DNA from: Salipiger mucosus DSM 16094
GTDB lineage: Bacteria > Pseudomonadota > Alphaproteobacteria > Rhodobacterales > Rhodobacteraceae
Length of the DNA stretch: 64,000 nt
Reading direction: 5' to 3'
Assembly (NCBI RefSeq): GCF_000442255.1
Contig: NZ_KE557273.1
Coordinates: forward strand, 742,721-806,720
In this document: piece after piece, positions 1 to 64,000 of the stretch
Position numbering within the stretch: position 1 is the stretch's first letter
How the letters are laid out: each line of letters starts with the position of its first letter
Translations under genes and position numbers: made by a program
Notes under the pieces: model-generated
What the model was told of the DNA's origin: nothing
The model's input: the letters and a program-made list of their open reading frames with translations, nothing else
Databases searched by the model: none

Positions 1-1125
1 CCAGGCCGCGGGCGCGGCCACGTCCTTGCGCGCCCGCGCGCCAAGGCGCGCGCGCAGCTCCGGGTCCGAGGCCAGCCGCGACAGGCAGCTGGCCAGCGCG
101 CGCGCGTCCTGCGGCGCGAAGAGAAGCCCGGTCCGTTCGTGCTGCACCACCTCGCGCACCGAGGGCCGGTCCGGCCCCACCGCCGGGATCGCGGCGGCGG
201 CGTATTCCGTCAGCTTCATCGGGTTGCCGTAGTCCAGCGTGTCGGGCAGCACGCCCACGTCGAAGGCCGCCATGTAGTCCGGCACCTCCTCGGGCGGCAC
301 CGCGCCGACCGAGGTCACCCGGTCCGACAGGCCCAGCTCCGCCGCCTGCGCGAGCACCGCCTCGAGCTGCGGGCCCTTGCCCACCAGCAGCACATGCGCC
401 GGCAGATCGCGCGGCAGCAGGGCCAGCGCCTCGATCAGCAGGTCCACCCGGTGCCAATCCAGGAACGAGCCCACGAAGCCGAAGACGCAGCGGTCCCCCA
501 GCCCCAGCCGGGCGCGCAGCGCCTCGCGGTCGGCCGCGTCGAAGGCCTCGAGCGTCACGCCGTTGCGCACCAGCCGCAGCTTGTCCTCGGGCACCCCCTC
601 GGCGATCAGCCGGTCCCGCACCGAGTTGGAGGTCGCCACGACCACGGGCGCGGCCTCGGCCTGCGACATCAGCAGCCGGTGCGCGAGGCCCGGCAGGCCG
701 GACCCGATCTCGGCTTCCTCCGAGCTTGGCGAACAGTCGTCCAGCACCAGCGGCAGCCCGGTCATCCGCGCCGCCACGGCGCCCGAGACCGCGCAATTCA
801 TCTGCGTCTCCACGATGACCTCGGCGCCCTGGTCCTGCGCCGCGCGCGCGACCTTCTTTCCGAAGGCCCGCGAATCCGCCTGCCGGCTGATGTCGCGCAG
901 CGCCAGCGCGATGGGCCGTGGCAGCATGCGCCGCAGCGCACCGCGATAGCCCGCGACCATCGCCGCCGAGGTGCGCGACGCGCCGGCACCGCTCGCGCGT
1001 TCGACGACCTGCACCACGTGCCCGGCCCGCCGCAGCGCCTCAATGAGATGCCGCGCGCGCACCATGTCGCCGCGGGTCGAGCCCAGGCCTTCACCCCAGG
1101 CGGGGATGCTCCAGGTCACCTTCAT
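1..1125 (-). CDS. Glycosyltransferase family 4 (GT4), truncated by the window edge
   Basis: The minus frame is open from an ATG at 1125 to base 1 without a stop, so at least 375 residues are present and the C-terminus is missing. The start reads MKVTWSIPAWGEGLGSTRGD, a glycine-rich N-terminal loop followed by a Rossmann-like pattern. The second half has VRNGV, then FGFVGSF and LLIEAL, the usual entry to the nucleotide-sugar-binding GT-B domain, and near the edge PMKLTEYAAA, the E-containing region of retaining GT4 enzymes. It probably transfers a sugar from an activated donor to a lipid or polysaccharide acceptor at the cytoplasmic face of the membrane. The acceptor cannot be told. It is divergent from metN across about 450 bases. 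Confidence 0.82.
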   Translation of the reverse strand, partial: MKVTWSIPAWGEGLGSTRGDMVRARHLIEALRRAGHVVQVVERASGAGASRTSAAMVAGYRGALRRMLPRPIALALRDISRQADSRAFGKKVARAAQDQGAEVIVETQMNCAVSGAVAARMTGLPLVLDDCSPSSEEAEIGSGLPGLAHRLLMSQAEAAPVVVATSNSVRDRLIAEGVPEDKLRLVRNGVTLEAFDAADREALRARLGLGDRCVFGFVGSFLDWHRVDLLIEALALLPRDLPAHVLLVGKGPQLEAVLAQAAELGLSDRVTSVGAVPPEEVPDYMAAFDVGVLPDTLDYGNPMKLTEYAAAAIPAVGPDRPSVREVVQHERTGLLFAPQDARALASCLSRLASDPELRARLGARARKDVAAPAAW

Positions 1126-1572
1126 CGCGCCGGACCCGCCGGCCGCGCCGCGCCTCCCGCCGTATCGGCGCGCAACGGCGCGCCACGCTCACTCGTGCTG
1201 GACATGATCCCGGGCCACCCCTGCTGAAATGCGTGATGCCAGAACGCTAGTCGGCTGCCCGCGACAGCGGCAATCTGACCAATCGGGCGATGCGCCGGGC
1301 CGCTCGGAGGTCCCGCACCGCCATTCGGATGAGCCACCTCCCGCCGCGCTACGCCCTGCGCGGCCTTGGGGGAAAACCACGAACACCGGGTCCGCACGGC
1401 CTCGAAAGCTGCCCAATCCGGGCGCATGCCGACCCTGCGTCAGCCTCAAGTTTCGGCAATTTCGTTCGATTCTCGAAGTTTCTTTGACAGTTCCGCCGGA
1501 TGGGGTTGTCCCTCCCGCGGGCTTCCGGTCTACCGCGCCGCAACGGCAACAATCGGAGGCACCCGAAGCAGC
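1126..1572. promoter_or_regulatory. Divergent intergenic region upstream of glycosyltransferase and metN
   Basis: 447 bases with no convincing gene. Base composition becomes less GC-rich between about 1440 and 1500, as expected for a promoter. A TTGACA at 1484-1489 is a good -35 hexamer, but no good -10 follows at 16-18 bases, so the metN promoter is not fixed. A GGAGG at 1555-1559 is the probable metN ribosome binding site. I looked for the known SAM-responsive leader motifs expected before methionine transporters and recognised none. Confidence 0.4.
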
Positions 1573-2634
1573 ATGCAGACGGACACCACCACCGGCGCCG
1601 CCATTACCTTCGATGCGGTCGGCAAGGCCTTTCCGAAGAAGGGCGGCGGCAGCGTCATGGCGCTGGAAGACATCTCGCTCAGCGTCGAACCGGGCACGAT
1701 CACCGGCATCATCGGCCGGTCGGGCGCGGGCAAATCCACCCTTCTGCGGATGGTCAACGGCCTGGAAAAGCCGACCTCCGGGGCAGTTACGGTCGCGGGC
1801 CGCGACGTGGGCGCCGCCGGCGCCGCCGACCTGCGCGAGATCCGCCGCGAGGTCGGCATGATCTTCCAGCACTTCAACCTGCTCTCCTCGCGCACCGTGC
1901 GCGAGAACGTGGCCCTGCCGCTGGAAATCTCCGGCACCCCCGCCCGCGAGATCGCGCCGCGGGTCGACGACCTCGTCGAGAGGGTGGGCCTGCAGGACTT
2001 CCGCAACCGCTACCCCGCGGAGCTCTCGGGCGGCCAGAAACAGCGCGTCGGCATCGCCCGTGCGCTCGCCACGCAGCCCAAGGTCCTTTTGTCAGACGAA
2101 GCAACTTCGGCCCTCGATCCGGAGACCACGCAGACCGTTCTCGAGCTGCTGGGCGACATCAACCGCGACCTCGGACTGACCATCCTGCTGATCACCCACG
2201 AGATGGCGGTGGTCCGCGACATCGCGAGCCACGTGGCGGTGATCGAGGACGGCCACATCGTCGAGGACGGCTCGACCTACGACGTCTTCACGGCGCCGCA
2301 GCACCCCACGACGCAAAGCTTCCTCTCCAGCGTCACCGGCGTGACCCTGCCGCATTTCATCGCCCGCCAGCTGCGCGACACCCGCCCCGAGGGCAATGCC
2401 CGCGAGGTCATGCGCATCACGTTCGCCGGCGAGAACGCCACCGACCCGCTGATCGCCGAGATGAGCCGCGACCTCGGCCTGCAGGTCAACATCCTCGCCG
2501 GCGCCGTCGAGGAGATCGGCCCGCGCCCCTTCGGCAACCTGCTCATCTCGGTCGATGCCGATGGCGCCGAACAGGCGCGCGCCTTCCTCGAACGCAACCA
2601 GCAACGCACGGAGGTCCTCGGCTATGTCGGCTAA
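1573..2634 (+). CDS. metN: Methionine ABC transporter ATP-binding protein
   Basis: 353 residues, close to the family length of about 343. Walker A is GRSGAGKS at about 48-55, the signature LSGGQKQR lies near 150, and the Walker B region reads LLSDEATSALD. The last ~75 residues form the NIL substrate-sensing domain of MetN, which separates it from amino-acid ABC ATPases without this extension. The frame stays open upstream to 1366, but the ATG at 1573 follows GGAGG and aligns with the family start. It overlaps metI by 11 bases and energises uptake of D/L-methionine at the inner membrane. Confidence 0.93.
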   Translation: MQTDTTTGAAITFDAVGKAFPKKGGGSVMALEDISLSVEPGTITGIIGRSGAGKSTLLRMVNGLEKPTSGAVTVAGRDVGAAGAADLREIRREVGMIFQHFNLLSSRTVRENVALPLEISGTPAREIAPRVDDLVERVGLQDFRNRYPAELSGGQKQRVGIARALATQPKVLLSDEATSALDPETTQTVLELLGDINRDLGLTILLITHEMAVVRDIASHVAVIEDGHIVEDGSTYDVFTAPQHPTTQSFLSSVTGVTLPHFIARQLRDTRPEGNAREVMRITFAGENATDPLIAEMSRDLGLQVNILAGAVEEIGPRPFGNLLISVDADGAEQARAFLERNQQRTEVLGYVG

Positions 2635-3298
2635 CCTAGTGAACATGCTCATGGAGGCGACCTGGCAGACGCTCTACATGGTCGCCGTCTCGACCCTTCT
2701 GGGTGCCATCGGCGGCCTGCCCATCGGCGTCTTCCTCGCCTGCTCGCAGAAGGGCGAACTGCTCTCCTCGCCCACCGTGAACAAGGTGCTGGGCGTCGTG
2801 GTGAACGCCACGCGCTCGGTGCCCTTCATCATCCTCGTGGTGGCGATCATCCCCTTCACGCGGATCGTCGCGGGCACCTCCATCGGCACCACGGCGGCCA
2901 TCGTGCCGCTGACCATCGCCGCCGTGCCCTTCATCGCCCGCCTGGTCGAGAACTCGATCCGCGAGGTCGACAGCGGGCTGATCGAGGCCGCGCGCTCGAT
3001 GGGCGCGACGCCCATGCAGATCATCCGCAAGGTCCTGATCCCCGAGGCGCTGCCCGGCATCACGCTGGGGCTCACGCTCGCCGTGGTCAGCCTGCTGGGC
3101 TACTCGGCGATGGTCGGCGCCGTCGGCGGCGAGGGCCTGGGCGATCTCGGCATCCGCTACGGCTACCAGCGCTTCATGCCTGAGGTCATGGGCCTCGTGG
3201 TTCTCATCCTCATTGTCCTCGTGCAGCTCGTGCAGACCATCGGTGAATGGATCGCGCGCCGCGTGGACAAGCGGGCGCCCAGCAACCGCGGCGCCTGA
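2624..3298 (+). CDS. metI: Methionine ABC transporter permease
   Basis: 224 residues with about five hydrophobic segments. The cytoplasmic coupling (EAA) loop reads IEAARSMGATPMQIIRKVLI, the usual MetI sequence that docks onto MetN. The start at 2624 lies inside the metN coding end, so translation is coupled. It forms the membrane channel of MetNIQ. Confidence 0.94.
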   Translation: MSANLVNMLMEATWQTLYMVAVSTLLGAIGGLPIGVFLACSQKGELLSSPTVNKVLGVVVNATRSVPFIILVVAIIPFTRIVAGTSIGTTAAIVPLTIAAVPFIARLVENSIREVDSGLIEAARSMGATPMQIIRKVLIPEALPGITLGLTLAVVSLLGYSAMVGAVGGEGLGDLGIRYGYQRFMPEVMGLVVLILIVLVQLVQTIGEWIARRVDKRAPSNRGA

Positions 3299-3331
3299 TC
3301 CTCCCCCTCCCAATAAAGAAGGAGCAATCCC

Positions 3332-4105
3332 ATGAAACACCTGACGACTCTCGTCTCCGTCCTGGCCCTCACCGCAGGTGCCGCGGCCGCGCAGGAAATC
3401 AGCGTGGGCGTCTCGCCCGGTCAGCACGGCGAGATCATGCAGGAGGTGGCCAAGGTCGCCGCCGAGGACGGGCTCGACATCGACATTGTCGAATTCTCGG
3501 ACTACGTGGTGCCGAACCAGGCGCTGGCCGATGGCGACATCGAGGCCAACAGCTTCCAGCACCGCCCCTACCTCGAGCGCCAGATGGATGACCGCGGCTT
3601 CGACCTCGTCGAGGTGGGCACCACCATCAACACGCCGATGAGCCTCTACTCCGACGAGTTCGCCTCGCCCGAGGAGATCCCCGACGGCGCCACCATCGGC
3701 ATTCCGAACGATCCCACCAACGGCGGCCGCGCGCTGCTGGTGCTGCAGCAGAAGGGCCTGCTGACGCTGGCCGAGGGCGTGGGGCTCGTGCCCACGGTGC
3801 TCGACATCGCCGAGAACCCGCGCGACATCCGCATCCAGGAGCTCGACGCGGCGCAGCTGCCGCGCTCGCTGCAGGATCTCGACGCGGCGATGATCAACAC
3901 CAACTATGCCATCGCCTCGGGTCTCGACCCGGTGAACGATGCCATCGCCACCGAGACCGACAGCCCCTACGTCAACATCATCGTCGTGCGCGCCGGTGAC
4001 GAGGACGAGCCCTGGGTGCAGCCGCTGGTCGACGCCTACCACTCCCCCGAGGTGAAGGCCTTCATCGAGGAGAAGTACAACGGCACCGTGCTCACCTCCT
4101 GGTAA
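3332..4105 (+). CDS. metQ: Methionine-binding periplasmic protein (NlpA/MetQ family)
   Basis: 257 residues with the family motifs ISVGVSPGQHGEIM, NSFQHRPYL and IGIPNDPTNGGRALLVLQ. The signal peptide ends in AAAAQE with no lipobox cysteine, so unlike E. coli MetQ this looks like a soluble periplasmic protein. It follows metI by 33 bases with an AAGGAG ribosome binding site and is the last gene of the operon. It delivers methionine to MetNI. Confidence 0.92.
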   Translation: MKHLTTLVSVLALTAGAAAAQEISVGVSPGQHGEIMQEVAKVAAEDGLDIDIVEFSDYVVPNQALADGDIEANSFQHRPYLERQMDDRGFDLVEVGTTINTPMSLYSDEFASPEEIPDGATIGIPNDPTNGGRALLVLQQKGLLTLAEGVGLVPTVLDIAENPRDIRIQELDAAQLPRSLQDLDAAMINTNYAIASGLDPVNDAIATETDSPYVNIIVVRAGDEDEPWVQPLVDAYHSPEVKAFIEEKYNGTVLTSW

Positions 4106-4129
4106 GCCGCCCCGCCGCGATGCATGCCC

Positions 4130-4157
4130 GGCCGGTCCCGAAAGGGGCCGGCCGTTT
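4130..4157 (+). terminator. Rho-independent terminator after metQ
   Basis: A 10-bp GC stem (arms 4130-4139 and 4144-4153, with one G-U pair) closes on a GAAA tetraloop and is followed by GTTTG. It lies 25 bases after the metQ stop. Confidence 0.7.
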
Positions 4158-4344
4158 GCGTTCCGGGCCCGCGAGTCCCGCCCCTGACGCCCGATCACGC
4201 CTGCCGCGAATTGACGTCACCCCGGGGGGCGCCTAGCATGCAAGCGACAGAATGTGGTGTAATGGTCGTTCTGGTGGGAAATCATCCCAATCGCGATTCG
4301 AGGGATCGGCGCGCGACGGGGTGCCGAGGTTTGGAGGGCACGCG

Positions 4345-5235
4345 ATGCAGATGGGGGATTTCGCCGACAGGGACGGCACGATCTGGTTCGACGGACGGCT
4401 CGTGCCCTGGCGCGAGGCGCAGACCCACGTCATGAACCAGGGCCTGCACTACGGCGCCACCGTCTTCGAGGGCGAGCGCACCTACGGCGGCCGCATCTTC
4501 CGCCTCACCGAGCACACCGAACGCCTCATCGCCTCGGCCCGCGCCATGGGCTACGAACTCCCCTACAGCTGCGGCGAGATCGAGCTTGCCACCATGCAGG
4601 CGATCAAGGCTTCCGGCCTGCGCGACGGCTACGTCCGTCCCTTCGCCTGGCCCGGCAGCCGCTACATGGACCTGCTGATCCGCGACAACGAGATCCACCT
4701 CGCCATCGCCGTCTGGGGCGTGCGCGCGGGCCCCGACGAAAGCACCCGACGCCGCGGGCTACGCCTCCAGCTCTCCGAGGGGCGCCGCCCGGACGACGCC
4801 ACGCTACCCGGCGCCGCCAAGTCGGCGGCCAGCTGGGCCATCGGCGGCGTGGTCCGCGAAGCCGCGGTCCGCGCCGGGTTTGACGACGCCATCATGCTGA
4901 ATCCGCAGGGAAATCTTGCCGGAACCACCGGCGCCAACCTCTTCCTTGGCATCGACGGGGCGCTGCACACGCCTCTGCCCAAGGGCTATATCGACGGCAT
5001 CACCCGTCGCACGGTCATCGACCTGATGAAGCGCCGGGGCATCGAGGTCATCGAGCGCGACATCGCCCCCGGCGAGATCGACAGCATCCGCGAGGCCTTC
5101 ATCACCGGCACCGCCGCCGAGGTCACGCCGGTCACCCGTATCGGCAATCGCAGCCTCTCCATCGGCACGTTCACCCGCAAGGCCACGGCCGACTACCACG
5201 ACCTCGTGCGCTCCGAGGGCGAACTAATCAACTGA
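4345..5235 (+). CDS. Branched-chain-aminotransferase-like PLP enzyme (class IV)
   Basis: 296 residues, fold type IV. The start at 4345 follows GGAGG at 4333-4337. Family marks include NQGLHYGATVFEGERTY near the N-terminus, GYVRPFAW, the lysine in LPGAAKSAASW that should carry PLP, and FITGTAAEVTPV near the C-terminus. These fit branched-chain amino acid aminotransferase best. However, the usual SGNY after the lysine reads SAASW, and the EGxGEN block reads LAGTTGANLF, so substrate preference may differ (D-amino acid or amine transaminases share the fold). It ends 8 bases inside the convergent Lrp-type gene, which probably regulates amino acid metabolism. Confidence 0.8.
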   Translation: MQMGDFADRDGTIWFDGRLVPWREAQTHVMNQGLHYGATVFEGERTYGGRIFRLTEHTERLIASARAMGYELPYSCGEIELATMQAIKASGLRDGYVRPFAWPGSRYMDLLIRDNEIHLAIAVWGVRAGPDESTRRRGLRLQLSEGRRPDDATLPGAAKSAASWAIGGVVREAAVRAGFDDAIMLNPQGNLAGTTGANLFLGIDGALHTPLPKGYIDGITRRTVIDLMKRRGIEVIERDIAPGEIDSIREAFITGTAAEVTPVTRIGNRSLSIGTFTRKATADYHDLVRSEGELIN

Positions 5236-5689
5236 AACGCACGCGCCGCCCGTTGCCGAGGCTGCGCAGGCGAAAGCTCGTGCGGATGCGGGTCACGCCC
5301 TCGATGTTGCGCACGCGCGTCTTGAGGAAATTCTCGAAGTCCTCGAGCCCCTCGCAGATCACGTGGATCATGAAATCGTCCTCTCCCGCGAGCAGGATGC
5401 ACTCCAGCACCTGCGGGCACCGCATCAGGTCGGCCTCGATCCCCGAGAGGAACTGTTCGCTGTGGTGGTCGAGGCTCAGGAAAATGTAGGCCTGCATCGG
5501 CAGGCCGACCTTGGCCGGATTCACCACCGCGACGTAGCGATCGATCACCCCGGCCTCCTCCAGCAGCTTCTGCCGGCGGTGCGCGGGCGAGGGCGAGAGC
5601 CCAACGCGCTCGGACAATTCCGCGATGGTCATGCGGCCGTTGTCCTGCAATGCCTCGAGGATGCGAAGGTCGGTGGCGTCAGGCTTCAT
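5228..5689 (-). CDS. Lrp/AsnC family transcriptional regulator
   Basis: 153 residues. The N-terminal winged helix reads DATDLRILEALQDNGRMT, then LSERVGLSPSPAHRR; the C-terminal half is the RAM ligand-binding domain (VLECILLAGEDDFM). It lies between the aminotransferase and the divergent hydantoinase operon. The 134-base gap to hyuA (5690-5823) is AT-rich with ATATTT and GATATTT blocks, a suitable Lrp binding region. It probably senses an amino acid and controls one or both neighbours; the ligand is unknown. Confidence 0.9.
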   Translation of the reverse strand: MKPDATDLRILEALQDNGRMTIAELSERVGLSPSPAHRRQKLLEEAGVIDRYVAVVNPAKVGLPMQAYIFLSLDHHSEQFLSGIEADLMRCPQVLECILLAGEDDFMIHVICEGLEDFENFLKTRVRNIEGVTRIRTSFRLRSLGNGRRVRFS

Positions 5690-5823
5690 GGAGAATATTT
5701 CCTACGATTTTCAGCTATCGTGGATGATATTTGCGATCATTTCAAGCGCACCCCCGCAGTTTGGGCAATTTGCCGGTGCCGGCAGGCGTAGTGTCCCCGC
5801 AAGACATCAACCGGAGAACATGC

Positions 5824-7866
5824 ATGTTGCGCATCGGAGTCGACATCGGCGGCACCTTCACCGACTTCTGCGGCTGGCGGCAGGGGCAGAGCGAGCCCGT
5901 CGCCACCTTCAAGGTTCCCTCGACTCCGCCGAACTTCGAGGACGGATTCCGCGAGGGCTTCGAACGCATGCTCGACCTGCTCGAGCCCGAGCCGGGCCAG
6001 CCCGCCTACGTCTTCCACGGCACCACGGTCAGCACCAACGCGATCATCGAGCGCACCGGCAGCCGCCTCGCGGCCTTCGTGACCGAGGGCTACAAGGACA
6101 TGCTCGAGCTGCAGCGCTTCGGCCTGCGCAACCCGCTCAACCTCTTCGAGACCCGCGTGAAGCCGCTGGTCGACCGCCCGATGGTCTTCGAGATCGCAGA
6201 GCGCCGCATGCGCGAGGGCGCCCTGCGCACCCCGCTCGACCCCGAGCAGGTCCGCGCCCAGGTCCGCGCGGCCCGCGACGCGGGCGCCGAGGCCTTCGTC
6301 GTGGCGCTGCTGCACAGCTACGCCGACGCCTCGCACGAGCAGGCCGTCGCCGGGATCATCCGCGAGGAAGTGGGGCCGGACGCCGACATTTCGCTCTCGT
6401 CCGAGATCTGGCCGCGCCCCGGCGAATACGAACGCGCGCTGCTGGCCGTGCTCAACGCCTTCGTCAAGCGCCGCATGGGCGACTACGTCGGCGCCGTCGA
6501 GACCTATGTCGCGGGCCGTCTGCCCGGCTCGCACCTCTTCGTCACGCGCTCCAACGGCGGCGCCATGTCCTCGGGCGACGCGGTCGAGCATCCCGTGCAC
6601 ACGCTGCTGTCCGGTCCCGCCTCGGGCGTTACCGCGGTGCAGTATCTCGGCAACCTCATCGGCGAGGACAACATCCTCACGATGGACATGGGCGGCACCT
6701 CGACCGACATCTCGCTCATCACCGACGGGCAGACCCTGACCACCGGCAGCGCGGAAGTGGGGGATTTTCCCCTCGTCATGCCCGTCACCGGCGTCGAGGC
6801 CATCGGCGCGGGCGGCGGCTCGATCATCCAGATGGACGGCGGCATGCTGCGCGTCGGCCCGCAAAGCGCAGGCGCGCGCCCGGGCCCGGCCTGCTTCGGC
6901 CGCGGCGGCACCCGCCCCACGCTCACCGACGCCTACCTGCTCTCGGGCTACCTGCCCGAGGCGCTGCTCGGCGGCGAGATGACCCTCGACCGCGCCGCGG
7001 CCGAGGCCGCGCTCGCCCCGGTCGCCCGCGAACTCGGCTGCGACGTGCCGGCGGCGGCCGAAATGGCGGTCCGCGTCGCCAGCTCGAACATGGAGGCGGG
7101 CGTTCTGCCCTTCGTGGCGCGCTACGGCGTCGACCCCGAGGACCTGACACTCATCGTCTACGGCGGCGGCGGGGCGCTGCACGGCCCCATCTTCGCCCGC
7201 GAGATCGGCGTCAAGCGCATCGTCGTGCCCGGCGTGCCCTCGGTCTTCTGCGCCTACGGCGGCCTCGTCTCCGAGGTGCGCCACGACCTGACCACCAGCG
7301 TCCAGGGGCGCAGCGTCACGGCCGACGACATCGCCGGCATCTTCGCCGACCTGCGCGGCCAGGCCTCCGACTGGCTCGACCAGCAGGTCGACGCCTCGCT
7401 CCTCGAAGAGGTCGACTACGAGTACTGGTCCGAGATGCGCTACGCCGGCCAGTCCTTCGAGGTCGACGTGCAACTCTCGCAGGAGGCCGTCGAAAACCGC
7501 GACCTCGCCGCCATGCAGCAGGCCTTCCACGTCGCGCACGAAAAGCTCTACAGCCACTGCGACCCGTCCAGCCCGACCGAGTTCGTGCACTTCCGCGTCC
7601 GCGTGAAGGGCCGCATGCCGATGCCCTCCGAGCCGCGGGGCATGGGCACCGGGGCAGGGGAGCCCCGGCCGCAGACCCGGCGCGAGATCCGCTTCGCCGG
7701 ACAGGCCTACCCCGACACCGCGGTCTATGCCCGCGAAGACCTCTGGGAGGGCGCGCACCTCTCCGGTCCCTGCGTGGTGCAGCAGCGCGACGCCACCGTT
7801 CTGGTGCCACCGGGCTACTCGCTCGAATGCGCCGCCTACGACAACCTCGTGATCTCGAAGGACTGA
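5824..7866 (+). CDS. hyuA: Hydantoinase/oxoprolinase subunit A
   Basis: 680 residues, the normal length. It starts MLRIGVDIGGTFTDF, the phosphate-binding loop of the ATP-dependent HyuA/5-oxoprolinase family, and has MDMGGTSTDISL and YGGGGALHGP of the ASKHA-type core. The ATG at 5824 follows a CCGGAGAA ribosome binding site. HyuA and HyuB together open cyclic amides (hydantoins, 5-oxoproline and related lactams) with ATP. The next gene, hyuB, starts 5 bases after the stop. The true substrate is unknown; the family also includes acetone carboxylase beta subunits, but no acetone carboxylase partners are present. Confidence 0.9.
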   Translation: MLRIGVDIGGTFTDFCGWRQGQSEPVATFKVPSTPPNFEDGFREGFERMLDLLEPEPGQPAYVFHGTTVSTNAIIERTGSRLAAFVTEGYKDMLELQRFGLRNPLNLFETRVKPLVDRPMVFEIAERRMREGALRTPLDPEQVRAQVRAARDAGAEAFVVALLHSYADASHEQAVAGIIREEVGPDADISLSSEIWPRPGEYERALLAVLNAFVKRRMGDYVGAVETYVAGRLPGSHLFVTRSNGGAMSSGDAVEHPVHTLLSGPASGVTAVQYLGNLIGEDNILTMDMGGTSTDISLITDGQTLTTGSAEVGDFPLVMPVTGVEAIGAGGGSIIQMDGGMLRVGPQSAGARPGPACFGRGGTRPTLTDAYLLSGYLPEALLGGEMTLDRAAAEAALAPVARELGCDVPAAAEMAVRVASSNMEAGVLPFVARYGVDPEDLTLIVYGGGGALHGPIFAREIGVKRIVVPGVPSVFCAYGGLVSEVRHDLTTSVQGRSVTADDIAGIFADLRGQASDWLDQQVDASLLEEVDYEYWSEMRYAGQSFEVDVQLSQEAVENRDLAAMQQAFHVAHEKLYSHCDPSSPTEFVHFRVRVKGRMPMPSEPRGMGTGAGEPRPQTRREIRFAGQAYPDTAVYAREDLWEGAHLSGPCVVQQRDATVLVPPGYSLECAAYDNLVISKD

Positions 7867-7871
7867 CCGCC

Positions 7872-9848
7872 ATGGACGCCGTCGCGACCGCCATCATGAA
7901 TAACCGGTTCAACGCCATCGTCGAAGAGGCTTCGGCGGCGATCTACCGGACCGCCCACACGACCTTCGTCAAGCTGGTGCAGGACTACCAGTGCGCCATC
8001 GCCACCCCGGACGGCGACATCTTCGCCTATCCCTCGCAATCCGGGGTCAACGTCTTCATCGGCATCCCGCTCAAGAAGACGATCGAGACCATCGGCCTCG
8101 AGAACATCGAGGAAGGCGACCTCTTCATCACCAACGACCCCTTCGCCAGCGACGGGCTGGTGACGCACCTGATGGACGTCACCATGATCCTGCCGATCTT
8201 CCACGAGGGCGAACTGGTGGCCTTCGGCTGGTCCTTCGTGCACGCCTCGGACATCGGCGGCGCGATCCCGGGCAGCATCTCGCCCGCCTTCCACGAGGTC
8301 CTGCAGGAGGGTGTCCGCGTCCGTCCGACCAAGCTCTTCTCGCGCGGCGTGCTGAACGAGACCGTGAAGAACTTCTTCATGGACAACAGCCGCATCCCCG
8401 AGGAGATCTGGGGCGACTTCCAGGCCATGATTTCCGGCCTGAAAAGCATGTCGCGGCGTCTGGGCCAGCTCTGCGACCGCCACGGCAGCGACCGCATCTG
8501 CCAGTCGATGGAGGACGTCATCTCCTACGGCGAGGGCAAGGCCCGCGAGGTCATCTCGACCATCCCCGACGGCAGCTACGCCTTCTCGGACTACCTCGAG
8601 GGCTTCGAGGAAGGCCAGCTCGCCCATGTTTCCGTCACCGTGACGGTCGAGGGCGACGAGCTGACGGTGGACTACGAGGGCACCGACCCGCAGTTGCCCG
8701 CCGCCTACAACCTCGTCTCGGGCGAGACCACGCATCCCTACATCGTGCAGGCGCTGGTCTCCTTCATCCTCACGATGGAGCCGCTCACCCCGCGCAACGC
8801 CGGTCTTCTGCGGCCGATCCACTCGCGCGCGCCGCGCGGCTCGATCCTGAACGCGGTCTACCCGGCCTCGGGCGGGGCGCGGGCGGCCTCGGCCACGCGG
8901 GCCTATGACGTTCTGCTGGGCTGCCTCAACCAGGCGCTGCCCGACGGCCTCGCCGCCGCGGGCGCCGGCATGGCGGGCATCATCGTGGCCGCCGCGCCCG
9001 ATCCGCGCACCGGGCGCCAGCGCGTCAACGTCATCAACCCCATCGTCGGCGGCAGCGGCGGCCGTGTCGGCCGTGACGGCGTCGACGCGATGGAGGTCCG
9101 CTACAGCGCCCTGCGCAGCGTGCCCACCGAGGTGCTCGAGATCGAGACCTCGATCATGCTGCGCGCCGTCCGCCTCGTGCCCGACAGCCGCGCGCCGGGC
9201 CAGTTCTCGGGCGGCGCCGCGATCTCGCTCGAGCTGGAGAGCACCGCCGAGAAGGCGCTCATCACCGTGCGCTCGATGAACCGCTTCCAGCTCGCCCCCT
9301 GGGGCGTGCGGGGCGGGGCCCACGGCCGCACCGGCGAGACGCTGCTCAACCCCGGCACCGAGCGCGAAAGCTCGGTCGGCATCATCACGCAGCTCGGCCT
9401 CGAACGCGGCGACGTGCTGCGCATCACCAGCCCCTCGGGCGGCGGCTTCGGCGATCCGCTCGACCGTGACCTCGCGGCCCTTGCCGCCGACCTCTACCAC
9501 GGCCTGCTGAGCCGCGAACGGGCCGAAGCCGACTACGGCGTCGTCTTCGACGCGACCGGCGAGATCGACGCCGAGGCGACCGAGGCGCGCCGCGCCGAGC
9601 TGCGCAGCGACACGCCTCCGCCGGCCTTCACCTTCTGCGCCGCGCGGCAGGCGCAGGACGCCGCCTGGCCGATGGACCTGCGCCGGCAGCTCGCGACCCG
9701 CGCGCTGGCCTTCGACGTTGCCACCCGCAGCCGCATGGTCGACACGCTGCACCGCCGGCAGGTCGCGGCGGGCACGCCCATGTCCGAAGAGGACCTGCAG
9801 CAGGCGCTGAACGCCGAAGCGCAGGCCTTCGGCGTCTACGCGGCCTGA
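7872..9848 (+). CDS. hyuB: Hydantoinase/oxoprolinase subunit B
   Basis: 658 residues, longer than the usual 520-600. Family marks: FNAIVEEASAAIYRTAHTTF near the start, DLFITNDPFASDGLVTHLMD, and GSGGRVGRDGVDAMEVRY. The last ~110 residues after GGGFGDPLDRD form a tail outside the core, possibly a docking region for HyuA or for the protein encoded next. It forms the catalytic complex with HyuA. Confidence 0.9.
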   Translation: MDAVATAIMNNRFNAIVEEASAAIYRTAHTTFVKLVQDYQCAIATPDGDIFAYPSQSGVNVFIGIPLKKTIETIGLENIEEGDLFITNDPFASDGLVTHLMDVTMILPIFHEGELVAFGWSFVHASDIGGAIPGSISPAFHEVLQEGVRVRPTKLFSRGVLNETVKNFFMDNSRIPEEIWGDFQAMISGLKSMSRRLGQLCDRHGSDRICQSMEDVISYGEGKAREVISTIPDGSYAFSDYLEGFEEGQLAHVSVTVTVEGDELTVDYEGTDPQLPAAYNLVSGETTHPYIVQALVSFILTMEPLTPRNAGLLRPIHSRAPRGSILNAVYPASGGARAASATRAYDVLLGCLNQALPDGLAAAGAGMAGIIVAAAPDPRTGRQRVNVINPIVGGSGGRVGRDGVDAMEVRYSALRSVPTEVLEIETSIMLRAVRLVPDSRAPGQFSGGAAISLELESTAEKALITVRSMNRFQLAPWGVRGGAHGRTGETLLNPGTERESSVGIITQLGLERGDVLRITSPSGGGFGDPLDRDLAALAADLYHGLLSRERAEADYGVVFDATGEIDAEATEARRAELRSDTPPPAFTFCAARQAQDAAWPMDLRRQLATRALAFDVATRSRMVDTLHRRQVAAGTPMSEEDLQQALNAEAQAFGVYAA

Positions 9849-9861
9849 GGAGCGCACGAGG

Positions 9862-10827
9862 ATGGATCAGGCAACCCCGCCGCCGCTCGCCCCCGTGCTG
9901 GCCGAGATGCGCGCCGCCGCCGACCTCGCGGACGTGCAGGAGCCGCCGGTGCTCGCCGACCTCCGGCAGGGGCGCAGTCCCATCGCGCTGGGCTCGGCGC
10001 GCAGCTGGTTCGCGGTCTGGGACGCGGTGCAGGGGCAGCTGCGCGACTTCTCGATGCACATGATCCTGCCGGCCGTGCGCCTCTACCGCGACGACAGCTT
10101 CCCCCGCACGGCGGTCCCGCGCATGATCGGCGGCTTCATCCTGCCCAACGCGCGCTTCCTCGCGCAGTTCGGCTTCCCCGAGCTGACCCGCTGGGCCGAG
10201 GCCATGGCCGCCGCCGACCCGCGCGATCCCGACCTCGACGCCGCGCTCGCCACCTACGGACGCTACGCCAATCGCCTCAACGCCTGGGTCTTCCACCACT
10301 TCCCTTGGGACATGGCCGACGACTGGGACTTCACGCCCCCGCCGCCCGCCGCACCCCACGCCGAGGCGCCGCAGGCCCCCGCGACGCGCGCCGGGATCGC
10401 CCCCACCGACACGCGCATCACCATCGCCTTCCCGGACCTCGGCCTCTCGGTCGAGGCATGGCTCGCCGACACCGCGAACCCCGCGCTGGTCGCGGAATTC
10501 CGCGCCGCGCTGCCGTTCCGGGTCTTCATCGACCACGCCTCGGTCGCGGGCGAGAGCATGTTCGCATGGTCGCCGCTCTATTCCACGACCCCGCCCGATG
10601 TCGCCGAGCGCGTCTGCGATGCCCCGCCGGGGCGCCTGCGCTTCTCGCAGAACACCGGGCAGAAATTCACCATCCAGTACGGCGAGACTCATGAGACCAT
10701 CGAGGTCGCCGTTCTGGGGGCAGTGCAGGATGCCGACCTCGGCACCCTGCGCGAGATCGGCGCGCAGGTGCGCCACGCGACGACGGTAACGAAGGACCTG
10801 GTGTGGATGGAGGTTTCCGAGGCCTGA
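9862..10827 (+). CDS. Unrecognised two-part protein with a possible cyclophilin-like C-terminal domain
   Basis: 321 residues, no signal peptide. Residues 1-155 are helical and not recognised (several tryptophans, HHFPWDM near 153). A proline/alanine-rich linker at about 160-180 leads to a beta-rich domain starting TRITIAFPDLGLSVEAWL and containing FRVFIDHASVAGESMFAW. That pattern resembles the DUF3830/cyclophilin-like proteins often found beside hydantoinase and transporter genes. The gene starts 13 bases after hyuB, so it is very likely cotranscribed and may serve the same substrate. The domain call needs a profile search. Confidence 0.55.
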   Translation: MDQATPPPLAPVLAEMRAAADLADVQEPPVLADLRQGRSPIALGSARSWFAVWDAVQGQLRDFSMHMILPAVRLYRDDSFPRTAVPRMIGGFILPNARFLAQFGFPELTRWAEAMAAADPRDPDLDAALATYGRYANRLNAWVFHHFPWDMADDWDFTPPPPAAPHAEAPQAPATRAGIAPTDTRITIAFPDLGLSVEAWLADTANPALVAEFRAALPFRVFIDHASVAGESMFAWSPLYSTTPPDVAERVCDAPPGRLRFSQNTGQKFTIQYGETHETIEVAVLGAVQDADLGTLREIGAQVRHATTVTKDLVWMEVSEA

Positions 10828-10952
10828 CCCGCCAGCAACGCTTTTCCCCGGGTCGCGCTCCGCCGGCGGCCCCGGGGATACGCAGGACCGGCGGACAACG
10901 ACACCGGAACGCCAGTGAAACAAGGGCGCCCGCAACAGCGATGGAGACGAAG

Positions 10953-11954
10953 ATGACCAAGCAGACGACATTCCGGGGGACCGCGCTCGCGGCCCTTCTC
11001 GCGGCCGCCGCCGCGCTGCCCGCCTCGGCCGAGACCTGGCGCATGAGCACCCAGGCCAGCTCGGAGAGCTTCGAGGGCCAGGCCATCGACAAGTTCGCCG
11101 AACTCGTCGAGACCTACACCGACGGCGAGATCGAGGTCCGCGTCTATCCCAACGAGCAGCTCGGCAAGCTCGACACCGTGATGGACCAGCTGGGGCAGGG
11201 CGTGATCCAGGTGGTCTCGACCTCGGTCGCGCTGCTGGGGCGCTACGTCGAGGCCATCGACTACACCAGCGCGCCCTTCCTCTTCGAGGACTACGAGCAG
11301 TGGTCGCGCTTCATGAACAGCGAGCTCGTGCAGGGCTGGGTCTCCGAGGCCGAGGAAGCCGGCAACATCGAGGTGCTGGGCGACGTGACCGCCATGCCGC
11401 GCGGCAGCTACCGCGTGATCGCCTCCGAGACGCCCGTGGCCTCGCTCGAGGACTTCGACGGCCTGCGCGTGCGCCAGTGGTCCAACGACCTCATGGTCAA
11501 CGCGTGGGAGCACCTCGGGGCCGAGGTCCGCATCCTGTCGTGGTCCGAGGTCTACGACGGCCTGAACCGCGGTCTCATCCAGGCCGTGACCTCGCCCATC
11601 GAGCTGATCGAGCCGCAGAAGTTCTACGAGGTCGCGCCGAACATCTCGCGCACCAACGAGTATCCGCAGGCGCTGGCCTTCCTCGTGAACAAGGACACCA
11701 TGGAGGGCCTCTCGCCCGAGATGCAGGAGGCCGTCGAAAGGGCCCACGCCGAGGCCTCGACCTTCATGGAGGACCTGCTCGACGCGAACGTCGAGGAGAT
11801 CGTCACCACGCTCGAGAGCGAGGGCGCGACCTTCGTCGACCTCGACCTCGGCCCTGTGGTCGAGCGCATGGACGGCTTCTACCAGGAGCTTGACGCTGCC
11901 GGCGAGCTGCCCGATGGCTTCCTCGACGCGGTCGCCGCGGCGCGCACCGAGTAA
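10953..11954 (+). CDS. TRAP transporter solute-binding protein (DctP family)
   Basis: 333 residues with a signal peptide ending PASAETW. DctP marks include YPNEQLGKLDTVMDQL, the arginine segment in LRVRQWSNDLMVN, and a repeated-domain pattern typical of carboxylate binders. The ATG at 10953 is preferred because GGAGACGAAG precedes it; an in-frame ATG at 10941 is possible. It captures a substrate in the periplasm for the DctQM pair that follows, probably the compound handled by HyuAB or its product. Confidence 0.88.
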   Translation: MTKQTTFRGTALAALLAAAAALPASAETWRMSTQASSESFEGQAIDKFAELVETYTDGEIEVRVYPNEQLGKLDTVMDQLGQGVIQVVSTSVALLGRYVEAIDYTSAPFLFEDYEQWSRFMNSELVQGWVSEAEEAGNIEVLGDVTAMPRGSYRVIASETPVASLEDFDGLRVRQWSNDLMVNAWEHLGAEVRILSWSEVYDGLNRGLIQAVTSPIELIEPQKFYEVAPNISRTNEYPQALAFLVNKDTMEGLSPEMQEAVERAHAEASTFMEDLLDANVEEIVTTLESEGATFVDLDLGPVVERMDGFYQELDAAGELPDGFLDAVAAARTE

Positions 11955-11979
11955 CCGCGCCGCCTGATCCCGCGACCCA

Positions 11980-12004
11980 AGGCCGCCCGGACGATCCGGG
12001 CGGC
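11980..12004 (+). terminator. Intercistronic GC hairpin between dctP and dctQ
   Basis: A perfect 11-bp inverted repeat (11980-11990 and 11994-12004) around a CGA loop, with no T-run. It probably acts as an mRNA-stabilising or attenuating hairpin that favours the binding protein over the membrane subunits, rather than a full stop. Confidence 0.55.
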
Positions 12005-12034
12005 CGACGCGCATTCACCGACCCGGGGGCCCGC

Positions 12035-12538
12035 ATGGACCTGCTCGACAAAATCCTGAAACGGCTGCGCGACGTCTTCGTCGCCTGCGCCAACATCATC
12101 CTCGCGCTGATGCTCGTCTCGAACGCCGTCAACATCGGCTGGCGCGCCCTCGTGGGGACGGCCTTCAACCCCGTCTTTCCCTGGACGGTGGTGGGCTTCG
12201 TCTGGCTGACCTTCCTCGGCTTCTACGTCTTCGTGCACGACCGCGGCGACGTGGCGGTCGACCTCGTGACCAGCCGGCTGCCGCGCGTCCTGCAACGCGC
12301 CGCCGGCGTTCTGGCCGTCGGCGTGACCCTCACCATGCTCGTCATCATCCTCGCGACCGCGCCCAGGCTCATCTCCAGCCAGTCCGACGCGATGGACATG
12401 ATCGGAATCCCGCGCTTCGCGCTGGGCATCCCGCTCTTCGTTTCCGCCGCGCTGGTGATGATCGTCACCCTGCGTCGCATCCCCGAGATCTGGCGTGGCC
12501 CGCCGGAACACTACCACGTCCCGGAAGGAGCCGACTGA
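12035..12538 (+). CDS. TRAP transporter small membrane subunit (DctQ family)
   Basis: 167 residues with four hydrophobic segments, as in DctQ. The central segment has the tryptophan-containing FPWTVVGFVWLTFLGFYVF and the RGDVAVDLV loop typical of the family. It lies between dctP and dctM and is followed by dctM with one base between stop and start. Confidence 0.85.
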   Translation: MDLLDKILKRLRDVFVACANIILALMLVSNAVNIGWRALVGTAFNPVFPWTVVGFVWLTFLGFYVFVHDRGDVAVDLVTSRLPRVLQRAAGVLAVGVTLTMLVIILATAPRLISSQSDAMDMIGIPRFALGIPLFVSAALVMIVTLRRIPEIWRGPPEHYHVPEGAD

Positions 12539-12539
12539 C

Positions 12540-13823
12540 ATGACCGGCGTTGTCGTCCTGACCTCCCTGATCGGCTTCATCCTGCTGGGTGTTCCGGTCA
12601 GCTTCGCGATCCCCGCCTCGGCCTTTGCCGGCTTCATCGTCGCCGGATGGGGCGGCGAGTGGCTGATCGTCACGCAGCAGCTGCTCGACGGGGTGAACCG
12701 CCCGACACTGGTGGCGCTGCCCTTCTTCATCTTCGCGGGCTCGCTGATGAACCGGATCGGGCTCACCGACCGGATCTTCAACCTCGCGCTCGCCTTCGTC
12801 GGCCACTTCCGCGCGGGCCTCGCCCACGTCAACGTGGTCGCCTCGCTGATCTTCTCGGGAATCTCCGGCTCGGCCACCGCCGACCTCGCGGGCCTCGGCC
12901 AGATCGAGGTGCAGGCCATGCGCAAGCGCGGCTACGACCACGATTTCGCCGCCGCGCTCACGGTCATCACCTCCATCGTCGGCCCGGTGGTCCCGCCCTC
13001 GATCACGCTCATCGTCTACGCCTGGCTCTCGAACACCTCGGTTGCCCGGCTCTTTCTCGCCGGCATCATCCCGGGGCTGATGATCGGTCTCGCGCTCATG
13101 CTCTTCATCCGGATCACCGCCATCTGGCGCGACTACCCGCAGGAGCCGCGCATGACCCGCTGCCAGATCGGCACCGCGCTCATCGAGGGGCTGCCCGCGC
13201 TGGTCGCCCCGATGATCATCCTCGTCGCGATCACCTTCGGCCTCACCACCGCCACCGAGGCGGGCGTGCTGGCCTCGGTCTACGCGCTCTTCCTCGGGAT
13301 CTGCTACCGCACGGTGCCCGCGCGGCAGCTCTGGTCGGCCCTGACCGAGACCGCGACCGTCAGCGCCTTCATCATGATGATCATCGGCGGCAGCCACGTC
13401 ATGAGCTGGATCCTCACCTTCGAGCAGGTGCCGCAGGCCATCGCCGACACGGTCCTGCCGCTGGTCGAAAGCCGCGCGGCCTTCATCCTCATGACCATCG
13501 CGCTGCTCTTCGTCGTGGGCTTCTTCCTCGAGGCGACGCCCTCGCTCATCATCCTCGCGCCGCTGCTGCTGCCCTCGGTGGACGAATACGGCATCGACCG
13601 GGTGCAGTTCGGCATCCTCGCGGTGATGACCCTGCTGACCGGCATCGCGACGCCGCCCGTGGGGGTGGGGCTCTACGTCATGTCGGGGATGACGCGGATA
13701 TCGCTCGAACGGCTCTCCTTTGCCGTGCTGCCGATGCTGTTGCCCGTCTTCATCGCGATCTTCCTCATCGCCTACGTCCCCGAGCTCAGCCTCTGGCTGC
13801 CCAACCTCGTGATGGGGGAGTAG
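12540..13823 (+). CDS. TRAP transporter large permease (DctM family)
   Basis: 427 residues, the usual size, with 11-12 hydrophobic segments. DctM marks: FIFAGSLMNRIGLTDRIFNLA, FSGISGSATADLAGLGQIE, and GIATPPVGVGLYVMSG near the C-terminus. It starts at 12540 behind GGAAGGAG. With DctP and DctQ it forms a sodium-driven importer in the inner membrane. Confidence 0.9.
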   Translation: MTGVVVLTSLIGFILLGVPVSFAIPASAFAGFIVAGWGGEWLIVTQQLLDGVNRPTLVALPFFIFAGSLMNRIGLTDRIFNLALAFVGHFRAGLAHVNVVASLIFSGISGSATADLAGLGQIEVQAMRKRGYDHDFAAALTVITSIVGPVVPPSITLIVYAWLSNTSVARLFLAGIIPGLMIGLALMLFIRITAIWRDYPQEPRMTRCQIGTALIEGLPALVAPMIILVAITFGLTTATEAGVLASVYALFLGICYRTVPARQLWSALTETATVSAFIMMIIGGSHVMSWILTFEQVPQAIADTVLPLVESRAAFILMTIALLFVVGFFLEATPSLIILAPLLLPSVDEYGIDRVQFGILAVMTLLTGIATPPVGVGLYVMSGMTRISLERLSFAVLPMLLPVFIAIFLIAYVPELSLWLPNLVMGE

Positions 13824-13827
13824 CGCC

Positions 13828-15270
13828 ATGACCGCCACCGGACTCGCGGCGCTGGAGGCCGAACTGGATCACCAGCGCAGCCTGCTGAACCTGCCGCCCA
13901 AGGCGTGGATGCCGGAAACGCGCGGCCCGGGCGGCGCGCCGGTGCTCGACGTCGCGATCCTGGGCGCCGGCCTCTGCGGGCTGGTGGCCAACGCGGCGCT
14001 CGCGATGGAGGGCATCTCCAACGTCCGCCTCTTCGACCGCGCCCCCGAGGGGATCGAGGGGCCCTGGGTCACCTATGCCCGCATGCGCACCCTGCGCACC
14101 GCCAAGGAGGCGGCGGGCCCGGCGCTGGGCATCCCCGCGCTCACCTTCCGCGCCTGGTTCGAGGCGCAGTGGGGCAGCGCGTCCTGGGAGGCGATGGACC
14201 TCGCCCCGCGCGAGACCTGGATGGACTACATGCGCTGGTATCGCCGCGTGACCGGCGCCGACGTCGTCAACGACTGCGACGTCACCGGGATCACCGAGGC
14301 GGGCGACCTGCTGCGGCTGGAAACCTCCACCGGCCCGGTCCTCGCCCGGCGGGTGGTGCTGGCCTCCGGCCTCGATGCCCTCGGCGCCCCGCGCCTGCCC
14401 GAGGTCGCGCGGGGCCTGCCCGAGGGCCGCGTCTTCCATTCCGCCGACTGCTTCGACCCCGCCACGCTGCGCGGCAAGCGCGTCGTCGTGGTGGGCGCCG
14501 GCGCATCCGCGATGGACAACGCCGCCACCGCGCTCGAGGCGGGCTGCGCCCGGCTCGACCTGCTGGTCCGCCGCCCGGCGATCCCCACCGTCGACAAGTT
14601 CACCGGCACCGGCTCGCGCGGGATGACGGCGGGCTATGTCGGTCTGCCCGACTGGGCCAAGTGGGAGATCATGGACGAGGGGGACCGCTGGCCCGTCCCG
14701 CCGCCGAAGCACTCGGTCGAACGGGTGGCCGCCCATGCCAACGCGCACCTCCATCTCGGCGCCACGGTCGAGGCGGTCGAACCCACCGCCGAGGGGCTGC
14801 GGATCACCACCCCGGCGGGGCCGGTGGAGTGCGATCTCGCGATCTTCGCCACGGGCTTCGGCGTCGATCTGGACGCGCGGCCCGAACTTGTACAGTTTTC
14901 CCGTACGATCCGTACATGGGGCGACGTCGTCGGCCCCGAGAAGGCCGCCACGAATCCCGGCCTCGCGGCGCATCCCTACCTCGCCCCGGACTTCACCTTC
15001 ACCGAGAAGACCCCCGGCGCCTGTCCCGCGCTCGCCCGCATCTCCTGCTTCGCCTATGCCGCCGTGCCCAGCCATGGCAAGGTCACCTCCGGCATTCCCT
15101 CGGCCACCGAGGGCGCCCGCCGGCTGGCCTCCGGCCTCGTGCGCAGCCTCTTCGCCGAGGATGCCGAACACCACCTCGCGCGTTTCCGCGACTACGACAC
15201 CCCGCTCATGAGCGGCGACGAATGGCCGGCCGACACCCCCGCCATGCCCGCCCGAAAGGAACCCACGTGA
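13828..15270 (+). CDS. Flavin-containing monooxygenase-like oxidoreductase
   Basis: 480 residues with two Rossmann fingerprints: GAGLCG at 46-51 (FAD) and GAGASA at 223-228 (NADPH). A segment around 200-210 (GRVFHSADCFD) sits where FMO and Baeyer-Villiger monooxygenases carry the FxGxxxH fingerprint, and FATGF lies near the C-terminus. It probably oxidises a nitrogen, sulfur or carbonyl group of the imported compound in the cytoplasm. It starts 4 bases after dctM and overlaps the dipeptidase gene by 4, so it is a core member of the operon. Confidence 0.8.
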   Translation: MTATGLAALEAELDHQRSLLNLPPKAWMPETRGPGGAPVLDVAILGAGLCGLVANAALAMEGISNVRLFDRAPEGIEGPWVTYARMRTLRTAKEAAGPALGIPALTFRAWFEAQWGSASWEAMDLAPRETWMDYMRWYRRVTGADVVNDCDVTGITEAGDLLRLETSTGPVLARRVVLASGLDALGAPRLPEVARGLPEGRVFHSADCFDPATLRGKRVVVVGAGASAMDNAATALEAGCARLDLLVRRPAIPTVDKFTGTGSRGMTAGYVGLPDWAKWEIMDEGDRWPVPPPKHSVERVAAHANAHLHLGATVEAVEPTAEGLRITTPAGPVECDLAIFATGFGVDLDARPELVQFSRTIRTWGDVVGPEKAATNPGLAAHPYLAPDFTFTEKTPGACPALARISCFAYAAVPSHGKVTSGIPSATEGARRLASGLVRSLFAEDAEHHLARFRDYDTPLMSGDEWPADTPAMPARKEPT

Positions 15271-16250
15271 CCGATCTGCACGCCCGTTCGCACGTCATCG
15301 ACGCGCTGCAATGCTCTGACTTCAATCGCGAAATCCTGCTCGAGGCGCAGGCCGGAGGGGTCACCGCGATCAGCGCCGCCTCGGTGCTCTGGGAGAATTT
15401 CCGGGGCGGCATGGACTACGTCATCATGTGGAAGGAGAAGCTGCGCGAGAACGCCGACATCGCCATGCCGATCCGCACCGTGGACGACATCCACCGCGCC
15501 AAGGCGCAGGGCAAGGTCGGCATCATCTTCGGTTGGCAGAACACCTCTCCGGTCGAGGAGCGGCTGGCCTATTTCGAGATCTTCAAGGATCTCGGCGTGA
15601 ACATCATGCAGCTGACCTACAACACCCAGACCGTCTTCGGCTCGGGCTATCTCGAGGAAAATGACAGCGGCCTCAGTGGTTTCGGCCGCGAAGCCGTCGA
15701 CGAGATGGGCCGCTGCGGCATCCTGATCGACCTCAGCCACGTCGGCGTCCGCACCTCGCTCGACACCATCGAGCACTCGGACAAGCCCGTCGCGATCACC
15801 CACTGCCTGCCGCGCGCGCTGCGCGACGTGCCCCGCAACAAGCCCGACGAGGTCTTCAAGGCCTGCGCGGAAAAGGGTGGAATCATAGGTACTTCGCTTT
15901 TCGCGCCGGGCCTCGCGGCGGGCAACGACGCGACCGTGGCCGACGTGATCGACGCGATGGAATACACGCTCGATCTCGTGGGCGAGGATCATGTCGCCAT
16001 CGGCACCGACTTCAACCACAACCGCCCGCGACCCGGCCCCTGGCTGCTCTGGGCCAACCGCGACAAGGGCACCGGCCGCACCCTGACCGAGTTCGGATCG
16101 GCCAAGATCTCCAAGCCCGAGGGCATCCGCCGCAACGACGAATTCCCGAACCTGACCGCCGAGATGCAGCGCCGCGGCTGGAGCGACGCGCGCATCACCA
16201 AGATCCTCGGCGGCAACTGGCTGCGCCTGTTCGGTCAGGTCTGGGGCTGA
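15267..16250 (+). CDS. M19 (membrane dipeptidase) family protein lacking the canonical HxD site
   Basis: 327 residues from a GTG start that overlaps the upstream TGA (GTGA), behind AAAGGA. TIM-barrel M19 marks are clear: LIDLSHVG (H158), ITHC (H179), GTDFNHN (D248), and GGNWLRLFGQVWG at the end. The usual N-terminal DGHxD metal site instead reads IDALQCSD, and the usual bridging glutamate position is in GWQNTSP. It therefore keeps one half of the binuclear centre at most. It probably hydrolyses an amide or peptide-like intermediate made by HyuAB or the monooxygenase, or is a noncanonical amidohydrolase. Confidence 0.78.
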   Translation: MTDLHARSHVIDALQCSDFNREILLEAQAGGVTAISAASVLWENFRGGMDYVIMWKEKLRENADIAMPIRTVDDIHRAKAQGKVGIIFGWQNTSPVEERLAYFEIFKDLGVNIMQLTYNTQTVFGSGYLEENDSGLSGFGREAVDEMGRCGILIDLSHVGVRTSLDTIEHSDKPVAITHCLPRALRDVPRNKPDEVFKACAEKGGIIGTSLFAPGLAAGNDATVADVIDAMEYTLDLVGEDHVAIGTDFNHNRPRPGPWLLWANRDKGTGRTLTEFGSAKISKPEGIRRNDEFPNLTAEMQRRGWSDARITKILGGNWLRLFGQVWG

Positions 16251-16264
16251 CCTGACCGGCCTCA

Positions 16265-16314
16265 GGCGATGCCCCGTCGCCTGGTGCATGACATCAGGGG
16301 CAGGGGGCATCGCC
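16265..16314. terminator. Long-loop inverted repeat between convergent genes
   Basis: An 11-bp perfect inverted repeat (16265-16275 and 16304-16314) lies between the dipeptidase and the convergent reductase gene. The 28-base loop contains a shorter CCTG/CAGG pairing. No T-run follows, so bidirectional termination is only a possibility. Confidence 0.35.
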
Positions 16315-16339
16315 TTGGATTCAGGGTGTATTCCGGGGC

Positions 16340-17299
16340 TCAGGCCTCCAGCAGATCAGCCACGTGCGCCGGGCCGCTCGGCCGGATGCCGCTCGGGTTC
16401 AGGGCCTTGATCGAGTAGTAGCCCCGCGTGATGTGATCCATGTTCACCGTTTCCGCCACGCCCGGCAGACGCAGGATGCGAGCCATGTAGCCGGACAGCC
16501 GCGGATACTGCGCGATCAGCCGGCGATTGGTCTTGAACAGCCCGTGATAGGCCGCGTCGAAGCGGATCAGCGTCACGAAGGTGCGGATATCGGTCTCGGT
16601 CAGCCGCTCTCCGAAGAGGAAATCCCCCTCCAGCCGCGCCTCGAGTTCGTCCAGCATCTCGAAGACGCCCTCCACCGCCTCGTCGTAGGCGTCCTGCGAC
16701 GAGGCGAAACCGGCCTTGTAGACGCCGTTGTTCAACTTGTCGTAGATCCGCGGGTTCAGCGCGTCGATTTCCTCGGCAAGATCAGTGGGGTAGAGCCGGA
16801 TGTTCGAGGGCGCGATCTCCTCGAAAGCGGTGTCGAACATGCGCAGGATGTCCGCGCTCTCGTTGTTGACCATGACGCCGCGTTTCATGTCCCAGAGCAC
16901 CGGCACCGTGGCGCGCCCGGTGTAATGCGGCGCGGCGCGGGTGTAGAGTTCGTGCATGTATTGCGCGCCCATCAGCGGATCGGCGTCGGCGCCCGGATAG
17001 CCGCCGAAGCGCCAGCCCTGGTCGCCGACCGTCGGATTGACCACCGTGACCGGAATCAGATCCTCCAACCCCTTGAGTTTGCGGGCAATCAGCGTGCGCG
17101 AGGCCCAGGGGCAGATCAGCGCGACGTAGAGCCGGTAGCGGCCGGCCTCGGCCTCGAAGCCGCCGTCACCCGTGGGGCCCGGGCGTCCGTCGGGGGTGAT
17201 CCAGTTGCGGAACTCCGAGACCTGCCGCACGAAGCGGCCCTTTTCGTCGGCCTTCTGCACCGGCTGCCAGTTCTCGACCCATTTTCCGTCGACAAGCAT
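16340..17299 (-). CDS. yqjG: Glutathionyl-hydroquinone reductase
   Basis: 319 residues, Xi-class glutathione transferase fold. The catalytic cysteine is C63 in LICPWASRTL, the CPWA signature of YqjG/PcpF-type enzymes, followed by VVNPTVGDQGW. The C-terminal helical domain includes LFGERLTETDIRTFVTLIRFD. It reduces glutathionyl-hydroquinones back to hydroquinones in the cytoplasm. A GAAAGGAGA ribosome binding site precedes the ATG. It follows the VOC protein by 46 bases and is probably cotranscribed with it. Confidence 0.93.
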   Translation of the reverse strand: MLVDGKWVENWQPVQKADEKGRFVRQVSEFRNWITPDGRPGPTGDGGFEAEAGRYRLYVALICPWASRTLIARKLKGLEDLIPVTVVNPTVGDQGWRFGGYPGADADPLMGAQYMHELYTRAAPHYTGRATVPVLWDMKRGVMVNNESADILRMFDTAFEEIAPSNIRLYPTDLAEEIDALNPRIYDKLNNGVYKAGFASSQDAYDEAVEGVFEMLDELEARLEGDFLFGERLTETDIRTFVTLIRFDAAYHGLFKTNRRLIAQYPRLSGYMARILRLPGVAETVNMDHITRGYYSIKALNPSGIRPSGPAHVADLLEA

Positions 17300-17345
17300 G
17301 GCGGTTCTCCTTTCAAGTCAATCTGTTCAGGGGGGATCTTCGCGC

Positions 17346-18170
17346 TCAGGACAGCGCGAAGGCCGTGCCCCAGGGGTCGTTGAAGCGATCGCTGCCGAGG
17401 CGCGAGGTGATGGTCTCACGCGCCTGCGGGCTGACGCCCAGCGTGACCTCGGCCAGCCCCGCCGCGCCCGCGTCGCGGGGCCCGGCCCGCCGGCTGTTCC
17501 AGACGTTGCCGGCCAGCTGGTGGTGATAGCCGCCGCTGCCGTAGAAGCTCGCGCCCGGATAGGTCGCGGCAATGTCGAAGCCCAGCTGGTCGCGGTAGAA
17601 GGCATCCGCCTTGTCCGTGTCGCCCACCTGCAGGTGCACGTGCCCGATGATCCCGGCCTCGGGGAAGCCGGCCCAGGACTTGCCCCCGGCCTCTTTCAGG
17701 AGCCCCTGCACGTCGAGCGGGTCGGTCGACATGCGGATCGCGCCCGTGCTGTCGTGCCAGCGGCTCGGCGGCCGGTCGACATAGACCTCGATGCCGTTGC
17801 CCTCGGGGTCGGCCAGGTAGATCGCCTCGCTCACGAGGTGGTCCGAGGCGCCCTGAAGCGGCACGCGCGCCTCCATGGCATGGGTGAGCCAGCGGGCGAG
17901 ATCCCCGCGCGCGGGCAGCAGGAAGGCCGTGTGGAACAGCCCGGCCTGCCGCGGATCGCGCGGCCGCAGGGCAGTGTCACCGTCGAGGTGAAGCAGCGGC
18001 GTCTCCCCCGCGCCGAGGGTCACCTGGTCCGCCGATTGCGACAGCGTGGCGAGGCCCATGACGTCGCGGTAGAAGCCGGCGACTGTCTCGATGTCGCGCA
18101 CGCGCAGGCGGACGGCGTCGATGCGGATCGGGGCCGCGGTCATGTCGAATGAGTCGGTTTGCGTGGTCAT
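17346..18170 (-). CDS. VOC-family dioxygenase-like protein (CatE/YfiE type)
   Basis: 274 residues made of two vicinal-oxygen-chelate modules. Candidate metal ligands are the histidine in LFHTAF, the histidine in GHVHLQVGD and the glutamate in GNGIEVYVD. The arrangement matches Bacillus CatE-like proteins annotated as catechol-2,3-dioxygenases. With the quinone reductase downstream and a divergent LysR gene, it suggests a response to catechols or quinones. Start behind CAGGAGGTCC. Confidence 0.85.
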   Translation of the reverse strand: MTTQTDSFDMTAAPIRIDAVRLRVRDIETVAGFYRDVMGLATLSQSADQVTLGAGETPLLHLDGDTALRPRDPRQAGLFHTAFLLPARGDLARWLTHAMEARVPLQGASDHLVSEAIYLADPEGNGIEVYVDRPPSRWHDSTGAIRMSTDPLDVQGLLKEAGGKSWAGFPEAGIIGHVHLQVGDTDKADAFYRDQLGFDIAATYPGASFYGSGGYHHQLAGNVWNSRRAGPRDAGAAGLAEVTLGVSPQARETITSRLGSDRFNDPWGTAFALS

Positions 18171-18298
18171 GTCGGACCTCCTGTTCTCCGTGCCCGGCGG
18201 GTGCCGGGCTGTTGAGAGAGAAGATAGGTCTTGCCCGAAATCAACGAAATGACGATTATATGGAATGACTATCCTCGAAACGTTCTTAAATCCTTTGC

Positions 18299-19194
18299 AT
18301 GGACACCATCGATGAACTCCGCGCCTTCGTGGCCACCGCGCAGACCGGGTCGTTCACCCGGGCGGCGGACCAGCTTGGCGTCTCTAACCGGCTGACCTCG
18401 AAATACGTGGCCGACCTCGAGCGGCGCCTCGGCGTGCGGCTTCTTCAGCGGACCACGCGCAAGGTCGGCCTGACCCCGGCGGGCGAGGACCTGCTGGCGC
18501 GGGCGCCGGCTCTGATCGACGATCTCGACGACCTCTTCGGCGAGGTCTCGGAGGGCTCGCGCGGGCTCACCGGGGTGATCCGCATCTCGGCGCCGGTGAC
18601 CTTCGGCGAAGCCTACGTGGCGGGCATGCTGGGCCGGTTCGCCCGGCAGAACCCGGACCTGTCCTTCGACCTGCGGCTGAACGACAGCTACGTCGACCTC
18701 GCGAGCGAGGGGATCGACCTGGCCTTTCGCATGGGGCAGTCGGAGATGCTCTCGCTCAAGGCGCGCAAGCTGGGCAGCTTCGTCAGCCTGCTGGTCGCCA
18801 GCCCCGACTACCTCGCGCGGCAGGGCGCGCCGTCACGGCCCGCCGACCTCATCGACCATGCCTGCATCGTCGACACCAACCGCCGCATGCCGAACAGGTG
18901 GGTTTTTCCCGCGATGGCGAGAAGGCCGTCGTCAACGTGCGCGGCCGGTTCCAGGTCAATTCGGCGCGCGCCGCGCTGGCCCTGGCGGCCGACGGCATGG
19001 GGGTCGCCTATGCGCCGCGCTTCGCCGCGCACGGGATGCTGGCCTCCGGCGCGCTTGTGCCCCTGCTGCAGGACCACGAGGGCGAAAGCGGCCCGGTGAG
19101 CGCGCTCTACCTCGAGGGACGGGTGCTACCGCGCAAGGTTCGCGCGCTCATCGACTTCGCGGCGCAGGACATGCGAGCGACCACGCTTCTTTGA
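18299..19194 (+). pseudogene. LysR-family regulator with a single-base frameshift
   Basis: The first frame encodes a full LysR helix-turn-helix (LRAFVATAQTGSFTRAADQL) and most of the effector domain. It continues in the next frame as SRDGEKAVVNVRGRFQVNSA to the natural end at 19194. Restoring one T in the T-run at 18903-18907 gives an intact 298-residue protein, reading NRWVFSRDGEK across the join. Without it the protein ends in an unrelated tail at 19099. Either a sequencing error or a recent inactivation. It is divergent from the VOC-yqjG pair across 128 bases and is its likely regulator. Confidence 0.85.
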
Positions 19195-19238
19195 CGCCGA
19201 GCGGGCAGCGCTGGCGGCCTGACCCTGGCGGAGGGGCC

Positions 19239-20105
19239 TCAGTCGGCGGTGGGTGCGAGGCGGCGCCGAGCGAGGGTCCGCCGTGCCCGCTCGAGGATCG
19301 GCTTGTCGATCATCCGGCCGCCAACCGAGACCGCGCCGCGCCCCTCGCGGGTGGCGGCCTCCATCGCCTCGACGACCTCTTCCGCCCAGGCGATGTCGTC
19401 CTCGGAAGGGGAGAAGCCGCGGTTCAGCGGCGCGACCGCGCCGGGGTGGACGGCCGTCGCGCCCGAAAAGCCGAAGGCCGCCGAGCGCGCGGCCAGCTCG
19501 CCGATGCCATCGCCGGAATAGGCCGCCACGCTGTCGAGCAGCCCCAGCGGCGCGATCCCCGCGGCGCGGGCGGCGTAGACGATCTGCTGTTTCGCCCCCA
19601 GCAGCGTGGCCTCGGACGGCACGATCCCGCAGGTTGCGGCGAAGTCCTCGCTCCCCAGCAGCAGGGCCACCACGCGCGGGTGCGCGGCAGCGATGGCATG
19701 GGCCGCGTGCAGGCCCGAGGGGCTTTCGATCAGGGGGACGATCCCGGTGCGGCCCGCCGGGTCGAGCGTGTCGAGCGCCTCGGCGACCATGCGCACCTTG
19801 CCCGCATCCTCGCACTTGGGCAGCAGGATCGCGGCGAGGTCTCGCCCGGCCACGAGGTGCAGGTCGCCCGCGAGATGCAGCAGCTCGCCGTTGACACGCA
19901 GGCAGAGGTCCGAGGGTCCCCGTTCCAGCTCGGGCAGGGCCCCGGCCACCATGTCGCGCGCCGCCTGCTTCCGGTCGGCGGGGACGCTGTCCTCGAGATC
20001 GAGGATCAGCGCGTCGGCGCCACGGCTCTGGGCCTTGCCGAGGAAGCGTTCGTTGTTGCCCGGCACGTAGAGAAGCGAGCGCCAGGTCGCGGCCTGTTCC
20101 CTCAT
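19239..20105 (-). CDS. HpcH/HpaI aldolase/citrate lyase beta-like (CitE) protein
   Basis: 288 residues. CitE marks are WRSLLYVPGNNERFLGKA, ADALILDLEDSVP with the metal-binding glutamate/aspartate, LLPKCED and GSEDFAATCG. Such proteins cleave acyl-CoA thioesters such as malyl-CoA or citramalyl-CoA to acetyl-CoA plus an oxo acid. It overlaps the CoA-transferase gene by 4 bases. The pairing suggests activation of an imported acid to its CoA ester, then cleavage. The acid is not identified. Confidence 0.87.
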   Translation of the reverse strand: MREQAATWRSLLYVPGNNERFLGKAQSRGADALILDLEDSVPADRKQAARDMVAGALPELERGPSDLCLRVNGELLHLAGDLHLVAGRDLAAILLPKCEDAGKVRMVAEALDTLDPAGRTGIVPLIESPSGLHAAHAIAAAHPRVVALLLGSEDFAATCGIVPSEATLLGAKQQIVYAARAAGIAPLGLLDSVAAYSGDGIGELAARSAAFGFSGATAVHPGAVAPLNRGFSPSEDDIAWAEEVVEAMEAATREGRGAVSVGGRMIDKPILERARRTLARRRLAPTAD

Positions 20106-21331
20106 TCCGAATGCTCCCCGACGAGCCCGCTTTCGAAGAGCTGCGCCGCCTCGGTGGCGTCGAAGCCCGCGTCCGACAGGATTTGCCGGGCGTGTTCCGA
20201 GATGTGCGGGGCAGGGCGGTGAAAGGTTCCCGGCGTCGCCGAGAGGCGCGGGACCGGCGCGTGCATGGGCGCGCCGCCCAGATCCTCGTCGGGCAGTTCG
20301 ACGTAGATGCCGCGCTCGCGGAAATGCGGGTCCTCCGAGATGTCGGCGATGTCGTAGACCGGTGCGGCGGTGATGCCGTTGCGGTCGAAGATGTCGAGGA
20401 CTTCCTCGGTGCTGCGCGCGCCGACCCAGTCGCCGACGATCTTGTCGACCTCCGCCCGGCGGGCGACGCGGCGCTCGTTGGTGCAGAAGTCGGGATGCTC
20501 GATCAGGTCCTCGCGGCCGATGCAGCGGAAGACGCGCTCGGCGGTCTTCTGCATCGAGGCCGAGAGCGCGATGTAGCCACCGTCCTTCGCCTGGTAGACG
20601 TTGCGCGGGCTCGAGGTGTTCGAGCCGTTCCCCAGCCGCGGTTTCGGCGTGTGCGAGATCTGGAAGTCCAGCGCCTCGGGCCCCAGCACCGAGGTCATGG
20701 CGTCGAGCAGGCCGAGGTCCACGACCTGCCCGCGCCCGGTGGTCTCGCGGGATCGCAGCGACATCAGGATCGCGTTGGAGCCGTAGAGCCCCGCGATCAT
20801 GTCGGCCAGCGCGAGCGGCGGCAGGAGCGGGTCGCCGCCCTCTTCGCCGTTGCGGGAGGCAAAGCCCGACATGCCCTCGACCAGCGTGCCGAAGCCCGGC
20901 CGCGAGGAGTAGGGCCCGGTCTGCCCGAAGCCCGAGACCCGCAGGATCACCAGCCCCGGGGCCAGCTCGTGCAGCACCTCCGGCCCCAGTCCCATCTTCT
21001 CCAGCGTGCCGGGGCGGAAGCTCTCGATCAGCACGTCGGCCCCCGCGACCAGCCGCTTCAGCAGCTCGACGGCGCCCTCCTTGCGGAAATCGAGGCCCAG
21101 GCTGCGCTTGTTGCGGCCGTAGACGGTCCAGAAGGTCGACTTGCCCTCGCGCTTCCAGGCCCTCAGCGGGTCGCCGGTCGGCAGGGGCTCGACCTTGATG
21201 ACGTCGGCGCCGAAGTCCGCGAGTTGCAGCGAGCACATGTTCCCGGCGACGAGGCGCGACAGGTCGACGACCCGGATGCCCTCCATCGGCCCGCCGGCGG
21301 TTTCGTCGAAAGTCTTTTTCTGCCAGCTCAT
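20102..21331 (-). CDS. CaiB/BaiF family (family III) CoA-transferase
   Basis: 409 residues. Family marks: RVVDLSRLVAGNMCSLQLADFGADVIKVEP, then RNKRSLGLDFRK, and VYQAKDGGYIALSA in the second half. The aspartate that forms the CoA-thioester intermediate is expected around DPLLPPLALADMIAGLYG. It moves CoA onto a carboxylic acid, probably the substrate of TctABC, for the CitE-like lyase encoded next. Confidence 0.9.
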   Translation of the reverse strand: MSWQKKTFDETAGGPMEGIRVVDLSRLVAGNMCSLQLADFGADVIKVEPLPTGDPLRAWKREGKSTFWTVYGRNKRSLGLDFRKEGAVELLKRLVAGADVLIESFRPGTLEKMGLGPEVLHELAPGLVILRVSGFGQTGPYSSRPGFGTLVEGMSGFASRNGEEGGDPLLPPLALADMIAGLYGSNAILMSLRSRETTGRGQVVDLGLLDAMTSVLGPEALDFQISHTPKPRLGNGSNTSSPRNVYQAKDGGYIALSASMQKTAERVFRCIGREDLIEHPDFCTNERRVARRAEVDKIVGDWVGARSTEEVLDIFDRNGITAAPVYDIADISEDPHFRERGIYVELPDEDLGGAPMHAPVPRLSATPGTFHRPAPHISEHARQILSDAGFDATEAAQLFESGLVGEHSE

Positions 21332-21341
21332 GTCGTTTCCT

Positions 21342-22853
21342 TCACTCTTCGGGGTTCCGCATCTCGCGCAGTTTGCGCGCGCGCAGGCGGCCGAAAACCG
21401 AGCCCGCGACGATGAGGATCATCAGGACGAGAATGGTGAGAGAGATCGGCCGTTCCACGAAGATCGCGGCGCTGCCCTGTCCCAGCATGACCGACTGCCG
21501 GAAATAGTTCTCGGCCAGCGGCGCGAGCACCACCGCCAGGATGAACGGCCCGGTCGGGTAGTCGTTCTTCTTGAACAGGTATCCCACGACGCCGAAGATC
21601 AGCATGATCCAGATGTTGAAGGCGCTGTAGCTGAGTGAAAAGGCCCCGACGACGCAAAGCGCGATGACCACGTTCGCCAGATTGTTCTGGATCGTGCGCA
21701 ACAGGTTCACGAAGACCGGGATCAGCAGGACGTTCGACAGCAGCAGGAAGAAATTCGCAAGCACCAGCCCCGCGATCATGGCCCAGACGATGTCGCCCGA
21801 GGTCTGCATCAGCAGCGGCCCGGGCCGCAGTCCGAACATGATGAGCGCGCCGAGCATGATCGCCGTGCCGCCCGAGCCGGGGATGCCCAGCGTGATGAGC
21901 GGGATGAGCGAGCCGGGCACCGCCGCGTTGTTGGTGGCCTCGGGGCCCGCGAGGCCGCTGATCTCGCCGGTGCCGAACTTCTCGGGCCGCTTCGAGAGGC
22001 GCTTTTCCAGGGCGTAGTCGAGGAAGGTCGCCACCGTCGCGCCGGCACCGGGCACGATGCCGATGATGGTGCCAAGCACCGAGCCGCGCATGGTGGGGGC
22101 GGCGGCCTCGCCCAGCTCGGCGCGGCCGGGGACGAATTCCTTGACGCTGAACCGGGGCTTGCCGAGTTCCAGCTTCACCTTCTTCTCGAGGTTGTAGAGG
22201 ACCTCGCCCAGCCCGTAGAGGCCGATGATGATCGCGACGAAGTCGATCCCCTCGATCAGTTCGGGCACGTAGGCGAAGCGGATCTGACCCGAGACGTAGT
22301 CGCTGCCGAAGCTGCTGACGAGCACGCCGAGGCAGGTGACGAAGAAGGCCTTGAGCATGCTGTCGCCGGCCAGGAGCATGACCGTGGCCAGGCCCACCGC
22401 CATCAGCAGGAAATACTCCGGCGGCCCGAGGAAGATCGCGTAGGAGGCGATGATCGGCGCGAGGAAGATCAGCACGCCCAGGCCGAAGAGACCGCCGATG
22501 AAGGAGGCGACCGCCGAGATGCCGAGCGCCATGGCCCCGCGTCCCTGCTTCATCATCGGGTAGCCCTCGAGGGCCGTGATGATCGCCGGCGCGTCGCCGG
22601 GCGCGTTGATGAGGATCGCGGTGATCCGTCCGCCGTACATGGTGCCCATGTAGACGCCGGTGAGCAGGCACAGGCCCGAGGCCTCGTTCATGCCGAAGGT
22701 GAGCGGGAGCATCAGGGCGATGCCCGCCGAGGGGCCAAGCCCGGGCAGGGCGCCGACGACGGTGCCGATGAGCCCGGCCGCGAAGATGATGGCGATGTTG
22801 AACGGGGTCAGCACTTCGCCGAACCCCATCATCAGGTTGCCTAAGGCTTCCAT
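21342..22853 (-). CDS. tctA: Tripartite tricarboxylate transporter large permease
   Basis: 503 residues, family length, with many hydrophobic segments. Typical TctA blocks: GALPGLGPSAGIALMLPLTF, YGGRITAILINAPGDAPA and LGIPGSGGTAIMLGAL. The last is the conserved second glycine/proline loop of the family. It is 20 bases after tctB in the order tctC-tctB-tctA, with the catabolic genes behind it. Confidence 0.93.
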   Translation of the reverse strand: MEALGNLMMGFGEVLTPFNIAIIFAAGLIGTVVGALPGLGPSAGIALMLPLTFGMNEASGLCLLTGVYMGTMYGGRITAILINAPGDAPAIITALEGYPMMKQGRGAMALGISAVASFIGGLFGLGVLIFLAPIIASYAIFLGPPEYFLLMAVGLATVMLLAGDSMLKAFFVTCLGVLVSSFGSDYVSGQIRFAYVPELIEGIDFVAIIIGLYGLGEVLYNLEKKVKLELGKPRFSVKEFVPGRAELGEAAAPTMRGSVLGTIIGIVPGAGATVATFLDYALEKRLSKRPEKFGTGEISGLAGPEATNNAAVPGSLIPLITLGIPGSGGTAIMLGALIMFGLRPGPLLMQTSGDIVWAMIAGLVLANFFLLLSNVLLIPVFVNLLRTIQNNLANVVIALCVVGAFSLSYSAFNIWIMLIFGVVGYLFKKNDYPTGPFILAVVLAPLAENYFRQSVMLGQGSAAIFVERPISLTILVLMILIVAGSVFGRLRARKLREMRNPEE

Positions 22854-22872
22854 TGGGAAAGCACCTTTCTTT

Positions 22873-23319
22873 TCAGGTGACCGGGATGTTCAGCCAGAGA
22901 TTGAAGATCGCGAAGACCGCGGCGAGCGTGATCGCGTTGAGGATCAGCGCGCGGATCAGCGAGTGGCCCAGCATGGTGATCGAGATCACGATCATCACGG
23001 CGTAGAGCGGGGCGAGCACCGATCCGAAATGCATCAGGTAGGTCGCGACGAAGAGCAGCGCGGCGGCGCCGATGGCGGGCAGTGCGGCGCGGACGCGGTC
23101 GCCCACGGCGCTGGGGTCCTCGTCGTCGTCGGGCGCCTTGCCGCGCGACTTGAGCAGGATCAGCAGGCCCAGGACCAGGGTCGCGACGGCGAAGTTCATC
23201 GGCACGAAGCCGGGGCCGAAGCCCTGTGCCGAGAAGTAGCGGAATTCGAGGCTCTGGTAGCAGAGCACGGCCGCGAAGACGGCGATCGTGGCGATGAGGA
23301 CGAGTTCGGACGCTCGCAT
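22873..23319 (-). CDS. tctB: Tripartite tricarboxylate transporter small subunit
   Basis: 148 residues with four hydrophobic segments and a charged middle loop (KSRGKAPDDDEDPSAV), the TctB layout. The ATG follows GGAGGATTCC. Confidence 0.85.
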   Translation of the reverse strand: MRASELVLIATIAVFAAVLCYQSLEFRYFSAQGFGPGFVPMNFAVATLVLGLLILLKSRGKAPDDDEDPSAVGDRVRAALPAIGAAALLFVATYLMHFGSVLAPLYAVMIVISITMLGHSLIRALILNAITLAAVFAIFNLWLNIPVT

Positions 23320-23366
23320 GGAATCCTCCGGCGAGTTTGAGACACGTTGCGATGGCAGGGGGAAGG

Positions 23367-23396
23367 GGCCCGGCCCGCCGCTGGCGGGACCGGGCC
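23367..23396 (-). terminator. Intercistronic GC hairpin between tctC and tctB
   Basis: A 13-bp stem (23367-23379 with 23383-23396, one bulged base) around a three-base loop, immediately after the tctC stop in the direction of transcription. No T-run follows. It is placed like the hairpins after the other binding-protein genes here. Confidence 0.55.
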
Positions 23397-23403
23397 GGGG
23401 GGA

Positions 23404-24369
23404 TTACTGGCTCAGCATGTCCAGTTCGCCGAGGGTCTCGCGGTAGACCTCTTCGGTGTTGCCGAGGTAGTCGGCGAACTCGTCGCCGGTGATCACGAGG
23501 GGCACGACCGCGTTGGGCTCGATGTACTCCTCCTGCCAGGCCTCGGTCTCGAAGAGCGTGGTCACCAGCTCGGTCAGCGCCTCGCGCGCCTCGTCCGGGA
23601 TGTCCGGCGCGGCGGTCAGGCCGCGGAAGAGGCTGATGGTGATGTCGACGCCCTGCTCGGTGAAGGTCGGCACGTCCGGCAGGTTGTCGATACGCTCCTC
23701 GGTGCTGATGGCCAGCGCACGGAACTGGTCGCTGTCGAGGTAGTCCGCGACGGGGCCGGGGTTCGTGATCGCGAAATCGATCTGGTTCGACAGCAGGGCC
23801 GTCACCACCTCGCCGTCACCCTGGAACGGGATGAAGTTGAGGCTCAGATCCGTGGCCTTGGCCAGCTGCATCGTCACGATGTGCTCGATGCTGCCCGTCG
23901 CGGTGCCGCCGACGTTCAGCGTGTCCTCGGCCTCCATCAGCTGCTCGAGGCGCTCGTAGCCGCTGGCCGCGTTCACCACGAGAAGCTCGGGGTCGATGCC
24001 GAGGCGCGCGATGGGCGTGAAGTCGGAGTAGTCGAGGCCGATGTTCGAGGTCAGCGGCGTCGCGATGTGCGACGAGGTGATCGACATCAGGTAGTGCGGG
24101 TCGCCCTCGCGGGCGTTGAGATAGCCCATGGCCACGGCCGAGCTGCCGCCTTCCTTGTTCACGACGTTGATCGGCACGTCGATGAGGCCCTGCTCCTCGA
24201 TGAGCCGGGCCATGGTGCGCAGCATGGTGTCATGACCGCCGCCCGGGCCGTAGCCCGCGACGAACTCGAGCGGGCGCTCGGGGAAATCCTGCGCGGCCAG
24301 CGGGCCTGCGAGGGCGGCGATGCCGAGACCGGCGATGCCGAGCGTTCTGGTGAGTGCGGTGAGTTTCAA
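23404..24369 (-). CDS. tctC: Tripartite tricarboxylate transporter substrate-binding protein
   Basis: 321 residues. A TTG start (bases 24367-24369 on the complement) follows GGGAGGAT. The signal peptide ends AGPLAAQDFPERPLEFV. The family marks are GYGPGGGHDTMLR and NVVNKEGGSSAVAMGYL. Bug-family receptors bind dicarboxylates or related acids between two lobes. It is the first gene of the tctCBA-caiB-citE unit, 68 bases from the iclR-type gene upstream. Confidence 0.9.
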   Translation of the reverse strand: MKLTALTRTLGIAGLGIAALAGPLAAQDFPERPLEFVAGYGPGGGHDTMLRTMARLIEEQGLIDVPINVVNKEGGSSAVAMGYLNAREGDPHYLMSITSSHIATPLTSNIGLDYSDFTPIARLGIDPELLVVNAASGYERLEQLMEAEDTLNVGGTATGSIEHIVTMQLAKATDLSLNFIPFQGDGEVVTALLSNQIDFAITNPGPVADYLDSDQFRALAISTEERIDNLPDVPTFTEQGVDITISLFRGLTAAPDIPDEAREALTELVTTLFETEAWQEEYIEPNAVVPLVITGDEFADYLGNTEEVYRETLGELDMLSQ

Positions 24370-24437
24370 GGTATCCTCCCATTGATCCTTTGGGTTCGGA
24401 GCCCGCCGTCGCGGCCCCGTCGGGGTGCGCCGTCAGG

Positions 24438-25175
24438 TCATGATCGACGCGCGAGGGACGCGCTGGCGTCCCGTGCACCGGTGGTCGTGATCTCGATGAT
24501 CTCGTCCAGGTGGTCTGCGAGCCGGTCGGCTGGACCGGCAATGTTGAGCGCCGCGACAAGCTGGTTGCCGGGGCCATGGATGGGGGCCGCGACACCGGCC
24601 GCGCCTTCGACCACGCCGCGGCGCGTCACGGCGTAGCCGTCGCGCCGGGCGGCCTCGACGCGCGCGACGAGCTCGCCCGCGTCGCCGTAGCCGCTGGCCT
24701 CGGCCTCGCGGGCGGCGGCGGCAAGCGCGTCCTGTCCGAGCCCGGTCAGCAGCACGATGCCGCTGCTCACGCGGAACGGGTTGCGCAGCACCTCGATGTT
24801 GCGGTCGTAGCGGATCTCGCGGTCGGGCAGGGCCTTGCAGAGATAGCGGACCTCATCCTCCTCGAGCACGGCGATGAAGCCCGATTCCCGCGAGCGGTCC
24901 ACGGCGGCGTCGAGCGCGGCGCGCGTCTGGCGCAGCAGGGTGCCGTGCATCGCGCGGCCCGAGCCCACCTCGCCGGGCAGGCGGACCAGGCGGTAGCTGT
25001 TCTCGGTCGCCTTCTCGGCATAGCCCATGTCGACGAGCATCCGCAGCAGGTTGAGCACGCTCGACTTCGGCGCATCCAGCGCCGTGCTGGCCGCCGCCAG
25101 CGACACCGCGCCGGGCTGTTCCGCCATCCACTCGAGCAGCAGCAGAACCCGTTCCGATCCTCGCCCCGAACTCAT
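24438..25175 (-). CDS. IclR-family transcriptional regulator
   Basis: 245 residues with an N-terminal winged helix (RVLLLLEWMAEQPGAVSLAA) and the IclR effector domain (VSSGIVLLTGL, then RRGVVEGAAGVAAPIHG). It lies directly upstream of tctC in the same direction and probably controls that operon and itself through the palindromes just upstream. Confidence 0.9.
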   Translation of the reverse strand: MSSGRGSERVLLLLEWMAEQPGAVSLAAASTALDAPKSSVLNLLRMLVDMGYAEKATENSYRLVRLPGEVGSGRAMHGTLLRQTRAALDAAVDRSRESGFIAVLEEDEVRYLCKALPDREIRYDRNIEVLRNPFRVSSGIVLLTGLGQDALAAAAREAEASGYGDAGELVARVEAARRDGYAVTRRGVVEGAAGVAAPIHGPGNQLVAALNIAGPADRLADHLDEIIEITTTGARDASASLARRS

Positions 25176-25180
25176 TGTGT

Positions 25181-25203
25181 GTTCACTATTTTGAACGCGT
25201 TCA
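25181..25203. promoter_or_regulatory. Probable operator of the IclR-family regulator
   Basis: A perfect 12-bp palindrome, TGAACGCGTTCA, spans 25192-25203. A second half-site, GTTCA at 25181-25185, pairs with TGAAC at 25192-25196. The overlapping sites start 6 bases upstream of the regulator's ATG, where autorepression is expected. Confidence 0.55.
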
Positions 25204-25660
25204 TCATGAGGAACAAGTTACACAGCGAGGCGCAGCCGTGTCAAGCGACCTCCGCCGGCCCCGCCGGACGGCGGATTTCTCGAAATATTGAAAGGTGTTG
25301 GAAGACGGCTTCGGGACGCGGTTCCGGTTTTGCCGCGCCGCGGCGGGGCGATCTTTGCGGCAGCGATGATTCTCCGGAGGTCGTTTGCGACGTCGTCGTT
25401 CGGCCGGGCGAATTGGCGGTGGACTGACGACTGGTCGAGCGGATCGCGCCCGACGCCAGGGAGACTGCGACGTCCAGGAGGCGCCGCCCGGGCCTTGGAG
25501 CGGTTCGACGGTCCGTCCCTTTGTCAGGCCTGCCCAATCTTTCAGCTTGGCGCTTCGAAAGCGCGTGCCGCCTCCGCATCTGAATTTTGAATGATGTATT
25601 ATATCTTGAAATCGCCCCGGTCGCTCCCGACACCTGAAGCAACGAAACCGGAGACGACCC
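25204..25660. promoter_or_regulatory. Intergenic region between iclR-type gene and amidase
   Basis: 457 bases without a convincing gene; a 100-codon plus frame at 25288-25590 has no family look and no ribosome binding site. The AT-rich stretch at about 25586-25608 (GATGTATTATATCTTG) is the best promoter candidate for the amidase operon, with TATTAT as a possible -10. Confidence 0.4.
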
Positions 25661-26842
25661 ATGACCACAACGGACCCCGACTGGCTGAAAAGGACCAAGG
25701 ACGAGGACCGCGAACTTCGCGCCTTCGTGCGCTTCGCGCCGGATCTGCCCGCCGAAAAGCCGGCAATCCGGCTGGGCGTGAAGGACATCATCGACGTCGC
25801 CGGCCTGCCGACCGAATGCGGCTCGCAGATCTGCGAGGGGCAGGTGCCCGCCGCGACAGCGCCCTGCGTCGCGATGCTTGAGAAGGGCGGCGTGACGGTC
25901 GTGGGCAAGACCGTCACGACGGAATACGCCACCACGAAACCCGGCCCCACGCGCAACCCGCTCAACCACGCCCATTCGCCCGGCGGTTCCTCCTCGGGCT
26001 CGGCGGCCGGGGTGGGCAGCGGCGCGCTGGACTGGGCGCTGGGCACGCAAACGGCGGGTTCGGTGATCCGGCCGGCGGCCTTCTGCGGCATCGTCGGCTT
26101 CCTGCCGACCGCCGGCCGTATCCCGCGCGGCGGCGTGCGCATCATGTCTCCGACGCTCGACCGCGTGGGGCTCTTCGCCCGCGACGTGGCGGGCATCGAG
26201 GCCATGCTGAAATGCTTCCCCGCCTGGGCGCCCGACACGCTGCCGGACCGCCCGCTCCGCATCGCCATGCTCCCCGCCGAGGTCTGGGAGGGCGCCGACG
26301 CGGCCACGCGCTCGGTGATCGAGGGCATGGCCGAGGCCATCCGCGCAGCCGGCGATACGGTGATCGACCTGCCCGACGCCGCGCCCTTCCTCGAGATGAT
26401 GGCGGCGCAGAAGGTGGTCATGGGCTACGAGATCCTGCGCTCGCTGAGCTGGGAGCTCGAGACCCACGCCGACCTGCTCTCGGACGAGCTGCGCGAGTTC
26501 TGCGAGGCCTCGCGGGGCATCACGGATCTTGCCTATGCCGAGGCACTGGAGACCGCCGACCGCTTCCGGCTCATGGCGCTGCGGCTCTTCGGCGAGATCG
26601 ACGCGATCATGGGCCCGGCGTCGGCGCAGTTCCCGCCGGAGGGGCTGTCGTGGACCGGCGATCCCTTCGTGAACCGCATCTGGTCCCTGTCGAAGCTTCC
26701 CGCGATCGCGCTGCCGAGCGCCGCCGCCGAGAGCGGGCTCAAGGGATCGGTGCAACTGAATTCCGGATCCGGCCAGGACGCCAGGCTCTGCGCGATCGCC
26801 GCGCGCTACGCGCCGCTGGCAGCCGCGATCCGTCCCGGGTGA
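25661..26842 (+). CDS. Amidase signature family protein
   Basis: 393 residues, shorter than most (about 450-500) but with the full signature. K41 in LGVKDIID, the serine cluster at 110-112 in SPGGSSSGSAAG, and S134 in GTQTAGSVIRPA make the Ser-cisSer-Lys triad. It hydrolyses an amide to an acid plus ammonia or an amine in the cytoplasm. It is upstream of a TRAP transporter in one probable operon, so the imported compound may be the amide. A CCGGAGACGACCC ribosome binding site precedes the ATG. Confidence 0.9.
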   Translation: MTTTDPDWLKRTKDEDRELRAFVRFAPDLPAEKPAIRLGVKDIIDVAGLPTECGSQICEGQVPAATAPCVAMLEKGGVTVVGKTVTTEYATTKPGPTRNPLNHAHSPGGSSSGSAAGVGSGALDWALGTQTAGSVIRPAAFCGIVGFLPTAGRIPRGGVRIMSPTLDRVGLFARDVAGIEAMLKCFPAWAPDTLPDRPLRIAMLPAEVWEGADAATRSVIEGMAEAIRAAGDTVIDLPDAAPFLEMMAAQKVVMGYEILRSLSWELETHADLLSDELREFCEASRGITDLAYAEALETADRFRLMALRLFGEIDAIMGPASAQFPPEGLSWTGDPFVNRIWSLSKLPAIALPSAAAESGLKGSVQLNSGSGQDARLCAIAARYAPLAAAIRPG

Positions 26843-26933
26843 CCTGCGGCCCCGCCGCAGTCGCAACGAACAAGGCATCGCAAAGAATGCCCGCAACTCC
26901 CCCAACACAGCCAGACAACAGAGAGGACCAACC

Positions 26934-28037
26934 ATGTCTTTGATCTCGAAGTATGCCGCGCCCGCAGCGGGTGCGGTGATGGGTGCCGCCGTGGCGGTGG
27001 CCGCGCTGCCCGCGGCGGCGCAGGAGTACAAGTGGACCGTGCAGACCGCCTACGCGGCGGGGGACGACCTGCACCTGTCCTTCGTGAAGCTCGCCGAGAT
27101 GGTCGAGGAAATGTCCGGCGGACGCCTCGTGATGGAGGTCAGCCCGGGCGGCGCCTTCGTGCCGGCCTTCGACGTGCTCGACGCGGTCGATGACGGCGTG
27201 ATCGACGCCGCCGGCGGCGATGCCGACTACTGGGTCGGCAAGCACCCGGCGGGCAGCCTCTTCGCATCGGCGCCGGGCTTCGGCATGCCCTCGATGGACC
27301 TGATGGGCTGGATGGAATACGGCGGCGGCAAGGAGCTCTTCGCCGAGTACATCAACGAGACGCTGCAGTTCGACGACACCGTCTCGTTCCTGCTGAGCCC
27401 CGCGCAGGCGCAGCCCTTCGGCTGGTTCGAGGAGGCGGTGACCTCGGTCGAGGAGGTGCAGGGCCTCAAGTACCGCACGCCCGGCCTGCCGGTCGACGTG
27501 ATGCGCGAGATGGGCGCCGCCGTGGTGACGGTGCCGGGCTCCGAGGTGGTGCCCTCGCTCGAGCAGGGCGTCATCGAGGCGGCCGAGTACTTCAGCCCCA
27601 AGGCGGACATGATCCTGGGCCTGCCGGACGTGCGCAAGATCTACATGATGCCCAGCTACCTGCAGCTTGGCCTCGTGCAGAACTTCTTCGTCAACAAGGC
27701 CAGGTGGGACGAGCTGCCCGACGACCTCAAGGCCATCGTGACCTACGGGGTCATGGCGGAATCGGCCGACTTCTACTGGCGCGGTCTCGACGAGAACTCC
27801 AAGGCGCTTGCGACCATGGAGCAGGAGATGGGCGTCGAGGTCGCCGAGACCCCGCGCGACGTCATGAAGGCGCAGCTCGAGGCCTGGACCGCCGTGCTCG
27901 ACCGCTATGCCGCCGAGGACGAGTTCTTCGCCAAGGTGCTGGACAGCCAGCGCGAATTTGCCGAGCGGGTCGTGCCGCTCAAGGCGCGCATCAACCCGCC
28001 CGCCGACATCGCGCTCGAGCACTTCGGCTTCGAGTGA
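26934..28037 (+). CDS. TRAP transporter solute-binding protein (DctP family)
   Basis: 367 residues with a signal peptide ending AAAQEYKW. The pattern WTVQTAYAAGDDLHLSFVKL, then VMEVSPGGAFVPAFDVLDAV with DYWVGKHPA, resembles the TakP-like branch that binds 2-oxo acids or related monocarboxylates, often as dimers. 91 bases after the amidase, behind AGAGAGGACC. Confidence 0.87.
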   Translation: MSLISKYAAPAAGAVMGAAVAVAALPAAAQEYKWTVQTAYAAGDDLHLSFVKLAEMVEEMSGGRLVMEVSPGGAFVPAFDVLDAVDDGVIDAAGGDADYWVGKHPAGSLFASAPGFGMPSMDLMGWMEYGGGKELFAEYINETLQFDDTVSFLLSPAQAQPFGWFEEAVTSVEEVQGLKYRTPGLPVDVMREMGAAVVTVPGSEVVPSLEQGVIEAAEYFSPKADMILGLPDVRKIYMMPSYLQLGLVQNFFVNKARWDELPDDLKAIVTYGVMAESADFYWRGLDENSKALATMEQEMGVEVAETPRDVMKAQLEAWTAVLDRYAAEDEFFAKVLDSQREFAERVVPLKARINPPADIALEHFGFE

Positions 28038-28065
28038 CGACGACCGCCCCGCGGGGCGACGGACA

Positions 28066-28090
28066 GGCGGCCCCCGACGGGCCGCCTTTT
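28066..28090 (+). terminator. Intercistronic hairpin with T-run between dctP and dctQ
   Basis: An 8-bp GC stem (28066-28073 and 28079-28086) around a CCGAC loop followed by TTTT, 29 bases after the dctP stop. It looks like a partial terminator that would reduce expression of the permease genes. Confidence 0.65.
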
Positions 28091-28134
28091 CGGATCGCGC
28101 GGCAGAGGCCGCCGCGCCAACCGAGGGACTGACG

Positions 28135-28749
28135 ATGACTTCCGAAGACGACGACGAACTGCTGCGCGCGCTCAAGCAGGACGAGGACCTGCCCGACATC
28201 GACAAGATGCGGCAGGCGCCCCTTGCGAACATCCCGCAGCCCTATCGCGGGATCGTGCGCAAGATCGACCGCTTCGCCGACCTCTACGGCTACGCGCTGT
28301 CGTGGCTGGTGCTCGCGCTGGTGGCCATCGTGGTGATGGAGGCGATCCGCCGCTACGCCTTCAACAGCCCGAGCATCTGGGCCTACGACATGAGCTACAT
28401 GCTCTACGGCACGATCTTCATGCTGGGGGCAGGGACCACGCTGCGCTTCGGCGGGCACATCCGCACCGACCTGTTCTTCAAGGACTGGTCGCCGCGCACG
28501 CAGGCGGCGGTCGATCTGGCCTTCTACGTGCTGCTGTTCTTTCCCGGCATGGTTTTCTTCCTCTGGGCCGGGCTCGAAAAGGCCGTCGATTCCTTCCTGA
28601 TCTCGGAACGGGCCGCCGCGAGCTTCTGGCGTCCGATCCTCTGGCCCTACCGGGCGGTGATCCCCGCGACCGCGCTCTTCCTGATGATCCAGGGCGTGTC
28701 CGAGGTCATCAAGGCCTTCTTCCAGTTCAAGACCGGAGACACCGCATGA
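28135..28749 (+). CDS. TRAP transporter small membrane subunit (DctQ family)
   Basis: 204 residues. A charged N-terminal tail of about 55 residues (EDDDELLRALKQDED) precedes four hydrophobic segments, with YMLYGTIFMLGAGTTLRFGGHIRTDLF typical of the larger DctQ proteins that accompany TakP-type receptors. Its end overlaps dctM by 4 bases. Confidence 0.85.
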   Translation: MTSEDDDELLRALKQDEDLPDIDKMRQAPLANIPQPYRGIVRKIDRFADLYGYALSWLVLALVAIVVMEAIRRYAFNSPSIWAYDMSYMLYGTIFMLGAGTTLRFGGHIRTDLFFKDWSPRTQAAVDLAFYVLLFFPGMVFFLWAGLEKAVDSFLISERAAASFWRPILWPYRAVIPATALFLMIQGVSEVIKAFFQFKTGDTA

Positions 28750-30066
28750 CCTTCGACGTTGTCCTCGGCTTCATCCAGCTTCTGACCCTTCTCGTGGGGA
28801 TCTTCGCGGGATTTCCCATCGCCTTCACGCTGATCGTGCTGACGGTCTTCTTCGGCTACATCGGGCTGGGCGATCTGGCCTTCAACCTCATGGTCTACCA
28901 GGCTTGGGGCGTCATGAGCACCGAGACGCTGGCCGCCGTGCCGCTCTTCGTCTTCATGGGCTACATCCTCGAGCAGGCGGGCATCATGGAGCGGCTCTTC
29001 CGCGGCTTCCAGTTCACGCTGGCCCGCGTGCCGGGCGCGCTTTACATCGGCGTGCTGCTGACCTCGACGATCTTCGCCACCGCGACAGGCATCATCGGCG
29101 CCTCGGTGACGCTGATCGGCATGCTGGCCGCGCCGGTCATGACCAAGTCGAACTACGATCCCGCGCTCTCGGCCGGTACGATCACGGCCGGCGGTACGCT
29201 GGGCATCCTGATCCCGCCCTCGGTCATGCTGGTGGTGCTGGGGCCGGTGGTGGGGGTCTCGATCCCCAAGCTCTTCGCCGCCTGCATCCTGCCCGGCCTT
29301 CTGATCACGGTGCTCTTCCTCGGCTACACGCTCATCCGCTGCTGGCTGAAGCCCGAGCTGGGCCCCGCGCTGCCCGAGGCCGAGCGGCCGTCGAGCTGGA
29401 AAGTCGCGCTGCGCGAGCTGGCCTTCGGCATGACGCCGATGCTGATCCTGATCGGCGCCACGCTGGGCAGCATCCTGACCCGGGGTCGCGACCCCGACCG
29501 AGGGCGCCGGCATGGGCGCCGCGGGCGCGCTGCTGCTGACGATCTTCTACGGGCGCTTCACCTTCCCGCGCCTGCAGATGGCGCTCTACCAGACCGTGAT
29601 CGTCTCGAGCATGATCCTTTTCCTGCTGCTGGCCTCGAACATGTTCGGCGCGGTCTTCAACCGCCTTGGCACCGGCCCCTGGATCGCCAACACGCTCGTC
29701 GCATGGGACCTGCCGCCGATGGGCGTTGTGCTGGCGCTGATGGTGGTGGTCTTCCTGCTGGGCTGGCCGCTGGAGTGGGCGCCGATCGTCTTCATCTTCC
29801 TGCCGATCTTCCTGCCCATCGTGCAGCAGGCGGACCTCGACCTGCTGTGGATCAGCGCGCTGGTCGCGGTGAACCTGCAGACCGCCTTCCTGTCGCCACC
29901 CGTGGCGATGGCGGCCTACTACCTCAAGGCGGTGGCGCCGCAGTGGAGCCTCAAGCAGATCTACAGCGGCATGTTCCAGTTCGTGGCGCTGCAGGTGGTG
30001 GCGCTGCTTCTGGTGCTGGCCTTCCCCGAGATCGCGCTCTGGCTGCCGCGCGTGATGTTCGACTGA
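28746..30066 (+). pseudogene. TRAP transporter large permease (DctM family) with a single-base frameshift
   Basis: The gene is full length (about 439 residues) if one G is removed from the GGGG run at 29482-29485. The first part has VPLFVFMGYILEQAGIMERL, TGIIGASVTLIGML and GILIPPSVMLVVLG. The second frame resumes exactly at VATPTEGAGMGAAGALLL, the conserved end of the DctM P-loop-like motif, and runs to 30066. As read, the protein changes frame after about residue 247. A read error in the homopolymer is quite likely; otherwise transport would be lost. Confidence 0.88.
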
Positions 30067-30073
30067 CCGGCTC

Positions 30074-30100
30074 CCGGCTCCGCCTGCAGGGCGGGGCCGG
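30074..30100. terminator. Hairpin between convergent dctM and gntR-type genes
   Basis: An 11-bp stem (30074-30084 and 30090-30100, one G-U pair) with a TGCAG loop, 7 bases after the dctM stop and just before the end of the convergent regulator gene. Without a T-run it is a possible bidirectional terminator. Confidence 0.45.
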
Positions 30101-30106
30101 GGCGCC

Positions 30107-30796
30107 TCAGGCCTGCTGTTCCAGCGCGCTCAGAACGACGTTGCGCACGGTGCCTTCCGCATGGCGGCGCAGCAGCGCCCCGGTGCGCGGCCCGTCACCC
30201 TCGCGGATGGCCTGCATGATCTCCTCGTGATCCTGAGCCGCCTGCCGCCAGGTCTCCTCGGTCTTCTGCAGCAGGAAACGGCCCATGTGCATGCGGGCCA
30301 GCACGTTCCCGTAGATATCGAGCAGGGTGGTGTTGCCGCCGTGCCGGATGAGCTGTTCGTGGAACTCCTTGTTGGCCTTGCGGTAGCGCACGTCGTCGCG
30401 CTCCTCGAAACCGGTGATGATCTCGGCGTGCAGCGCCTCGAGCTCGCCCAGGATCTCGGCCCGCCGGTCGCTTGTCGCAAGAGCGCAGCAGAGCGTCTCG
30501 CCGCCCAGTTGCTCGAGCACCGCCATGACGGGCAGCAGTTCCTCGAACTGCTCGGGCGTCACGACCGAGATCGTCGCGCCGCGGTTGGCCACCAGCGTCA
30601 CCAGGCCTTCGACCGAGAGCGCCTTCAGCGCCTCGCGCAGGGGTGTGCGGGATACCTCGAGCTGTTCGGCGAGTTCCTTTTCGGGCACCTTCGCCCCCGG
30701 CTGAAGCGCACCGTCGAGGATCATTTCACGAATTTCCGAGGTGATCTCCTCGTGCAAAGACCGGCGTCCCAAATCTACCGCACCTTTCCCCTTCAC
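30107..30796 (-). CDS. GntR-family regulator (FadR/FCD subfamily)
   Basis: 229 residues. The winged helix reads ITSEIREMILDGALQPGAKV with SRTPLREALKAL; the C-terminal FCD domain has candidate metal ligands in NKEFHEQLIRHGGN and QDHEEIMQAI. It is convergent with the amidase-TRAP operon and probably controls it in response to the carboxylate released. Confidence 0.9.
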   Translation of the reverse strand: MKGKGAVDLGRRSLHEEITSEIREMILDGALQPGAKVPEKELAEQLEVSRTPLREALKALSVEGLVTLVANRGATISVVTPEQFEELLPVMAVLEQLGGETLCCALATSDRRAEILGELEALHAEIITGFEERDDVRYRKANKEFHEQLIRHGGNTTLLDIYGNVLARMHMGRFLLQKTEETWRQAAQDHEEIMQAIREGDGPRTGALLRRHAEGTVRNVVLSALEQQA

Positions 30797-30804
30797 CCAA
30801 AATG

Positions 30805-30814
30805 TAATGCATTA
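30805..30814. promoter_or_regulatory. Candidate operator upstream of gntR-type gene
   Basis: A perfect 10-bp palindrome, TAATGCATTA, 9 bases upstream of the ATG within an AT-rich patch (30801-30823). This spacing suits autoregulation by the FCD-type protein. No equally good copy was seen before the amidase, where only the related GATGTATTATATC occurs. Confidence 0.4.
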
Positions 30815-30945
30815 TTAATTATTCCAGTTCGGGAATCCACGATCGAATCCCCCGCGGCGTCGAGTTTGCCGGACTTTTCGCGGAAAATTGACCTGTTGCG
30901 GAAGCCGAACCCGGCGGGCCGGAACAAGGAGGGCAGGGGGCGGGC

Positions 30946-31608
30946 TCAGCCGCGCGGGGCGCGGCGCAGCTGTTCCAGCAGGTGGCGTTCCGCGCCGCGG
31001 GCGTGGCGTTCGACGACCTCCGCTGCCGCCGCCTCGTCCGAGGCCTCGATGGCCGCGATGATCTCGCGGTGTTCTGCGTTCTGCGCGCTGCGGCGGGCCG
31101 GGCTGGGCGGATACCGCAGGCCGAGCGCCTGCACGACCTGGCCGTGGCGCTCGCGGATCGCCAGCGCCTCGGAGTTGAAATGCCCCTCGTAGGTGATGGC
31201 GTGAAAGGCCTCGTCGAGATCGCGCAACCGCGAGTCGGCCTCGCCGTCCAGCGCCTCGATCTCGTCCTGGATCGCGGACATGCGCGCGATGTCCTCCTTC
31301 GTTGCGTGGCCGACGAAAAGGCGGATCAGGTAGGGCTCGATCAGGGCCCGGATGTCGAAGATGTTGCGCAGGAAGTTCTCGTCGAGCTCCCGGACCTTGG
31401 CACCGCGGTTGCGCGACAGGATCACGAAACCCTCGCCGCTCAGCTGGTGCAGCGCCTCGCGCACCGGGTTCACGCTGGTGCCGTAGCGCCGGGCAAGCTC
31501 CTGCGTCTTCAGCCGCGAGCCGGCCGGCAGGTCGCCGGCAACGATGTCGCGCCGGAGCCGCGCCGGGAGCGGCAGATCGGCCTCTGCCTGCCCGATTTCG
31601 TCATTCAT
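30946..31608 (-). CDS. GntR-family regulator (FadR/FCD subfamily)
   Basis: 220 residues from the ATG at 31608; an open frame extends upstream to 31734, but the HTH (PARLRRDIVAGDLPAGSRLK) fits the shorter form. The FCD domain includes LDEAFHAITYEGHFNSEAL and EHREIIAAIEASDEAAA. It is divergent from the third TRAP operon across 155 bases and is the natural regulator of that operon and its two dehydratase-like genes. Confidence 0.88.
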   Translation of the reverse strand: MNDEIGQAEADLPLPARLRRDIVAGDLPAGSRLKTQELARRYGTSVNPVREALHQLSGEGFVILSRNRGAKVRELDENFLRNIFDIRALIEPYLIRLFVGHATKEDIARMSAIQDEIEALDGEADSRLRDLDEAFHAITYEGHFNSEALAIRERHGQVVQALGLRYPPSPARRSAQNAEHREIIAAIEASDEAAAAEVVERHARGAERHLLEQLRRAPRG

Positions 31609-31763
31609 ATCAGTGGTCTGTTGCTCTTCCACGGCCTTCGTCAAACTCCGATCGTTACATTCATGTAGCTTATCCGAGCTCTTTGGGTGAATAAAGGCCC
31701 CTTGATTGTGTGTAATTTGTGTGGAAACGTCCACCTATCAACTCGAAAGGGAGGAGAATCGCG

Positions 31764-32801
31764 TTGACCTTCAAAGTGAGACAGACCCTGTCGGTGGCCG
31801 CCGTGGCACTGGCGGTTGCGGCACCTTCGGCGATGGCCGAGGAGATCAAGTTCGCCTTCGAGATGTTCGAAGGGGACAACCCGGAGTACAACGCGGCCAG
31901 CGCGTTCAAGGCCTACGTCGAGAACAAGAGCAACGGCGAGCTGACCGTGCGCCTGTTCCCGGGCAACCAGATGGGCTCGGTCCGCGAGACGACCGAGATG
32001 GTGCAGCAGGGCACGCTCGAGATGACGCTGCCCTCGGACGGCGCCTTCGCTGGCTTCTACGCCCCGATCCAGGCCTGGTCGATGCCCTACCTCTTCCAGT
32101 CGGCGCCGGTCGCCTGGCAGGTGATGCAGGGCGAGTTCGGCCAGTGGATGCTCGAGGACATCCACGAGCAGACCGGCATCAAGGCGCTGGCCTTCTCGCA
32201 GAACGGCTTCCGGTCCTTCATCAACAACGGCCAGCAGATCGTCTCGCCCGAGGACATGCAGGGCATGAAGATCCGCACCATGGAAAGCCCGGTCTACATG
32301 GAGATGGTCGAGGCGCTTGGCGCCGACGCCACCCCGATTGCCGGCTCCGAGGCGGTGATGGCCCTGCAGCAGGGCGTCGTCGACGGTCTCGAAAGCCCGC
32401 CGCCGGTGCTGCTGGCGGGCGGCTCGGCCGACGTGGCCGAGTACCTGACGGTGAACGAGCACGTCTTCGGGCTGCATGTCGTCGTCGCCAATGACGACTG
32501 GTTCAATTCGCTCTCGCCGGCACACCAGAAGATCGTGACCGACGGGGCGCAGCTCTTCGCCAGCGTCGAGAACGTCGAGAAGACCGCCGGCGACTGGGAA
32601 GCGCTCCAGGTCATCGCCGAGGAGAAGGGCCTCGACGTCCACGTCTCCACGCCCGAGGAGAAGCAGGCGTTCAAGGATGCGGTCTACGAGCCCGTGCGCC
32701 AGTTCGTGAGCGAGCAGGTCGGCAACGAGATCCTCGAGCGGATCGAGACCGCCGTCTCCGAGGCCGAGACCACGCTCTACGGCGACAGCGTCTCGCAGTG
32801 A
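31764..32801 (+). CDS. TRAP transporter solute-binding protein (DctP family)
   Basis: 345 residues from a TTG at 31764, chosen because AGGGAGGAGAA lies just upstream and the signal peptide (TLSVAAVALAVAAPSAMAEE) then has normal length. An ATG at 31719 would add 15 atypical residues. Marks: LTVRLFPGNQMGSVRETTEMVQ, and GMKIRTMESPVYMEMVEALG with the conserved arginine. Sugar-acid binders of this type often accompany enolase-superfamily dehydratases, as here. Confidence 0.87.
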   Translation: MTFKVRQTLSVAAVALAVAAPSAMAEEIKFAFEMFEGDNPEYNAASAFKAYVENKSNGELTVRLFPGNQMGSVRETTEMVQQGTLEMTLPSDGAFAGFYAPIQAWSMPYLFQSAPVAWQVMQGEFGQWMLEDIHEQTGIKALAFSQNGFRSFINNGQQIVSPEDMQGMKIRTMESPVYMEMVEALGADATPIAGSEAVMALQQGVVDGLESPPPVLLAGGSADVAEYLTVNEHVFGLHVVVANDDWFNSLSPAHQKIVTDGAQLFASVENVEKTAGDWEALQVIAEEKGLDVHVSTPEEKQAFKDAVYEPVRQFVSEQVGNEILERIETAVSEAETTLYGDSVSQ

Positions 32802-32810
32802 CGCCCACCG

Positions 32811-32838
32811 GGGCCGGGCCGCCGCAGCGGCCCGGCCC
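32811..32838 (+). terminator. Intercistronic GC hairpin between dctP and dctQ
   Basis: A perfect 12-bp stem (32811-32822 and 32827-32838) around CGCA, 9 bases after the dctP stop and 30 bases before dctQ. There is no T-run. Confidence 0.6.
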
Positions 32839-32868
32839 GATCCTGCAGCACCACCGCGGATACCCAAG

Positions 32869-33360
32869 ATGACCCTCAAAAGCCTCACGCGACGGCTCGC
32901 GGAGGTCTGCGAGCGTTCGGCCGCCGTGATCTTCGCGGCCGTCTGCATTCTGAATTTCTCGCAGGTCTTCGGCCGCTACATGCTCGGCTCCTCGCTGACA
33001 TGGGCGGAAGAAATCATGCGCTACTCCATGCTCTGGGTGATGATGCTCGGCGGTACGGCGGCGATCTATCGCGGCGACCGCATGGCCGTGGACACGATCC
33101 TCGACATGCTCTCGGAGCGGTACCGCCACCTGGTGCGCAGCGCGCTCTTCGGTGTCGCCGGGCTGTTCTGCGCCTTGCTGGTCTGGTTCGGCTGGCCCGC
33201 CGCCCTGGCCAACGCGCGCCAGAGCGCGGCGGCCTCGGGGCTGCCCATGGTCGTGCCCTACCTGGCCCTGCCGATCGGCGGCACGCTGATGATCATCGAG
33301 ATAGCCCTGTGCTGGGCCTCGGGCTTCGAGGACACCCGCTTCGACGAGGAGGCCTACTGA
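32869..33360 (+). CDS. TRAP transporter small membrane subunit (DctQ family)
   Basis: 163 residues, four hydrophobic segments, with TWAEEIMRYSMLWVMMLGGTAAIYRGDRMAVD, a classic DctQ stretch. The TGA overlaps the dctM ATG by one base. Confidence 0.88.
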   Translation: MTLKSLTRRLAEVCERSAAVIFAAVCILNFSQVFGRYMLGSSLTWAEEIMRYSMLWVMMLGGTAAIYRGDRMAVDTILDMLSERYRHLVRSALFGVAGLFCALLVWFGWPAALANARQSAAASGLPMVVPYLALPIGGTLMIIEIALCWASGFEDTRFDEEAY

Positions 33361-34631
33361 TGGCATGGGTCGCAGCTCTGGGCTTCGTGCTCGTCTTCGC
33401 CGGCGTGCCGATCGCCTTCGCCATCGGGCTGGGGGGCACGCTGGGCGTCTGGCTCGCCGGCATCCCGGTTCAGGTGATCATCACCCGCTTCTTCGGCGGC
33501 GTCGACAGCTTCGTCTTCATCGCCATGCCGTTCTACATCCTCGCCGCCGAGATCATGAACCGCAGCGGCATCACCGAGCGACTGATCCGCCTGACCTCGC
33601 TGGCCACCGGCCGGCTGAGCGGCGGCACCGCCTATACAAACGTGGGCACCTCGATCCTCTTCGCCGGCATCTCCGGCGCGGCGGTGGCCGATGCCAGCGC
33701 GCTCGGGCGCTTCTTCATGAACGTGATGCCCAAGGAAGGCTACACGCGGTCCTACTCGGCGGCGGTGACGGCGGCCTCTTCCATCGTGGGGCCCATCATT
33801 CCGCCCTCGGGACTCGCGATCATCATGGCGGCGGTCACAGGGCTCTCGATCGTCGACCTCTTCATCGCGGGCATCATTCCCGGGCTTCTGCTGGGGGGCG
33901 CCTGCCTCGTCGTGGTGCTGGCCACCGCGCTGACCTCCGGGCTCCCGAAGTCGCGCATCGACGTCAAGCGCAGCCAGATCCCGGGGCTCATCCTGGAAGG
34001 CGTGCTCGTGGCGGCGTTGCCCTTCCTCATCGTGGGCGGCATGGTGACCGGCGCCTTCACCGCGACCGAGGGCGGCGGCATCGCCGTGGTCGTCGCGGCG
34101 GTCATGGGCCTCTTCATCCTGCGCTCGATGTCTCTGAAGGACCTGTGGGACGCTCTCGTGATCGCGGGGCGGATGACCGCGGCGATCTACTTCCTCGTGG
34201 CCTCGGCGGCGGTGCTCTCCTACGCGCTGAACCTGCTGGGCATCGGCAGCATGGTCTCGGCGCTCGCGCCCTACTTCCAGGACAGCCCGACGCTGTTCCT
34301 CTTCGGGATCATGCTGCTGATGCTGGTGCTGGGCATGTTCATCGACATCGGCGCGGCGCTGATCATCTTCGTGCCGCTGCTGATGCCGACGATCACGCAA
34401 CTCGGCATCGATCCGATCCAGGCCGCGCTGGTGGTGATGCTGACGCTGGCGATGGGGCTGATCACGCCGCCCTTCGGGGTCGTGCTCTTCATCATGATGA
34501 AGATCGGCGAGGTGAAGATGGCCCCGCTGGTGCGCGCCATCCTGCCCTTCGTGCTGGCCGAGCTCGCGGTGATCGTGCTGCTCGTCCTCTTCCCGCCGCT
34601 GACCACCTGGCTGCCGAACCTGCTGAACTGA
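33360..34631 (+). CDS. TRAP transporter large permease (DctM family)
   Basis: 423 residues, intact. Marks: FYILAAEIMNRSGITERLIRL, FAGISGAAVADASALGRFF, IIPPSGLAIIMAAVTG and LITPPFGVVLFIMM. It completes the third TRAP system, 32 bases upstream of the first dehydratase-like gene. Confidence 0.92.
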   Translation: MAWVAALGFVLVFAGVPIAFAIGLGGTLGVWLAGIPVQVIITRFFGGVDSFVFIAMPFYILAAEIMNRSGITERLIRLTSLATGRLSGGTAYTNVGTSILFAGISGAAVADASALGRFFMNVMPKEGYTRSYSAAVTAASSIVGPIIPPSGLAIIMAAVTGLSIVDLFIAGIIPGLLLGGACLVVVLATALTSGLPKSRIDVKRSQIPGLILEGVLVAALPFLIVGGMVTGAFTATEGGGIAVVVAAVMGLFILRSMSLKDLWDALVIAGRMTAAIYFLVASAAVLSYALNLLGIGSMVSALAPYFQDSPTLFLFGIMLLMLVLGMFIDIGAALIIFVPLLMPTITQLGIDPIQAALVVMLTLAMGLITPPFGVVLFIMMKIGEVKMAPLVRAILPFVLAELAVIVLLVLFPPLTTWLPNLLN

Positions 34632-34663
34632 GCCGGCCGCGGCCGGACAACCAAGGACATTCC

Positions 34664-35818
34664 ATGAAGATCACCGCCATCAAGAGCTATCCCGTGCGCG
34701 TGGGCCTGCGGAACCAGCTGCTGGTCAAGGTCGAGACGGACGAGGGTCTGTCGGGCTGGGGCGAATCCGGCCTGTCCTACCGCGAGAAGGCGGTGATGGG
34801 CGCCATCGAACACTACACGCAATTCCTGCTGGGCCGCGATCCGATGAACGCCGGTGCGCTCTGGCAGGAGATGTATCGCAGCCAGTACTTCGAGGGCGGG
34901 CGCGTGCTGAGCGCGGCCATCGCCGCGCTCGACATCGCCTTCCACGACATCCGGGGCAAGGCGCTCGGCGTGCCGGTGCACCAGCTGCTGGGCGGGGCGC
35001 AGCGTCAAAGCGTGCCCACCTTCGCCACCACCGCGGCCGAGCCGGGCGAGGAGATGATCGCGCAGGCGAAGCAGCTGATCGACGCCGGCTGGAGCTGCAT
35101 CCGGCTGATGGCCGCCGGGCAGGAGAACCCCGAGCTTTTCGAGCCACGCGAGTCCATTGCCGAGACGGCGGAATGGGTCACCCGCGTGCGCGAGGAGCTG
35201 GGCCCCGAGCCGGTGCTGGGCGTCGAGTATCACCACCGCCTGAGCGTCGCCGAGGCCGCCGCCTTCTGCCAGAAGCTGCCGCGCGGAACCATCGACTTCC
35301 TCGAGGAACCGATCCGCGACGAGACAGCCTCGGCCTACGAGGCGCTGCGCCGGATGACCGAGATCCCCTTCGCCATCGGCGAGGAGTTCTCGTCGAAATG
35401 GCAGTTCCTGCCCTATCTCGAGGGCGACATCCTGCAATACGCACGCATCGACATCTGCAACGTCGGCGGCTTCACCGAGGCGATGAAGGTCGCGGGCTGG
35501 GCCGAAGCGCATTACCTGGACCTGATGCCCCACAACCCGCTGGGGCCGATCTGCACCGCGGCAAGCGTCCACCTGGCCGCGGCGGTGCCGAACTTCGCCT
35601 GGCTCGAATGCCGGTCCACGCCGGTCGAGCAGCACCTGGGCTTCGACGACCGCGCGTTCTTTCCGGTCCAGCTCGAACTGGATGGCGCCGCCTACCCGGT
35701 GCCCGACACGCCGGGCCTGGGCGTCGAGGTCGACGAGGCACGGCTCGAGGCCGCCGTCTTCGACTATTCCGAACCGCCGCACCTGCGTCGCCGCGACGGC
35801 GCGTTCACGAACTGGTAG
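34664..35818 (+). CDS. Enolase-superfamily sugar-acid dehydratase, galactonate dehydratase-like (copy 1)
   Basis: 384 residues, mandelate racemase/muconate lactonizing fold. Aligning to E. coli DgoD from the motifs gives metal ligands E188 (in VEYHHR), E214 (in FLEEPI) and E240 (in IGEEF), with H190 and H290 (in MPHNPLGPICTA) as acid/base residues. DgoD has Asp at the first position; here it is Glu. The enzyme should dehydrate an aldonate such as galactonate, imported by the adjacent TRAP system. The next gene encodes a same-length paralogue 7 bases away. Confidence 0.83.
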   Translation: MKITAIKSYPVRVGLRNQLLVKVETDEGLSGWGESGLSYREKAVMGAIEHYTQFLLGRDPMNAGALWQEMYRSQYFEGGRVLSAAIAALDIAFHDIRGKALGVPVHQLLGGAQRQSVPTFATTAAEPGEEMIAQAKQLIDAGWSCIRLMAAGQENPELFEPRESIAETAEWVTRVREELGPEPVLGVEYHHRLSVAEAAAFCQKLPRGTIDFLEEPIRDETASAYEALRRMTEIPFAIGEEFSSKWQFLPYLEGDILQYARIDICNVGGFTEAMKVAGWAEAHYLDLMPHNPLGPICTAASVHLAAAVPNFAWLECRSTPVEQHLGFDDRAFFPVQLELDGAAYPVPDTPGLGVEVDEARLEAAVFDYSEPPHLRRRDGAFTNW

Positions 35819-35825
35819 GCCCGGG

Positions 35826-36980
35826 ATGAAGATCGCATCGGTCACGGCGTACCCGGTCTGGATCGCCGACAGGAACCAGCTTCTCGTGAAGGTCGCGACG
35901 ACCTGCGGCGTCACGGGCTGGGGGGAATCCGGCCTCACGACCCGCGAGCTTGCCGTGGCGGGCGCCGTCGCCGATCTCGGCGACTGGCTCGAGGGGCGCG
36001 ACCCCCTCAACCCCGCCGCGATCTGGGAGGCCCACCACCGCCGCCCCGGCACCGCGTGCGATCGTGTCGGCATGGCAATGATCTCGGCCATCGACATCGC
36101 GCTGCACGACATCGCCGGCAAGGCGCTGGACCAGCCGGTGCACGCGCTCCTCGGCGGGGCGCTGCGGCCGCGCGTTCCCACCTTCGGCTGCGTCCGGGCC
36201 GACGATACCGACCGGCTCATCGCGCTGACACGGGGCGCGATGGCACAGGGCTGGACCTGCCTGCGGATCGGCTGGCGCACCGACGCCCCCGAGGTTTTCG
36301 ACCCGCACGAGACGGTCGGCCGCTGGCCCGGCATCTTCGCCGAGGCCCGCCGCGCGCTGGGCACGCGTGTGATGCTCGGCACCGACCTGCACCACCGCTT
36401 CAGCGTGGCCGAGGCGGCCTCGTTCCTCGCACGGTGCCCCGAGGGCACGCTCGATTTCGTCGAGGAGCCGATCCGCGACGAGGCCCCCTCGGCCTATGCC
36501 GCCCTGCGCCGCATGACCCGCGTGCCCTTCGCCATCGGCGAGGAGTTCACCTCGCGCTGGCAGTTCAAGCCCTACGTCGAGCAGGGGCTCGCGGATTTCG
36601 CCCGCATCGACATCTGCAACATCGGCGGCTTCACCGAAGCCATGAAGGTCGGCGGATGGTGCGCCGCGCACGGCATCGACGTGATGCCGCACAACCCGCT
36701 CGGCCCGATCTGCACCGCGGCCTCGATCCACATGGCGGCGGCGCTGCCGAACTTCTCGCATCTCGAGTGCTGGGAGACGCCGGGCGACGACAACGCCGCG
36801 CGGCAGGACTCGCCGGTCTTCCCGGACCGCCTGCGGCTCGACGGCGCGCACTTCCCGGTGCCGACCACGCCGGGCCTCGGCATCACCGTCGACGAGGATC
36901 GACTCGCCGAGCAGCCCTCCTTCGCCCATTGCGAGATGCCGCACCTGCGCCGCTCGGACGGCGCCTTCACCAACTGGTAG
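35826..36980 (+). CDS. Enolase-superfamily sugar-acid dehydratase, galactonate dehydratase-like (copy 2)
   Basis: 384 residues, a tandem duplicate of the preceding gene with the same closing motif (HLRR then DGAFTNW). The metal/acid-base set is D187, H189, E213, E239 and H289, matching the canonical DgoD set, unlike copy 1. Both copies share NQLLVKV near the start and GWGESGL. The pair may handle two stereoisomers or form a mixed oligomer. It is the last gene of the operon that starts at 31764. Confidence 0.83.
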   Translation: MKIASVTAYPVWIADRNQLLVKVATTCGVTGWGESGLTTRELAVAGAVADLGDWLEGRDPLNPAAIWEAHHRRPGTACDRVGMAMISAIDIALHDIAGKALDQPVHALLGGALRPRVPTFGCVRADDTDRLIALTRGAMAQGWTCLRIGWRTDAPEVFDPHETVGRWPGIFAEARRALGTRVMLGTDLHHRFSVAEAASFLARCPEGTLDFVEEPIRDEAPSAYAALRRMTRVPFAIGEEFTSRWQFKPYVEQGLADFARIDICNIGGFTEAMKVGGWCAAHGIDVMPHNPLGPICTAASIHMAAALPNFSHLECWETPGDDNAARQDSPVFPDRLRLDGAHFPVPTTPGLGITVDEDRLAEQPSFAHCEMPHLRRSDGAFTNW

Positions 36981-37030
36981 GGGCGGGCCGGCCTCACCGC
37001 ATGGCCGTGCCGCACCACCTTTCGCGCGAT

Positions 37031-37058
37031 TTGATTTGACGGTGACAAGGCGTAATCT
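37031..37058 (+). promoter_or_regulatory. Candidate sigma-70 promoter
   Basis: TTGATT at 37031-37036 and TAATCT at 37053-37058 are 16 bases apart, 33 bases before the ATG of the small helical protein. It sits in one of the least GC-rich patches of this stretch. Confidence 0.4.
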
Positions 37059-37090
37059 GCCCGCAGGTGGAGACTCTGTGGGAGGAGACG

Positions 37091-37396
37091 ATGCACCCTG
37101 AACTGGCCACGCGGCGCCGGGTCCTGCGCGCCAGCTACCAGCGCTATCTGGAGGCCGACCGCCAGTGGCGCGCCGCGCTGCGCGAGGTGAGGCTCTGGTT
37201 CCCGGGATCGGACGGCGCGCTTCATGCGGCCATGGGCAATCCCGGCTCGCGCGTCCGGCACCTCTACGAGACCCGCATGCGCGCCCTGGCGCGGCTCGAA
37301 GTGGCACGCCAGAAACTCGGCACCGCCCGCCGCCGCTTTGCCGAGCGGCAAAGGACGGTCGAGCTGCGCATGATCTCGGTGAGCTTGGCGGACTGA
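37091..37396 (+). CDS. Small helical protein of unknown function
   Basis: 101 residues, arginine-rich and probably all-helical (RRRVLRASYQRYLEADRQWR; LYETRMRALARLEVARQKLG), with coiled-coil-like spacing. The ATG at 37091 follows GGAGGAGACG; a GTG at 37067 is possible. I do not recognise a family. It ends 144 bases before the TIR-helicase gene in the same direction. A functional link is possible but not shown. Confidence 0.55.
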   Translation: MHPELATRRRVLRASYQRYLEADRQWRAALREVRLWFPGSDGALHAAMGNPGSRVRHLYETRMRALARLEVARQKLGTARRRFAERQRTVELRMISVSLAD

Positions 37397-37540
37397 CCGC
37401 GGCTCCGGCGCCGCGCGGCGGACGCTGCCACGTCTTGCGCGGCGCGGCGCCGGGCGGCAAGATTGCCGGGGATCGCACCCCGCACCTCCATCGGCCTGCC
37501 GGGCGAGGGGCACCGCCCTGCGCGGAGCGGTCCAGCATTC

Positions 37541-39481
37541 ATGGCGGAGAACCGCGTGCCGCGTGTCATGATCTCATATGCCCGCGAGGATCGCCGTTAC
37601 CTCGAGGGCGTCTGCGCCGCGCTCGAGGCAGAGGGCATCGAGACCTGGTGGGACGGCGCCATTGCGCCCGGCGCCAACTGGGACGCCGAGATCGAAAGGG
37701 CGCTGGCCGAGGTCGATGCCGTTCTCGTGCTCTGGACGCCGCGCTCGGTCGGGCGCGACACGGTGCGCAACGAGGCCGATGACGCCCGCTCGCGGCGCAA
37801 GCTCCTGCCGCTCATCATGGAGCCCTGCAAGCCGCCGCTCTTCTTCCGCCTCGCGCAGGCCGTCGACCTGAGCGACTGGACCGGCGACACCTCGGACCCG
37901 GAGTGGCGCCGCGTGCTCGACCGCATCGCCGCCGACCGGCCTCCCGACGGTGCGCCCGGGAACGACCTCGGCAGGGACGCCACCCACGAGATCTCGCCGC
38001 AGTTCTCCGAGCCGATCCGCGCGCGCTTCGCCCGCCTCGACCGCATCGTCGAGCGCCTGACCGAGGAGCAGTTCGACGTGCTGCGGATCCTCGGCACCAC
38101 CCGCCGCGTGCGGATCGCGGGCTGCGCCGGGTCCGGCAAGACGCTCGTGGCCTGCGAAAAGGCCATCCGCTGCGCCCGCGCGGGGCTGCGCGTGTTGTTC
38201 CTGTCGCACAGCCCGCACCTTGCCGGGCATGTCTCGGCCCTGACCTCCGGCTCGGGCGTCATGGTTGCGGATTTCACCAGCTGGCTGATGTCCGTCATGG
38301 GGCTCGAGCCGTCGGAACAGTCGAAGCGCTGGCTCAATATCGAGGAGCCGGATGAGCAGACCCTGGAACAGGCCTTCGACGTCGTGCTGGAGTCGCAGAC
38401 CTTCGACGTCGTCGTCGTGGACGAGGGGCAGGACTTCCGCGAGACCTGGTGGCTCCTGGTCGAGGCGGCGCTCGACCAGGGCACGCGGTCGCAGCTCTAC
38501 ATCTTCCACGACGACAACCAGGCGCTGCTGCCCTTCCGGGCGAGCTACCCCTTCGACGACCCGATGCTCAACCTCTCGCGCAACTGCCGCAACGCGGGCC
38601 GCGTCTTCGAGGTGATCCGGCGGTTCCACGCGCAGGCCCCGGACCCGGAGGCCGCGCTCGCCAACCAGGGGATGCTGGCCTATTTCCGCGCCGAGCCCGC
38701 GCAGCGTGACGTGGCGATCGACCGTTGCCTCGGCTGCCTGAAGGAGCAGGGCGCGCTGCTCGAGGATCGCGTCCTGCTGCTGGCCGGCGGTCTCGAGAAG
38801 ACGCCTCTCGTCGAGACCCACGTCGAGGCCCGGGGCGAAACCGTGCAACGCTGGCAGGACATCGTGCGCCACCAGCTCGAACGGGCCGTCACGACCTACG
38901 TCCGCCGCGGGATCGTCACGCCCCGCGACGTCGCGCTGAAACATCTCGAGGCGCTGTCGGCCCTCGGGACCGGCTCCCGCCCGGGGCCGGAGGACGTCGC
39001 GCTCGTGGTCTCCGCCGCCCGGTCCATCGAGCTGGACGCGAAGCTCTGCCGCCAGATCGGCGGCGGCAACGAGGCGGGCCTCGACCTGGCATGGACCCTC
39101 GTGGACGGGACACCGCGGTTCCGCCGGGCGCTCGGGGGGCGGCTCCACGGCGTCGAGGTGCTGCGCTTCTTTTCCGATCCCGGCTGGGCCACGGGGCTGC
39201 CCGAGACGCACCGCTGGCAGTTCATCACCGAGGCCGTTCCGAACGGCGCGGCGGAGACCGTGCCGGTCTTCGACATCGCCGCCTTCAAGGGGCTCGAGAG
39301 CGACACGGTGATCCTCCTGCTGGGCGATCACCAGCCGGTCGGGCGCGAGAAGCTCTACGTCGCCCTGTCGCGTGCCCGTCAGGTGCTGGCCATCGTCGAC
39401 TGTTCCGGCGGGCTCACCTCGACCGTTGCGCTGCGGAAGGTCGACTTCGACATCTTCGAGACCGTCCGCAGCGGCGCCTGA
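37541..39481 (+). CDS. TIR domain-superfamily 1 helicase fusion protein
   Basis: 646 residues. Residues 8-130 form a TIR domain (VMISYAREDRRY; ETWWDGAIAPGANW), with the likely NADase glutamate E78 in TVRNEADDARS. From 173 there is a UvrD/Rep-like helicase: a LTEEQ Q-motif, Walker A GCAGSGKT at 194-201, Walker B DEGQD at 294-298, LSRNCRN at 345-351, AFKGLESD at 581-588 and YVALSRARQ at 606-614. A ~200-residue segment between the last two motif groups is not recognised. The design (TIR effector plus nucleic-acid-sensing motor) suggests an antiphage or stress-triggered NAD-depleting protein. It stands alone, between a small helical protein and a cytochrome gene. Confidence 0.82.
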   Translation: MAENRVPRVMISYAREDRRYLEGVCAALEAEGIETWWDGAIAPGANWDAEIERALAEVDAVLVLWTPRSVGRDTVRNEADDARSRRKLLPLIMEPCKPPLFFRLAQAVDLSDWTGDTSDPEWRRVLDRIAADRPPDGAPGNDLGRDATHEISPQFSEPIRARFARLDRIVERLTEEQFDVLRILGTTRRVRIAGCAGSGKTLVACEKAIRCARAGLRVLFLSHSPHLAGHVSALTSGSGVMVADFTSWLMSVMGLEPSEQSKRWLNIEEPDEQTLEQAFDVVLESQTFDVVVVDEGQDFRETWWLLVEAALDQGTRSQLYIFHDDNQALLPFRASYPFDDPMLNLSRNCRNAGRVFEVIRRFHAQAPDPEAALANQGMLAYFRAEPAQRDVAIDRCLGCLKEQGALLEDRVLLLAGGLEKTPLVETHVEARGETVQRWQDIVRHQLERAVTTYVRRGIVTPRDVALKHLEALSALGTGSRPGPEDVALVVSAARSIELDAKLCRQIGGGNEAGLDLAWTLVDGTPRFRRALGGRLHGVEVLRFFSDPGWATGLPETHRWQFITEAVPNGAAETVPVFDIAAFKGLESDTVILLLGDHQPVGREKLYVALSRARQVLAIVDCSGGLTSTVALRKVDFDIFETVRSGA

Positions 39482-39622
39482 CAGGGGCGGCGGCGGCGAC
39501 CGGGCAATGGCGATCCGGAGCGGTCGATGACGCCCGTCAATGCGGGTCCGGCCAATCTGTGAAGACTCTCTCCCATGTCCTTTCCGGGACGCGCCCATTC
39601 ACATGAGAGAAAGGATCGCACC

Positions 39623-40102
39623 ATGTCTTGCACGTTGTCTCACTCCAAGTCGGGCAAGCGCAGGTCCGGTCCGGCGGTCTCGGGACTGGCGGGCCTGATC
39701 TGCCTGCTCGGTCTCGGCACGCAGGCCCTGGCGCAGGATGGCAGCGCCTTCGTCGAGGCCGGCCGGCTGGAATACGAACGCAACTGCGCCGCCTGCCACG
39801 GACCCGAGGGCAGGGGAGACGGGCCGGTCGCCGAGGTCCTGACCGCCGAGCCGACCGATCTCACGCAGATCTCCGCGAAGTTCAGCGGCACCTTCCCGCG
39901 CGATTTCCTGTTCGAGTTCATCGACGGGCGCAACATGATCAACCCGCACGGCGACCGCTCGATGCCGATCTGGGGGCCGCGCTTCATGGTCAGTTCCGAG
40001 AGACAGGCCGCCGCCGCGCCCTGGGACGTGGACGCGCGCGCGGTCGCGCTGGGCCGGATGACGGCGCTCGTGGACTACATCGCCTCGATTCAGGAGGAGT
40101 GA
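39623..40102 (+). CDS. Periplasmic c-type cytochrome
   Basis: 159 residues with a signal peptide ending TQALAQDG. A single haem site CAACH at 55-59 and M114 in RSMPIWGP as the likely sixth ligand make it a class I cytochrome c. The start at 39623 follows GAGAAAGGAT. It has no oxidoreductase partner nearby, so the electron donor and acceptor are unknown. A sulfite- or alcohol-oxidase partner elsewhere is possible. Confidence 0.85.
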   Translation: MSCTLSHSKSGKRRSGPAVSGLAGLICLLGLGTQALAQDGSAFVEAGRLEYERNCAACHGPEGRGDGPVAEVLTAEPTDLTQISAKFSGTFPRDFLFEFIDGRNMINPHGDRSMPIWGPRFMVSSERQAAAAPWDVDARAVALGRMTALVDYIASIQEE

Positions 40103-40284
40103 CGGCGGGCTGATGTGGCGCGCCGGAGGCCCGTGTCTCCGGCGCGGCATGACATGGACTGTCGCCGCCTGTTCCATCGCACAGGCGAAGCCCGGAACCA
40201 GGGCCGTCCGGCGGCAAGTCCCTTGTCCGATGCGTGGACTGCGCAAGGCAGCCGCGCTGCACAGTGGGCCCTCAGGTGCAAAAC

Positions 40285-40308
40285 GCCCTCGCAGGGTCTT
40301 GCGAGGGC
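40285..40308 (-). terminator. Second hairpin downstream of the cold-shock gene
   Basis: A perfect 9-bp stem (40285-40293 and 40300-40308). On the minus strand it is followed by GTTTTG, so it could back up the primary terminator of the cold-shock gene; on the plus strand there is no T-run. Confidence 0.4.
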
Positions 40309-40329
40309 AGTGTCAACGTAGGCTCAACG

Positions 40330-40353
40330 AAAAAGGGCGCCCGAAGGCGCCCC
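40330..40353 (-). terminator. Rho-independent terminator of the cold-shock gene
   Basis: A 7-bp GC stem (40335-40341 and 40346-40352) around a TTCG tetraloop on the minus strand, followed by TTTTT. It lies 24 bases after the stop codon. Confidence 0.88.
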
Positions 40354-40376
40354 AAATCAAACCCAGGATACACCGA

Positions 40377-40583
40377 TCAGGCGAGCTGAAGGTTCTCGGC
40401 GGATTCGCGGCCGTCGCGGCCCGATTGGACGTCGTACTCGACCTTCTGGTTGTCGCTGAGGCCGGTGAGGCCGGAGCGTTCAACGGCAGAGATGTGGACA
40501 AAAACGTCCTTGCCGCCCGTTTCGGGTGCAATGAAGCCGAAGCCTTTGGTGGTGTTGAACCATTTCACGGTGCCAGTGGCCAT
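40377..40583 (-). CDS. Cold-shock domain protein (CspA family)
   Basis: 68 residues with both RNA-binding motifs: KGFGFI (RNP1) and DVFVHI (RNP2), in MATGTVKWFNTTKGFGFI. Start behind GGAGATCTCACG. It binds single-stranded RNA and DNA. The paralogue number is unknown, so no numbered symbol is given. The upstream stretch could be a structured 5' leader as in other csp genes. Confidence 0.95.
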   Translation of the reverse strand: MATGTVKWFNTTKGFGFIAPETGGKDVFVHISAVERSGLTGLSDNQKVEYDVQSGRDGRESAENLQLA

Positions 40584-40877
40584 CGTGAGATCTCCTTTAC
40601 TTTTCAACCTGTTCGCGGAAGTGCAACAGCGTGGCGCAGTCGGCCGATATCGAGTTCGCTGAAGTCCGGTAGGGAAAGCAGGGGATCGATGGAGGTAACG
40701 TAGCCCGCTGCGTCTGACAGATCGCAGGCCGCCTGTCCATCGCAAATCGCCGCTCGAACACCGATCACCGGGTCAGGCGCGATCATCAACACATTCGGCA
40801 AGGGGCCTGGTCCGGCAGGGGGCCCGTTTCGCATACCCGCACCCGGCCGGCCTGGCCGCGGCGCGATCTATGCCGGA
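40584..40877. promoter_or_regulatory. Leader/promoter region between csp gene and phnF
   Basis: 294 bases of lower GC than the genes around it. Part should be the 5' leader and promoter of the cold-shock gene. A 76-codon minus frame at 40604-40834 exists, but it has no ribosome binding site or family match that I can see. No cold-shock leader motif could be confirmed by eye. Confidence 0.35.
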
Positions 40878-40906
40878 TTGTCATCCGCGTGACATGCCGC
40901 TGTCAT
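40878..40906 (+). promoter_or_regulatory. Pho box upstream of phnF
   Basis: Three 7-base units at an exact 11-base period: TTGTCAT (40878-40884), GTGACAT (40889-40895) and CTGTCAT (40900-40906). This is the tandem layout bound by PhoB. A TAGTCA at 40917-40922, 10 bases after the last unit, could be the -10 element. Confidence 0.7.
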
Positions 40907-40925
40907 GTCCTGAGCCTAGTCAGAA

Positions 40926-40941
40926 ATTCATTCGGATGAAT
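40926..40941. promoter_or_regulatory. Probable PhnF operator 1
   Basis: ATTCATTCGGATGAAT: 6-bp arms ATTCAT/ATGAAT around TCGG. The same 16 bases occur at 47405-47420 and 58575-58590, only before phn operons. It overlaps the probable phnF start, consistent with autorepression. Confidence 0.75.
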
Positions 40942-41670
40942 CGAGAAATGATCAGAGACCGTTGGCGCGAGATCCGCGCAGCAATCGAGCAGGACATCAT
41001 GGACGGCGTTCTGGAGCCCGGCGCGAAACTGCCCACCGAACCGGCCCTGGCCGAGCGCTACGGCGCGGGCCGGCACACGATCCGGCGCGCGATGGCCGAG
41101 CTGGCCAAGGACGGCTACCTCAGCGTCGAGCAGGGGCGCGGCACCTTCGTGCAGCAGCGCCCGATGCTGGAATACACCATCGGGCCGCGCACGCGGCTGC
41201 GGCGCAACATGAACGCGCTGGGGGTCTCGGCGGCGGGCGAGCTTCAGGGCATCGACCGCGTCGAGGCCAGCGGCCGGGTGGCCGGGCAGCTGGGCCTCGC
41301 GCCCGGCGCGCCGGTCTTCGCCACGCGGCGGCTCTCGCTGGCCGACGGCGTGCCGGTTTCGAGCGGGGTCATCTACCACGATGCCCTGCGCTTTCCCGAT
41401 CTGCCCGAGCGGCGGCGCGCGATGGACTCGCTCACCGCCGTCTACGAGACCTACGGCATCACCGACTACCTGCGCGGCAGCACCCGGATGCACGCCCGCA
41501 ACGCGCGCGCCGCAGAGGCGCGGGCGCTGCGGCAGCACCCCGACATGCCGGTGATCGTGGTGGTGGCCGTGGACACCTACCCGGACGGTACGCCCTTGTC
41601 CTTCAGCAAGGTCATCTGGTCCGCCGCCCGCGTGAAATTCAGGATAACGACCGAAGAGGAGGGGCCATGA
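40936..41670 (+). CDS. phnF: GntR/HutC-family regulator of phosphonate genes
   Basis: 244 residues. The winged helix (EPGAKLPTEPALAERYGAGR, then HTIRRAMAELAKDGYL) is followed by a UTRA-type effector domain. The ATG at 40936 lies inside the palindromic operator; an ATG at 40948 would give a protein four residues shorter and is also possible, since neither has a good ribosome binding site. It overlaps phnG by 4 bases. It probably represses three phn operons until a phosphonate or intermediate binds. Confidence 0.88.
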   Translation: MNREMIRDRWREIRAAIEQDIMDGVLEPGAKLPTEPALAERYGAGRHTIRRAMAELAKDGYLSVEQGRGTFVQQRPMLEYTIGPRTRLRRNMNALGVSAAGELQGIDRVEASGRVAGQLGLAPGAPVFATRRLSLADGVPVSSGVIYHDALRFPDLPERRRAMDSLTAVYETYGITDYLRGSTRMHARNARAAEARALRQHPDMPVIVVVAVDTYPDGTPLSFSKVIWSAARVKFRITTEEEGP

Positions 41671-42110
41671 CGCCCGAACCGCAGGAGCTGCCCGAGCGCT
41701 CCCACGAGGAGCTTTTGGGCATACTCGCCCGCGCCGAGCCCGAACGGCTCAAGGCCTTCGCAGAGCCGCTGATCGCCGAGCTGCCCGAGATCGAGGTGCG
41801 CGAGAACCGCACCGGCCTCGTGATGCTGCCGATGCGCGACACCGCGCAGGGCCGGCATTTCCACCTGGGCGAGGTGCTGATGAGCGAGGCGCGCATCGCC
41901 GCCGGCGGGCTCGAGGGCTACGGCATGCGACGCGGCCGCGATCTCGAGGCCGCCATGGCCATGGCGCTGGTCGATCTCGCCGTCGCGCTTGGCGTGGCCC
42001 ACGACCGCTGCGCCGCCTTCGTGACCGCCGAGGACCTGGCGCAGGCCGAGGCCGACCGCGAGACGCTGCGCCGGGTCGAGGCGACCCGCGTGGACATGGA
42101 GACCTTCTGA
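41667..42110 (+). CDS. phnG: C-P lyase complex subunit PhnG
   Basis: 147 residues, family length. Marks: GLVMLPMRD, then FHLGEVLMSEARI, GYGMRRGRD and a closing EATRVDMETF comparable with the NASRVDFFTM end of E. coli PhnG. It is a core subunit of the PhnGHIJ complex, which builds and opens the ribosyl-phosphonate intermediate. The stop overlaps phnH by one base. Confidence 0.9.
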   Translation: MTPEPQELPERSHEELLGILARAEPERLKAFAEPLIAELPEIEVRENRTGLVMLPMRDTAQGRHFHLGEVLMSEARIAAGGLEGYGMRRGRDLEAAMAMALVDLAVALGVAHDRCAAFVTAEDLAQAEADRETLRRVEATRVDMETF

Positions 42111-42643
42111 TGACCGCGCATCCCGTCCCCTCCGAGTTCGAGACCCGCACGAACGCCACCTACGACGCGCTGATGTGGGCGCTCTCGCGCCCCGGCCTGA
42201 TCCGTGCCTTGCCCGGCCAGGGCCCCGCGCAGATCGTCGAGGCGCTGATCGACCGCGAATGCGCCGTGCATTGCGCCGACACCGACCTCGCCGCGCTGGT
42301 CGCCCGCACCGGCGCCGCGCCGGTGGCGCCCGAGGCGGCCGATCACCTCTTCGTCTCGGCGCTGAGCCCGGACCTGCCGGGCCGGCTGGCGCTTGGCTCC
42401 GACCTGCACCCCGAGCACGGCGCCACCCTCGTCGCCCCCGCCACGCTGGGGCAGGGCGCCCGGCTGCGCCTGAGCGGCCCCGGCGTGGACGGTACGCTCG
42501 AGGTCGCGGTGGGCGAGGTGCCCGACGGTTTCTGGACCGGCCGCGACCGCGTCCTGCGGTATCCGCTGGGCTTCGAGCTTTTCCTCGTCGATGGCGACCG
42601 CGTGCTCGGCCTGCCCCGATCGACCCGCGTGGAGGTGCTCTGA
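42110..42643 (+). CDS. phnH: C-P lyase complex subunit PhnH
   Basis: 177 residues. Family stretches: RTNATYDALMWALSRPGLIR, ALGSDLHPEHGATL, and YPLGFELFLVDGDRVLGLPRSTRVEV at the end, as in other PhnH proteins. It is a PLP-transferase-like fold without cofactor that assembles with PhnG, PhnI and PhnJ. Overlaps phnI by one base. Confidence 0.9.
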   Translation: MTAHPVPSEFETRTNATYDALMWALSRPGLIRALPGQGPAQIVEALIDRECAVHCADTDLAALVARTGAAPVAPEAADHLFVSALSPDLPGRLALGSDLHPEHGATLVAPATLGQGARLRLSGPGVDGTLEVAVGEVPDGFWTGRDRVLRYPLGFELFLVDGDRVLGLPRSTRVEVL

Positions 42644-43707
42644 TGGCCTATGTCGCAACCCGTGGTGGCGAGCGCGCCATGGAACAGTCGCAGCGGCTCT
42701 TCCGCGCCGAAATGGGCGCGATCACGCCCGAGCGCGTGGCCGAGGTCCGCGCGGCCATGCCCTATCTCGTCGACCGCGTGATGGGCGAGGCTTCGCTCTA
42801 CGATCAGGACCTTGCCGCTTTGGCACTCGCCCAGACCGGTGGCGAGCTTTACGAGGCAATCCTGCTGCTGCGCGCCTGGCGCACCACGCAGCCGCGCCTG
42901 ACCGTGGCCGACCCCGTCACGCAGGAGGGGCTCTTCACCCATCGCCGCATCTCGGCCGCCTTCAAGGACATCCCGGGCGGGCAGGTGCTGGGCCCCACGC
43001 TGGACTACGCGCACCGCATCCTCGCGACCGAGGTTCTGAAGGGCGAGACGCATGTCCCCGCGCCGGTCGAGCCTGCGTCTCGGCCGTCGCCCGCGCGGCA
43101 GCCCTCGGTCGCCGCATGGCAGGCCGACAACGACCTGCTGACCGCGCCCGAGCCCGACACCGCCACCGGCAACGACATCCCCGATGTCACGCGCGAGCCG
43201 CTGATGTTTCCCGCCGACCGCGCCCACACGCTGCAAAGCCTCGCGCGGGCGGAAACCGGCGGCGTACTGGCGCTGGGCTATGCCGCGCAGCGCGGCTACG
43301 GCCAGGCCCACCCCACGGTGAACGAGCTGCGTCTTGCCGAGGCCGATGTCGTCGTCCGCCACCCGCGTGGCACCCGTTTCAGCGCCGGGCGCGTCAAGGT
43401 CAGCCAGGCCGAGGTCGTCTCCAAGCAGGGCGAGGCGCTGGGCCTGGGCTTTTCCGCCACGCTGGGCTGGAACGAGGTCAAGGTGATCGCCGCCGCGACG
43501 CTGGATCTCAACTCGAACGGCGCGCCCAAGGGCTCGGCCACCGAGGAGGAGTTCTTCCTCTACCACACCGAGGGCGTCGAGAGCTCGGGCTTCTGCATCC
43601 ACTTCAAGCTGCCCCACTACGTCACCTTCCAGTCCAGCCTCGACGCCATGCGCGACGCGAAGGCGAAGCGCGCGGCGCGCGCCAGGCACGCCGAGCCCGC
43701 GGAATGA
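42643..43707 (+). CDS. phnI: C-P lyase complex subunit PhnI
   Basis: 354 residues, E. coli length. Conserved parts: MAYVATRGGERAM, FKDIPGGQVLGPTLDYAHR, GYGQAHPTVNELR and CIHFKLPHYVTFQ; the last keeps both histidines of the zinc site shared with PhnJ in E. coli. The stretch that in E. coli reads GMSERKAMAMALVDRAL is here TLGWNEVKVIAAATLDLN, so the subunit has diverged in parallel with PhnJ. PhnI is the nucleosidase that starts displacement of adenine from ATP by phosphonate. Confidence 0.9.
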   Translation: MAYVATRGGERAMEQSQRLFRAEMGAITPERVAEVRAAMPYLVDRVMGEASLYDQDLAALALAQTGGELYEAILLLRAWRTTQPRLTVADPVTQEGLFTHRRISAAFKDIPGGQVLGPTLDYAHRILATEVLKGETHVPAPVEPASRPSPARQPSVAAWQADNDLLTAPEPDTATGNDIPDVTREPLMFPADRAHTLQSLARAETGGVLALGYAAQRGYGQAHPTVNELRLAEADVVVRHPRGTRFSAGRVKVSQAEVVSKQGEALGLGFSATLGWNEVKVIAAATLDLNSNGAPKGSATEEEFFLYHTEGVESSGFCIHFKLPHYVTFQSSLDAMRDAKAKRAARARHAEPAE

Positions 43708-43747
43708 GCGCCGCCCGTCCGACACTCTCCCGCCACGGAGGACCCCG

Positions 43748-44662
43748 ATGACACTCCAATCCCTCACCCGCGCCTGGGAGCCGATGAGCTACGGCTTCCT
43801 CGACGCCTCGGCCAAGCGCGAGATCCGGCGCAAGATGCTCAAGGCCATCGCCGTGCCGGGCTGCCAGGTCCCCTATGCCAGCCGCGAGGTGCCCATGGCG
43901 CGCGGCTGGGGCACCGGCGGGCTGCAGATCTCCTGCACGCTCATCAACCCGCGGACCCGGATCAAGGTCATTGACCAGGGCGCCGACGACAGCGTGAATG
44001 CCGCCTCGATCCGCAAGTTTCTCGCCCGTGTCTCGGGCGCGCCCACCACCAACGACGCGCTCGAGGCCGACCTCATCCAGTCGCGCCACCGCGTGCCCGA
44101 GGAAGTGCTGCGCGAGGACCAGGTGCTGGTCCTGCAGGTGCCCAACCCCGAGCCGCTGCGCCCTGTGCAGCCGAACATGTCCATCGCGCGCCAGATGCAC
44201 GCCGATGCCGACTACGGCCGCATGTGGCTGCAGCTCTACGAGCAGATCGTGCGCTCGGGCCGGGTGATGCAGGGAGCGAGCTACCCCTCGCTGGTGAACG
44301 GCCGCTTCGTGATGACGCCCTCGCCGATCCCGCGCTGGGACGTGCCCAAGCTGCACATGGCGAGGCACCTGACCATCCTCTCGGCCGGCCGCGAGAAGCG
44401 CCTGCACGTCGTGCCGCCCTTCACCCGCGTCGAGCCGCTGGTCTTCGACGACGTGCCCTACCGCGTCGAGGACCACGGCGGCCTCACCTGCCAGCGTTCC
44501 GGCGCGCGCGGCTACTTCATGAACGAGATCCCGCAGGACGACGGCTCGTCCATCCACGAGGTCTCGGACAGCGATCTGGGCGTCAAGACGATCCGCCGCC
44601 GCGAGGGCGAGGCGGTCGCCATCGGCGCCACCTGGTACGAGAACGGGGAGATGACCTCATGA
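43748..44662 (+). CDS. phnJ: C-P lyase catalytic subunit PhnJ, divergent form lacking Fe-S cysteines
   Basis: 304 residues, clearly PhnJ through most of its length (WGTGGLQISCTL, KVIDQGADDSVNAASIRKF, AGREKRLHVVPPFTRVEPL). In E. coli, C241, C244 and C266 hold the 4Fe-4S cluster and C272 makes the thiyl radical. Here the aligned residues are C248, S251, V272 and G278 (LTCQRSG and EVSDSDLG). The frame is intact and the flanks align, so this is a real replacement, not a frameshift. The C-terminus (VKTIRRREGEAVAIGATWY) also differs. It starts behind GGAGGACCCCG. Whether it still breaks C-P bonds is unclear. Confidence 0.88.
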   Translation: MTLQSLTRAWEPMSYGFLDASAKREIRRKMLKAIAVPGCQVPYASREVPMARGWGTGGLQISCTLINPRTRIKVIDQGADDSVNAASIRKFLARVSGAPTTNDALEADLIQSRHRVPEEVLREDQVLVLQVPNPEPLRPVQPNMSIARQMHADADYGRMWLQLYEQIVRSGRVMQGASYPSLVNGRFVMTPSPIPRWDVPKLHMARHLTILSAGREKRLHVVPPFTRVEPLVFDDVPYRVEDHGGLTCQRSGARGYFMNEIPQDDGSSIHEVSDSDLGVKTIRRREGEAVAIGATWYENGEMTS

Positions 44663-45456
44663 GCCTGACCATGGACGAACCAACGCTGGTCACCACCCGC
44701 CCGCTGCTGACCGCGCGCGACGTCTCCAAGGCCTACGGCCCCGTGCAGGCGCTGCGCGGCGTCTCGGCCACGGTCTACCCCGGCGAGGTCCTGGGCATCG
44801 TCGGCGAAAGCGGCTCGGGCAAGTCGACCTTCCTGCGCGCGCTCAACCTCGAGGAGACGCCCGATACCGGCAGCTACACGCTCGACCTGCCGGACGTGCA
44901 GGGCAACCTCTTCGATCTCGACCGCTACGCCCGGCGGATGCTCTGCGCCACGCGCATCGGCATCGTCTACCAGAACCCGCACCTCGGGCTGCTGATGTCG
45001 CATTCCTCCTCGGGCAACGTCGCCGAGCGTCTGCTGGTCGCGGGCGAACGCCGCTTCGCGGTGCTCCGCGACAAGGCGCAGCGCGCGCTCGAAGCCTCGG
45101 AGTTCCCGACCGAGCGCATGGACGCGCCGCCGGCCGAACTGTCGGGCGGGATGCAGCAGCGCGTGCAACTGGCCAAGGCCATCGCGCTGGAGCCCGCGCT
45201 GCTGCTGCTCGACGAGCCCACCACCGGGCTCGACGTCAGCGTGCAGGCGCTGGTGCTCGACACGCTCAAGCGGCTGCAGCAGGAGCGGCGCATCACCATG
45301 GTGATCGTCAGCCACGACCTCGGCGTGATCCGCACGCTCTCGGACCGCGTCATGGTGATGCGGCGCGGCGAGGTAGTGGAGCAGGGCCTGGCCGACCAGG
45401 TCTTCCAGGACCCGCAGCACGCCTACACGCAACAACTGGTGCACGCGAAACTATGA
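44659..45456 (+). CDS. phnK: C-P lyase complex ABC-type ATPase PhnK
   Basis: 265 residues. Walker A GESGSGKST, signature LSGGMQQRVQLAKA, Walker B LLLLDEPTTGLD, and a C-terminal HAYTQQLVHAKL resembling dipeptide-transporter ATPases, as usual for PhnK. It binds the PhnGHIJ core rather than a membrane channel. Overlaps phnJ and phnL by 4 bases each. Confidence 0.92.
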   Translation: MSLTMDEPTLVTTRPLLTARDVSKAYGPVQALRGVSATVYPGEVLGIVGESGSGKSTFLRALNLEETPDTGSYTLDLPDVQGNLFDLDRYARRMLCATRIGIVYQNPHLGLLMSHSSSGNVAERLLVAGERRFAVLRDKAQRALEASEFPTERMDAPPAELSGGMQQRVQLAKAIALEPALLLLDEPTTGLDVSVQALVLDTLKRLQQERRITMVIVSHDLGVIRTLSDRVMVMRRGEVVEQGLADQVFQDPQHAYTQQLVHAKL

Positions 45457-46172
45457 CCCGGATCCTCGACGTTCGTGCCCTCTCGAAGGGCTTCACCATG
45501 CACCATCTCGACACGCGGATGGCGGCCTTCTCCGACATTTCCTTCACCTTGGACGCCGGCGAGTTCCTGCTGCTCAAGGGCCGCAACGGCGCCGGCAAGT
45601 CGACGCTGCTGCGCACGCTCTACCGCAGCTACCTCGCGGCCTCGGGCGAGATCCTGTTCCATGGCCCCGAGGGCGTCATCGACCTCGCCCGCGCGGCGGA
45701 TGTCGACGTGACCTACCTTCGCCGCACCGAGATCGGCTTCGTCACCCAGTTCCTCACCGCGCGTCCCCGCGTCAGCGCCGAGGCGCTGGTGGCCGAGCCG
45801 CTGCGCCGGTCCGGCGCGCCCGCCGAGGCGGCGCTCGAGCAGGCGCGGCACTGGCTGCAGGCCTTCGGCGTCAAGCCCGAGCTCTGGGCGGCCTATCCCA
45901 CGACCTTCTCGGGCGGCGAGCAGCAGAAGGTGAACCTCGCCCGTGCGCTGATCCTGCCGCAGCGCCTGCTGCTGCTGGACGAGCCCACCGCCTCGCTCGA
46001 TGTCTCGGCGCGCGCGGCGCTGATCGACCGGCTGGCCGAGCTCAAGGCAGGCGGCACGGCGATGATCGGCGTCTTCCACCACCCCGGCGATGTGGCCACG
46101 CTGATCGACCGCGAAATCGACCTGACCCCGGATGCCGCGACACGAGAGGACCGAGACGATGTGGTTGTCTGA
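45453..46172 (+). CDS. phnL: C-P lyase complex ABC-type ATPase PhnL
   Basis: 239 residues. Walker [21 protein letters not shown], the long insert typical of PhnL (VTYLRRTEIGFVTQFL), signature FSGGEQQKVNLARALI and Walker B LLLLDEPTASLD. It partners PhnK on the C-P lyase core. Its end overlaps phnM by 14 bases. Confidence 0.93.
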   Translation: MTRILDVRALSKGFTMHHLDTRMAAFSDISFTLDAGEFLLLKGRNGAGKSTLLRTLYRSYLAASGEILFHGPEGVIDLARAADVDVTYLRRTEIGFVTQFLTARPRVSAEALVAEPLRRSGAPAEAALEQARHWLQAFGVKPELWAAYPTTFSGGEQQKVNLARALILPQRLLLLDEPTASLDVSARAALIDRLAELKAGGTAMIGVFHHPGDVATLIDREIDLTPDAATREDRDDVVV

Positions 46173-47334
46173 TGCAACGCTTGTCCTGCCCGACCGGGTG
46201 ATCGAACACGGGTCCCTGCGGATCGAGGGCGCCCGCATCGCCGAGATCGCCGAGCGTCCCGTGCCGGGCGGCGTGCCCTGCGCGGGACACACGCTTTTCC
46301 CCGGCTTCATCGACATGCACGGTGACATGATCGAGCAGGAGCTCGAACCGCGTGCCCGCGTCGATTTCCCGATGTCCGTGGCATTGGGCGCGCTCGACGC
46401 GCGCCTCGCCTCGGCCGGGGTGACCACGGCCTATGCCTCGGTCTCCTTCTCGCGCGGGGTGCGCGAGGGCGAGCGGCGCTCCTTCGAGCACACCAGCCGC
46501 GTGATCCGCGAACTCTCGGAGGCGCGCGACACGGCGCGGGTCGATCACCGAATCCACGCGCGCTTCGACATCACCTTCGACAACGCCGTGGGCGTGCTGC
46601 GCGACCTTCTGGACGAGGGCCGCGTCGATCTCGTCTCGTTGATGGATCACACGCCGGGACAGGGGCAGTATCGCAACCTCGAGGTCCACATCCGCAACAA
46701 GGCCGCGCACCACGGCATCTCGGAGACCGAGGCGCGGCAGATGGTCAGCACGGCCATCGCCACCCGCGCCCGTCCGCAGGAGGTGCTGCTCAACAACATG
46801 CAGCAGGTCGCCCGCATGTGCCGCGACCACGGCGTCGCACTGGCCAGCCACGACGACGATACCCGCGACAAGGCGCGCCTCATGGCCGACCTCGGCGCGG
46901 TGATCGCCGAGTTTCCCGTCACCATGGAGGCCGCCGAGACCGCCGTCGCGAAGGGTCTCATGACCGCGATGGGTGCGCCCAACGCCATGCGCGGGCAGAG
47001 CTATTCCGGCAACCTCTCGGCGCGCGAGGCCCATGCCCGCGGGCTGCTGTCGATCCTTGCCGCCGACTATCACCCGGCCGCCATCCTGCCCGCGATCCGG
47101 GCGCTGGCGGGGGCCGATCCGCAGGGCCTCGCAGGGGCGGCACGGCTGGCGACGGCGAACCCGGCGCGGGCGCTCGGCCTGCGCGACCGGGGCGAGATCG
47201 GGGCGGGCAAGCTGGCCGACCTGGTGGTCGCGGACAGCGCCGACCGCGTGGTTCTGACACTCCGCGCGGGCGAGGTCGTCCATTCCAGCGGCACCCTGCC
47301 GCGCGTGGCCGAGGGGCTGCGCACCGTCGCCTGA
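46159..47334 (+). CDS. phnM: Ribose 1-methylphosphonate 5-triphosphate diphosphatase
   Basis: 391 residues, amidohydrolase fold. Metal-site marks: PGFIDMHGDMIEQELEPR, LMDHTPGQGQYR, LASHDDDT and a closing PARALGLRDRGEIGAGKLAD. It removes pyrophosphate from the triphosphate intermediate before C-P cleavage. Last gene of the phnF-M operon; 102 bases separate it from phnC, filled by a second Pho box and operator. Confidence 0.93.
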   Translation: MWLSDATLVLPDRVIEHGSLRIEGARIAEIAERPVPGGVPCAGHTLFPGFIDMHGDMIEQELEPRARVDFPMSVALGALDARLASAGVTTAYASVSFSRGVREGERRSFEHTSRVIRELSEARDTARVDHRIHARFDITFDNAVGVLRDLLDEGRVDLVSLMDHTPGQGQYRNLEVHIRNKAAHHGISETEARQMVSTAIATRARPQEVLLNNMQQVARMCRDHGVALASHDDDTRDKARLMADLGAVIAEFPVTMEAAETAVAKGLMTAMGAPNAMRGQSYSGNLSAREAHARGLLSILAADYHPAAILPAIRALAGADPQGLAGAARLATANPARALGLRDRGEIGAGKLADLVVADSADRVVLTLRAGEVVHSSGTLPRVAEGLRTVA

Positions 47335-47348
47335 GCGACGTCAAGGAA

Positions 47349-47377
47349 GTGTCACGCAGCGGTCAGCGCGCTGTCAT
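47349..47377 (+). promoter_or_regulatory. Pho box upstream of phnC
   Basis: Units GTGTCAC (47349-47355), CGGTCAG (47360-47366) and CTGTCAT (47371-47377), again at 11-base period. TAGGAC at 47388-47393 lies 10 bases after the last unit, the same spacing as before phnF. Confidence 0.65.
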
Positions 47378-47404
47378 CGAGCCCGGCTAGGACAGGCGAA
47401 GAAC

Positions 47405-47420
47405 ATTCATTCGGATGAAT
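47405..47420. promoter_or_regulatory. Probable PhnF operator 2
   Basis: Identical 16-bp palindrome to the one at phnF. It lies just after the proposed -10 and 16 bases before the phnC ATG, a repressor position. Confidence 0.75.
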
Positions 47421-47436
47421 CGCCGGGAGCCGAGAC

Positions 47437-48252
47437 ATGACAGGGAACCTCACCCTCACCGACGTCACCCGCCACTTCGGTGACACGACCGCCGTCGACC
47501 GCGCGTCGCTTTCCATCGCGCCGGGTCAGTTCGTCGGCGTGATCGGCCGCTCCGGCGCCGGCAAGTCGACGCTGCTGCGCCTCGTCAATCGCCTCGTCGA
47601 CCCCAGTTCGGGGTCGATTTCGTTCGACGGGGTCGAGGTGACGGCCCTGCGCGGCCGCGCCCTGCGCGCCTGGCGGCGCGACTGCGCGATGATCTTCCAG
47701 CAGTTCAACCTCGTGGACCGGCTCGACGTGCTCACCAACGTGCTGGTGGGCCGCCTGTCCGAGCACGGCTTCCTCGGCTCCATGGCCATGCGCTTCAGCG
47801 ACGAGGAACGCGCCATGGCGATCCGCGCGCTCGACCGGCTCGACCTCGTGCCGCAGGCGCTGCAGCGGGCGGGCACGCTCTCGGGCGGGCAGCAGCAGCG
47901 CGTCGCCATCGCGCGGGCGCTGGTCCAGAACCCCAAGATCATGCTGGCCGACGAGCCGATCGCCAGCCTCGACCCGGCCAACGCCACCCGCGTCATGGAC
48001 GGGCTGCGCCACATCAACCGCGAGGACGGGCTGACCGTGCTCGTGAACCTGCACACGCTGGATACCGCGCGCGCCTACTGCGACCGCATCGTCGCCATGC
48101 GCGCCGGCCGCGTGATGTTCGACGGCACCGCCGCCCAGCTCACCGACGACGTCGTCCGCGACATCTACGGGCTCGAGGGGCTGGCCGAGTTCGACGAGGC
48201 CGTCACCTCGACCGCGGCCCGGGCCACCGGCCGCGTGGCCATCCCGGCCTGA
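47437..48252 (+). CDS. phnC: Phosphonate ABC transporter ATP-binding protein
   Basis: 271 residues. Walker [13 protein letters not shown], signature [15 protein letters not shown], Walker [14 protein letters not shown], plus the PhnC-typical [18 protein letters not shown] and [17 protein letters not shown]. It energises import through PhnE1-PhnE2. Confidence 0.93.
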
Positions 48253-48293
48253 TCCGACCGACACCGCAAACGCACAACACGGGAGACCTCCAC

Positions 48294-49214
48294 ATGCGTT
48301 TCATCACCGCCACCGCACTCGCCGCCCTGCTCGCCGCTCCGGCGCTCGCCGAGGGCTGGAAGGACGACTACCAGGTGCTCAAGTTCGGCATCCTCTCGGG
48401 CGAGAACGAGAAGGACCGCCTGATGCGCAACGAGCCGCTGCGCGCCTACCTCGAGAAGGAACTCGGCGTCGAGGTCGAGATCTTCACCGCCGGCAACTAC
48501 GATGGCGTGATCCAGGCCATCGCCGCCAACCAGATCGAGGTCGCGCGCTTCGGCTCCTCCTCCTACGCGGCCGTCTATACCGCCACCGACGGCGGCGTCG
48601 TGCCCACGCTGACGACCAAGGCCCAGAACGGCAACACCGGCTACTACTCGGTCGTCGTGACCCGCTGCGACAGCGGAATCGAGAGCCTCGCCGACGCCAA
48701 GGGCAAGGTCCACGCCTTCGCCGACCCGGACAGCACCTCGGGCTATGCCGTGCCCTATTTCAACATGGTCAACCGCGAAGGCTTCACGCCGGAAGAGCAT
48801 TTCAGCACCGTGACCTTCTCGGGCAGCCACGAGGCCGGCGTCTCGGGCGTGGTCAACGGCACCTTCGACACCGCCTCGACCTACCAGGACAACGACGCCG
48901 ATGGCATCTACCAGCGCATGGAGCGCAAGGGGATGATCGAGGAAGGCGTGGTCTGCAAGATCTGGGAAAGCCCCGAGATCACCTCCGGCCCCTGGACCTT
49001 CCGCACGAACCTGCCCGAGCAGCTGATCGAGGACGTGACCGCCGCCATCGAGTCCTTCCCCGAGGCGGACCCCGAGGGCTACAAGCTCTACTCGTCGTGG
49101 TCGGCCGACAACCCGAACCCCGACGCCGGCTTCACCCGCGTCGACCACGAGCGCTACCAGTGGATCGTCGACATGCGCGACTGGATCAAGAACCAGCGCC
49201 GCTCGGGCTCCTGA
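48294..49214 (+). CDS. phnD: Phosphonate-binding periplasmic protein
   Basis: 306 residues with a signal peptide ending APALAEGW. Binding-site stretches: FGILSGENEKDRLMRNEPL, ARFGSSSYA and DPDSTSGYAVPYF (the STSGY anion loop). It is the high-affinity receptor for the phnCDE1E2 transporter. Confidence 0.93.
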   Translation: MRFITATALAALLAAPALAEGWKDDYQVLKFGILSGENEKDRLMRNEPLRAYLEKELGVEVEIFTAGNYDGVIQAIAANQIEVARFGSSSYAAVYTATDGGVVPTLTTKAQNGNTGYYSVVVTRCDSGIESLADAKGKVHAFADPDSTSGYAVPYFNMVNREGFTPEEHFSTVTFSGSHEAGVSGVVNGTFDTASTYQDNDADGIYQRMERKGMIEEGVVCKIWESPEITSGPWTFRTNLPEQLIEDVTAAIESFPEADPEGYKLYSSWSADNPNPDAGFTRVDHERYQWIVDMRDWIKNQRRSGS

Positions 49215-49235
49215 GCCCCGACCTTCGACACGATC

Positions 49236-49259
49236 ATGGCGGGCGATGACGCCCGCCAT
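49236..49259 (+). terminator. Intercistronic hairpin between phnD and phnE1
   Basis: A perfect 10-bp stem (49236-49245 and 49250-49259) around ATGA, 22 bases after the phnD stop. There is no T-run, so mRNA stabilisation of the phnD end is more likely than full termination. Confidence 0.55.
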
Positions 49260-49279
49260 CCACGCACGGGACCATCACG

Positions 49280-50224
49280 ATGACAGCGACCGATCATTTC
49301 GCGGGCGATGCCGCCGCGGGATCCGGCGACCGGATCGACCGCTTCGAGGCCGACTTCGCCGACCGACGACGCCGCGCCCGCCTTGGCTGGCTGATCGGCT
49401 CGGCGGTCTTTCTCGTGATCTTCGCGCTGACCTCCTGGATCGGCGACTTCTTCAAGATCACCCAGGTCACCATGCCCGACGGCGGGCGCGAGTGGCGCTG
49501 GATCATCCCGGCCGGCCTGCCGCGGCTGGGCGAATACATCGAGCAGACGCTGCCCGCGCTGAGCTGGGACACGCTGGGCGCCGACCTCGGCAACTGGTTC
49601 TGGCGCTGGAGGATCTGGCTCGAGCTGCTTTTCGAGACCATCCTGATCGCCTACTGCGCGACCGTGCTGGGCGTCATCGGCGGCTTCCTGCTGTCGTTCC
49701 CCGCCGCGCGCAACCTCGCGCCGAACGAATGGATCCGCTGGATCACCCGTCGCTACCTCGAGATCGCGCGCACCGTGCCGGAACTGGTCTGGGCGCTGAT
49801 CTTCGTCTTCTGCTTCTCGGTCGGCCCGCTCGCCGGGGTGCTGGCCATCGGCATGCACGCCACCGGCGCGCTGGGCAAGCTCTACTCCGAGGTCAACGAG
49901 AACATCGACATGCGCCCCCTCGAGGGCGTCAAGGCCGCCGGCGGCACCTGGTTCGACCAGATCCGCTACGGCGCCGTGCCGCAGGTGCTGCCCAACATCA
50001 TCAGCTACACGCTGCTGCGCTTCGAGATCAACGTGCGCGCCTCCTCGATCATCGGCTACGTCGGCGCCGGCGGGCTGGGGCAGGAGTTCCGCACCGCCAT
50101 GAGCTTCCAGGAATACACCGACCTTTCGGCGCTCTTCATCATCATCTTCGTGACCGTCATGGTCATCGACTACGGATCGGAAAAGCTGCGCCACCGCGTC
50201 ATCGGCATGGAGACCCGCACATGA
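49280..50224 (+). CDS. phnE1: Phosphonate ABC transporter permease 1
   Basis: 314 residues with about six hydrophobic segments and the coupling loop [20 protein letters not shown] followed by [13 protein letters not shown] 30-residue acidic N-terminal tail precedes the first segment. It overlaps the second permease gene by 4 bases. Confidence 0.92.
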
Positions 50225-51078
50225 CCCTCTCGCCGCAACAGGTCGCCGAAGCGCGCGCCCGCGTGCCGCTGGCCTTCCGCGCGCCGCTGTCGCAGCGCCT
50301 GCAACGCGCCGCCACCTGGGCGCTGCTGATCGGGCTCATCCTCTGGTGCCTCTACGACTTCGACGTGACGCCCGCGCGCATCTGGACCGGGCTGGGCCGC
50401 CTCGGCACCGTGGCAAGTTTCATGTTCCCGCCGCACGTCTGGACCACCTGGGAGGCCTTCGCGCCGATCCTCGAAGGGCTGGGCGAGACGCTGGCCATCG
50501 CCTTCCTCGGCACGCTGCTGGGGGCCGTCGTGGCCTTTCCGCTGTCGTTCCTCGGCGCCAAGAACATCAACCGGCTGAACGTTCTGCGCCTCGGCGTGCG
50601 CCGCGGCTACGACGTGATCCGCGCCTTCGAGACGCTGATCCTCGCGCTGATCTTCATCCGCGCCTTCGGGCTGGGCCCGCTGCCCGGCATCCTCGCCATC
50701 GCGGTGAGCGAGATCGGCACCTTCGCCAAGCTCTTTTCCGAGGCCATCGAGAACACCTCGACCAGGCAGGTCGAGGGCGTGCGCGCGGCGGGCGGCTCGC
50801 GGCTGCAGCAGATCCGCTTCGGGGTCGCGCCGCAGGTCAACCCGGTGATCCTGTCTATCCTGCTCTACAACTTCGAATCCAACGTCCGCTCGGGCACCAT
50901 CCTCGGGATCGTCGGCGCGGGCGGCATCGGCTTCCTGCTCTCGGATCGCATCGCCGCCTACAAGTGGGACGAGGCCTGGTCGATCATCTTCCTCATCATC
51001 GCGATGGTCTACGTCATCGACTGGCTCTCGGGCATCGTCCGCGCGCGGCTCATCGGCAAGCAGGAGCTGGCGAAATGA
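50221..51078 (+). CDS. phnE2: Phosphonate ABC transporter permease 2
   Basis: 285 residues. The coupling loop reads [19 protein letters not shown], closely paralleling PhnE1, so the two form a heterodimeric channel. TIRF-like end: IIGKQ-type residues [10 protein letters not shown]. Overlaps the acetyltransferase gene by 4 bases. Confidence 0.92.
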
Positions 51079-51704
51079 GCGGCGCCGGATCGAAACAGCA
51101 GCTCTCCGAGACCCCGACGATCCACCCCGAGGCACGGGTCGAGGACTGCGAACTGGGCGCCTGGACCGAGGTCGGCAAGGGCACGATGATGCGCGCCTCG
51201 GCGATGGGGGATTATTCCTACATCACGCAGCACTGCCACGTCGTCTGGACGACCATCGGCAAGTTCTGCTCCATCGCCAACGCGACCCGCATCAACCCGG
51301 GCAACCACCCGACCTGGCGCGCGGTGCAGCATCACTCGGTCTATCGCGCCGAGGCCTACGGGCTGGGCGAGGACGACCGGGATTTCTTCGAGTGGCGCAA
51401 GGCCGACTGGGTGACCATCGGCCACGACGTCTGGATCGGGCACGGGGTCACGGTGACCGCCGGCGTCACCATCGGCACCGGCGCCGTGGTCGGCGCGGGC
51501 GCGGTGGTGACACGCGACGTCGCGCCCTATACGGTGGTCGGCGGCGTGCCGGCCCGTCCCATCAGGCGCCGTTTCTCCGAGGCCCAGGCCGAGGCCCTGC
51601 AGGAAATTGCTGTCTGGGACTGGCCGCGCGAAACCTACAAGGCGGCTCTGCCAGACATCCGGGCGCTCGACATCGATGCCTTCATTGAAAAATACCGAGG
51701 CTGA
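51075..51704 (+). CDS. Hexapeptide-repeat acetyltransferase of phosphonate operons
   Basis: 209 residues forming a left-handed beta-helix (repeats such as [20 protein letters not shown] and [14 protein letters not shown]), ending in a [17 protein letters not shown] trimer segment. Proteins of this chloramphenicol-acetyltransferase-like group recur in phn operons of alphaproteobacteria and may acetylate aminoalkylphosphonates, a role like PhnO. Substrate not shown. Confidence 0.85.
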
Positions 51705-52239
51705 GGCGCCCCCGGCGCGACGGCCCCGAAAGATCCTCGACGGCGGTTTCCTCGTCCTGCTGGGATTCACCCTGGCGGGCGGGATCGCCGTATTCCTGAC
51801 CCGGGGCGGGGGCCGCGTGGCCGACATCGCGGCCGAGACGCTGGGCTTCGTCGCCGTGCTCTCGCCCAAGATCGCGGCCGGCATCTTCATCGCCGCGACC
51901 CTGCCGATGTGCCTGCCGCGCGAGAAGGTCGGTCGTCTCGTCGGGCGCGAGAGCGGCTGGCGCGGGCTTGCCGTCGCCACGGCCTGCGGCGCGGCGCTGC
52001 CGGGCGGGCCGATGATGACCTTTCCGCTCGCGGCGGGGCTCGGGACCGCTGGCGCCGATATGGGCGCCGTGGTGGCCTTCATCTCGGGCTGGAGCCTGCT
52101 GGGTCTCAACCGGACGCTGATCTGGGAGTTCTCCTTCCTCCCGGCCGACCTGGTCTGGACGCGCTACCTGCTCAGCCTGCCGGCCCCGCTGCTGCTGGGC
52201 CTCACGGCGCGAGCCATGATGAAGCGGCGCATGGCATGA
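51676..52239 (+). CDS. Half-size permease (DUF318-like), first of a pair
   Basis: 187 residues, about five hydrophobic segments. It starts inside the acetyltransferase gene (ATG at 51676; a TTG at 51685 is also possible). The second half has the pattern [18 protein letters not shown], then [20 protein letters not shown] and [11 protein letters not shown]. Predicted permeases of this type are usually one protein of 300 or more residues with two such halves. Its partner follows at once. It probably exports or imports a small anion linked to phosphonate breakdown; the function is unknown. Confidence 0.6.
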
Positions 52240-52718
52240 ACATCCTGATCGGAACCGTGCTGATCGGGGCCGGGGCACTCTGGCTCTGGTGGTCGCTGCC
52301 CAACGCCGAGTGGCGCCGGGCCGCCGGGCGCGCCTCGCTCGACACGCTGGCCTTCACCGCGCCGCGCGTGCTGGTGGCGCTGCTCGGCGCGGGCTTCTTC
52401 GCCGAGCTTCTGCCGGGTGACGAGGTGCGCCGCCTGCTGGGCGACGATGCGGGGGCAGGGGCCGTGCTGCTGGCCATCGCGCTGGGGCCGTTGACCCCCG
52501 GTGGCGCCTTCGTCAGCTTCGCCATCGCCGCGGCGGCGCTGCGCGCGGGGGCGGCGCCCGTGGCGGCGGTGGCCTATGTCACCTCGTGGTCGCTCTTCTC
52601 GACGACCAAGATCTTCGCCTACGAGCTGTCCTTCATGGGCCGGCAGGCGACGCTGACCCGCGTGCTGGTCAGCCTGCCGGTGCCCTTCCTCGTGGCCGCC
52701 GCCGTCGCCGCCTTCTGA
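52236..52718 (+). CDS. Half-size permease (DUF318-like), second of a pair
   Basis: 160 residues, about four hydrophobic segments. It repeats the pattern of the preceding protein: GPLTPGGAFVSFAIAAAAL, then AYVTSWSLFSTTKIFAYE and VSLPVPFLV. It starts 4 bases before the first gene ends. The two halves look like the split parts of one transporter. Last gene of the phnC operon. Confidence 0.6.
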   Translation: MNILIGTVLIGAGALWLWWSLPNAEWRRAAGRASLDTLAFTAPRVLVALLGAGFFAELLPGDEVRRLLGDDAGAGAVLLAIALGPLTPGGAFVSFAIAAAALRAGAAPVAAVAYVTSWSLFSTTKIFAYELSFMGRQATLTRVLVSLPVPFLVAAAVAAF

Positions 52719-52751
52719 AGCCGCGCGAAACGCTGTCCCCGCGGGGACGCG

Positions 52752-53354
52752 TCACCACATCCGTTCGCGGGCGTAGGCGGGATAGCCCGCGTCATAGGTC
52801 TCGGCGTCGAAGCCGGCGTCGATCTCGCGCTGGAAGGCGCCGGCGGTGGGCACCTCGCTGCTGAGGTCCGCGCCCGACCAGAGCTCGGAGCGCATGATCG
52901 CCTTGGCGCACTGGTAGTAGAGTTCCTGCACCGTCACGACGATGACCGTGGCCGGCGCCTTGCCCCGCCGCTCGAACGAGCCGCAGACCTCGGGGTCGGC
53001 GGTGACGACGGCGGTGCCGTTGACCCGCACGACATTCTTGGAGCCCGGCACCATGAACATCAGGCTCACGCGGCCGTCGGTCACGATGTTGCGCAGCGAG
53101 TCGAGCCGGTTGTTCCCGCGCCAGTCCGGCAGCAGCAGCGTGCGATCGTCGGAGATGTGGACCACCGGTTCGACATCCCCGCGCGGGCTGGCATCCGTCC
53201 CCTCGGGGCCCACGGTCGAGAGCACGACGAAGCGCGCGGCGCCGATCCAGTCGCGGTAGCAGGGCGTGACGTGCTGCACGACCTTGGACCGTGCAGCTGG
53301 CACCACCGAACCGTACAGGTCTTCGAGGGCGGCGATGTCGGTGATGGTCTGCAT
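52752..53354 (-). CDS. Pyridoxamine 5'-phosphate oxidase-like flavoprotein
   Basis: 200 residues. FMN-binding split-barrel marks: ARFVVLSTVGPEGTDASPRGD, LLLPDWRGNNRLDSLRNIV and MFMVPGSKNVVRVNG. The C-terminal YYQCAKAIMRSELW fits the MSMEG_1061-type branch. It is 20 bases after the isomerase gene and therefore probably the last gene of the second phn operon, convergent with the permease pair. It may reduce or oxidise a small molecule with FMN or F420. Confidence 0.82.
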   Translation of the reverse strand: MQTITDIAALEDLYGSVVPAARSKVVQHVTPCYRDWIGAARFVVLSTVGPEGTDASPRGDVEPVVHISDDRTLLLPDWRGNNRLDSLRNIVTDGRVSLMFMVPGSKNVVRVNGTAVVTADPEVCGSFERRGKAPATVIVVTVQELYYQCAKAIMRSELWSGADLSSEVPTAGAFQREIDAGFDAETYDAGYPAYARERMW

Positions 53355-53374
53355 GGGGGGCCTTTCCGGTGGCG

Positions 53375-54190
53375 TCAGGTCACGAGCCCGCGCGCCTGAA
53401 GGTACGCGAACGCGGGCAGGATATGCCTCTTGTCGCGCAGCTCAAGCACCAGGTGCGGCGCGCCCTCGCATTCGGACAGCGCACGGAAGACGGCGGTCCA
53501 CTCGATCTCGCCCTCGCCGGGCGCCCAGTGCCGGTCGGCGTGGCCGTCGACGTCCTGCAGGTGCACATGCGCGAGCCGCGCGCCCGCGTCGGCGACGAAG
53601 TCCGCCACCGGCGGGGCGCCCGACATGCGGCGCGCCAGCTGCGCGTGGCCGGTGTCGATCGAGAGCGCGATGGACTGCGAGCCGAAGCTCTCGACCATCT
53701 CGCGCCGGGTCTCGGGGCGCACGTCCTGGATGTTCTCGATCACCAGCGTGATGCCCGCCTCCTCGGCGGCGCGGACCACGGGGCCCAGCACCTCGTGTAC
53801 GCGGGCGAGCTTCTTCTCGGGGTAGCCGGGAAAGCTGAAGACGTTGTTCTGGTACCAGGCGTCGTAGGGCGAGTGGAGCACCATCTGCCGCGCGCCGATA
53901 CGGTCGGCGGCCTCGAGCGCCGCCAGCAGGCGCGCGGTGATGAGCGGGCGCAGCTCGGGGTCCTTGTTGTCCAGGTCGAGCCCCTCGAAGGGCCCGTGGA
54001 TGCCCCGCCGCCCGGTATGCCCGTCAAGCGCGGCGCGGGCCGCTTCGATGCGCTCCTCGCGGTCGTGCGTGACGGCGGCGTGGGACATGAAGTCCTGTAT
54101 CTCGATGTCGCGCTCCGCCTCGAAGAGCCAGTCCCGCAGGGTCGCGATCTCGTCGGTCTTCAGGCAGGCGCCGATCTTCAGCGGGGTCAT
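53375..54190 (-). CDS. TIM-barrel sugar-phosphate isomerase/epimerase-like protein
   Basis: 271 residues, AP-endonuclease-2/xylose-isomerase-like barrel. Likely metal ligands fall in QMVLHSPYD, LVIENIQD (E), SIDTGHAQL (D/H) and LAHVHLQDVDGHADRH. In this operon it may rearrange a ribose phosphate or another sugar phosphate released from phosphonate breakdown. Overlaps the second phnM by 4 bases. Confidence 0.78.
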   Translation of the reverse strand: MTPLKIGACLKTDEIATLRDWLFEAERDIEIQDFMSHAAVTHDREERIEAARAALDGHTGRRGIHGPFEGLDLDNKDPELRPLITARLLAALEAADRIGARQMVLHSPYDAWYQNNVFSFPGYPEKKLARVHEVLGPVVRAAEEAGITLVIENIQDVRPETRREMVESFGSQSIALSIDTGHAQLARRMSGAPPVADFVADAGARLAHVHLQDVDGHADRHWAPGEGEIEWTAVFRALSECEGAPHLVLELRDKRHILPAFAYLQARGLVT

Positions 54191-55440
54191 GCCAGGCTCT
54201 CCTCGTGACGGGGGGCGGGGGCGGGCGCCGCATCACGCGCGGGATGTCCGCGATAGGCCGCGCGGCCGGCGACCCAGGTGCCCTCGATGGCCGGCGCGTG
54301 GCCCTCGGGCCAATCGATCAGCACGAGGTCGGCGCGGCGGCCGACGGCGATCTCGCCCCGGTCGGTGAGCTTCATCGCCCGCGCCGGCCCGCTCGAGACC
54401 AGCGACCAGAGCGTCAGCCGGTCGGCGCGGCGCTCGGCATCGAGGCGCGCCACGGCGGCCAGCATGGCCGGGTAGAAGTAATCCGAGGCAAGCGCGTCGC
54501 AGAGCCCGGCCTCGACCATGTCGCCGGCACCGAGCGAGCCGATGTGGCTGCCCCCGCGCGCGGCGTTGGGCGCGCCGAAGACGATGGGATCGCCGTGCGC
54601 CCGCGCGGCCTCGGCCGCCTCCAGCACCATCGGGAACTCGGCCACGCCCGCGCCGAGATCGCGGAAGAAGGCACGCGTTTCGGCCCGGGTGTCGTCGTGG
54701 CTGAGCATGGGCGCGCCCGCGCGGCGGCCCATCCCGGCGACCTTGGCGATGGTCGCGGGCACCTCGGCGCGGCGATCCCAGACCTCGCCCAGAAGGCGGA
54801 TGTAGGCGTCCTCGTCCAGCCCGGCGCGATGCGCCTTGGAGGCAGTGCGTTTCTTCATGCGGTCGTCGTCGAGCGAGGCGATGGAGAAGTCCGGCGAAAG
54901 CTCGAAGGCGCGGTCCTGGATCGGCACGTCATAGGCGCGCATCGTCATCGAGGTGTGGTCGTTGAAGGCAATGGCGGGCATGAGCGGCCCCGCGAGCGCC
55001 CACTCGATGGTCTCGAGCGCCTCGAAGGCGAAGGTCTCCCACCGCAGCTGCACGCGGTTCTCGACCGTGAGGCGCGGCGCGAGATCGCGCATGACCTGCA
55101 TGAGCTGGCGCCCGCGTGCCACGTCGCGCAGGCCCGGCTCCCAGCCCAGCGTGATCGCGTGATAGGCGGTGGCGATGCCGTTGGCGGCAAGCTGGCGGTC
55201 GGTGTCGATCACCGCCGCCTCCTGCGGAAAGAAGACGCCGGGGCGGGGCATGAGCTGGCGCTCGAAGGCATCGCCGTGCAGGTCGATCAGCGCGGGCGCG
55301 AGGATGCGGCCGCGCGCGTCGATCACCTCGCCCTGCGCCGGGCCGCCGATCTCGGCGATGCGGCCGCCTGCGACGGTCACGTTGGTCTCGGCGATCTCGC
55401 CGGGCAGGTAGACGCGGGCGCCCTGGAAGGTGACGGTCAT
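54187..55440 (-). CDS. phnM: Second PhnM-like amidohydrolase
   Basis: 417 residues. It shares PhnM metal-site order with the first copy: LAPALIDLHGDAFERQLMPR, AFNDHTSMTM, MLSHDDTRAETRAFF and SGPARAMKLTDRGEIAVG. It diverges clearly (the DHTPGQGQY block is DHTSMTMRAYD), so its substrate may be another 5-triphosphate or a related pyrophosphate. Embedded between the methyltransferase and isomerase genes. Confidence 0.85.
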   Translation of the reverse strand: MTVTFQGARVYLPGEIAETNVTVAGGRIAEIGGPAQGEVIDARGRILAPALIDLHGDAFERQLMPRPGVFFPQEAAVIDTDRQLAANGIATAYHAITLGWEPGLRDVARGRQLMQVMRDLAPRLTVENRVQLRWETFAFEALETIEWALAGPLMPAIAFNDHTSMTMRAYDVPIQDRAFELSPDFSIASLDDDRMKKRTASKAHRAGLDEDAYIRLLGEVWDRRAEVPATIAKVAGMGRRAGAPMLSHDDTRAETRAFFRDLGAGVAEFPMVLEAAEAARAHGDPIVFGAPNAARGGSHIGSLGAGDMVEAGLCDALASDYFYPAMLAAVARLDAERRADRLTLWSLVSSGPARAMKLTDRGEIAVGRRADLVLIDWPEGHAPAIEGTWVAGRAAYRGHPARDAAPAPAPRHEESLA

Positions 55441-56084
55441 CAGAGGCGCTCCATCGTCAGGTGCCAGTGCCACGAGCCCGGCTTGTCGTGTTCGCGATCC
55501 TCGAGGCGCAGCACCTCGAAGCCCTGGAAGAGCGCCAGCAGCTCGGCGGCCGAGCAGAAGTAGTGCGGGTGGATCTTGTCGGTCCCGGGCGCCTCGAAGA
55601 CCCAGGCGTTGCGGCCGATCTCGCGGCCCGGGTATTTCGCCTGTTCGTGCGGCAGGCGGCGTTTCGACAGCATGGTGCCGAGGTAGGTGCCGCCGGGCGC
55701 CAGCACGCGGCGGATCTCGGCGATGGTGCGCAGCAGCACGTCCTCGTCGCCGTGGTAGATCACGTTCCAGCTCAGCACGTGGTCGAAGCGCTGGTCCTCG
55801 AAGGGCAGGGCGTCCATGCGGGCGGTCACGGTCTCGACCCCGCCGGCGCGGTCGATCTCGGCCAGCCCGTCGGGCGCGGCGTCGAGCGCCACGACCTCGA
55901 AGCCCTGCCGCGCGAGCCAGAGCGCGTGCCGCCCCACACCGGCGCCAAGATCGAGGATGCGCGCGCCGGGCGCCAGCGTCTCCGCCCAGTCGAGGACATC
56001 GGCCTCGGGGCTCAGCCACTTGCTGCCGGCCTCGAGGCCGGCCCATTCGTCGTTCCAGTGCTGGTCTGCGGTATCGGTCTTCAA
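55440..56084 (-). CDS. Class I SAM-dependent methyltransferase
   Basis: 214 residues from a TTG start overlapping the TGA of the upstream permease gene (TTGA) behind GGAGACCAACG. The SAM site is ARILDLGAGVGRHALWLARQ followed by VVALDAAP. The acceptor is unknown. Methylation has no place in the standard C-P lyase pathway, so its presence is notable. Confidence 0.82.
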   Translation of the reverse strand: MKTDTADQHWNDEWAGLEAGSKWLSPEADVLDWAETLAPGARILDLGAGVGRHALWLARQGFEVVALDAAPDGLAEIDRAGGVETVTARMDALPFEDQRFDHVLSWNVIYHGDEDVLLRTIAEIRRVLAPGGTYLGTMLSKRRLPHEQAKYPGREIGRNAWVFEAPGTDKIHPHYFCSAAELLALFQGFEVLRLEDREHDKPGSWHWHLTMERL

Positions 56085-56884
56085 CGTTGGTCTCCGATGA
56101 TCTGCGTGCGGGCGCGCCCGCTGAGTTGTTCGATGGCGATGACCACCACGGCGATCATCAGGATGACGGTCATGGCGGTGGGGTAATCGAACAGGTCGAA
56201 GCCGACCTTGAGTTCGATCCCGATGCCGCCGGCGCCGACGAGCCCGAGGATGGTCGATGAGCGCACGGCCTTTTCCAGCGCGTAGAGGCCGGTCGAGATG
56301 AAGGCTGGCATGGCGCCGGGGATGGTGGCGCAGGCCACCACGTCGATGCGCCGCGCGCCGGTCGCGGTGAGGCTCTCGGCCGGGCCCTTGTCGGTGGCCT
56401 CCATGTCGTCCGCGAAGAAACGACCGCAGAAGCCGATGGTGTCGACCACGATGGCGAGCATGCCTGCGAAGGGGCCGAGCCCGACGGCGACGACGAAGAC
56501 CAGCGCCCAGGCGATGTCGGGCACCGCGCGGACGAAGCCGAGCGCGACGCGCACCGCCTGGTTGACCGCGGGGCCGGCGATGAGGCCGCGGGCGGCGAGC
56601 AACGCCACTGGCAGCGACAGGATCACGCCGATCACGGCGCCCGCGACGGCGATCTGCAGGGTCTCGACCATCTTCCAGCCCAGCCGCGCGAGCACGTCGG
56701 GCGCGAGGTTCGGCGGAAAGGCGCGCGAGGCGAAGTCGGCGAAGCGCGGCGGCGCGGTCGCCACCTTCTCCAGCGAGAAGCCGGCGCCGGCGAGGCACCA
56801 CAGGACAAGCGACAGCCCCAGCGCGTAGCCCAGGAAGGCCAGCGCCGAGGGACGTTCGTAACGGGCGGGGGAGAGGTCAGTCAT
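56081..56884 (-). CDS. phnE: Phosphonate-type ABC transporter permease (PhnE-like)
   Basis: 267 residues with about six hydrophobic segments. The coupling loop reads FCGRFFADDMEATDKGPAES, then LTATGARRIDVV. It is one permease, so probably a homodimer, unlike the E1/E2 pair. Overlaps the ATPase gene by 8 bases. Confidence 0.88.
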   Translation of the reverse strand: MTDLSPARYERPSALAFLGYALGLSLVLWCLAGAGFSLEKVATAPPRFADFASRAFPPNLAPDVLARLGWKMVETLQIAVAGAVIGVILSLPVALLAARGLIAGPAVNQAVRVALGFVRAVPDIAWALVFVVAVGLGPFAGMLAIVVDTIGFCGRFFADDMEATDKGPAESLTATGARRIDVVACATIPGAMPAFISTGLYALEKAVRSSTILGLVGAGGIGIELKVGFDLFDYPTAMTVILMIAVVVIAIEQLSGRARTQIIGDQR

Positions 56885-57695
56885 AAAGCCCTCGCAGGTC
56901 GCTGGTCGAAAGCGAGGCCGCCGTCGCGTCGAGCTTCATGCGGCCGCCCGCCAGGCCCAGCACGCGGTCGCCGTAGCGCAGCGCGTGGTCGGTGTTGTGC
57001 GAGGTGAAGACGACAGTCACGCCCTCGTCCCGCGCAAGGCGGAAGAAGAGCTGCATCACGTCCTCGCCCGCCGCCGGGTCGAGCGAGGCGCAGGGTTCGT
57101 CGGCAAAGAGGATCTCGGGCGCGCCGACGATGGCGCGGGCGATGGCCACGCGCTGCGACTGGCCGCCCGAGAGGCGGTCGGCGCGGCGCAGGGCGAACTC
57201 GGCGAGGCCCACCTTGTCGAGCGCCGCCATCGCCGCCTCGCGCGAGGCGCGCGGCGCCAGCGCGTGGCTCCAGTGCGCCACGCCGGGGTGGCGGCCGAGC
57301 AGCCCGTGCAGGACGTTCGACAGCACCGAGAGGCGCGGCACGAGGTTGTGTTTCTGCGAAACCAGCCCGGTGCGGGCGCGCAATGCGCGCAGCCGGGCGG
57401 CGCGGGCGGCGGTCGCATCCTCGCCCAGCAGGGTGACGGTGCCCTCGCTCACGGGAATGAGGCCCATGAGGCAGCGCAGCAACGTCGACTTGCCCGCGCC
57501 GTTGGCGCCCACGAGCGCGACGGCCTCGCCACGCGCGAGGCGAAAGCCCACATCCGCGAAGATGGGCGTGTCGCCGAAGCGCTTGGCCACGCCGCGTGCC
57601 TCGATGTCGACGGGCGAGATCGTGACGCGAGGCGCGCCGGGCGGCTCCGGCCGCGCATGGCGCGCGGCCGGGTCTTTCAGCGCCAGATCAGTCAC
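56877..57695 (-). CDS. phnC: Phosphonate-type ABC transporter ATPase (PhnC-like)
   Basis: 272 residues from a GTG at 57695 that overlaps the end of the binding-protein gene by 8 bases. Walker [14 protein letters not shown], signature [15 protein letters not shown], Walker B ILFADEPCASLDP. An N-terminal tail of about 30 residues precedes the ATPase core. It differs much from the first PhnC, so this is a separate transporter and not a duplicate. Confidence 0.88.
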   Translation of the reverse strand: MTDLALKDPAARHARPEPPGAPRVTISPVDIEARGVAKRFGDTPIFADVGFRLARGEAVALVGANGAGKSTLLRCLMGLIPVSEGTVTLLGEDATAARAARLRALRARTGLVSQKHNLVPRLSVLSNVLHGLLGRHPGVAHWSHALAPRASREAAMAALDKVGLAEFALRRADRLSGGQSQRVAIARAIVGAPEILFADEPCASLDPAAGEDVMQLFFRLARDEGVTVVFTSHNTDHALRYGDRVLGLAGGRMKLDATAASLSTSDLRGLYD

Positions 57696-58557
57696 CGATG
57701 AACCGGTCGAACTGGGGGTAGCCGGCGTTGGCATACATGGCGCGGACGTAGTCGTAGGCATCGTCCTCGATCGCGACGAGGTCCATGCCGACGTACTTGT
57801 CGTTCTCGGCGTGGGCCGTGATGCCGGCGATGATCTCCTGCTTGTTCTCGAGGATCGCGTCGCGCACCATCGTGGCGGCCTCTTCGGGCACGTGGGCGCC
57901 GACCATGATCATGTCGTTGGGCAGGTCGCCCGAGCGCGCGATCATCTTGAAGAAGCCGTAGGGCAGGTCGGTCTCGGCGTTGCGCACGTTCAGCCAGCTG
58001 CCGGCGTTGGAGCCGATGGCGTCGACGTCGCCCGCCTTGAGCGCCTCGTGGGCGATGTTGCGCGAGGTGTGGGTCTTTTCGATGTCGTTGACCGGGTCGA
58101 TGCCGTGGTCGGCCAGCACCTGCATCGGGCAGAGCATGTTCGAGGTCGAGCCGATGTCGCCGAAGGCCACCTTCTTGCCCTTCAGGTCGGCGGGCACGTT
58201 GATGCCGCTGTCGGAGCGCACGATGATCGCGCAGTGATAGTCGGGGCGGCCGAGGCCGATCAGGGGCCTTGCTTCGGTCAGCTTGTTGATGACGACGTAT
58301 TCGGCGGGGCCCGAGACGACGAAGTCGACGGTCTCGCCGCGCAGGGCCTCGGCGGCGGCGGTGCGCGAGTTCACCGGGAAGAACTCGAAGGTCTCGCCGG
58401 TGGCGGACTCGAGCGCCTCCTTGAAGGGGCCCCACTCGGTCTGCAGGCGCTCCATGCCCTCGACGTCGGTCACGGCGAGGTTCCAGGTCTCGGCGGCGGC
58501 GCCCAGCGCCGACGCGGTGGCCAGTCCAAGGCCAAGGATCAGGGATTCGAATTTCAT
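57688..58557 (-). CDS. phnD: Phosphonate-type periplasmic binding protein (PhnD-like)
   Basis: 289 residues with a signal peptide ending ALGAAAETW. Marks: FFPVNSRTAAAEALRGETVD, FVVSGPAEYVV and FGDIGSTSNMLCP, the last taking the place of the STSGY anion loop. It starts behind GGAGGCTGTC. Because that loop is altered, it may bind phosphate esters, phosphite or a different phosphonate. Confidence 0.88.
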   Translation of the reverse strand: MKFESLILGLGLATASALGAAAETWNLAVTDVEGMERLQTEWGPFKEALESATGETFEFFPVNSRTAAAEALRGETVDFVVSGPAEYVVINKLTEARPLIGLGRPDYHCAIIVRSDSGINVPADLKGKKVAFGDIGSTSNMLCPMQVLADHGIDPVNDIEKTHTSRNIAHEALKAGDVDAIGSNAGSWLNVRNAETDLPYGFFKMIARSGDLPNDMIMVGAHVPEEAATMVRDAILENKQEIIAGITAHAENDKYVGMDLVAIEDDAYDYVRAMYANAGYPQFDRFIGD

Positions 58558-58574
58558 GACAGCCTCCATGGGAA

Positions 58575-58590
58575 ATTCATTCGGATGAAT
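58575..58590. promoter_or_regulatory. Probable PhnF operator 3
   Basis: The same 16-bp palindrome as at phnF and phnC, 17 bases upstream of the minus-strand binding-protein ATG. It ties the second operon to PhnF. Confidence 0.75.
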
Positions 58591-58612
58591 CGCCGAGGGC
58601 TGTGGCAGTGGT

Positions 58613-58641
58613 GCAAAGCCTGCGTGAACTGTTTGTGACAG
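58613..58641 (-). promoter_or_regulatory. Probable Pho box of the second phn operon
   Basis: On the minus strand, CTGTCAC (58635-58641) and AGTTCAC (58624-58630) are 11 bases apart; GCTTTGC (58613-58619) holds the third position but matches poorly. Weaker than the other two boxes. Confidence 0.45.
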
Positions 58642-58997
58642 ATGGCGGCGCCGGCGGACCGCGCGGGCTCAACCCTGATCAGCCCGAGACGCCGCCGCGC
58701 CTCGCGCACGACATTGTTCTCCATGCCGAAATACGATCTCCCCCTCGAATTTGGCACACTCCCGGGATCAGGCTGCGGGACAAATGACCGGCTTGGCCAG
58801 AGAGGCGGGGGCGGTGCGGCGAGGGTCCGGGTTGCGCCGGGATGACCGCCTGCCGGCCCCGCAGGTTGTATGCCGCTCATCCGGATTGTGTGGCGCCTAC
58901 GCCTTTTTGCCGACCATACTTCGCCGAATGGAATGGTATCAATTGGGGGCCCGCGTAAGCGGTATTTCAACCCGGTTTTCATCAAGAGGGTGGATTG
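58642..58997. promoter_or_regulatory. Upstream region of the RTX gene
   Basis: 356 bases with no convincing gene. The stretch at about 58910-58990 is AT-richer and should hold the promoter of the RTX gene. No specific site could be assigned. GAGG at 58986-58989 is the ribosome binding site. Confidence 0.35.
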
Positions 58998-61150
58998 ATG
59001 CCTGACCTTTATTTCGATCTTTCGGAACGCATCGTGGGAGGGGAATCCGGCTCCGGCCAGCCGATCACGCTGCGCCTGTCGGAGGCGGCGCCGCGTGACG
59101 TCACCGTGACCGTGCAGGTGCTGGCCGGTACGGCGTTCCCGCAGTCCGACATGGATTTCAACTTCTACTCGGCCGTCCAGCAGATCACGACTGTCACCAT
59201 CCCGACGGGCGAGACCTCGCACACGTTCTATATCGAACACAATTCGAACGAAGCCGGCGAGCTTGACGAGAACTACGTTCTCGAGCTGACCGATCCGGTC
59301 AATGCGACCCTGACCGGCGGGGTCGACGTGCTGCGCGGCGACGGGCATCATTCTCGACGACGGACGCGGGCTTTTCGTGAGCGATCCGACGATCCTCGAG
59401 GGCGACGGCGCCGGACGCTTCGCCGAGTTCGAGGTGCAGCTGTCGCGCGCCGCGCTGGAGGATCTGACCTTCTCCTACGAGACGCGCGACGGCTCGGCCA
59501 CCGCCGGCAGCGACTACACCGCGGAAAGCGGCACGCTGACCTTCGTGGCGGGTCAGACCGTGGCCTATGTGCGCGTGCCCATCCTGGGCGACACGGCCAG
59601 CGAGTCCTCCGAGACCTTCATGCTGGCGGTGACACCGGCGGATGCGACGACCCGAGGGGCCATCCTGAACGAGGCGCAGGACAACGTCGGAACCGCGCTT
59701 CTGCGCGACGACGACGGCGGCGATCTGCCGGTCGTCACGCTCGAGACCACGAACGGGCCAGAAAGCGGAGGCGGGCAGGTCCACGCGATCCGGCTCTCGG
59801 CGCCCGCGGCCCGCGACGTGACCGTCACGGTCCAGGTGATCGGCGGCACGGCGCTGCCGCAGTCCGACATGGACTTCAATTTCTACAGCGCGGTGTCCCA
59901 GGTCATCACCGTCACCGTTCCCGCCGGCGAGACGACCCAGACCTTCTCGATCGAGCACAACACGAACGAGGCCGGCGAGGTCGACGAGAACTACGTCCTC
60001 GAGGTCACGGACCCGGTCAACGCCACGCTGGCCGGGGGCACCGACGTGCTGCGCGGCACGGCGGTGATCCTCGATACCGAGCGGGGGCTCTTCGTGAGCG
60101 ATCCGACGATCCTCGAAGGGGACGGCGGCGGACGTTTCGCCGAGTTCGAGGTGCGGATCTCGCGCACGAGCGTCGAGACGCTGACCTTCAGCTACGACAC
60201 GATCGACGGCTCGGCCCGCGCGGGCGAGGACTATGTGGCGCGCAGCGGGACGCTGACCTTCGTGCCGGGGCAGACCGTGGCCCATGTCCGCGTGCCGATC
60301 AACGGCGACACCCGGCCCGAGAGTTCCGAGACCTTCATGCTCTCGGTCGTGCCGGCCGATACCGCCACCGAGGCGGCCATCTACAACGGGACCGAGGACA
60401 GCGTCGGCACGGCGCTGCTGCGCGACGACGACGGAGCCGGCACGCCGGTGCTGACGCTCGAGACCACGGACGGGCCGGAAAGCGGCGCGGGGCAGCTGCA
60501 CACGCTGCGCCTCTCGGAGGCCTCGAGCCGCGATGTCACCGCCACGGTGCAGGTCGTCGCGGGCACCGCGGACCCGGCGTCGGACGTGGACTTCAACTTC
60601 TACTCGGCGGTGCAGCGGACGATCACCGTGACCATCCCCGCCGGGGAGACCACGCAGACCTTCGCCATCGAGCACAACTCCGAGGGCGGTGCCGAGATCG
60701 ACGAGCATTACATCCTCGAGGTGACCGATCCCGAGAACGCCGTGCTTGCCGGCGGCGTGGATGCGCTGCGCGGCACGGCGGTGATCCTCGGGGACGGGCG
60801 GGCGCTTTTCGTCAGCGACCCGACCGTGCGCGAGGGAGACAGCATCGCGCCCTACGCGGAGTTCGAGATCCGCGTCTCGCGCCCGGCCGAGGTGCCGCTG
60901 GTCTTCAACGCGCGCACCTTCGACGTGAGCGCCGAGGCGGGGTCGGACTACACGGCCTACACCGGCACGATCTCCTTCGCCCCGGGCCAGACGGTGGCTT
61001 ACGTGCGGGTGCCGCTGCTCGATGACGGCGATCTCGAGGCGGTCGAGACCTTCAGTCTCTCGGTGACGCCGAACCCGGCCACTGCCGCCCTGCTGCCGGG
61101 GGCCTATGTCGACAACGTCGGGTCGGCGACGATCCTCGACAACGACGCGG
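58998..61150 (+). repeat. Three tandem A-B Calx-beta repeat units
   Basis: Each unit of about 717 bases holds an A module (RDVTVTVQV, FNFYSAV, DENYVLEVTDPVNA) and a B module (SDPTILEGD, AGSDYTA-like, GQTVAYVRVP, NVGTALLRDDDG). B-module starts fall near 59376, 60093 and 60810. DNA similarity between units is visible, so they arose by duplication. Confidence 0.8.
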
Positions 61151-62004
61151 CGCCCACGACGATCGAGGGCGGCGCCGGCGACGATCCGCTCGACGGCACC
61201 TCCGGGCGCGACGTGATCCTGGGGCTCGGGGGCAACGACACGCTGGACGGGATGGCGGGCAACGACACGCTGGATGGCGGGCCGGGGTTCGACGTCCTGT
61301 TCGGCGGTACGGGCAACGACGTGCTGATCGGCGGGACAGGGGCCAACGTCCTCGACGGCGGGCTGGGCACCGACACCGCGAACTACGCGTCGGCTTCCGG
61401 ACGGGTCCTGGTCGACCTGCAGCTCGACCTGACCGGGGCAGGCTTCCTGAAGTTCTTCGATGCGGGCTTCGTCCAGGGCGACACCTACGTCAGCATCGAG
61501 AACGTGGTGGGTGGTGACTATGCCGACAACCTGCGCGGGGATGCGGAGGACAACCGGCTGGCGGGCGGCGCGGTGTCGGACCGGCTCTATGGCCGGGCCG
61601 GCGACGACCGGCTGTTCGGCGGCACCGGGGCGGATGCGCTCTACGGCAACCTCGGGCGTGACGTGATGACCGGGGGAGGCGATGCGGGCCGACGCGACCG
61701 CTACATCTACTTCCAGCCCGAGGAGTCGCGACCGGGCGACGGAAACCGCGACGTCATCACCGATTTCGTTGCCGGCGAGGATCGGATCGAGCTGTCGCGC
61801 TTCGACGCCGATACCACGCAGGGATTCAAGCAGGCCTTCGTGTTCATTGGAGACGCGGCGTTCAGCGCGGCCGGTCAGCTGGGCTATCGCCACGAGGGGG
61901 GCAACACCATCGTGCAGGCCGACTTCGATGGCGACGCGGTGGCGGACTTCGAGATCGAACTGCGGGGGATCATGGACCTGACGGCCGACGATTTCCTCAT
62001 CTGA
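58998..62004 (+). pseudogene. Calx-beta repeat/RTX type I-secreted protein with a single-base frameshift
   Basis: About 1001 residues if one extra G at about 59340 is removed. The first frame ends its homology at DVLRG, and the next frame resumes as a DDGRGLFVSDPTILEGD-like stretch, exactly as in the later repeats. Residues 1-720 are alternating Calx-beta-like beta-sandwich repeats; then come RTX nonapeptides (GGNDTLDGM, AGNDTLDGG, GTGNDVLIGG) that bind calcium, and a C-terminal DVITDFVAGEDRIELS signal as in serralysins. There is no N-terminal signal peptide, as expected for type I secretion. Probably a cell-surface or matrix protein. Translation as read would give only a ~115-residue start. 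Confidence 0.85.
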
Positions 62005-62017
62005 GGCCCGCGGTCGC

Positions 62018-62036
62018 GGGGCGGCGGTGCCGCCCC
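62018..62036. terminator. Hairpin between convergent RTX and iclR-type genes
   Basis: A perfect 8-bp GC stem (62018-62025 and 62029-62036) with a GGT loop, 14 bases after the RTX stop and 11 bases before the end of the convergent gene. There is no T-run. Confidence 0.5.
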
Positions 62037-62047
62037 GTGCCCTGGCG

Positions 62048-62824
62048 CTAGGCCTGTTCCGGGGGCACCCAGCCGAGCTGTTTCGAGATCGCCTCGGCAT
62101 GGCTGACGACATAGGGCGCCAGTTCGTGCTGGCGTTCCTCGGACATGCGCTTGGCCGGGCCGCTGGAGGAGACCGAAGCGATGACCCGGCCGGCGGAATT
62201 CCTGATCGGCGCGGCCACGCAGCGGACGTTCAGCTTGTGCTCTTCGCGGTCGAGCGCGTAGCCGCATGCGCGGATCTCCTCGAGTTCGCGGCGCAGGGCC
62301 TCGGGCTCGACGAGGGTGTGCGCGGTGAACCTGTCCTGCCCTGCGGCGATCACGCGGTCGATGATGGGTTGCGGCTGGAAGGCGAGCGTCGCCTTGCCGA
62401 CGCCGGTGCAGTAGCAGGGCGAGATTTCCATCACGATGGTGTCGTTCTGATCGCCGGTCGGCCCGCCGGTGGCGCGTTCGACGAAGACCATGCGCTCGCC
62501 GTCGAAGACGCAGAGATGCACGCTTTCCGAGGTGAGGCTGTTCAGCGTCTCGCAGAAGGGACGCGCCTTGCGCTGCAGGTCGAGGTTGTTCAGCACGGTC
62601 GCGCCCAGCTGGAACAGCCGCATGCCCAGCCGGTACTGGTCGCGCGAGCGTTCCTGCTCGAGAAAGCCGACTTCCTTGAGTGCCAGGATCGAGCGGTGGG
62701 CGGTCGAGCGGGGCAGCCCCGTGCGCTCGGCGATCTCGGAGACGCTGAGCGATCGCTCGGTTGTCGAGAAACAGTCGAGCACGCCGACCATCTTGCCCAG
62801 AGACTTCACGTTCTTGGTTTCCAC
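62048..62824 (-). CDS. IclR-family transcriptional regulator
   Basis: 258 residues. N-terminal winged helix (LSVSEIAERTGLPRSTAHRS) and the IclR effector domain (EISPCYCTGVGKATLAFQP, HKLNVRCVAAPIRNSAGRVI). Start behind AGGAGGGCGCG. It is divergent from the aldolase gene, with four matching 15-bp sites in the gap. Confidence 0.92.
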   Translation of the reverse strand: METKNVKSLGKMVGVLDCFSTTERSLSVSEIAERTGLPRSTAHRSILALKEVGFLEQERSRDQYRLGMRLFQLGATVLNNLDLQRKARPFCETLNSLTSESVHLCVFDGERMVFVERATGGPTGDQNDTIVMEISPCYCTGVGKATLAFQPQPIIDRVIAAGQDRFTAHTLVEPEALRRELEEIRACGYALDREEHKLNVRCVAAPIRNSAGRVIASVSSSGPAKRMSEERQHELAPYVVSHAEAISKQLGWVPPEQA

Positions 62825-62839
62825 GGCGCGCCCTCCTTG

Positions 62840-62854
62840 TTCCGCATTGCGGGA
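62840..62854. promoter_or_regulatory. IclR-type operator site 1
   Basis: TTCCGCATTGCGGGA, quasi-palindromic, 15 bases upstream of the iclR-type ATG. It shares the TTCC-7 bases-GGGA form with three other sites before the aldolase. Confidence 0.6.
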
Positions 62855-62893
62855 TGTTAGTCGAGGAAGCAGGGTAGCTCAATAGCCGCGTGG

Positions 62894-62908
62894 TTCCGGA
62901 ATGTGGGA
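62894..62908. promoter_or_regulatory. IclR-type operator site 2
   Basis: TTCCGGAATGTGGGA, the second copy of the TTCC-7 bases-GGGA motif. Confidence 0.5.
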
Positions 62909-63010
62909 TAGATATTATCCACTTCGTGGAATTCAGTGTTTCTGCGTTGCAGAATACTGGAAATAATTTCGTTAATTATCAGTGTTGCGCATGCAGAAAG
63001 TGATGGACCA

Positions 63011-63025
63011 TTCCACATTGCGGGA
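63011..63025. promoter_or_regulatory. IclR-type operator site 3
   Basis: TTCCACATTGCGGGA, differing at one base from site 1. It lies just upstream of the proposed -35 of the aldolase. Confidence 0.55.
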
Positions 63026-63043
63026 CTGGTTTGAAAATTTCTT

Positions 63044-63071
63044 TTGACGAATTCTCACGCTGCGATCTAGC
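63044..63071 (+). promoter_or_regulatory. Candidate promoter of the DapA-type gene
   Basis: TTGACG at 63044-63049 after an AT-rich stretch, with TCTAGC at 63066-63071 (16-base gap) as a weak -10. Confidence 0.4.
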
Positions 63072-63076
63072 GTCTG

Positions 63077-63091
63077 TTCCGAGATACGGGA
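63077..63091. promoter_or_regulatory. IclR-type operator site 4
   Basis: TTCCGAGATACGGGA, 15 bases upstream of the aldolase ATG and just after the proposed -10, mirroring the position of site 1 relative to the regulator gene. Confidence 0.5.
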
Positions 63092-63106
63092 ATGGAGGAC
63101 CTACCC

Positions 63107-64000
63107 ATGAGCAAGAAGATCTACGGCATCATCCCGCCGATCGTGACGCCCTTCGACAGCGCGGGCGATATCGACGAGGCGGCACTGCGCGAGAACGTGC
63201 AGTTCGTCATCTCCCGCGGGGTGCATGGCATCTGCTTCGGCGGCAGCACCGGCGAGGGGCACACGCTGACCTCCGACGAGCTCGAGCGCGTGGCCGAGAT
63301 CTGCGCCGAGGAAGCGCAGGGCCGCGTGCCGGTGATCGCGGGCATCATCACCAACTCGACCCGCGACGCCGCGCACAAGGCGAAGCTGATGACGAAATAC
63401 GCCATCGACGCGCTGCAGATCACCCCGGTGCACTACGTATTCCGCCCCGACGAAACGGCGACCTACAACCACTTCAAGGTCCTGAGCGAGACCACGGATC
63501 TGCCGATCCTGATCTACAACGTGGTGCCCTGGAACTACCTGTCGCCCCAGCTTCTCGTGAAGATCATGAACGAGATCCCGAACGTGAAGGGCGTCAAGCA
63601 GAGCGCGGGCGATCTCAAGCTCTTCGCCGACCTGATGATCACGGCGCCCGACGACGCGCTGATCTTCTCGGCCGTGGACGCGCTGCTCTATCCGTCCTTC
63701 GCCATGGGCTCGCACGGGACCATCGCGGCGAACCCGGCCGCCGTGCCGGGCGTCTGCGTCGCGCTCTGGGACGCCGTGCAGGCCGGCAACCACACGCTGG
63801 CCAAGGAGATCCACGAGGCGCTGCTGCGCTTCTGGAACACCATCTCGGACGACAACCTGCCCGCGAACGTCAAGTTCGCCCTGTCCGAGCAGGGCGTCTC
63901 GACCGGTCTGCCGCGTGCGCCGATGCCGGCCACCAACGCGGCCCAGGCCGAGCGCATCCGCGCGGCACTGCCCGAGGTGCTGAAGTACGAGAAGAAGGTG
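63107..64000 (+). CDS. Dihydrodipicolinate synthase/N-acetylneuraminate lyase family aldolase, truncated by the window edge
   Basis: 298 residues visible and open at the right edge, close to the full family length of about 300. Marks: YGIIPPIVTPFDSAGDID, GGSTGEGHTLTSDE (carboxylate-binding GSTGE), Y137 in LIYNVVPW and the Schiff-base lysine K164 in GVKQSAGDLK. The start follows AATGGAGGAC. It cleaves or forms a 2-oxo acid by a Schiff-base mechanism. With a nearby IclR regulator, a catabolic role (sugar acid or similar) is more likely than lysine synthesis. Confidence 0.88.
   Translation, partial: MSKKIYGIIPPIVTPFDSAGDIDEAALRENVQFVISRGVHGICFGGSTGEGHTLTSDELERVAEICAEEAQGRVPVIAGIITNSTRDAAHKAKLMTKYAIDALQITPVHYVFRPDETATYNHFKVLSETTDLPILIYNVVPWNYLSPQLLVKIMNEIPNVKGVKQSAGDLKLFADLMITAPDDALIFSAVDALLYPSFAMGSHGTIAANPAAVPGVCVALWDAVQAGNHTLAKEIHEALLRFWNTISDDNLPANVKFALSEQGVSTGLPRAPMPATNAAQAERIRAALPEVLKYEKKV

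Follow-up and report, generated by a model that had tools for sequence, protein, structure and literature searches.

What can a PhnJ protein do without the cysteines of its radical chemistry? In E. coli PhnJ, C241, C244 and C266 hold the iron–sulfur cluster and C272 is the thiyl-radical residue. An earlier note on a phn operon of Salipiger mucosus DSM 16094 had claimed that the PhnJ encoded there has C248, S251, V272 and G278 at these positions, that its only other cysteines are C39 and C63, and that its reading frame is intact. We call PhnJ proteins of this type, without the four-cysteine motif, J*, and examine here the stretch of DNA in which the operon lies (64,000 nucleotides, the window), together with its relatives in other genomes.

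The J* protein and operon of the window

The window protein belongs to the PhnJ family (Pfam PF06007, 2e-113, 378.5 bits against a curated cut-off of 25) and aligns with E. coli PhnJ (7z15/4xb6) over residues 14–276 (phmmer, 1.5e-80). This alignment, together with the codons TGC (44489), TCC (44498), GTC (44561) and GGC (44579), bears out the four residues named in the earlier note, so that one of the four radical-SAM PhnJ cysteines is kept. The translation likewise holds C39 and C63 as the only other cysteines, and the frame is open from ATG to TGA. The stretch that had been singled out covers roughly the last 70 codons and contains all four positions. Compared with E. coli PhnJ, J* lacks C244, C266 and C272, has a longer N terminus and is extended at the C terminus, where Y297 and G300 are invariant. 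Structure prediction of J* alone, from an alignment of 40 close relatives, gave no reliable model (mean pLDDT 47.3).

Judged from its gene content, the window operon is a complete phnFGHIJKLM-CDEE set (Table 1), and from phnF to phnE1 its genes overlap or lie at most 102 bases apart. Its GHIJKLM order matches that of E. coli and its subunits are homologous to PhnGHIJ with PhnK and PhnL, the PhnK and PhnL homologues scoring below their equivalog cut-offs. Two regulators had been counted in the operon, of which we found one, the GntR/UTRA protein PhnF. E. coli queries gave no match in the window for phnN, phnO or phnP (PhnP of the E. coli type).

Table 1. Genes and sites of the J* operon in the window
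Feature	Position	Strand	Evidence or remark
phnF-type regulator (GntR-UTRA)	40870..41670	+	PF00392/PF07702; TIGR02325 192.7 bits, cut-off 156.8; alternative start possibly 40936
phnG	41667..42110	+	PF06754 3.5e-21; 28% identity to E. coli PhnG
phnH	42110..42643	+	PF05845 3e-28
phnI	42643..43707	+	tblastn with E. coli PhnI, 209 bits; NCBIfam, no match; zinc-site histidines H223, H320, H325 = E. coli H219, H328, H333; C318 adjoining
phnJ* (variant PhnJ without Fe-S and thiyl-radical cysteines)	43748..44662	+	304 aa
PhnJ* C-terminal stretch, rebuilt cluster site	44450..44662	+	column counts, 96 J* and 106 canonical rows
phnK (ABC ATPase)	44659..45456	+	TIGR02323 229.4 bits against cut-off 302.85; 45% to E. 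coli PhnK
phnL (ABC ATPase)	45453..46172	+	TIGR02324 235.2 bits against cut-off 256.3
phnM (ribosyl-phosphonate triphosphate diphosphatase)	46159..47334	+	TIGR02318 391.9 bits, cut-off 390.55
phnC (transport ATPase)	47437..48252	+	PF00005; 48% to E. coli PhnC
phnD (binding protein)	48294..49214	+	PF12974 1e-51
phnE1 (permease)	49280..50224	+	operon position; conserved cluster 5, 68/81 loci
phnE2 (permease)	50221..51078	+	named from position and likeness
hexapeptide-repeat acyltransferase of phosphonate operons	51075..51704	+	TIGR03308 283.4 bits, cut-off 201.65

In public records, NCBI annotation calls J* 'alpha-D-ribose 1-methylphosphonate 5-phosphate C-P-lyase PhnJ', and the copy in Thermus is named as an ordinary C-P lyase. 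J* is a homologue of C-P lyase, but as the defining trait of the radical enzyme is missing from it, we do not file it as EC 4.7.1.1. Among the papers listed in searches of the open PMC literature, titles and the starts of abstracts gave no treatment of a PhnJ without these cysteines.

Conservation of J* and its rebuilt cluster site

To place the window protein, PhnJ homologues were divided into J* and canonical groups by BLAST; the cysteines were not used for this split. The J* set comprises 96 distinct proteins, with the window copy in and plasmid copies out, and the canonical set 105 distinct proteins including E. coli (106 alignment rows, E. coli appearing twice). As the earlier note had suggested might be found by aligning homologues, the window variant falls in a separate conserved group, the other members of the 96 being ∼69–91% identical to it. 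The four-cysteine motif was present in 0/96 J* and 105/105 canonical proteins, and the pattern CxxC...C[SN]D...C separates the two. At E. coli position 244, J* proteins have Ser (95) or Thr (1); at 266, Val (62), Leu (15), Ile (14) or others; and at 272, Gly (93) or Ala (3). All three are Cys in 106/106 canonical rows. Because the motif is lost in 96 distinct J* and present in 105 canonical proteins, more than chance or sequencing error is involved. A pattern written for the J* signature missed 7/96 J*, being too strict at two variable positions. PF06007 scores were about 369–405 bits for J*, 416 for Thermus and 435–500 for most canonical proteins; this score alone cannot separate the groups, since two divergent cysteine-bearing PhnJ proteins score 375.8 and 378 bits.

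J* was found in 17 of the 390 genomes of the order, one copy (in G686) being broken. Named-species genomes were scanned as well: of 140 loci the best 80 were kept, all 76–91% identical to the window copy, and their hosts were Rhodobacteraceae and Roseobacter relatives, Devosia, Maritalea, Pannonibacter, Rhizobium, Agrobacterium and Mesorhizobium. Plasmid-borne J* proteins 70–80% identical to the window copy occur in Haematobacter, Nitratireductor, Sinorhizobium sp. B11, Mesorhizobium sp. AR07 and Microvirga, and one that is 58–62% identical lies on plasmid pVV8 of Thermus thermophilus HB8. The cysteine loss was also read in the plasmid copies, including Mesorhizobium AR07, Microvirga and Thermus. 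J* proteins have one to five cysteines, most often two. The Thermus protein, with a single cysteine in 293 aa, cannot coordinate a [4Fe-4S] cluster through its own cysteines. Phosphonate genes on pVV8 have been noted, with a 2012 paper cited for them (PMC5529391). Like the window operon, the pVV8 operon has a J*-type PhnJ, phnCDE, GHI, two ABC ATPases and phnM; it differs in a LacI-type regulator upstream, a single phnE, a YmdB-family phosphoesterase downstream and Tyr at position 39.

The residues that bind PRcP in E. coli PhnJ are R107, H108, Q124 and the loop 47–50, the radical was located at Gly32 by deuterium exchange, and the PhnI zinc ligands are H219, H328 and H333; in the published structures, the cluster site lies ∼30 Å from the radical glycine and the ligand sits at the PhnI zinc site (PMC9947105). 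All of these residues are common to the J* system. R107, H108, Q124 and G47-W48-G49-T50 are present in 96/96 J*, Gly32 (window G38) is Gly in 96/96, and the equivalents of the three histidines are kept in every PhnI* row with a letter there. PhnI* also has a cysteine, Cys318, which precedes H320 of the H-x4-H zinc pair by two residues in 95/95 lettered rows, where canonical PhnI has mostly Val or Leu; as Thermus has Ala there, this cysteine is not common to all. In the subunit alignments, the PhnK and PhnL sets mix both homologues, and the PhnG set includes just four canonical rows.

J* has a distinct invariant set where the cluster site was: E241, H243, C248 (E. coli C241), R250, N259, P262, E271, S273, D274, K280 and Y297, with N259 replacing an Asp found in all canonical rows. 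By eye, the alignment shows that Thermus J* shares C248, R250, N259, P262, E271, S273, D274 and K280, and that H243 is absent from it. C39 is present in 92/96 J*, with Tyr in three and Ser in one (basal rows), and Tyr is found at this position in Mesorhizobium AR07, Microvirga and Thermus. These exceptions, in 4/96 J*, two plasmid J* and Thermus, rule out the idea that C39 stands in as catalytic cysteine next to the radical glycine. Selection shows that the cluster site in J* was rebuilt and not eroded: median dN/dS was 0.078 for 407 close J* pairs and 0.110 for 458 canonical pairs; inside J* it was 0.154 for the C-terminal part versus 0.051 for the rest, the C-terminal part being less constrained.

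In a PhnJ tree from all columns, built by a quick method and with long branches flagged, J* (51/91 rows, Thermus included) falls on one side of a branch with an SH-aLRT of 95. Without the C-terminal part, J* requires two changes, not one; this tree omits three rows, two on long branches and the duplicate E. coli. In the PhnI tree (88 rows), the J* side again lies on one side of a branch (SH-aLRT 99). PhnJ proteins from haloarchaeal plasmids (Haloarcula, Natrinema) are 49–54% identical to the window J*, yet have all four cysteines; they adjoin J* in one tree, on flagged long branches. The PhnJ proteins at L190 (G131), L185 (G603) and L243 (G1010) are very divergent, keep the four cysteines and sit on long branches; they represent other types of PhnJ.

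Canonical phnJ and phnN in genomes with J*

A search for a canonical phnJ, which the earlier note had proposed, found one in the same genome at C5:131608 (PF06007, 476.7 bits, all four cysteines). Its product is 47% identical to the window PhnJ, and its operon (locus L003) serves the same pathway and carries phnN and DUF1045, the genome's only matches to either family; the window operon lacks these and the four-cysteine motif. Other hosts are similar: among 50 J* genomes tested, canonical phnJ was intact in 49 and in pieces in one, and in six of the 50 both copies lie within ∼22 kb on one contig. In the order sample, a second PhnJ match was found in 16/17 J* genomes (including those of G793, G748 and G815, which were counted but not individually listed), compared with a PhnJ in 229/373 genomes without J*; as the genomes are related, the p value of 0.004 is a guide only.

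These counts suit an explanation in which the J* complex is a front end that takes up and ribosylates a particular phosphonate and passes the ribosyl phosphonate on to the canonical PhnJ complex for C-P cleavage, J* being a pseudoenzyme that holds its complex together. Such a scaffold, dependent on canonical PhnJ, was at first favoured by the co-occurrence. It was weakened by genomes with J* alone. Of 14 Rhizobiales-side J* genomes, eight have canonical phnJ and in six none was found; with G074, this makes seven genomes in which J* is the only phnJ found (completeness is given for G074 alone, at 99%). All seven have phnN, and dN/dS among three of them was 0.025–0.029, i.e. strong purifying selection. 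In addition, no part of the ligand site is lost in J*, whose operon encodes a PhnK and a PhnL of its own. Near J* genes, 90 distinct PhnG, 93 PhnH and 95 PhnI proteins are encoded. We therefore consider the front-end explanation improbable. Of the three options that the earlier note had offered, a scaffold working with a second PhnJ is accordingly disfavoured, because of the seven genomes and the J* system's own PhnGHI, whereas a different mechanism and a different reaction on ribosylated substrates both remain.

What accompanies J* in the seven genomes is PhnN. A PhnN over the family cut-off was found in 7/7 of them versus 1/9 genomes without any phnJ match (Fisher p 0.0014). The nine are G055, G023, G632, G120, G633, G169, G634, G630 and G631, with PhnN only in G631, where phnN and DUF1045 adjoin without a phnJ. 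Excluded from the comparison were eight Rhizobiales-side genomes of unassessed canonical phnJ, four of which have PhnN over the cut-off. In five of the seven genomes phnN lies 3–13 kb from J*, and in two it is on other contigs; in G074, DUF1045 adjoins phnF and phnN follows ∼8 kb past J*. DUF1045, for which a published proposal is that it acts after C-P lyase as phosphoribosyl cyclic phosphodiesterase (PMC8235418), is present in 7/7 but also in 6/9 phnJ-less genomes. Being common without phnJ, its presence says little, and only phnN discriminates.

Within J* loci themselves, phnN is rare (1/80, at L141, with flanks of up to 10 kb). However rare, it can be part of the operon: plasmid pMspAR07c of Mesorhizobium sp. 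AR07 carries GHIJ*KLM-DUF1045-phnN between IS6 elements, with phnF divergent, and G1059 has the same G-to-N run, with DUF1045 and phnN directly after phnM. The stretch of T. thermophilus pVV8 that we read had no phnN or DUF1045. Since the lone-J* genomes all have phnN and some J* operons include DUF1045-phnN, what J* needs from a canonical operon may be PhnN and DUF1045 rather than PhnJ.

A proposed reaction without the radical

The J* machine probably releases phosphorus in a way that differs from the known radical reaction. Given that J* has lost the cluster and thiyl cysteines, that the ribosyl-phosphate and zinc sites are kept and that phnN is present, a non-radical route to a cyclic phosphate is the simplest reading; an end point in the branch of ribosyl cyclic phosphate and ribose 1,5-bisphosphate is favoured by the conserved ligand site and by the association with phnN. 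Our preferred explanation, to which we give about an even chance, is a self-standing, Fe-S-free, C-P-lyase-like machine that makes a ribosyl cyclic phosphate by a non-radical reaction at some bond that is not a plain C-P bond. PhnGHI(L) would ribosylate a phosphorus compound and PhnM would trim the triphosphate, both as in the canonical pathway, and the J*-I* zinc site would then break a P-X bond without a radical. The simplest route would be attack of the ribose 2'-OH on phosphorus, with help from the zinc site and from H114 (E. coli H108). The expelled group would have to leave better than an alkyl carbanion, our best guess being a P-O ester or an activated C-P bond. The product, 5-phosphoribosyl 1,2-cyclic phosphate, would be converted to PRPP via DUF1045 (or another cyclic phosphodiesterase) and PhnN. 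Where a genome has both operons, DUF1045 and PhnN of the canonical operon would serve the J* operon too.

Several observations fit this proposal less well. Most J* genomes also hold a canonical phnJ, which dependence would explain too, and the invariant Gly32 is more directly explained by a radical mechanism, although its role may be structural. PhnN also occurs without phnJ (in G631, and in the 4/8 further Rhizobiales-side genomes), the pVV8 stretch lacks phnN and DUF1045, and in two lone-J* genomes phnN is on other contigs. More tentatively, the J* system could be an Fe-S-free sister of C-P lyase, and not itself a C-P lyase, which ribosylates phosphate esters or other P-X compounds and releases phosphorus by zinc-assisted 2'-OH attack in Alphaproteobacteria and Thermus.

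We doubt two further explanations. In the first, J* is still a radical C-P lyase: another radical-SAM protein, e.g. canonical PhnJ, would radicalise G38, and C39 or C248 would replace C272. The invariance of G38 and C248, C39 in 92/96 J* and the canonical PhnJ of most J* genomes all agree with this. However, C39 cannot belong to a common mechanism given the Tyr or Ser found in its place, Thermus J* is left with one cysteine, and the proposed activator was not found in the seven lone-J* genomes. In the second, which we rate as similarly unlikely, J* cleaves an activated C-P bond, with a carbonyl or electron sink by the phosphorus, after ribosylation and without a radical. The same ligand site is kept in J*, and the window operon has phnF and a phnCDE with a phosphonate-type binding protein. 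Against this, simple hydrolases exist for activated phosphonates (PhnX, PhnA and PalA), so such a costly route needs another reason. Decay or a sequencing artefact is extremely improbable and refuted for the group overall: the broken G686 copy, which lies in a stretch where phnK, phnL and phnM gave no match, would fit, but 96 distinct J* in the same state, purifying selection and a conserved operon uphold the earlier note's view that this is not a gene in decay.

Should J* be active in the absence of the cluster, either C-P cleavage needs no PhnJ radical chemistry or the ribosylation machine serves a second kind of phosphorus compound. A natural enzyme with the ligand site but without the cluster separates the one from the other. 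A Pfam phnJ match alone does not show that methane is made from methylphosphonate, given J* in 17/390 genomes of the order, and if the Fe-S-free sister reading is true, annotation counts that sister as a methane-making C-P lyase. Mis-assignment of methane production in Marivita was considered and rejected. Four Marivita loci with J* (L092, L095, L105 and L113) match strains, species or MAGs of the paper concerned (PMC8774927); canonical phnJ is intact in three of these genomes and in pieces in the fourth, so we found nothing there that speaks against the inference of the paper.

Neighbouring genes and other observations

Genes beside some J* operons, like the YmdB-family phosphoesterase behind the Thermus operon, offer possible leads to the substrate. 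In Mesorhizobium AR07 and Salipiger pentaromativorans (L154), J* is adjoined by an Opp-type transporter and by a homologue of type I phosphodiesterase/nucleotide pyrophosphatase (PF01663), and an Opp-type transporter is also found beside the operon in G1059 and Microvirga. A calcineurin-like phosphoesterase lies beside J* in 8/81 loci, and transporter genes of sugar or glycerol-3-phosphate type, named from sequence likeness, lie beside some.

Past the window operon, two frames at 51607–52718 (+) encode a protein with a weak ArsP_1 permease match below the cut-off, a relative of which recurs in 6/81 loci, and a protein without a Pfam match. An opposed set follows at 53375–57761 (−), with an AP-endonuclease-2-fold protein (best NCBIfam match CbiR, below the cut-off), a second PhnM-like amidohydrolase, a methyltransferase, a permease and a transport ATPase. 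The AP-endonuclease-2-fold protein and the amidohydrolase recur beside J* operons in 30/81 and 26/81 loci, respectively. On the haloarchaeal plasmids (L282, L283), where the PhnJ cysteines are kept and no phnN is annotated in the stretch, the phn operon is followed by a 'sugar phosphate isomerase/epimerase', of the AP-endonuclease-2 fold in L282, and a HAD hydrolase.

In G686 (L258, 4691–5505, −), J* is in two separate pieces, the stretch read has no phnK, phnL or phnM match between phnJ and phnC, and the same genome has a canonical phnJ. Upstream of the window operon, at 37463–39481 (+), a possible defence gene encodes a protein that has a TIR domain at its N terminus and also a UvrD-like helicase part; PADLOC models of the NERD/UvrD type and of GajB match it weakly to moderately.
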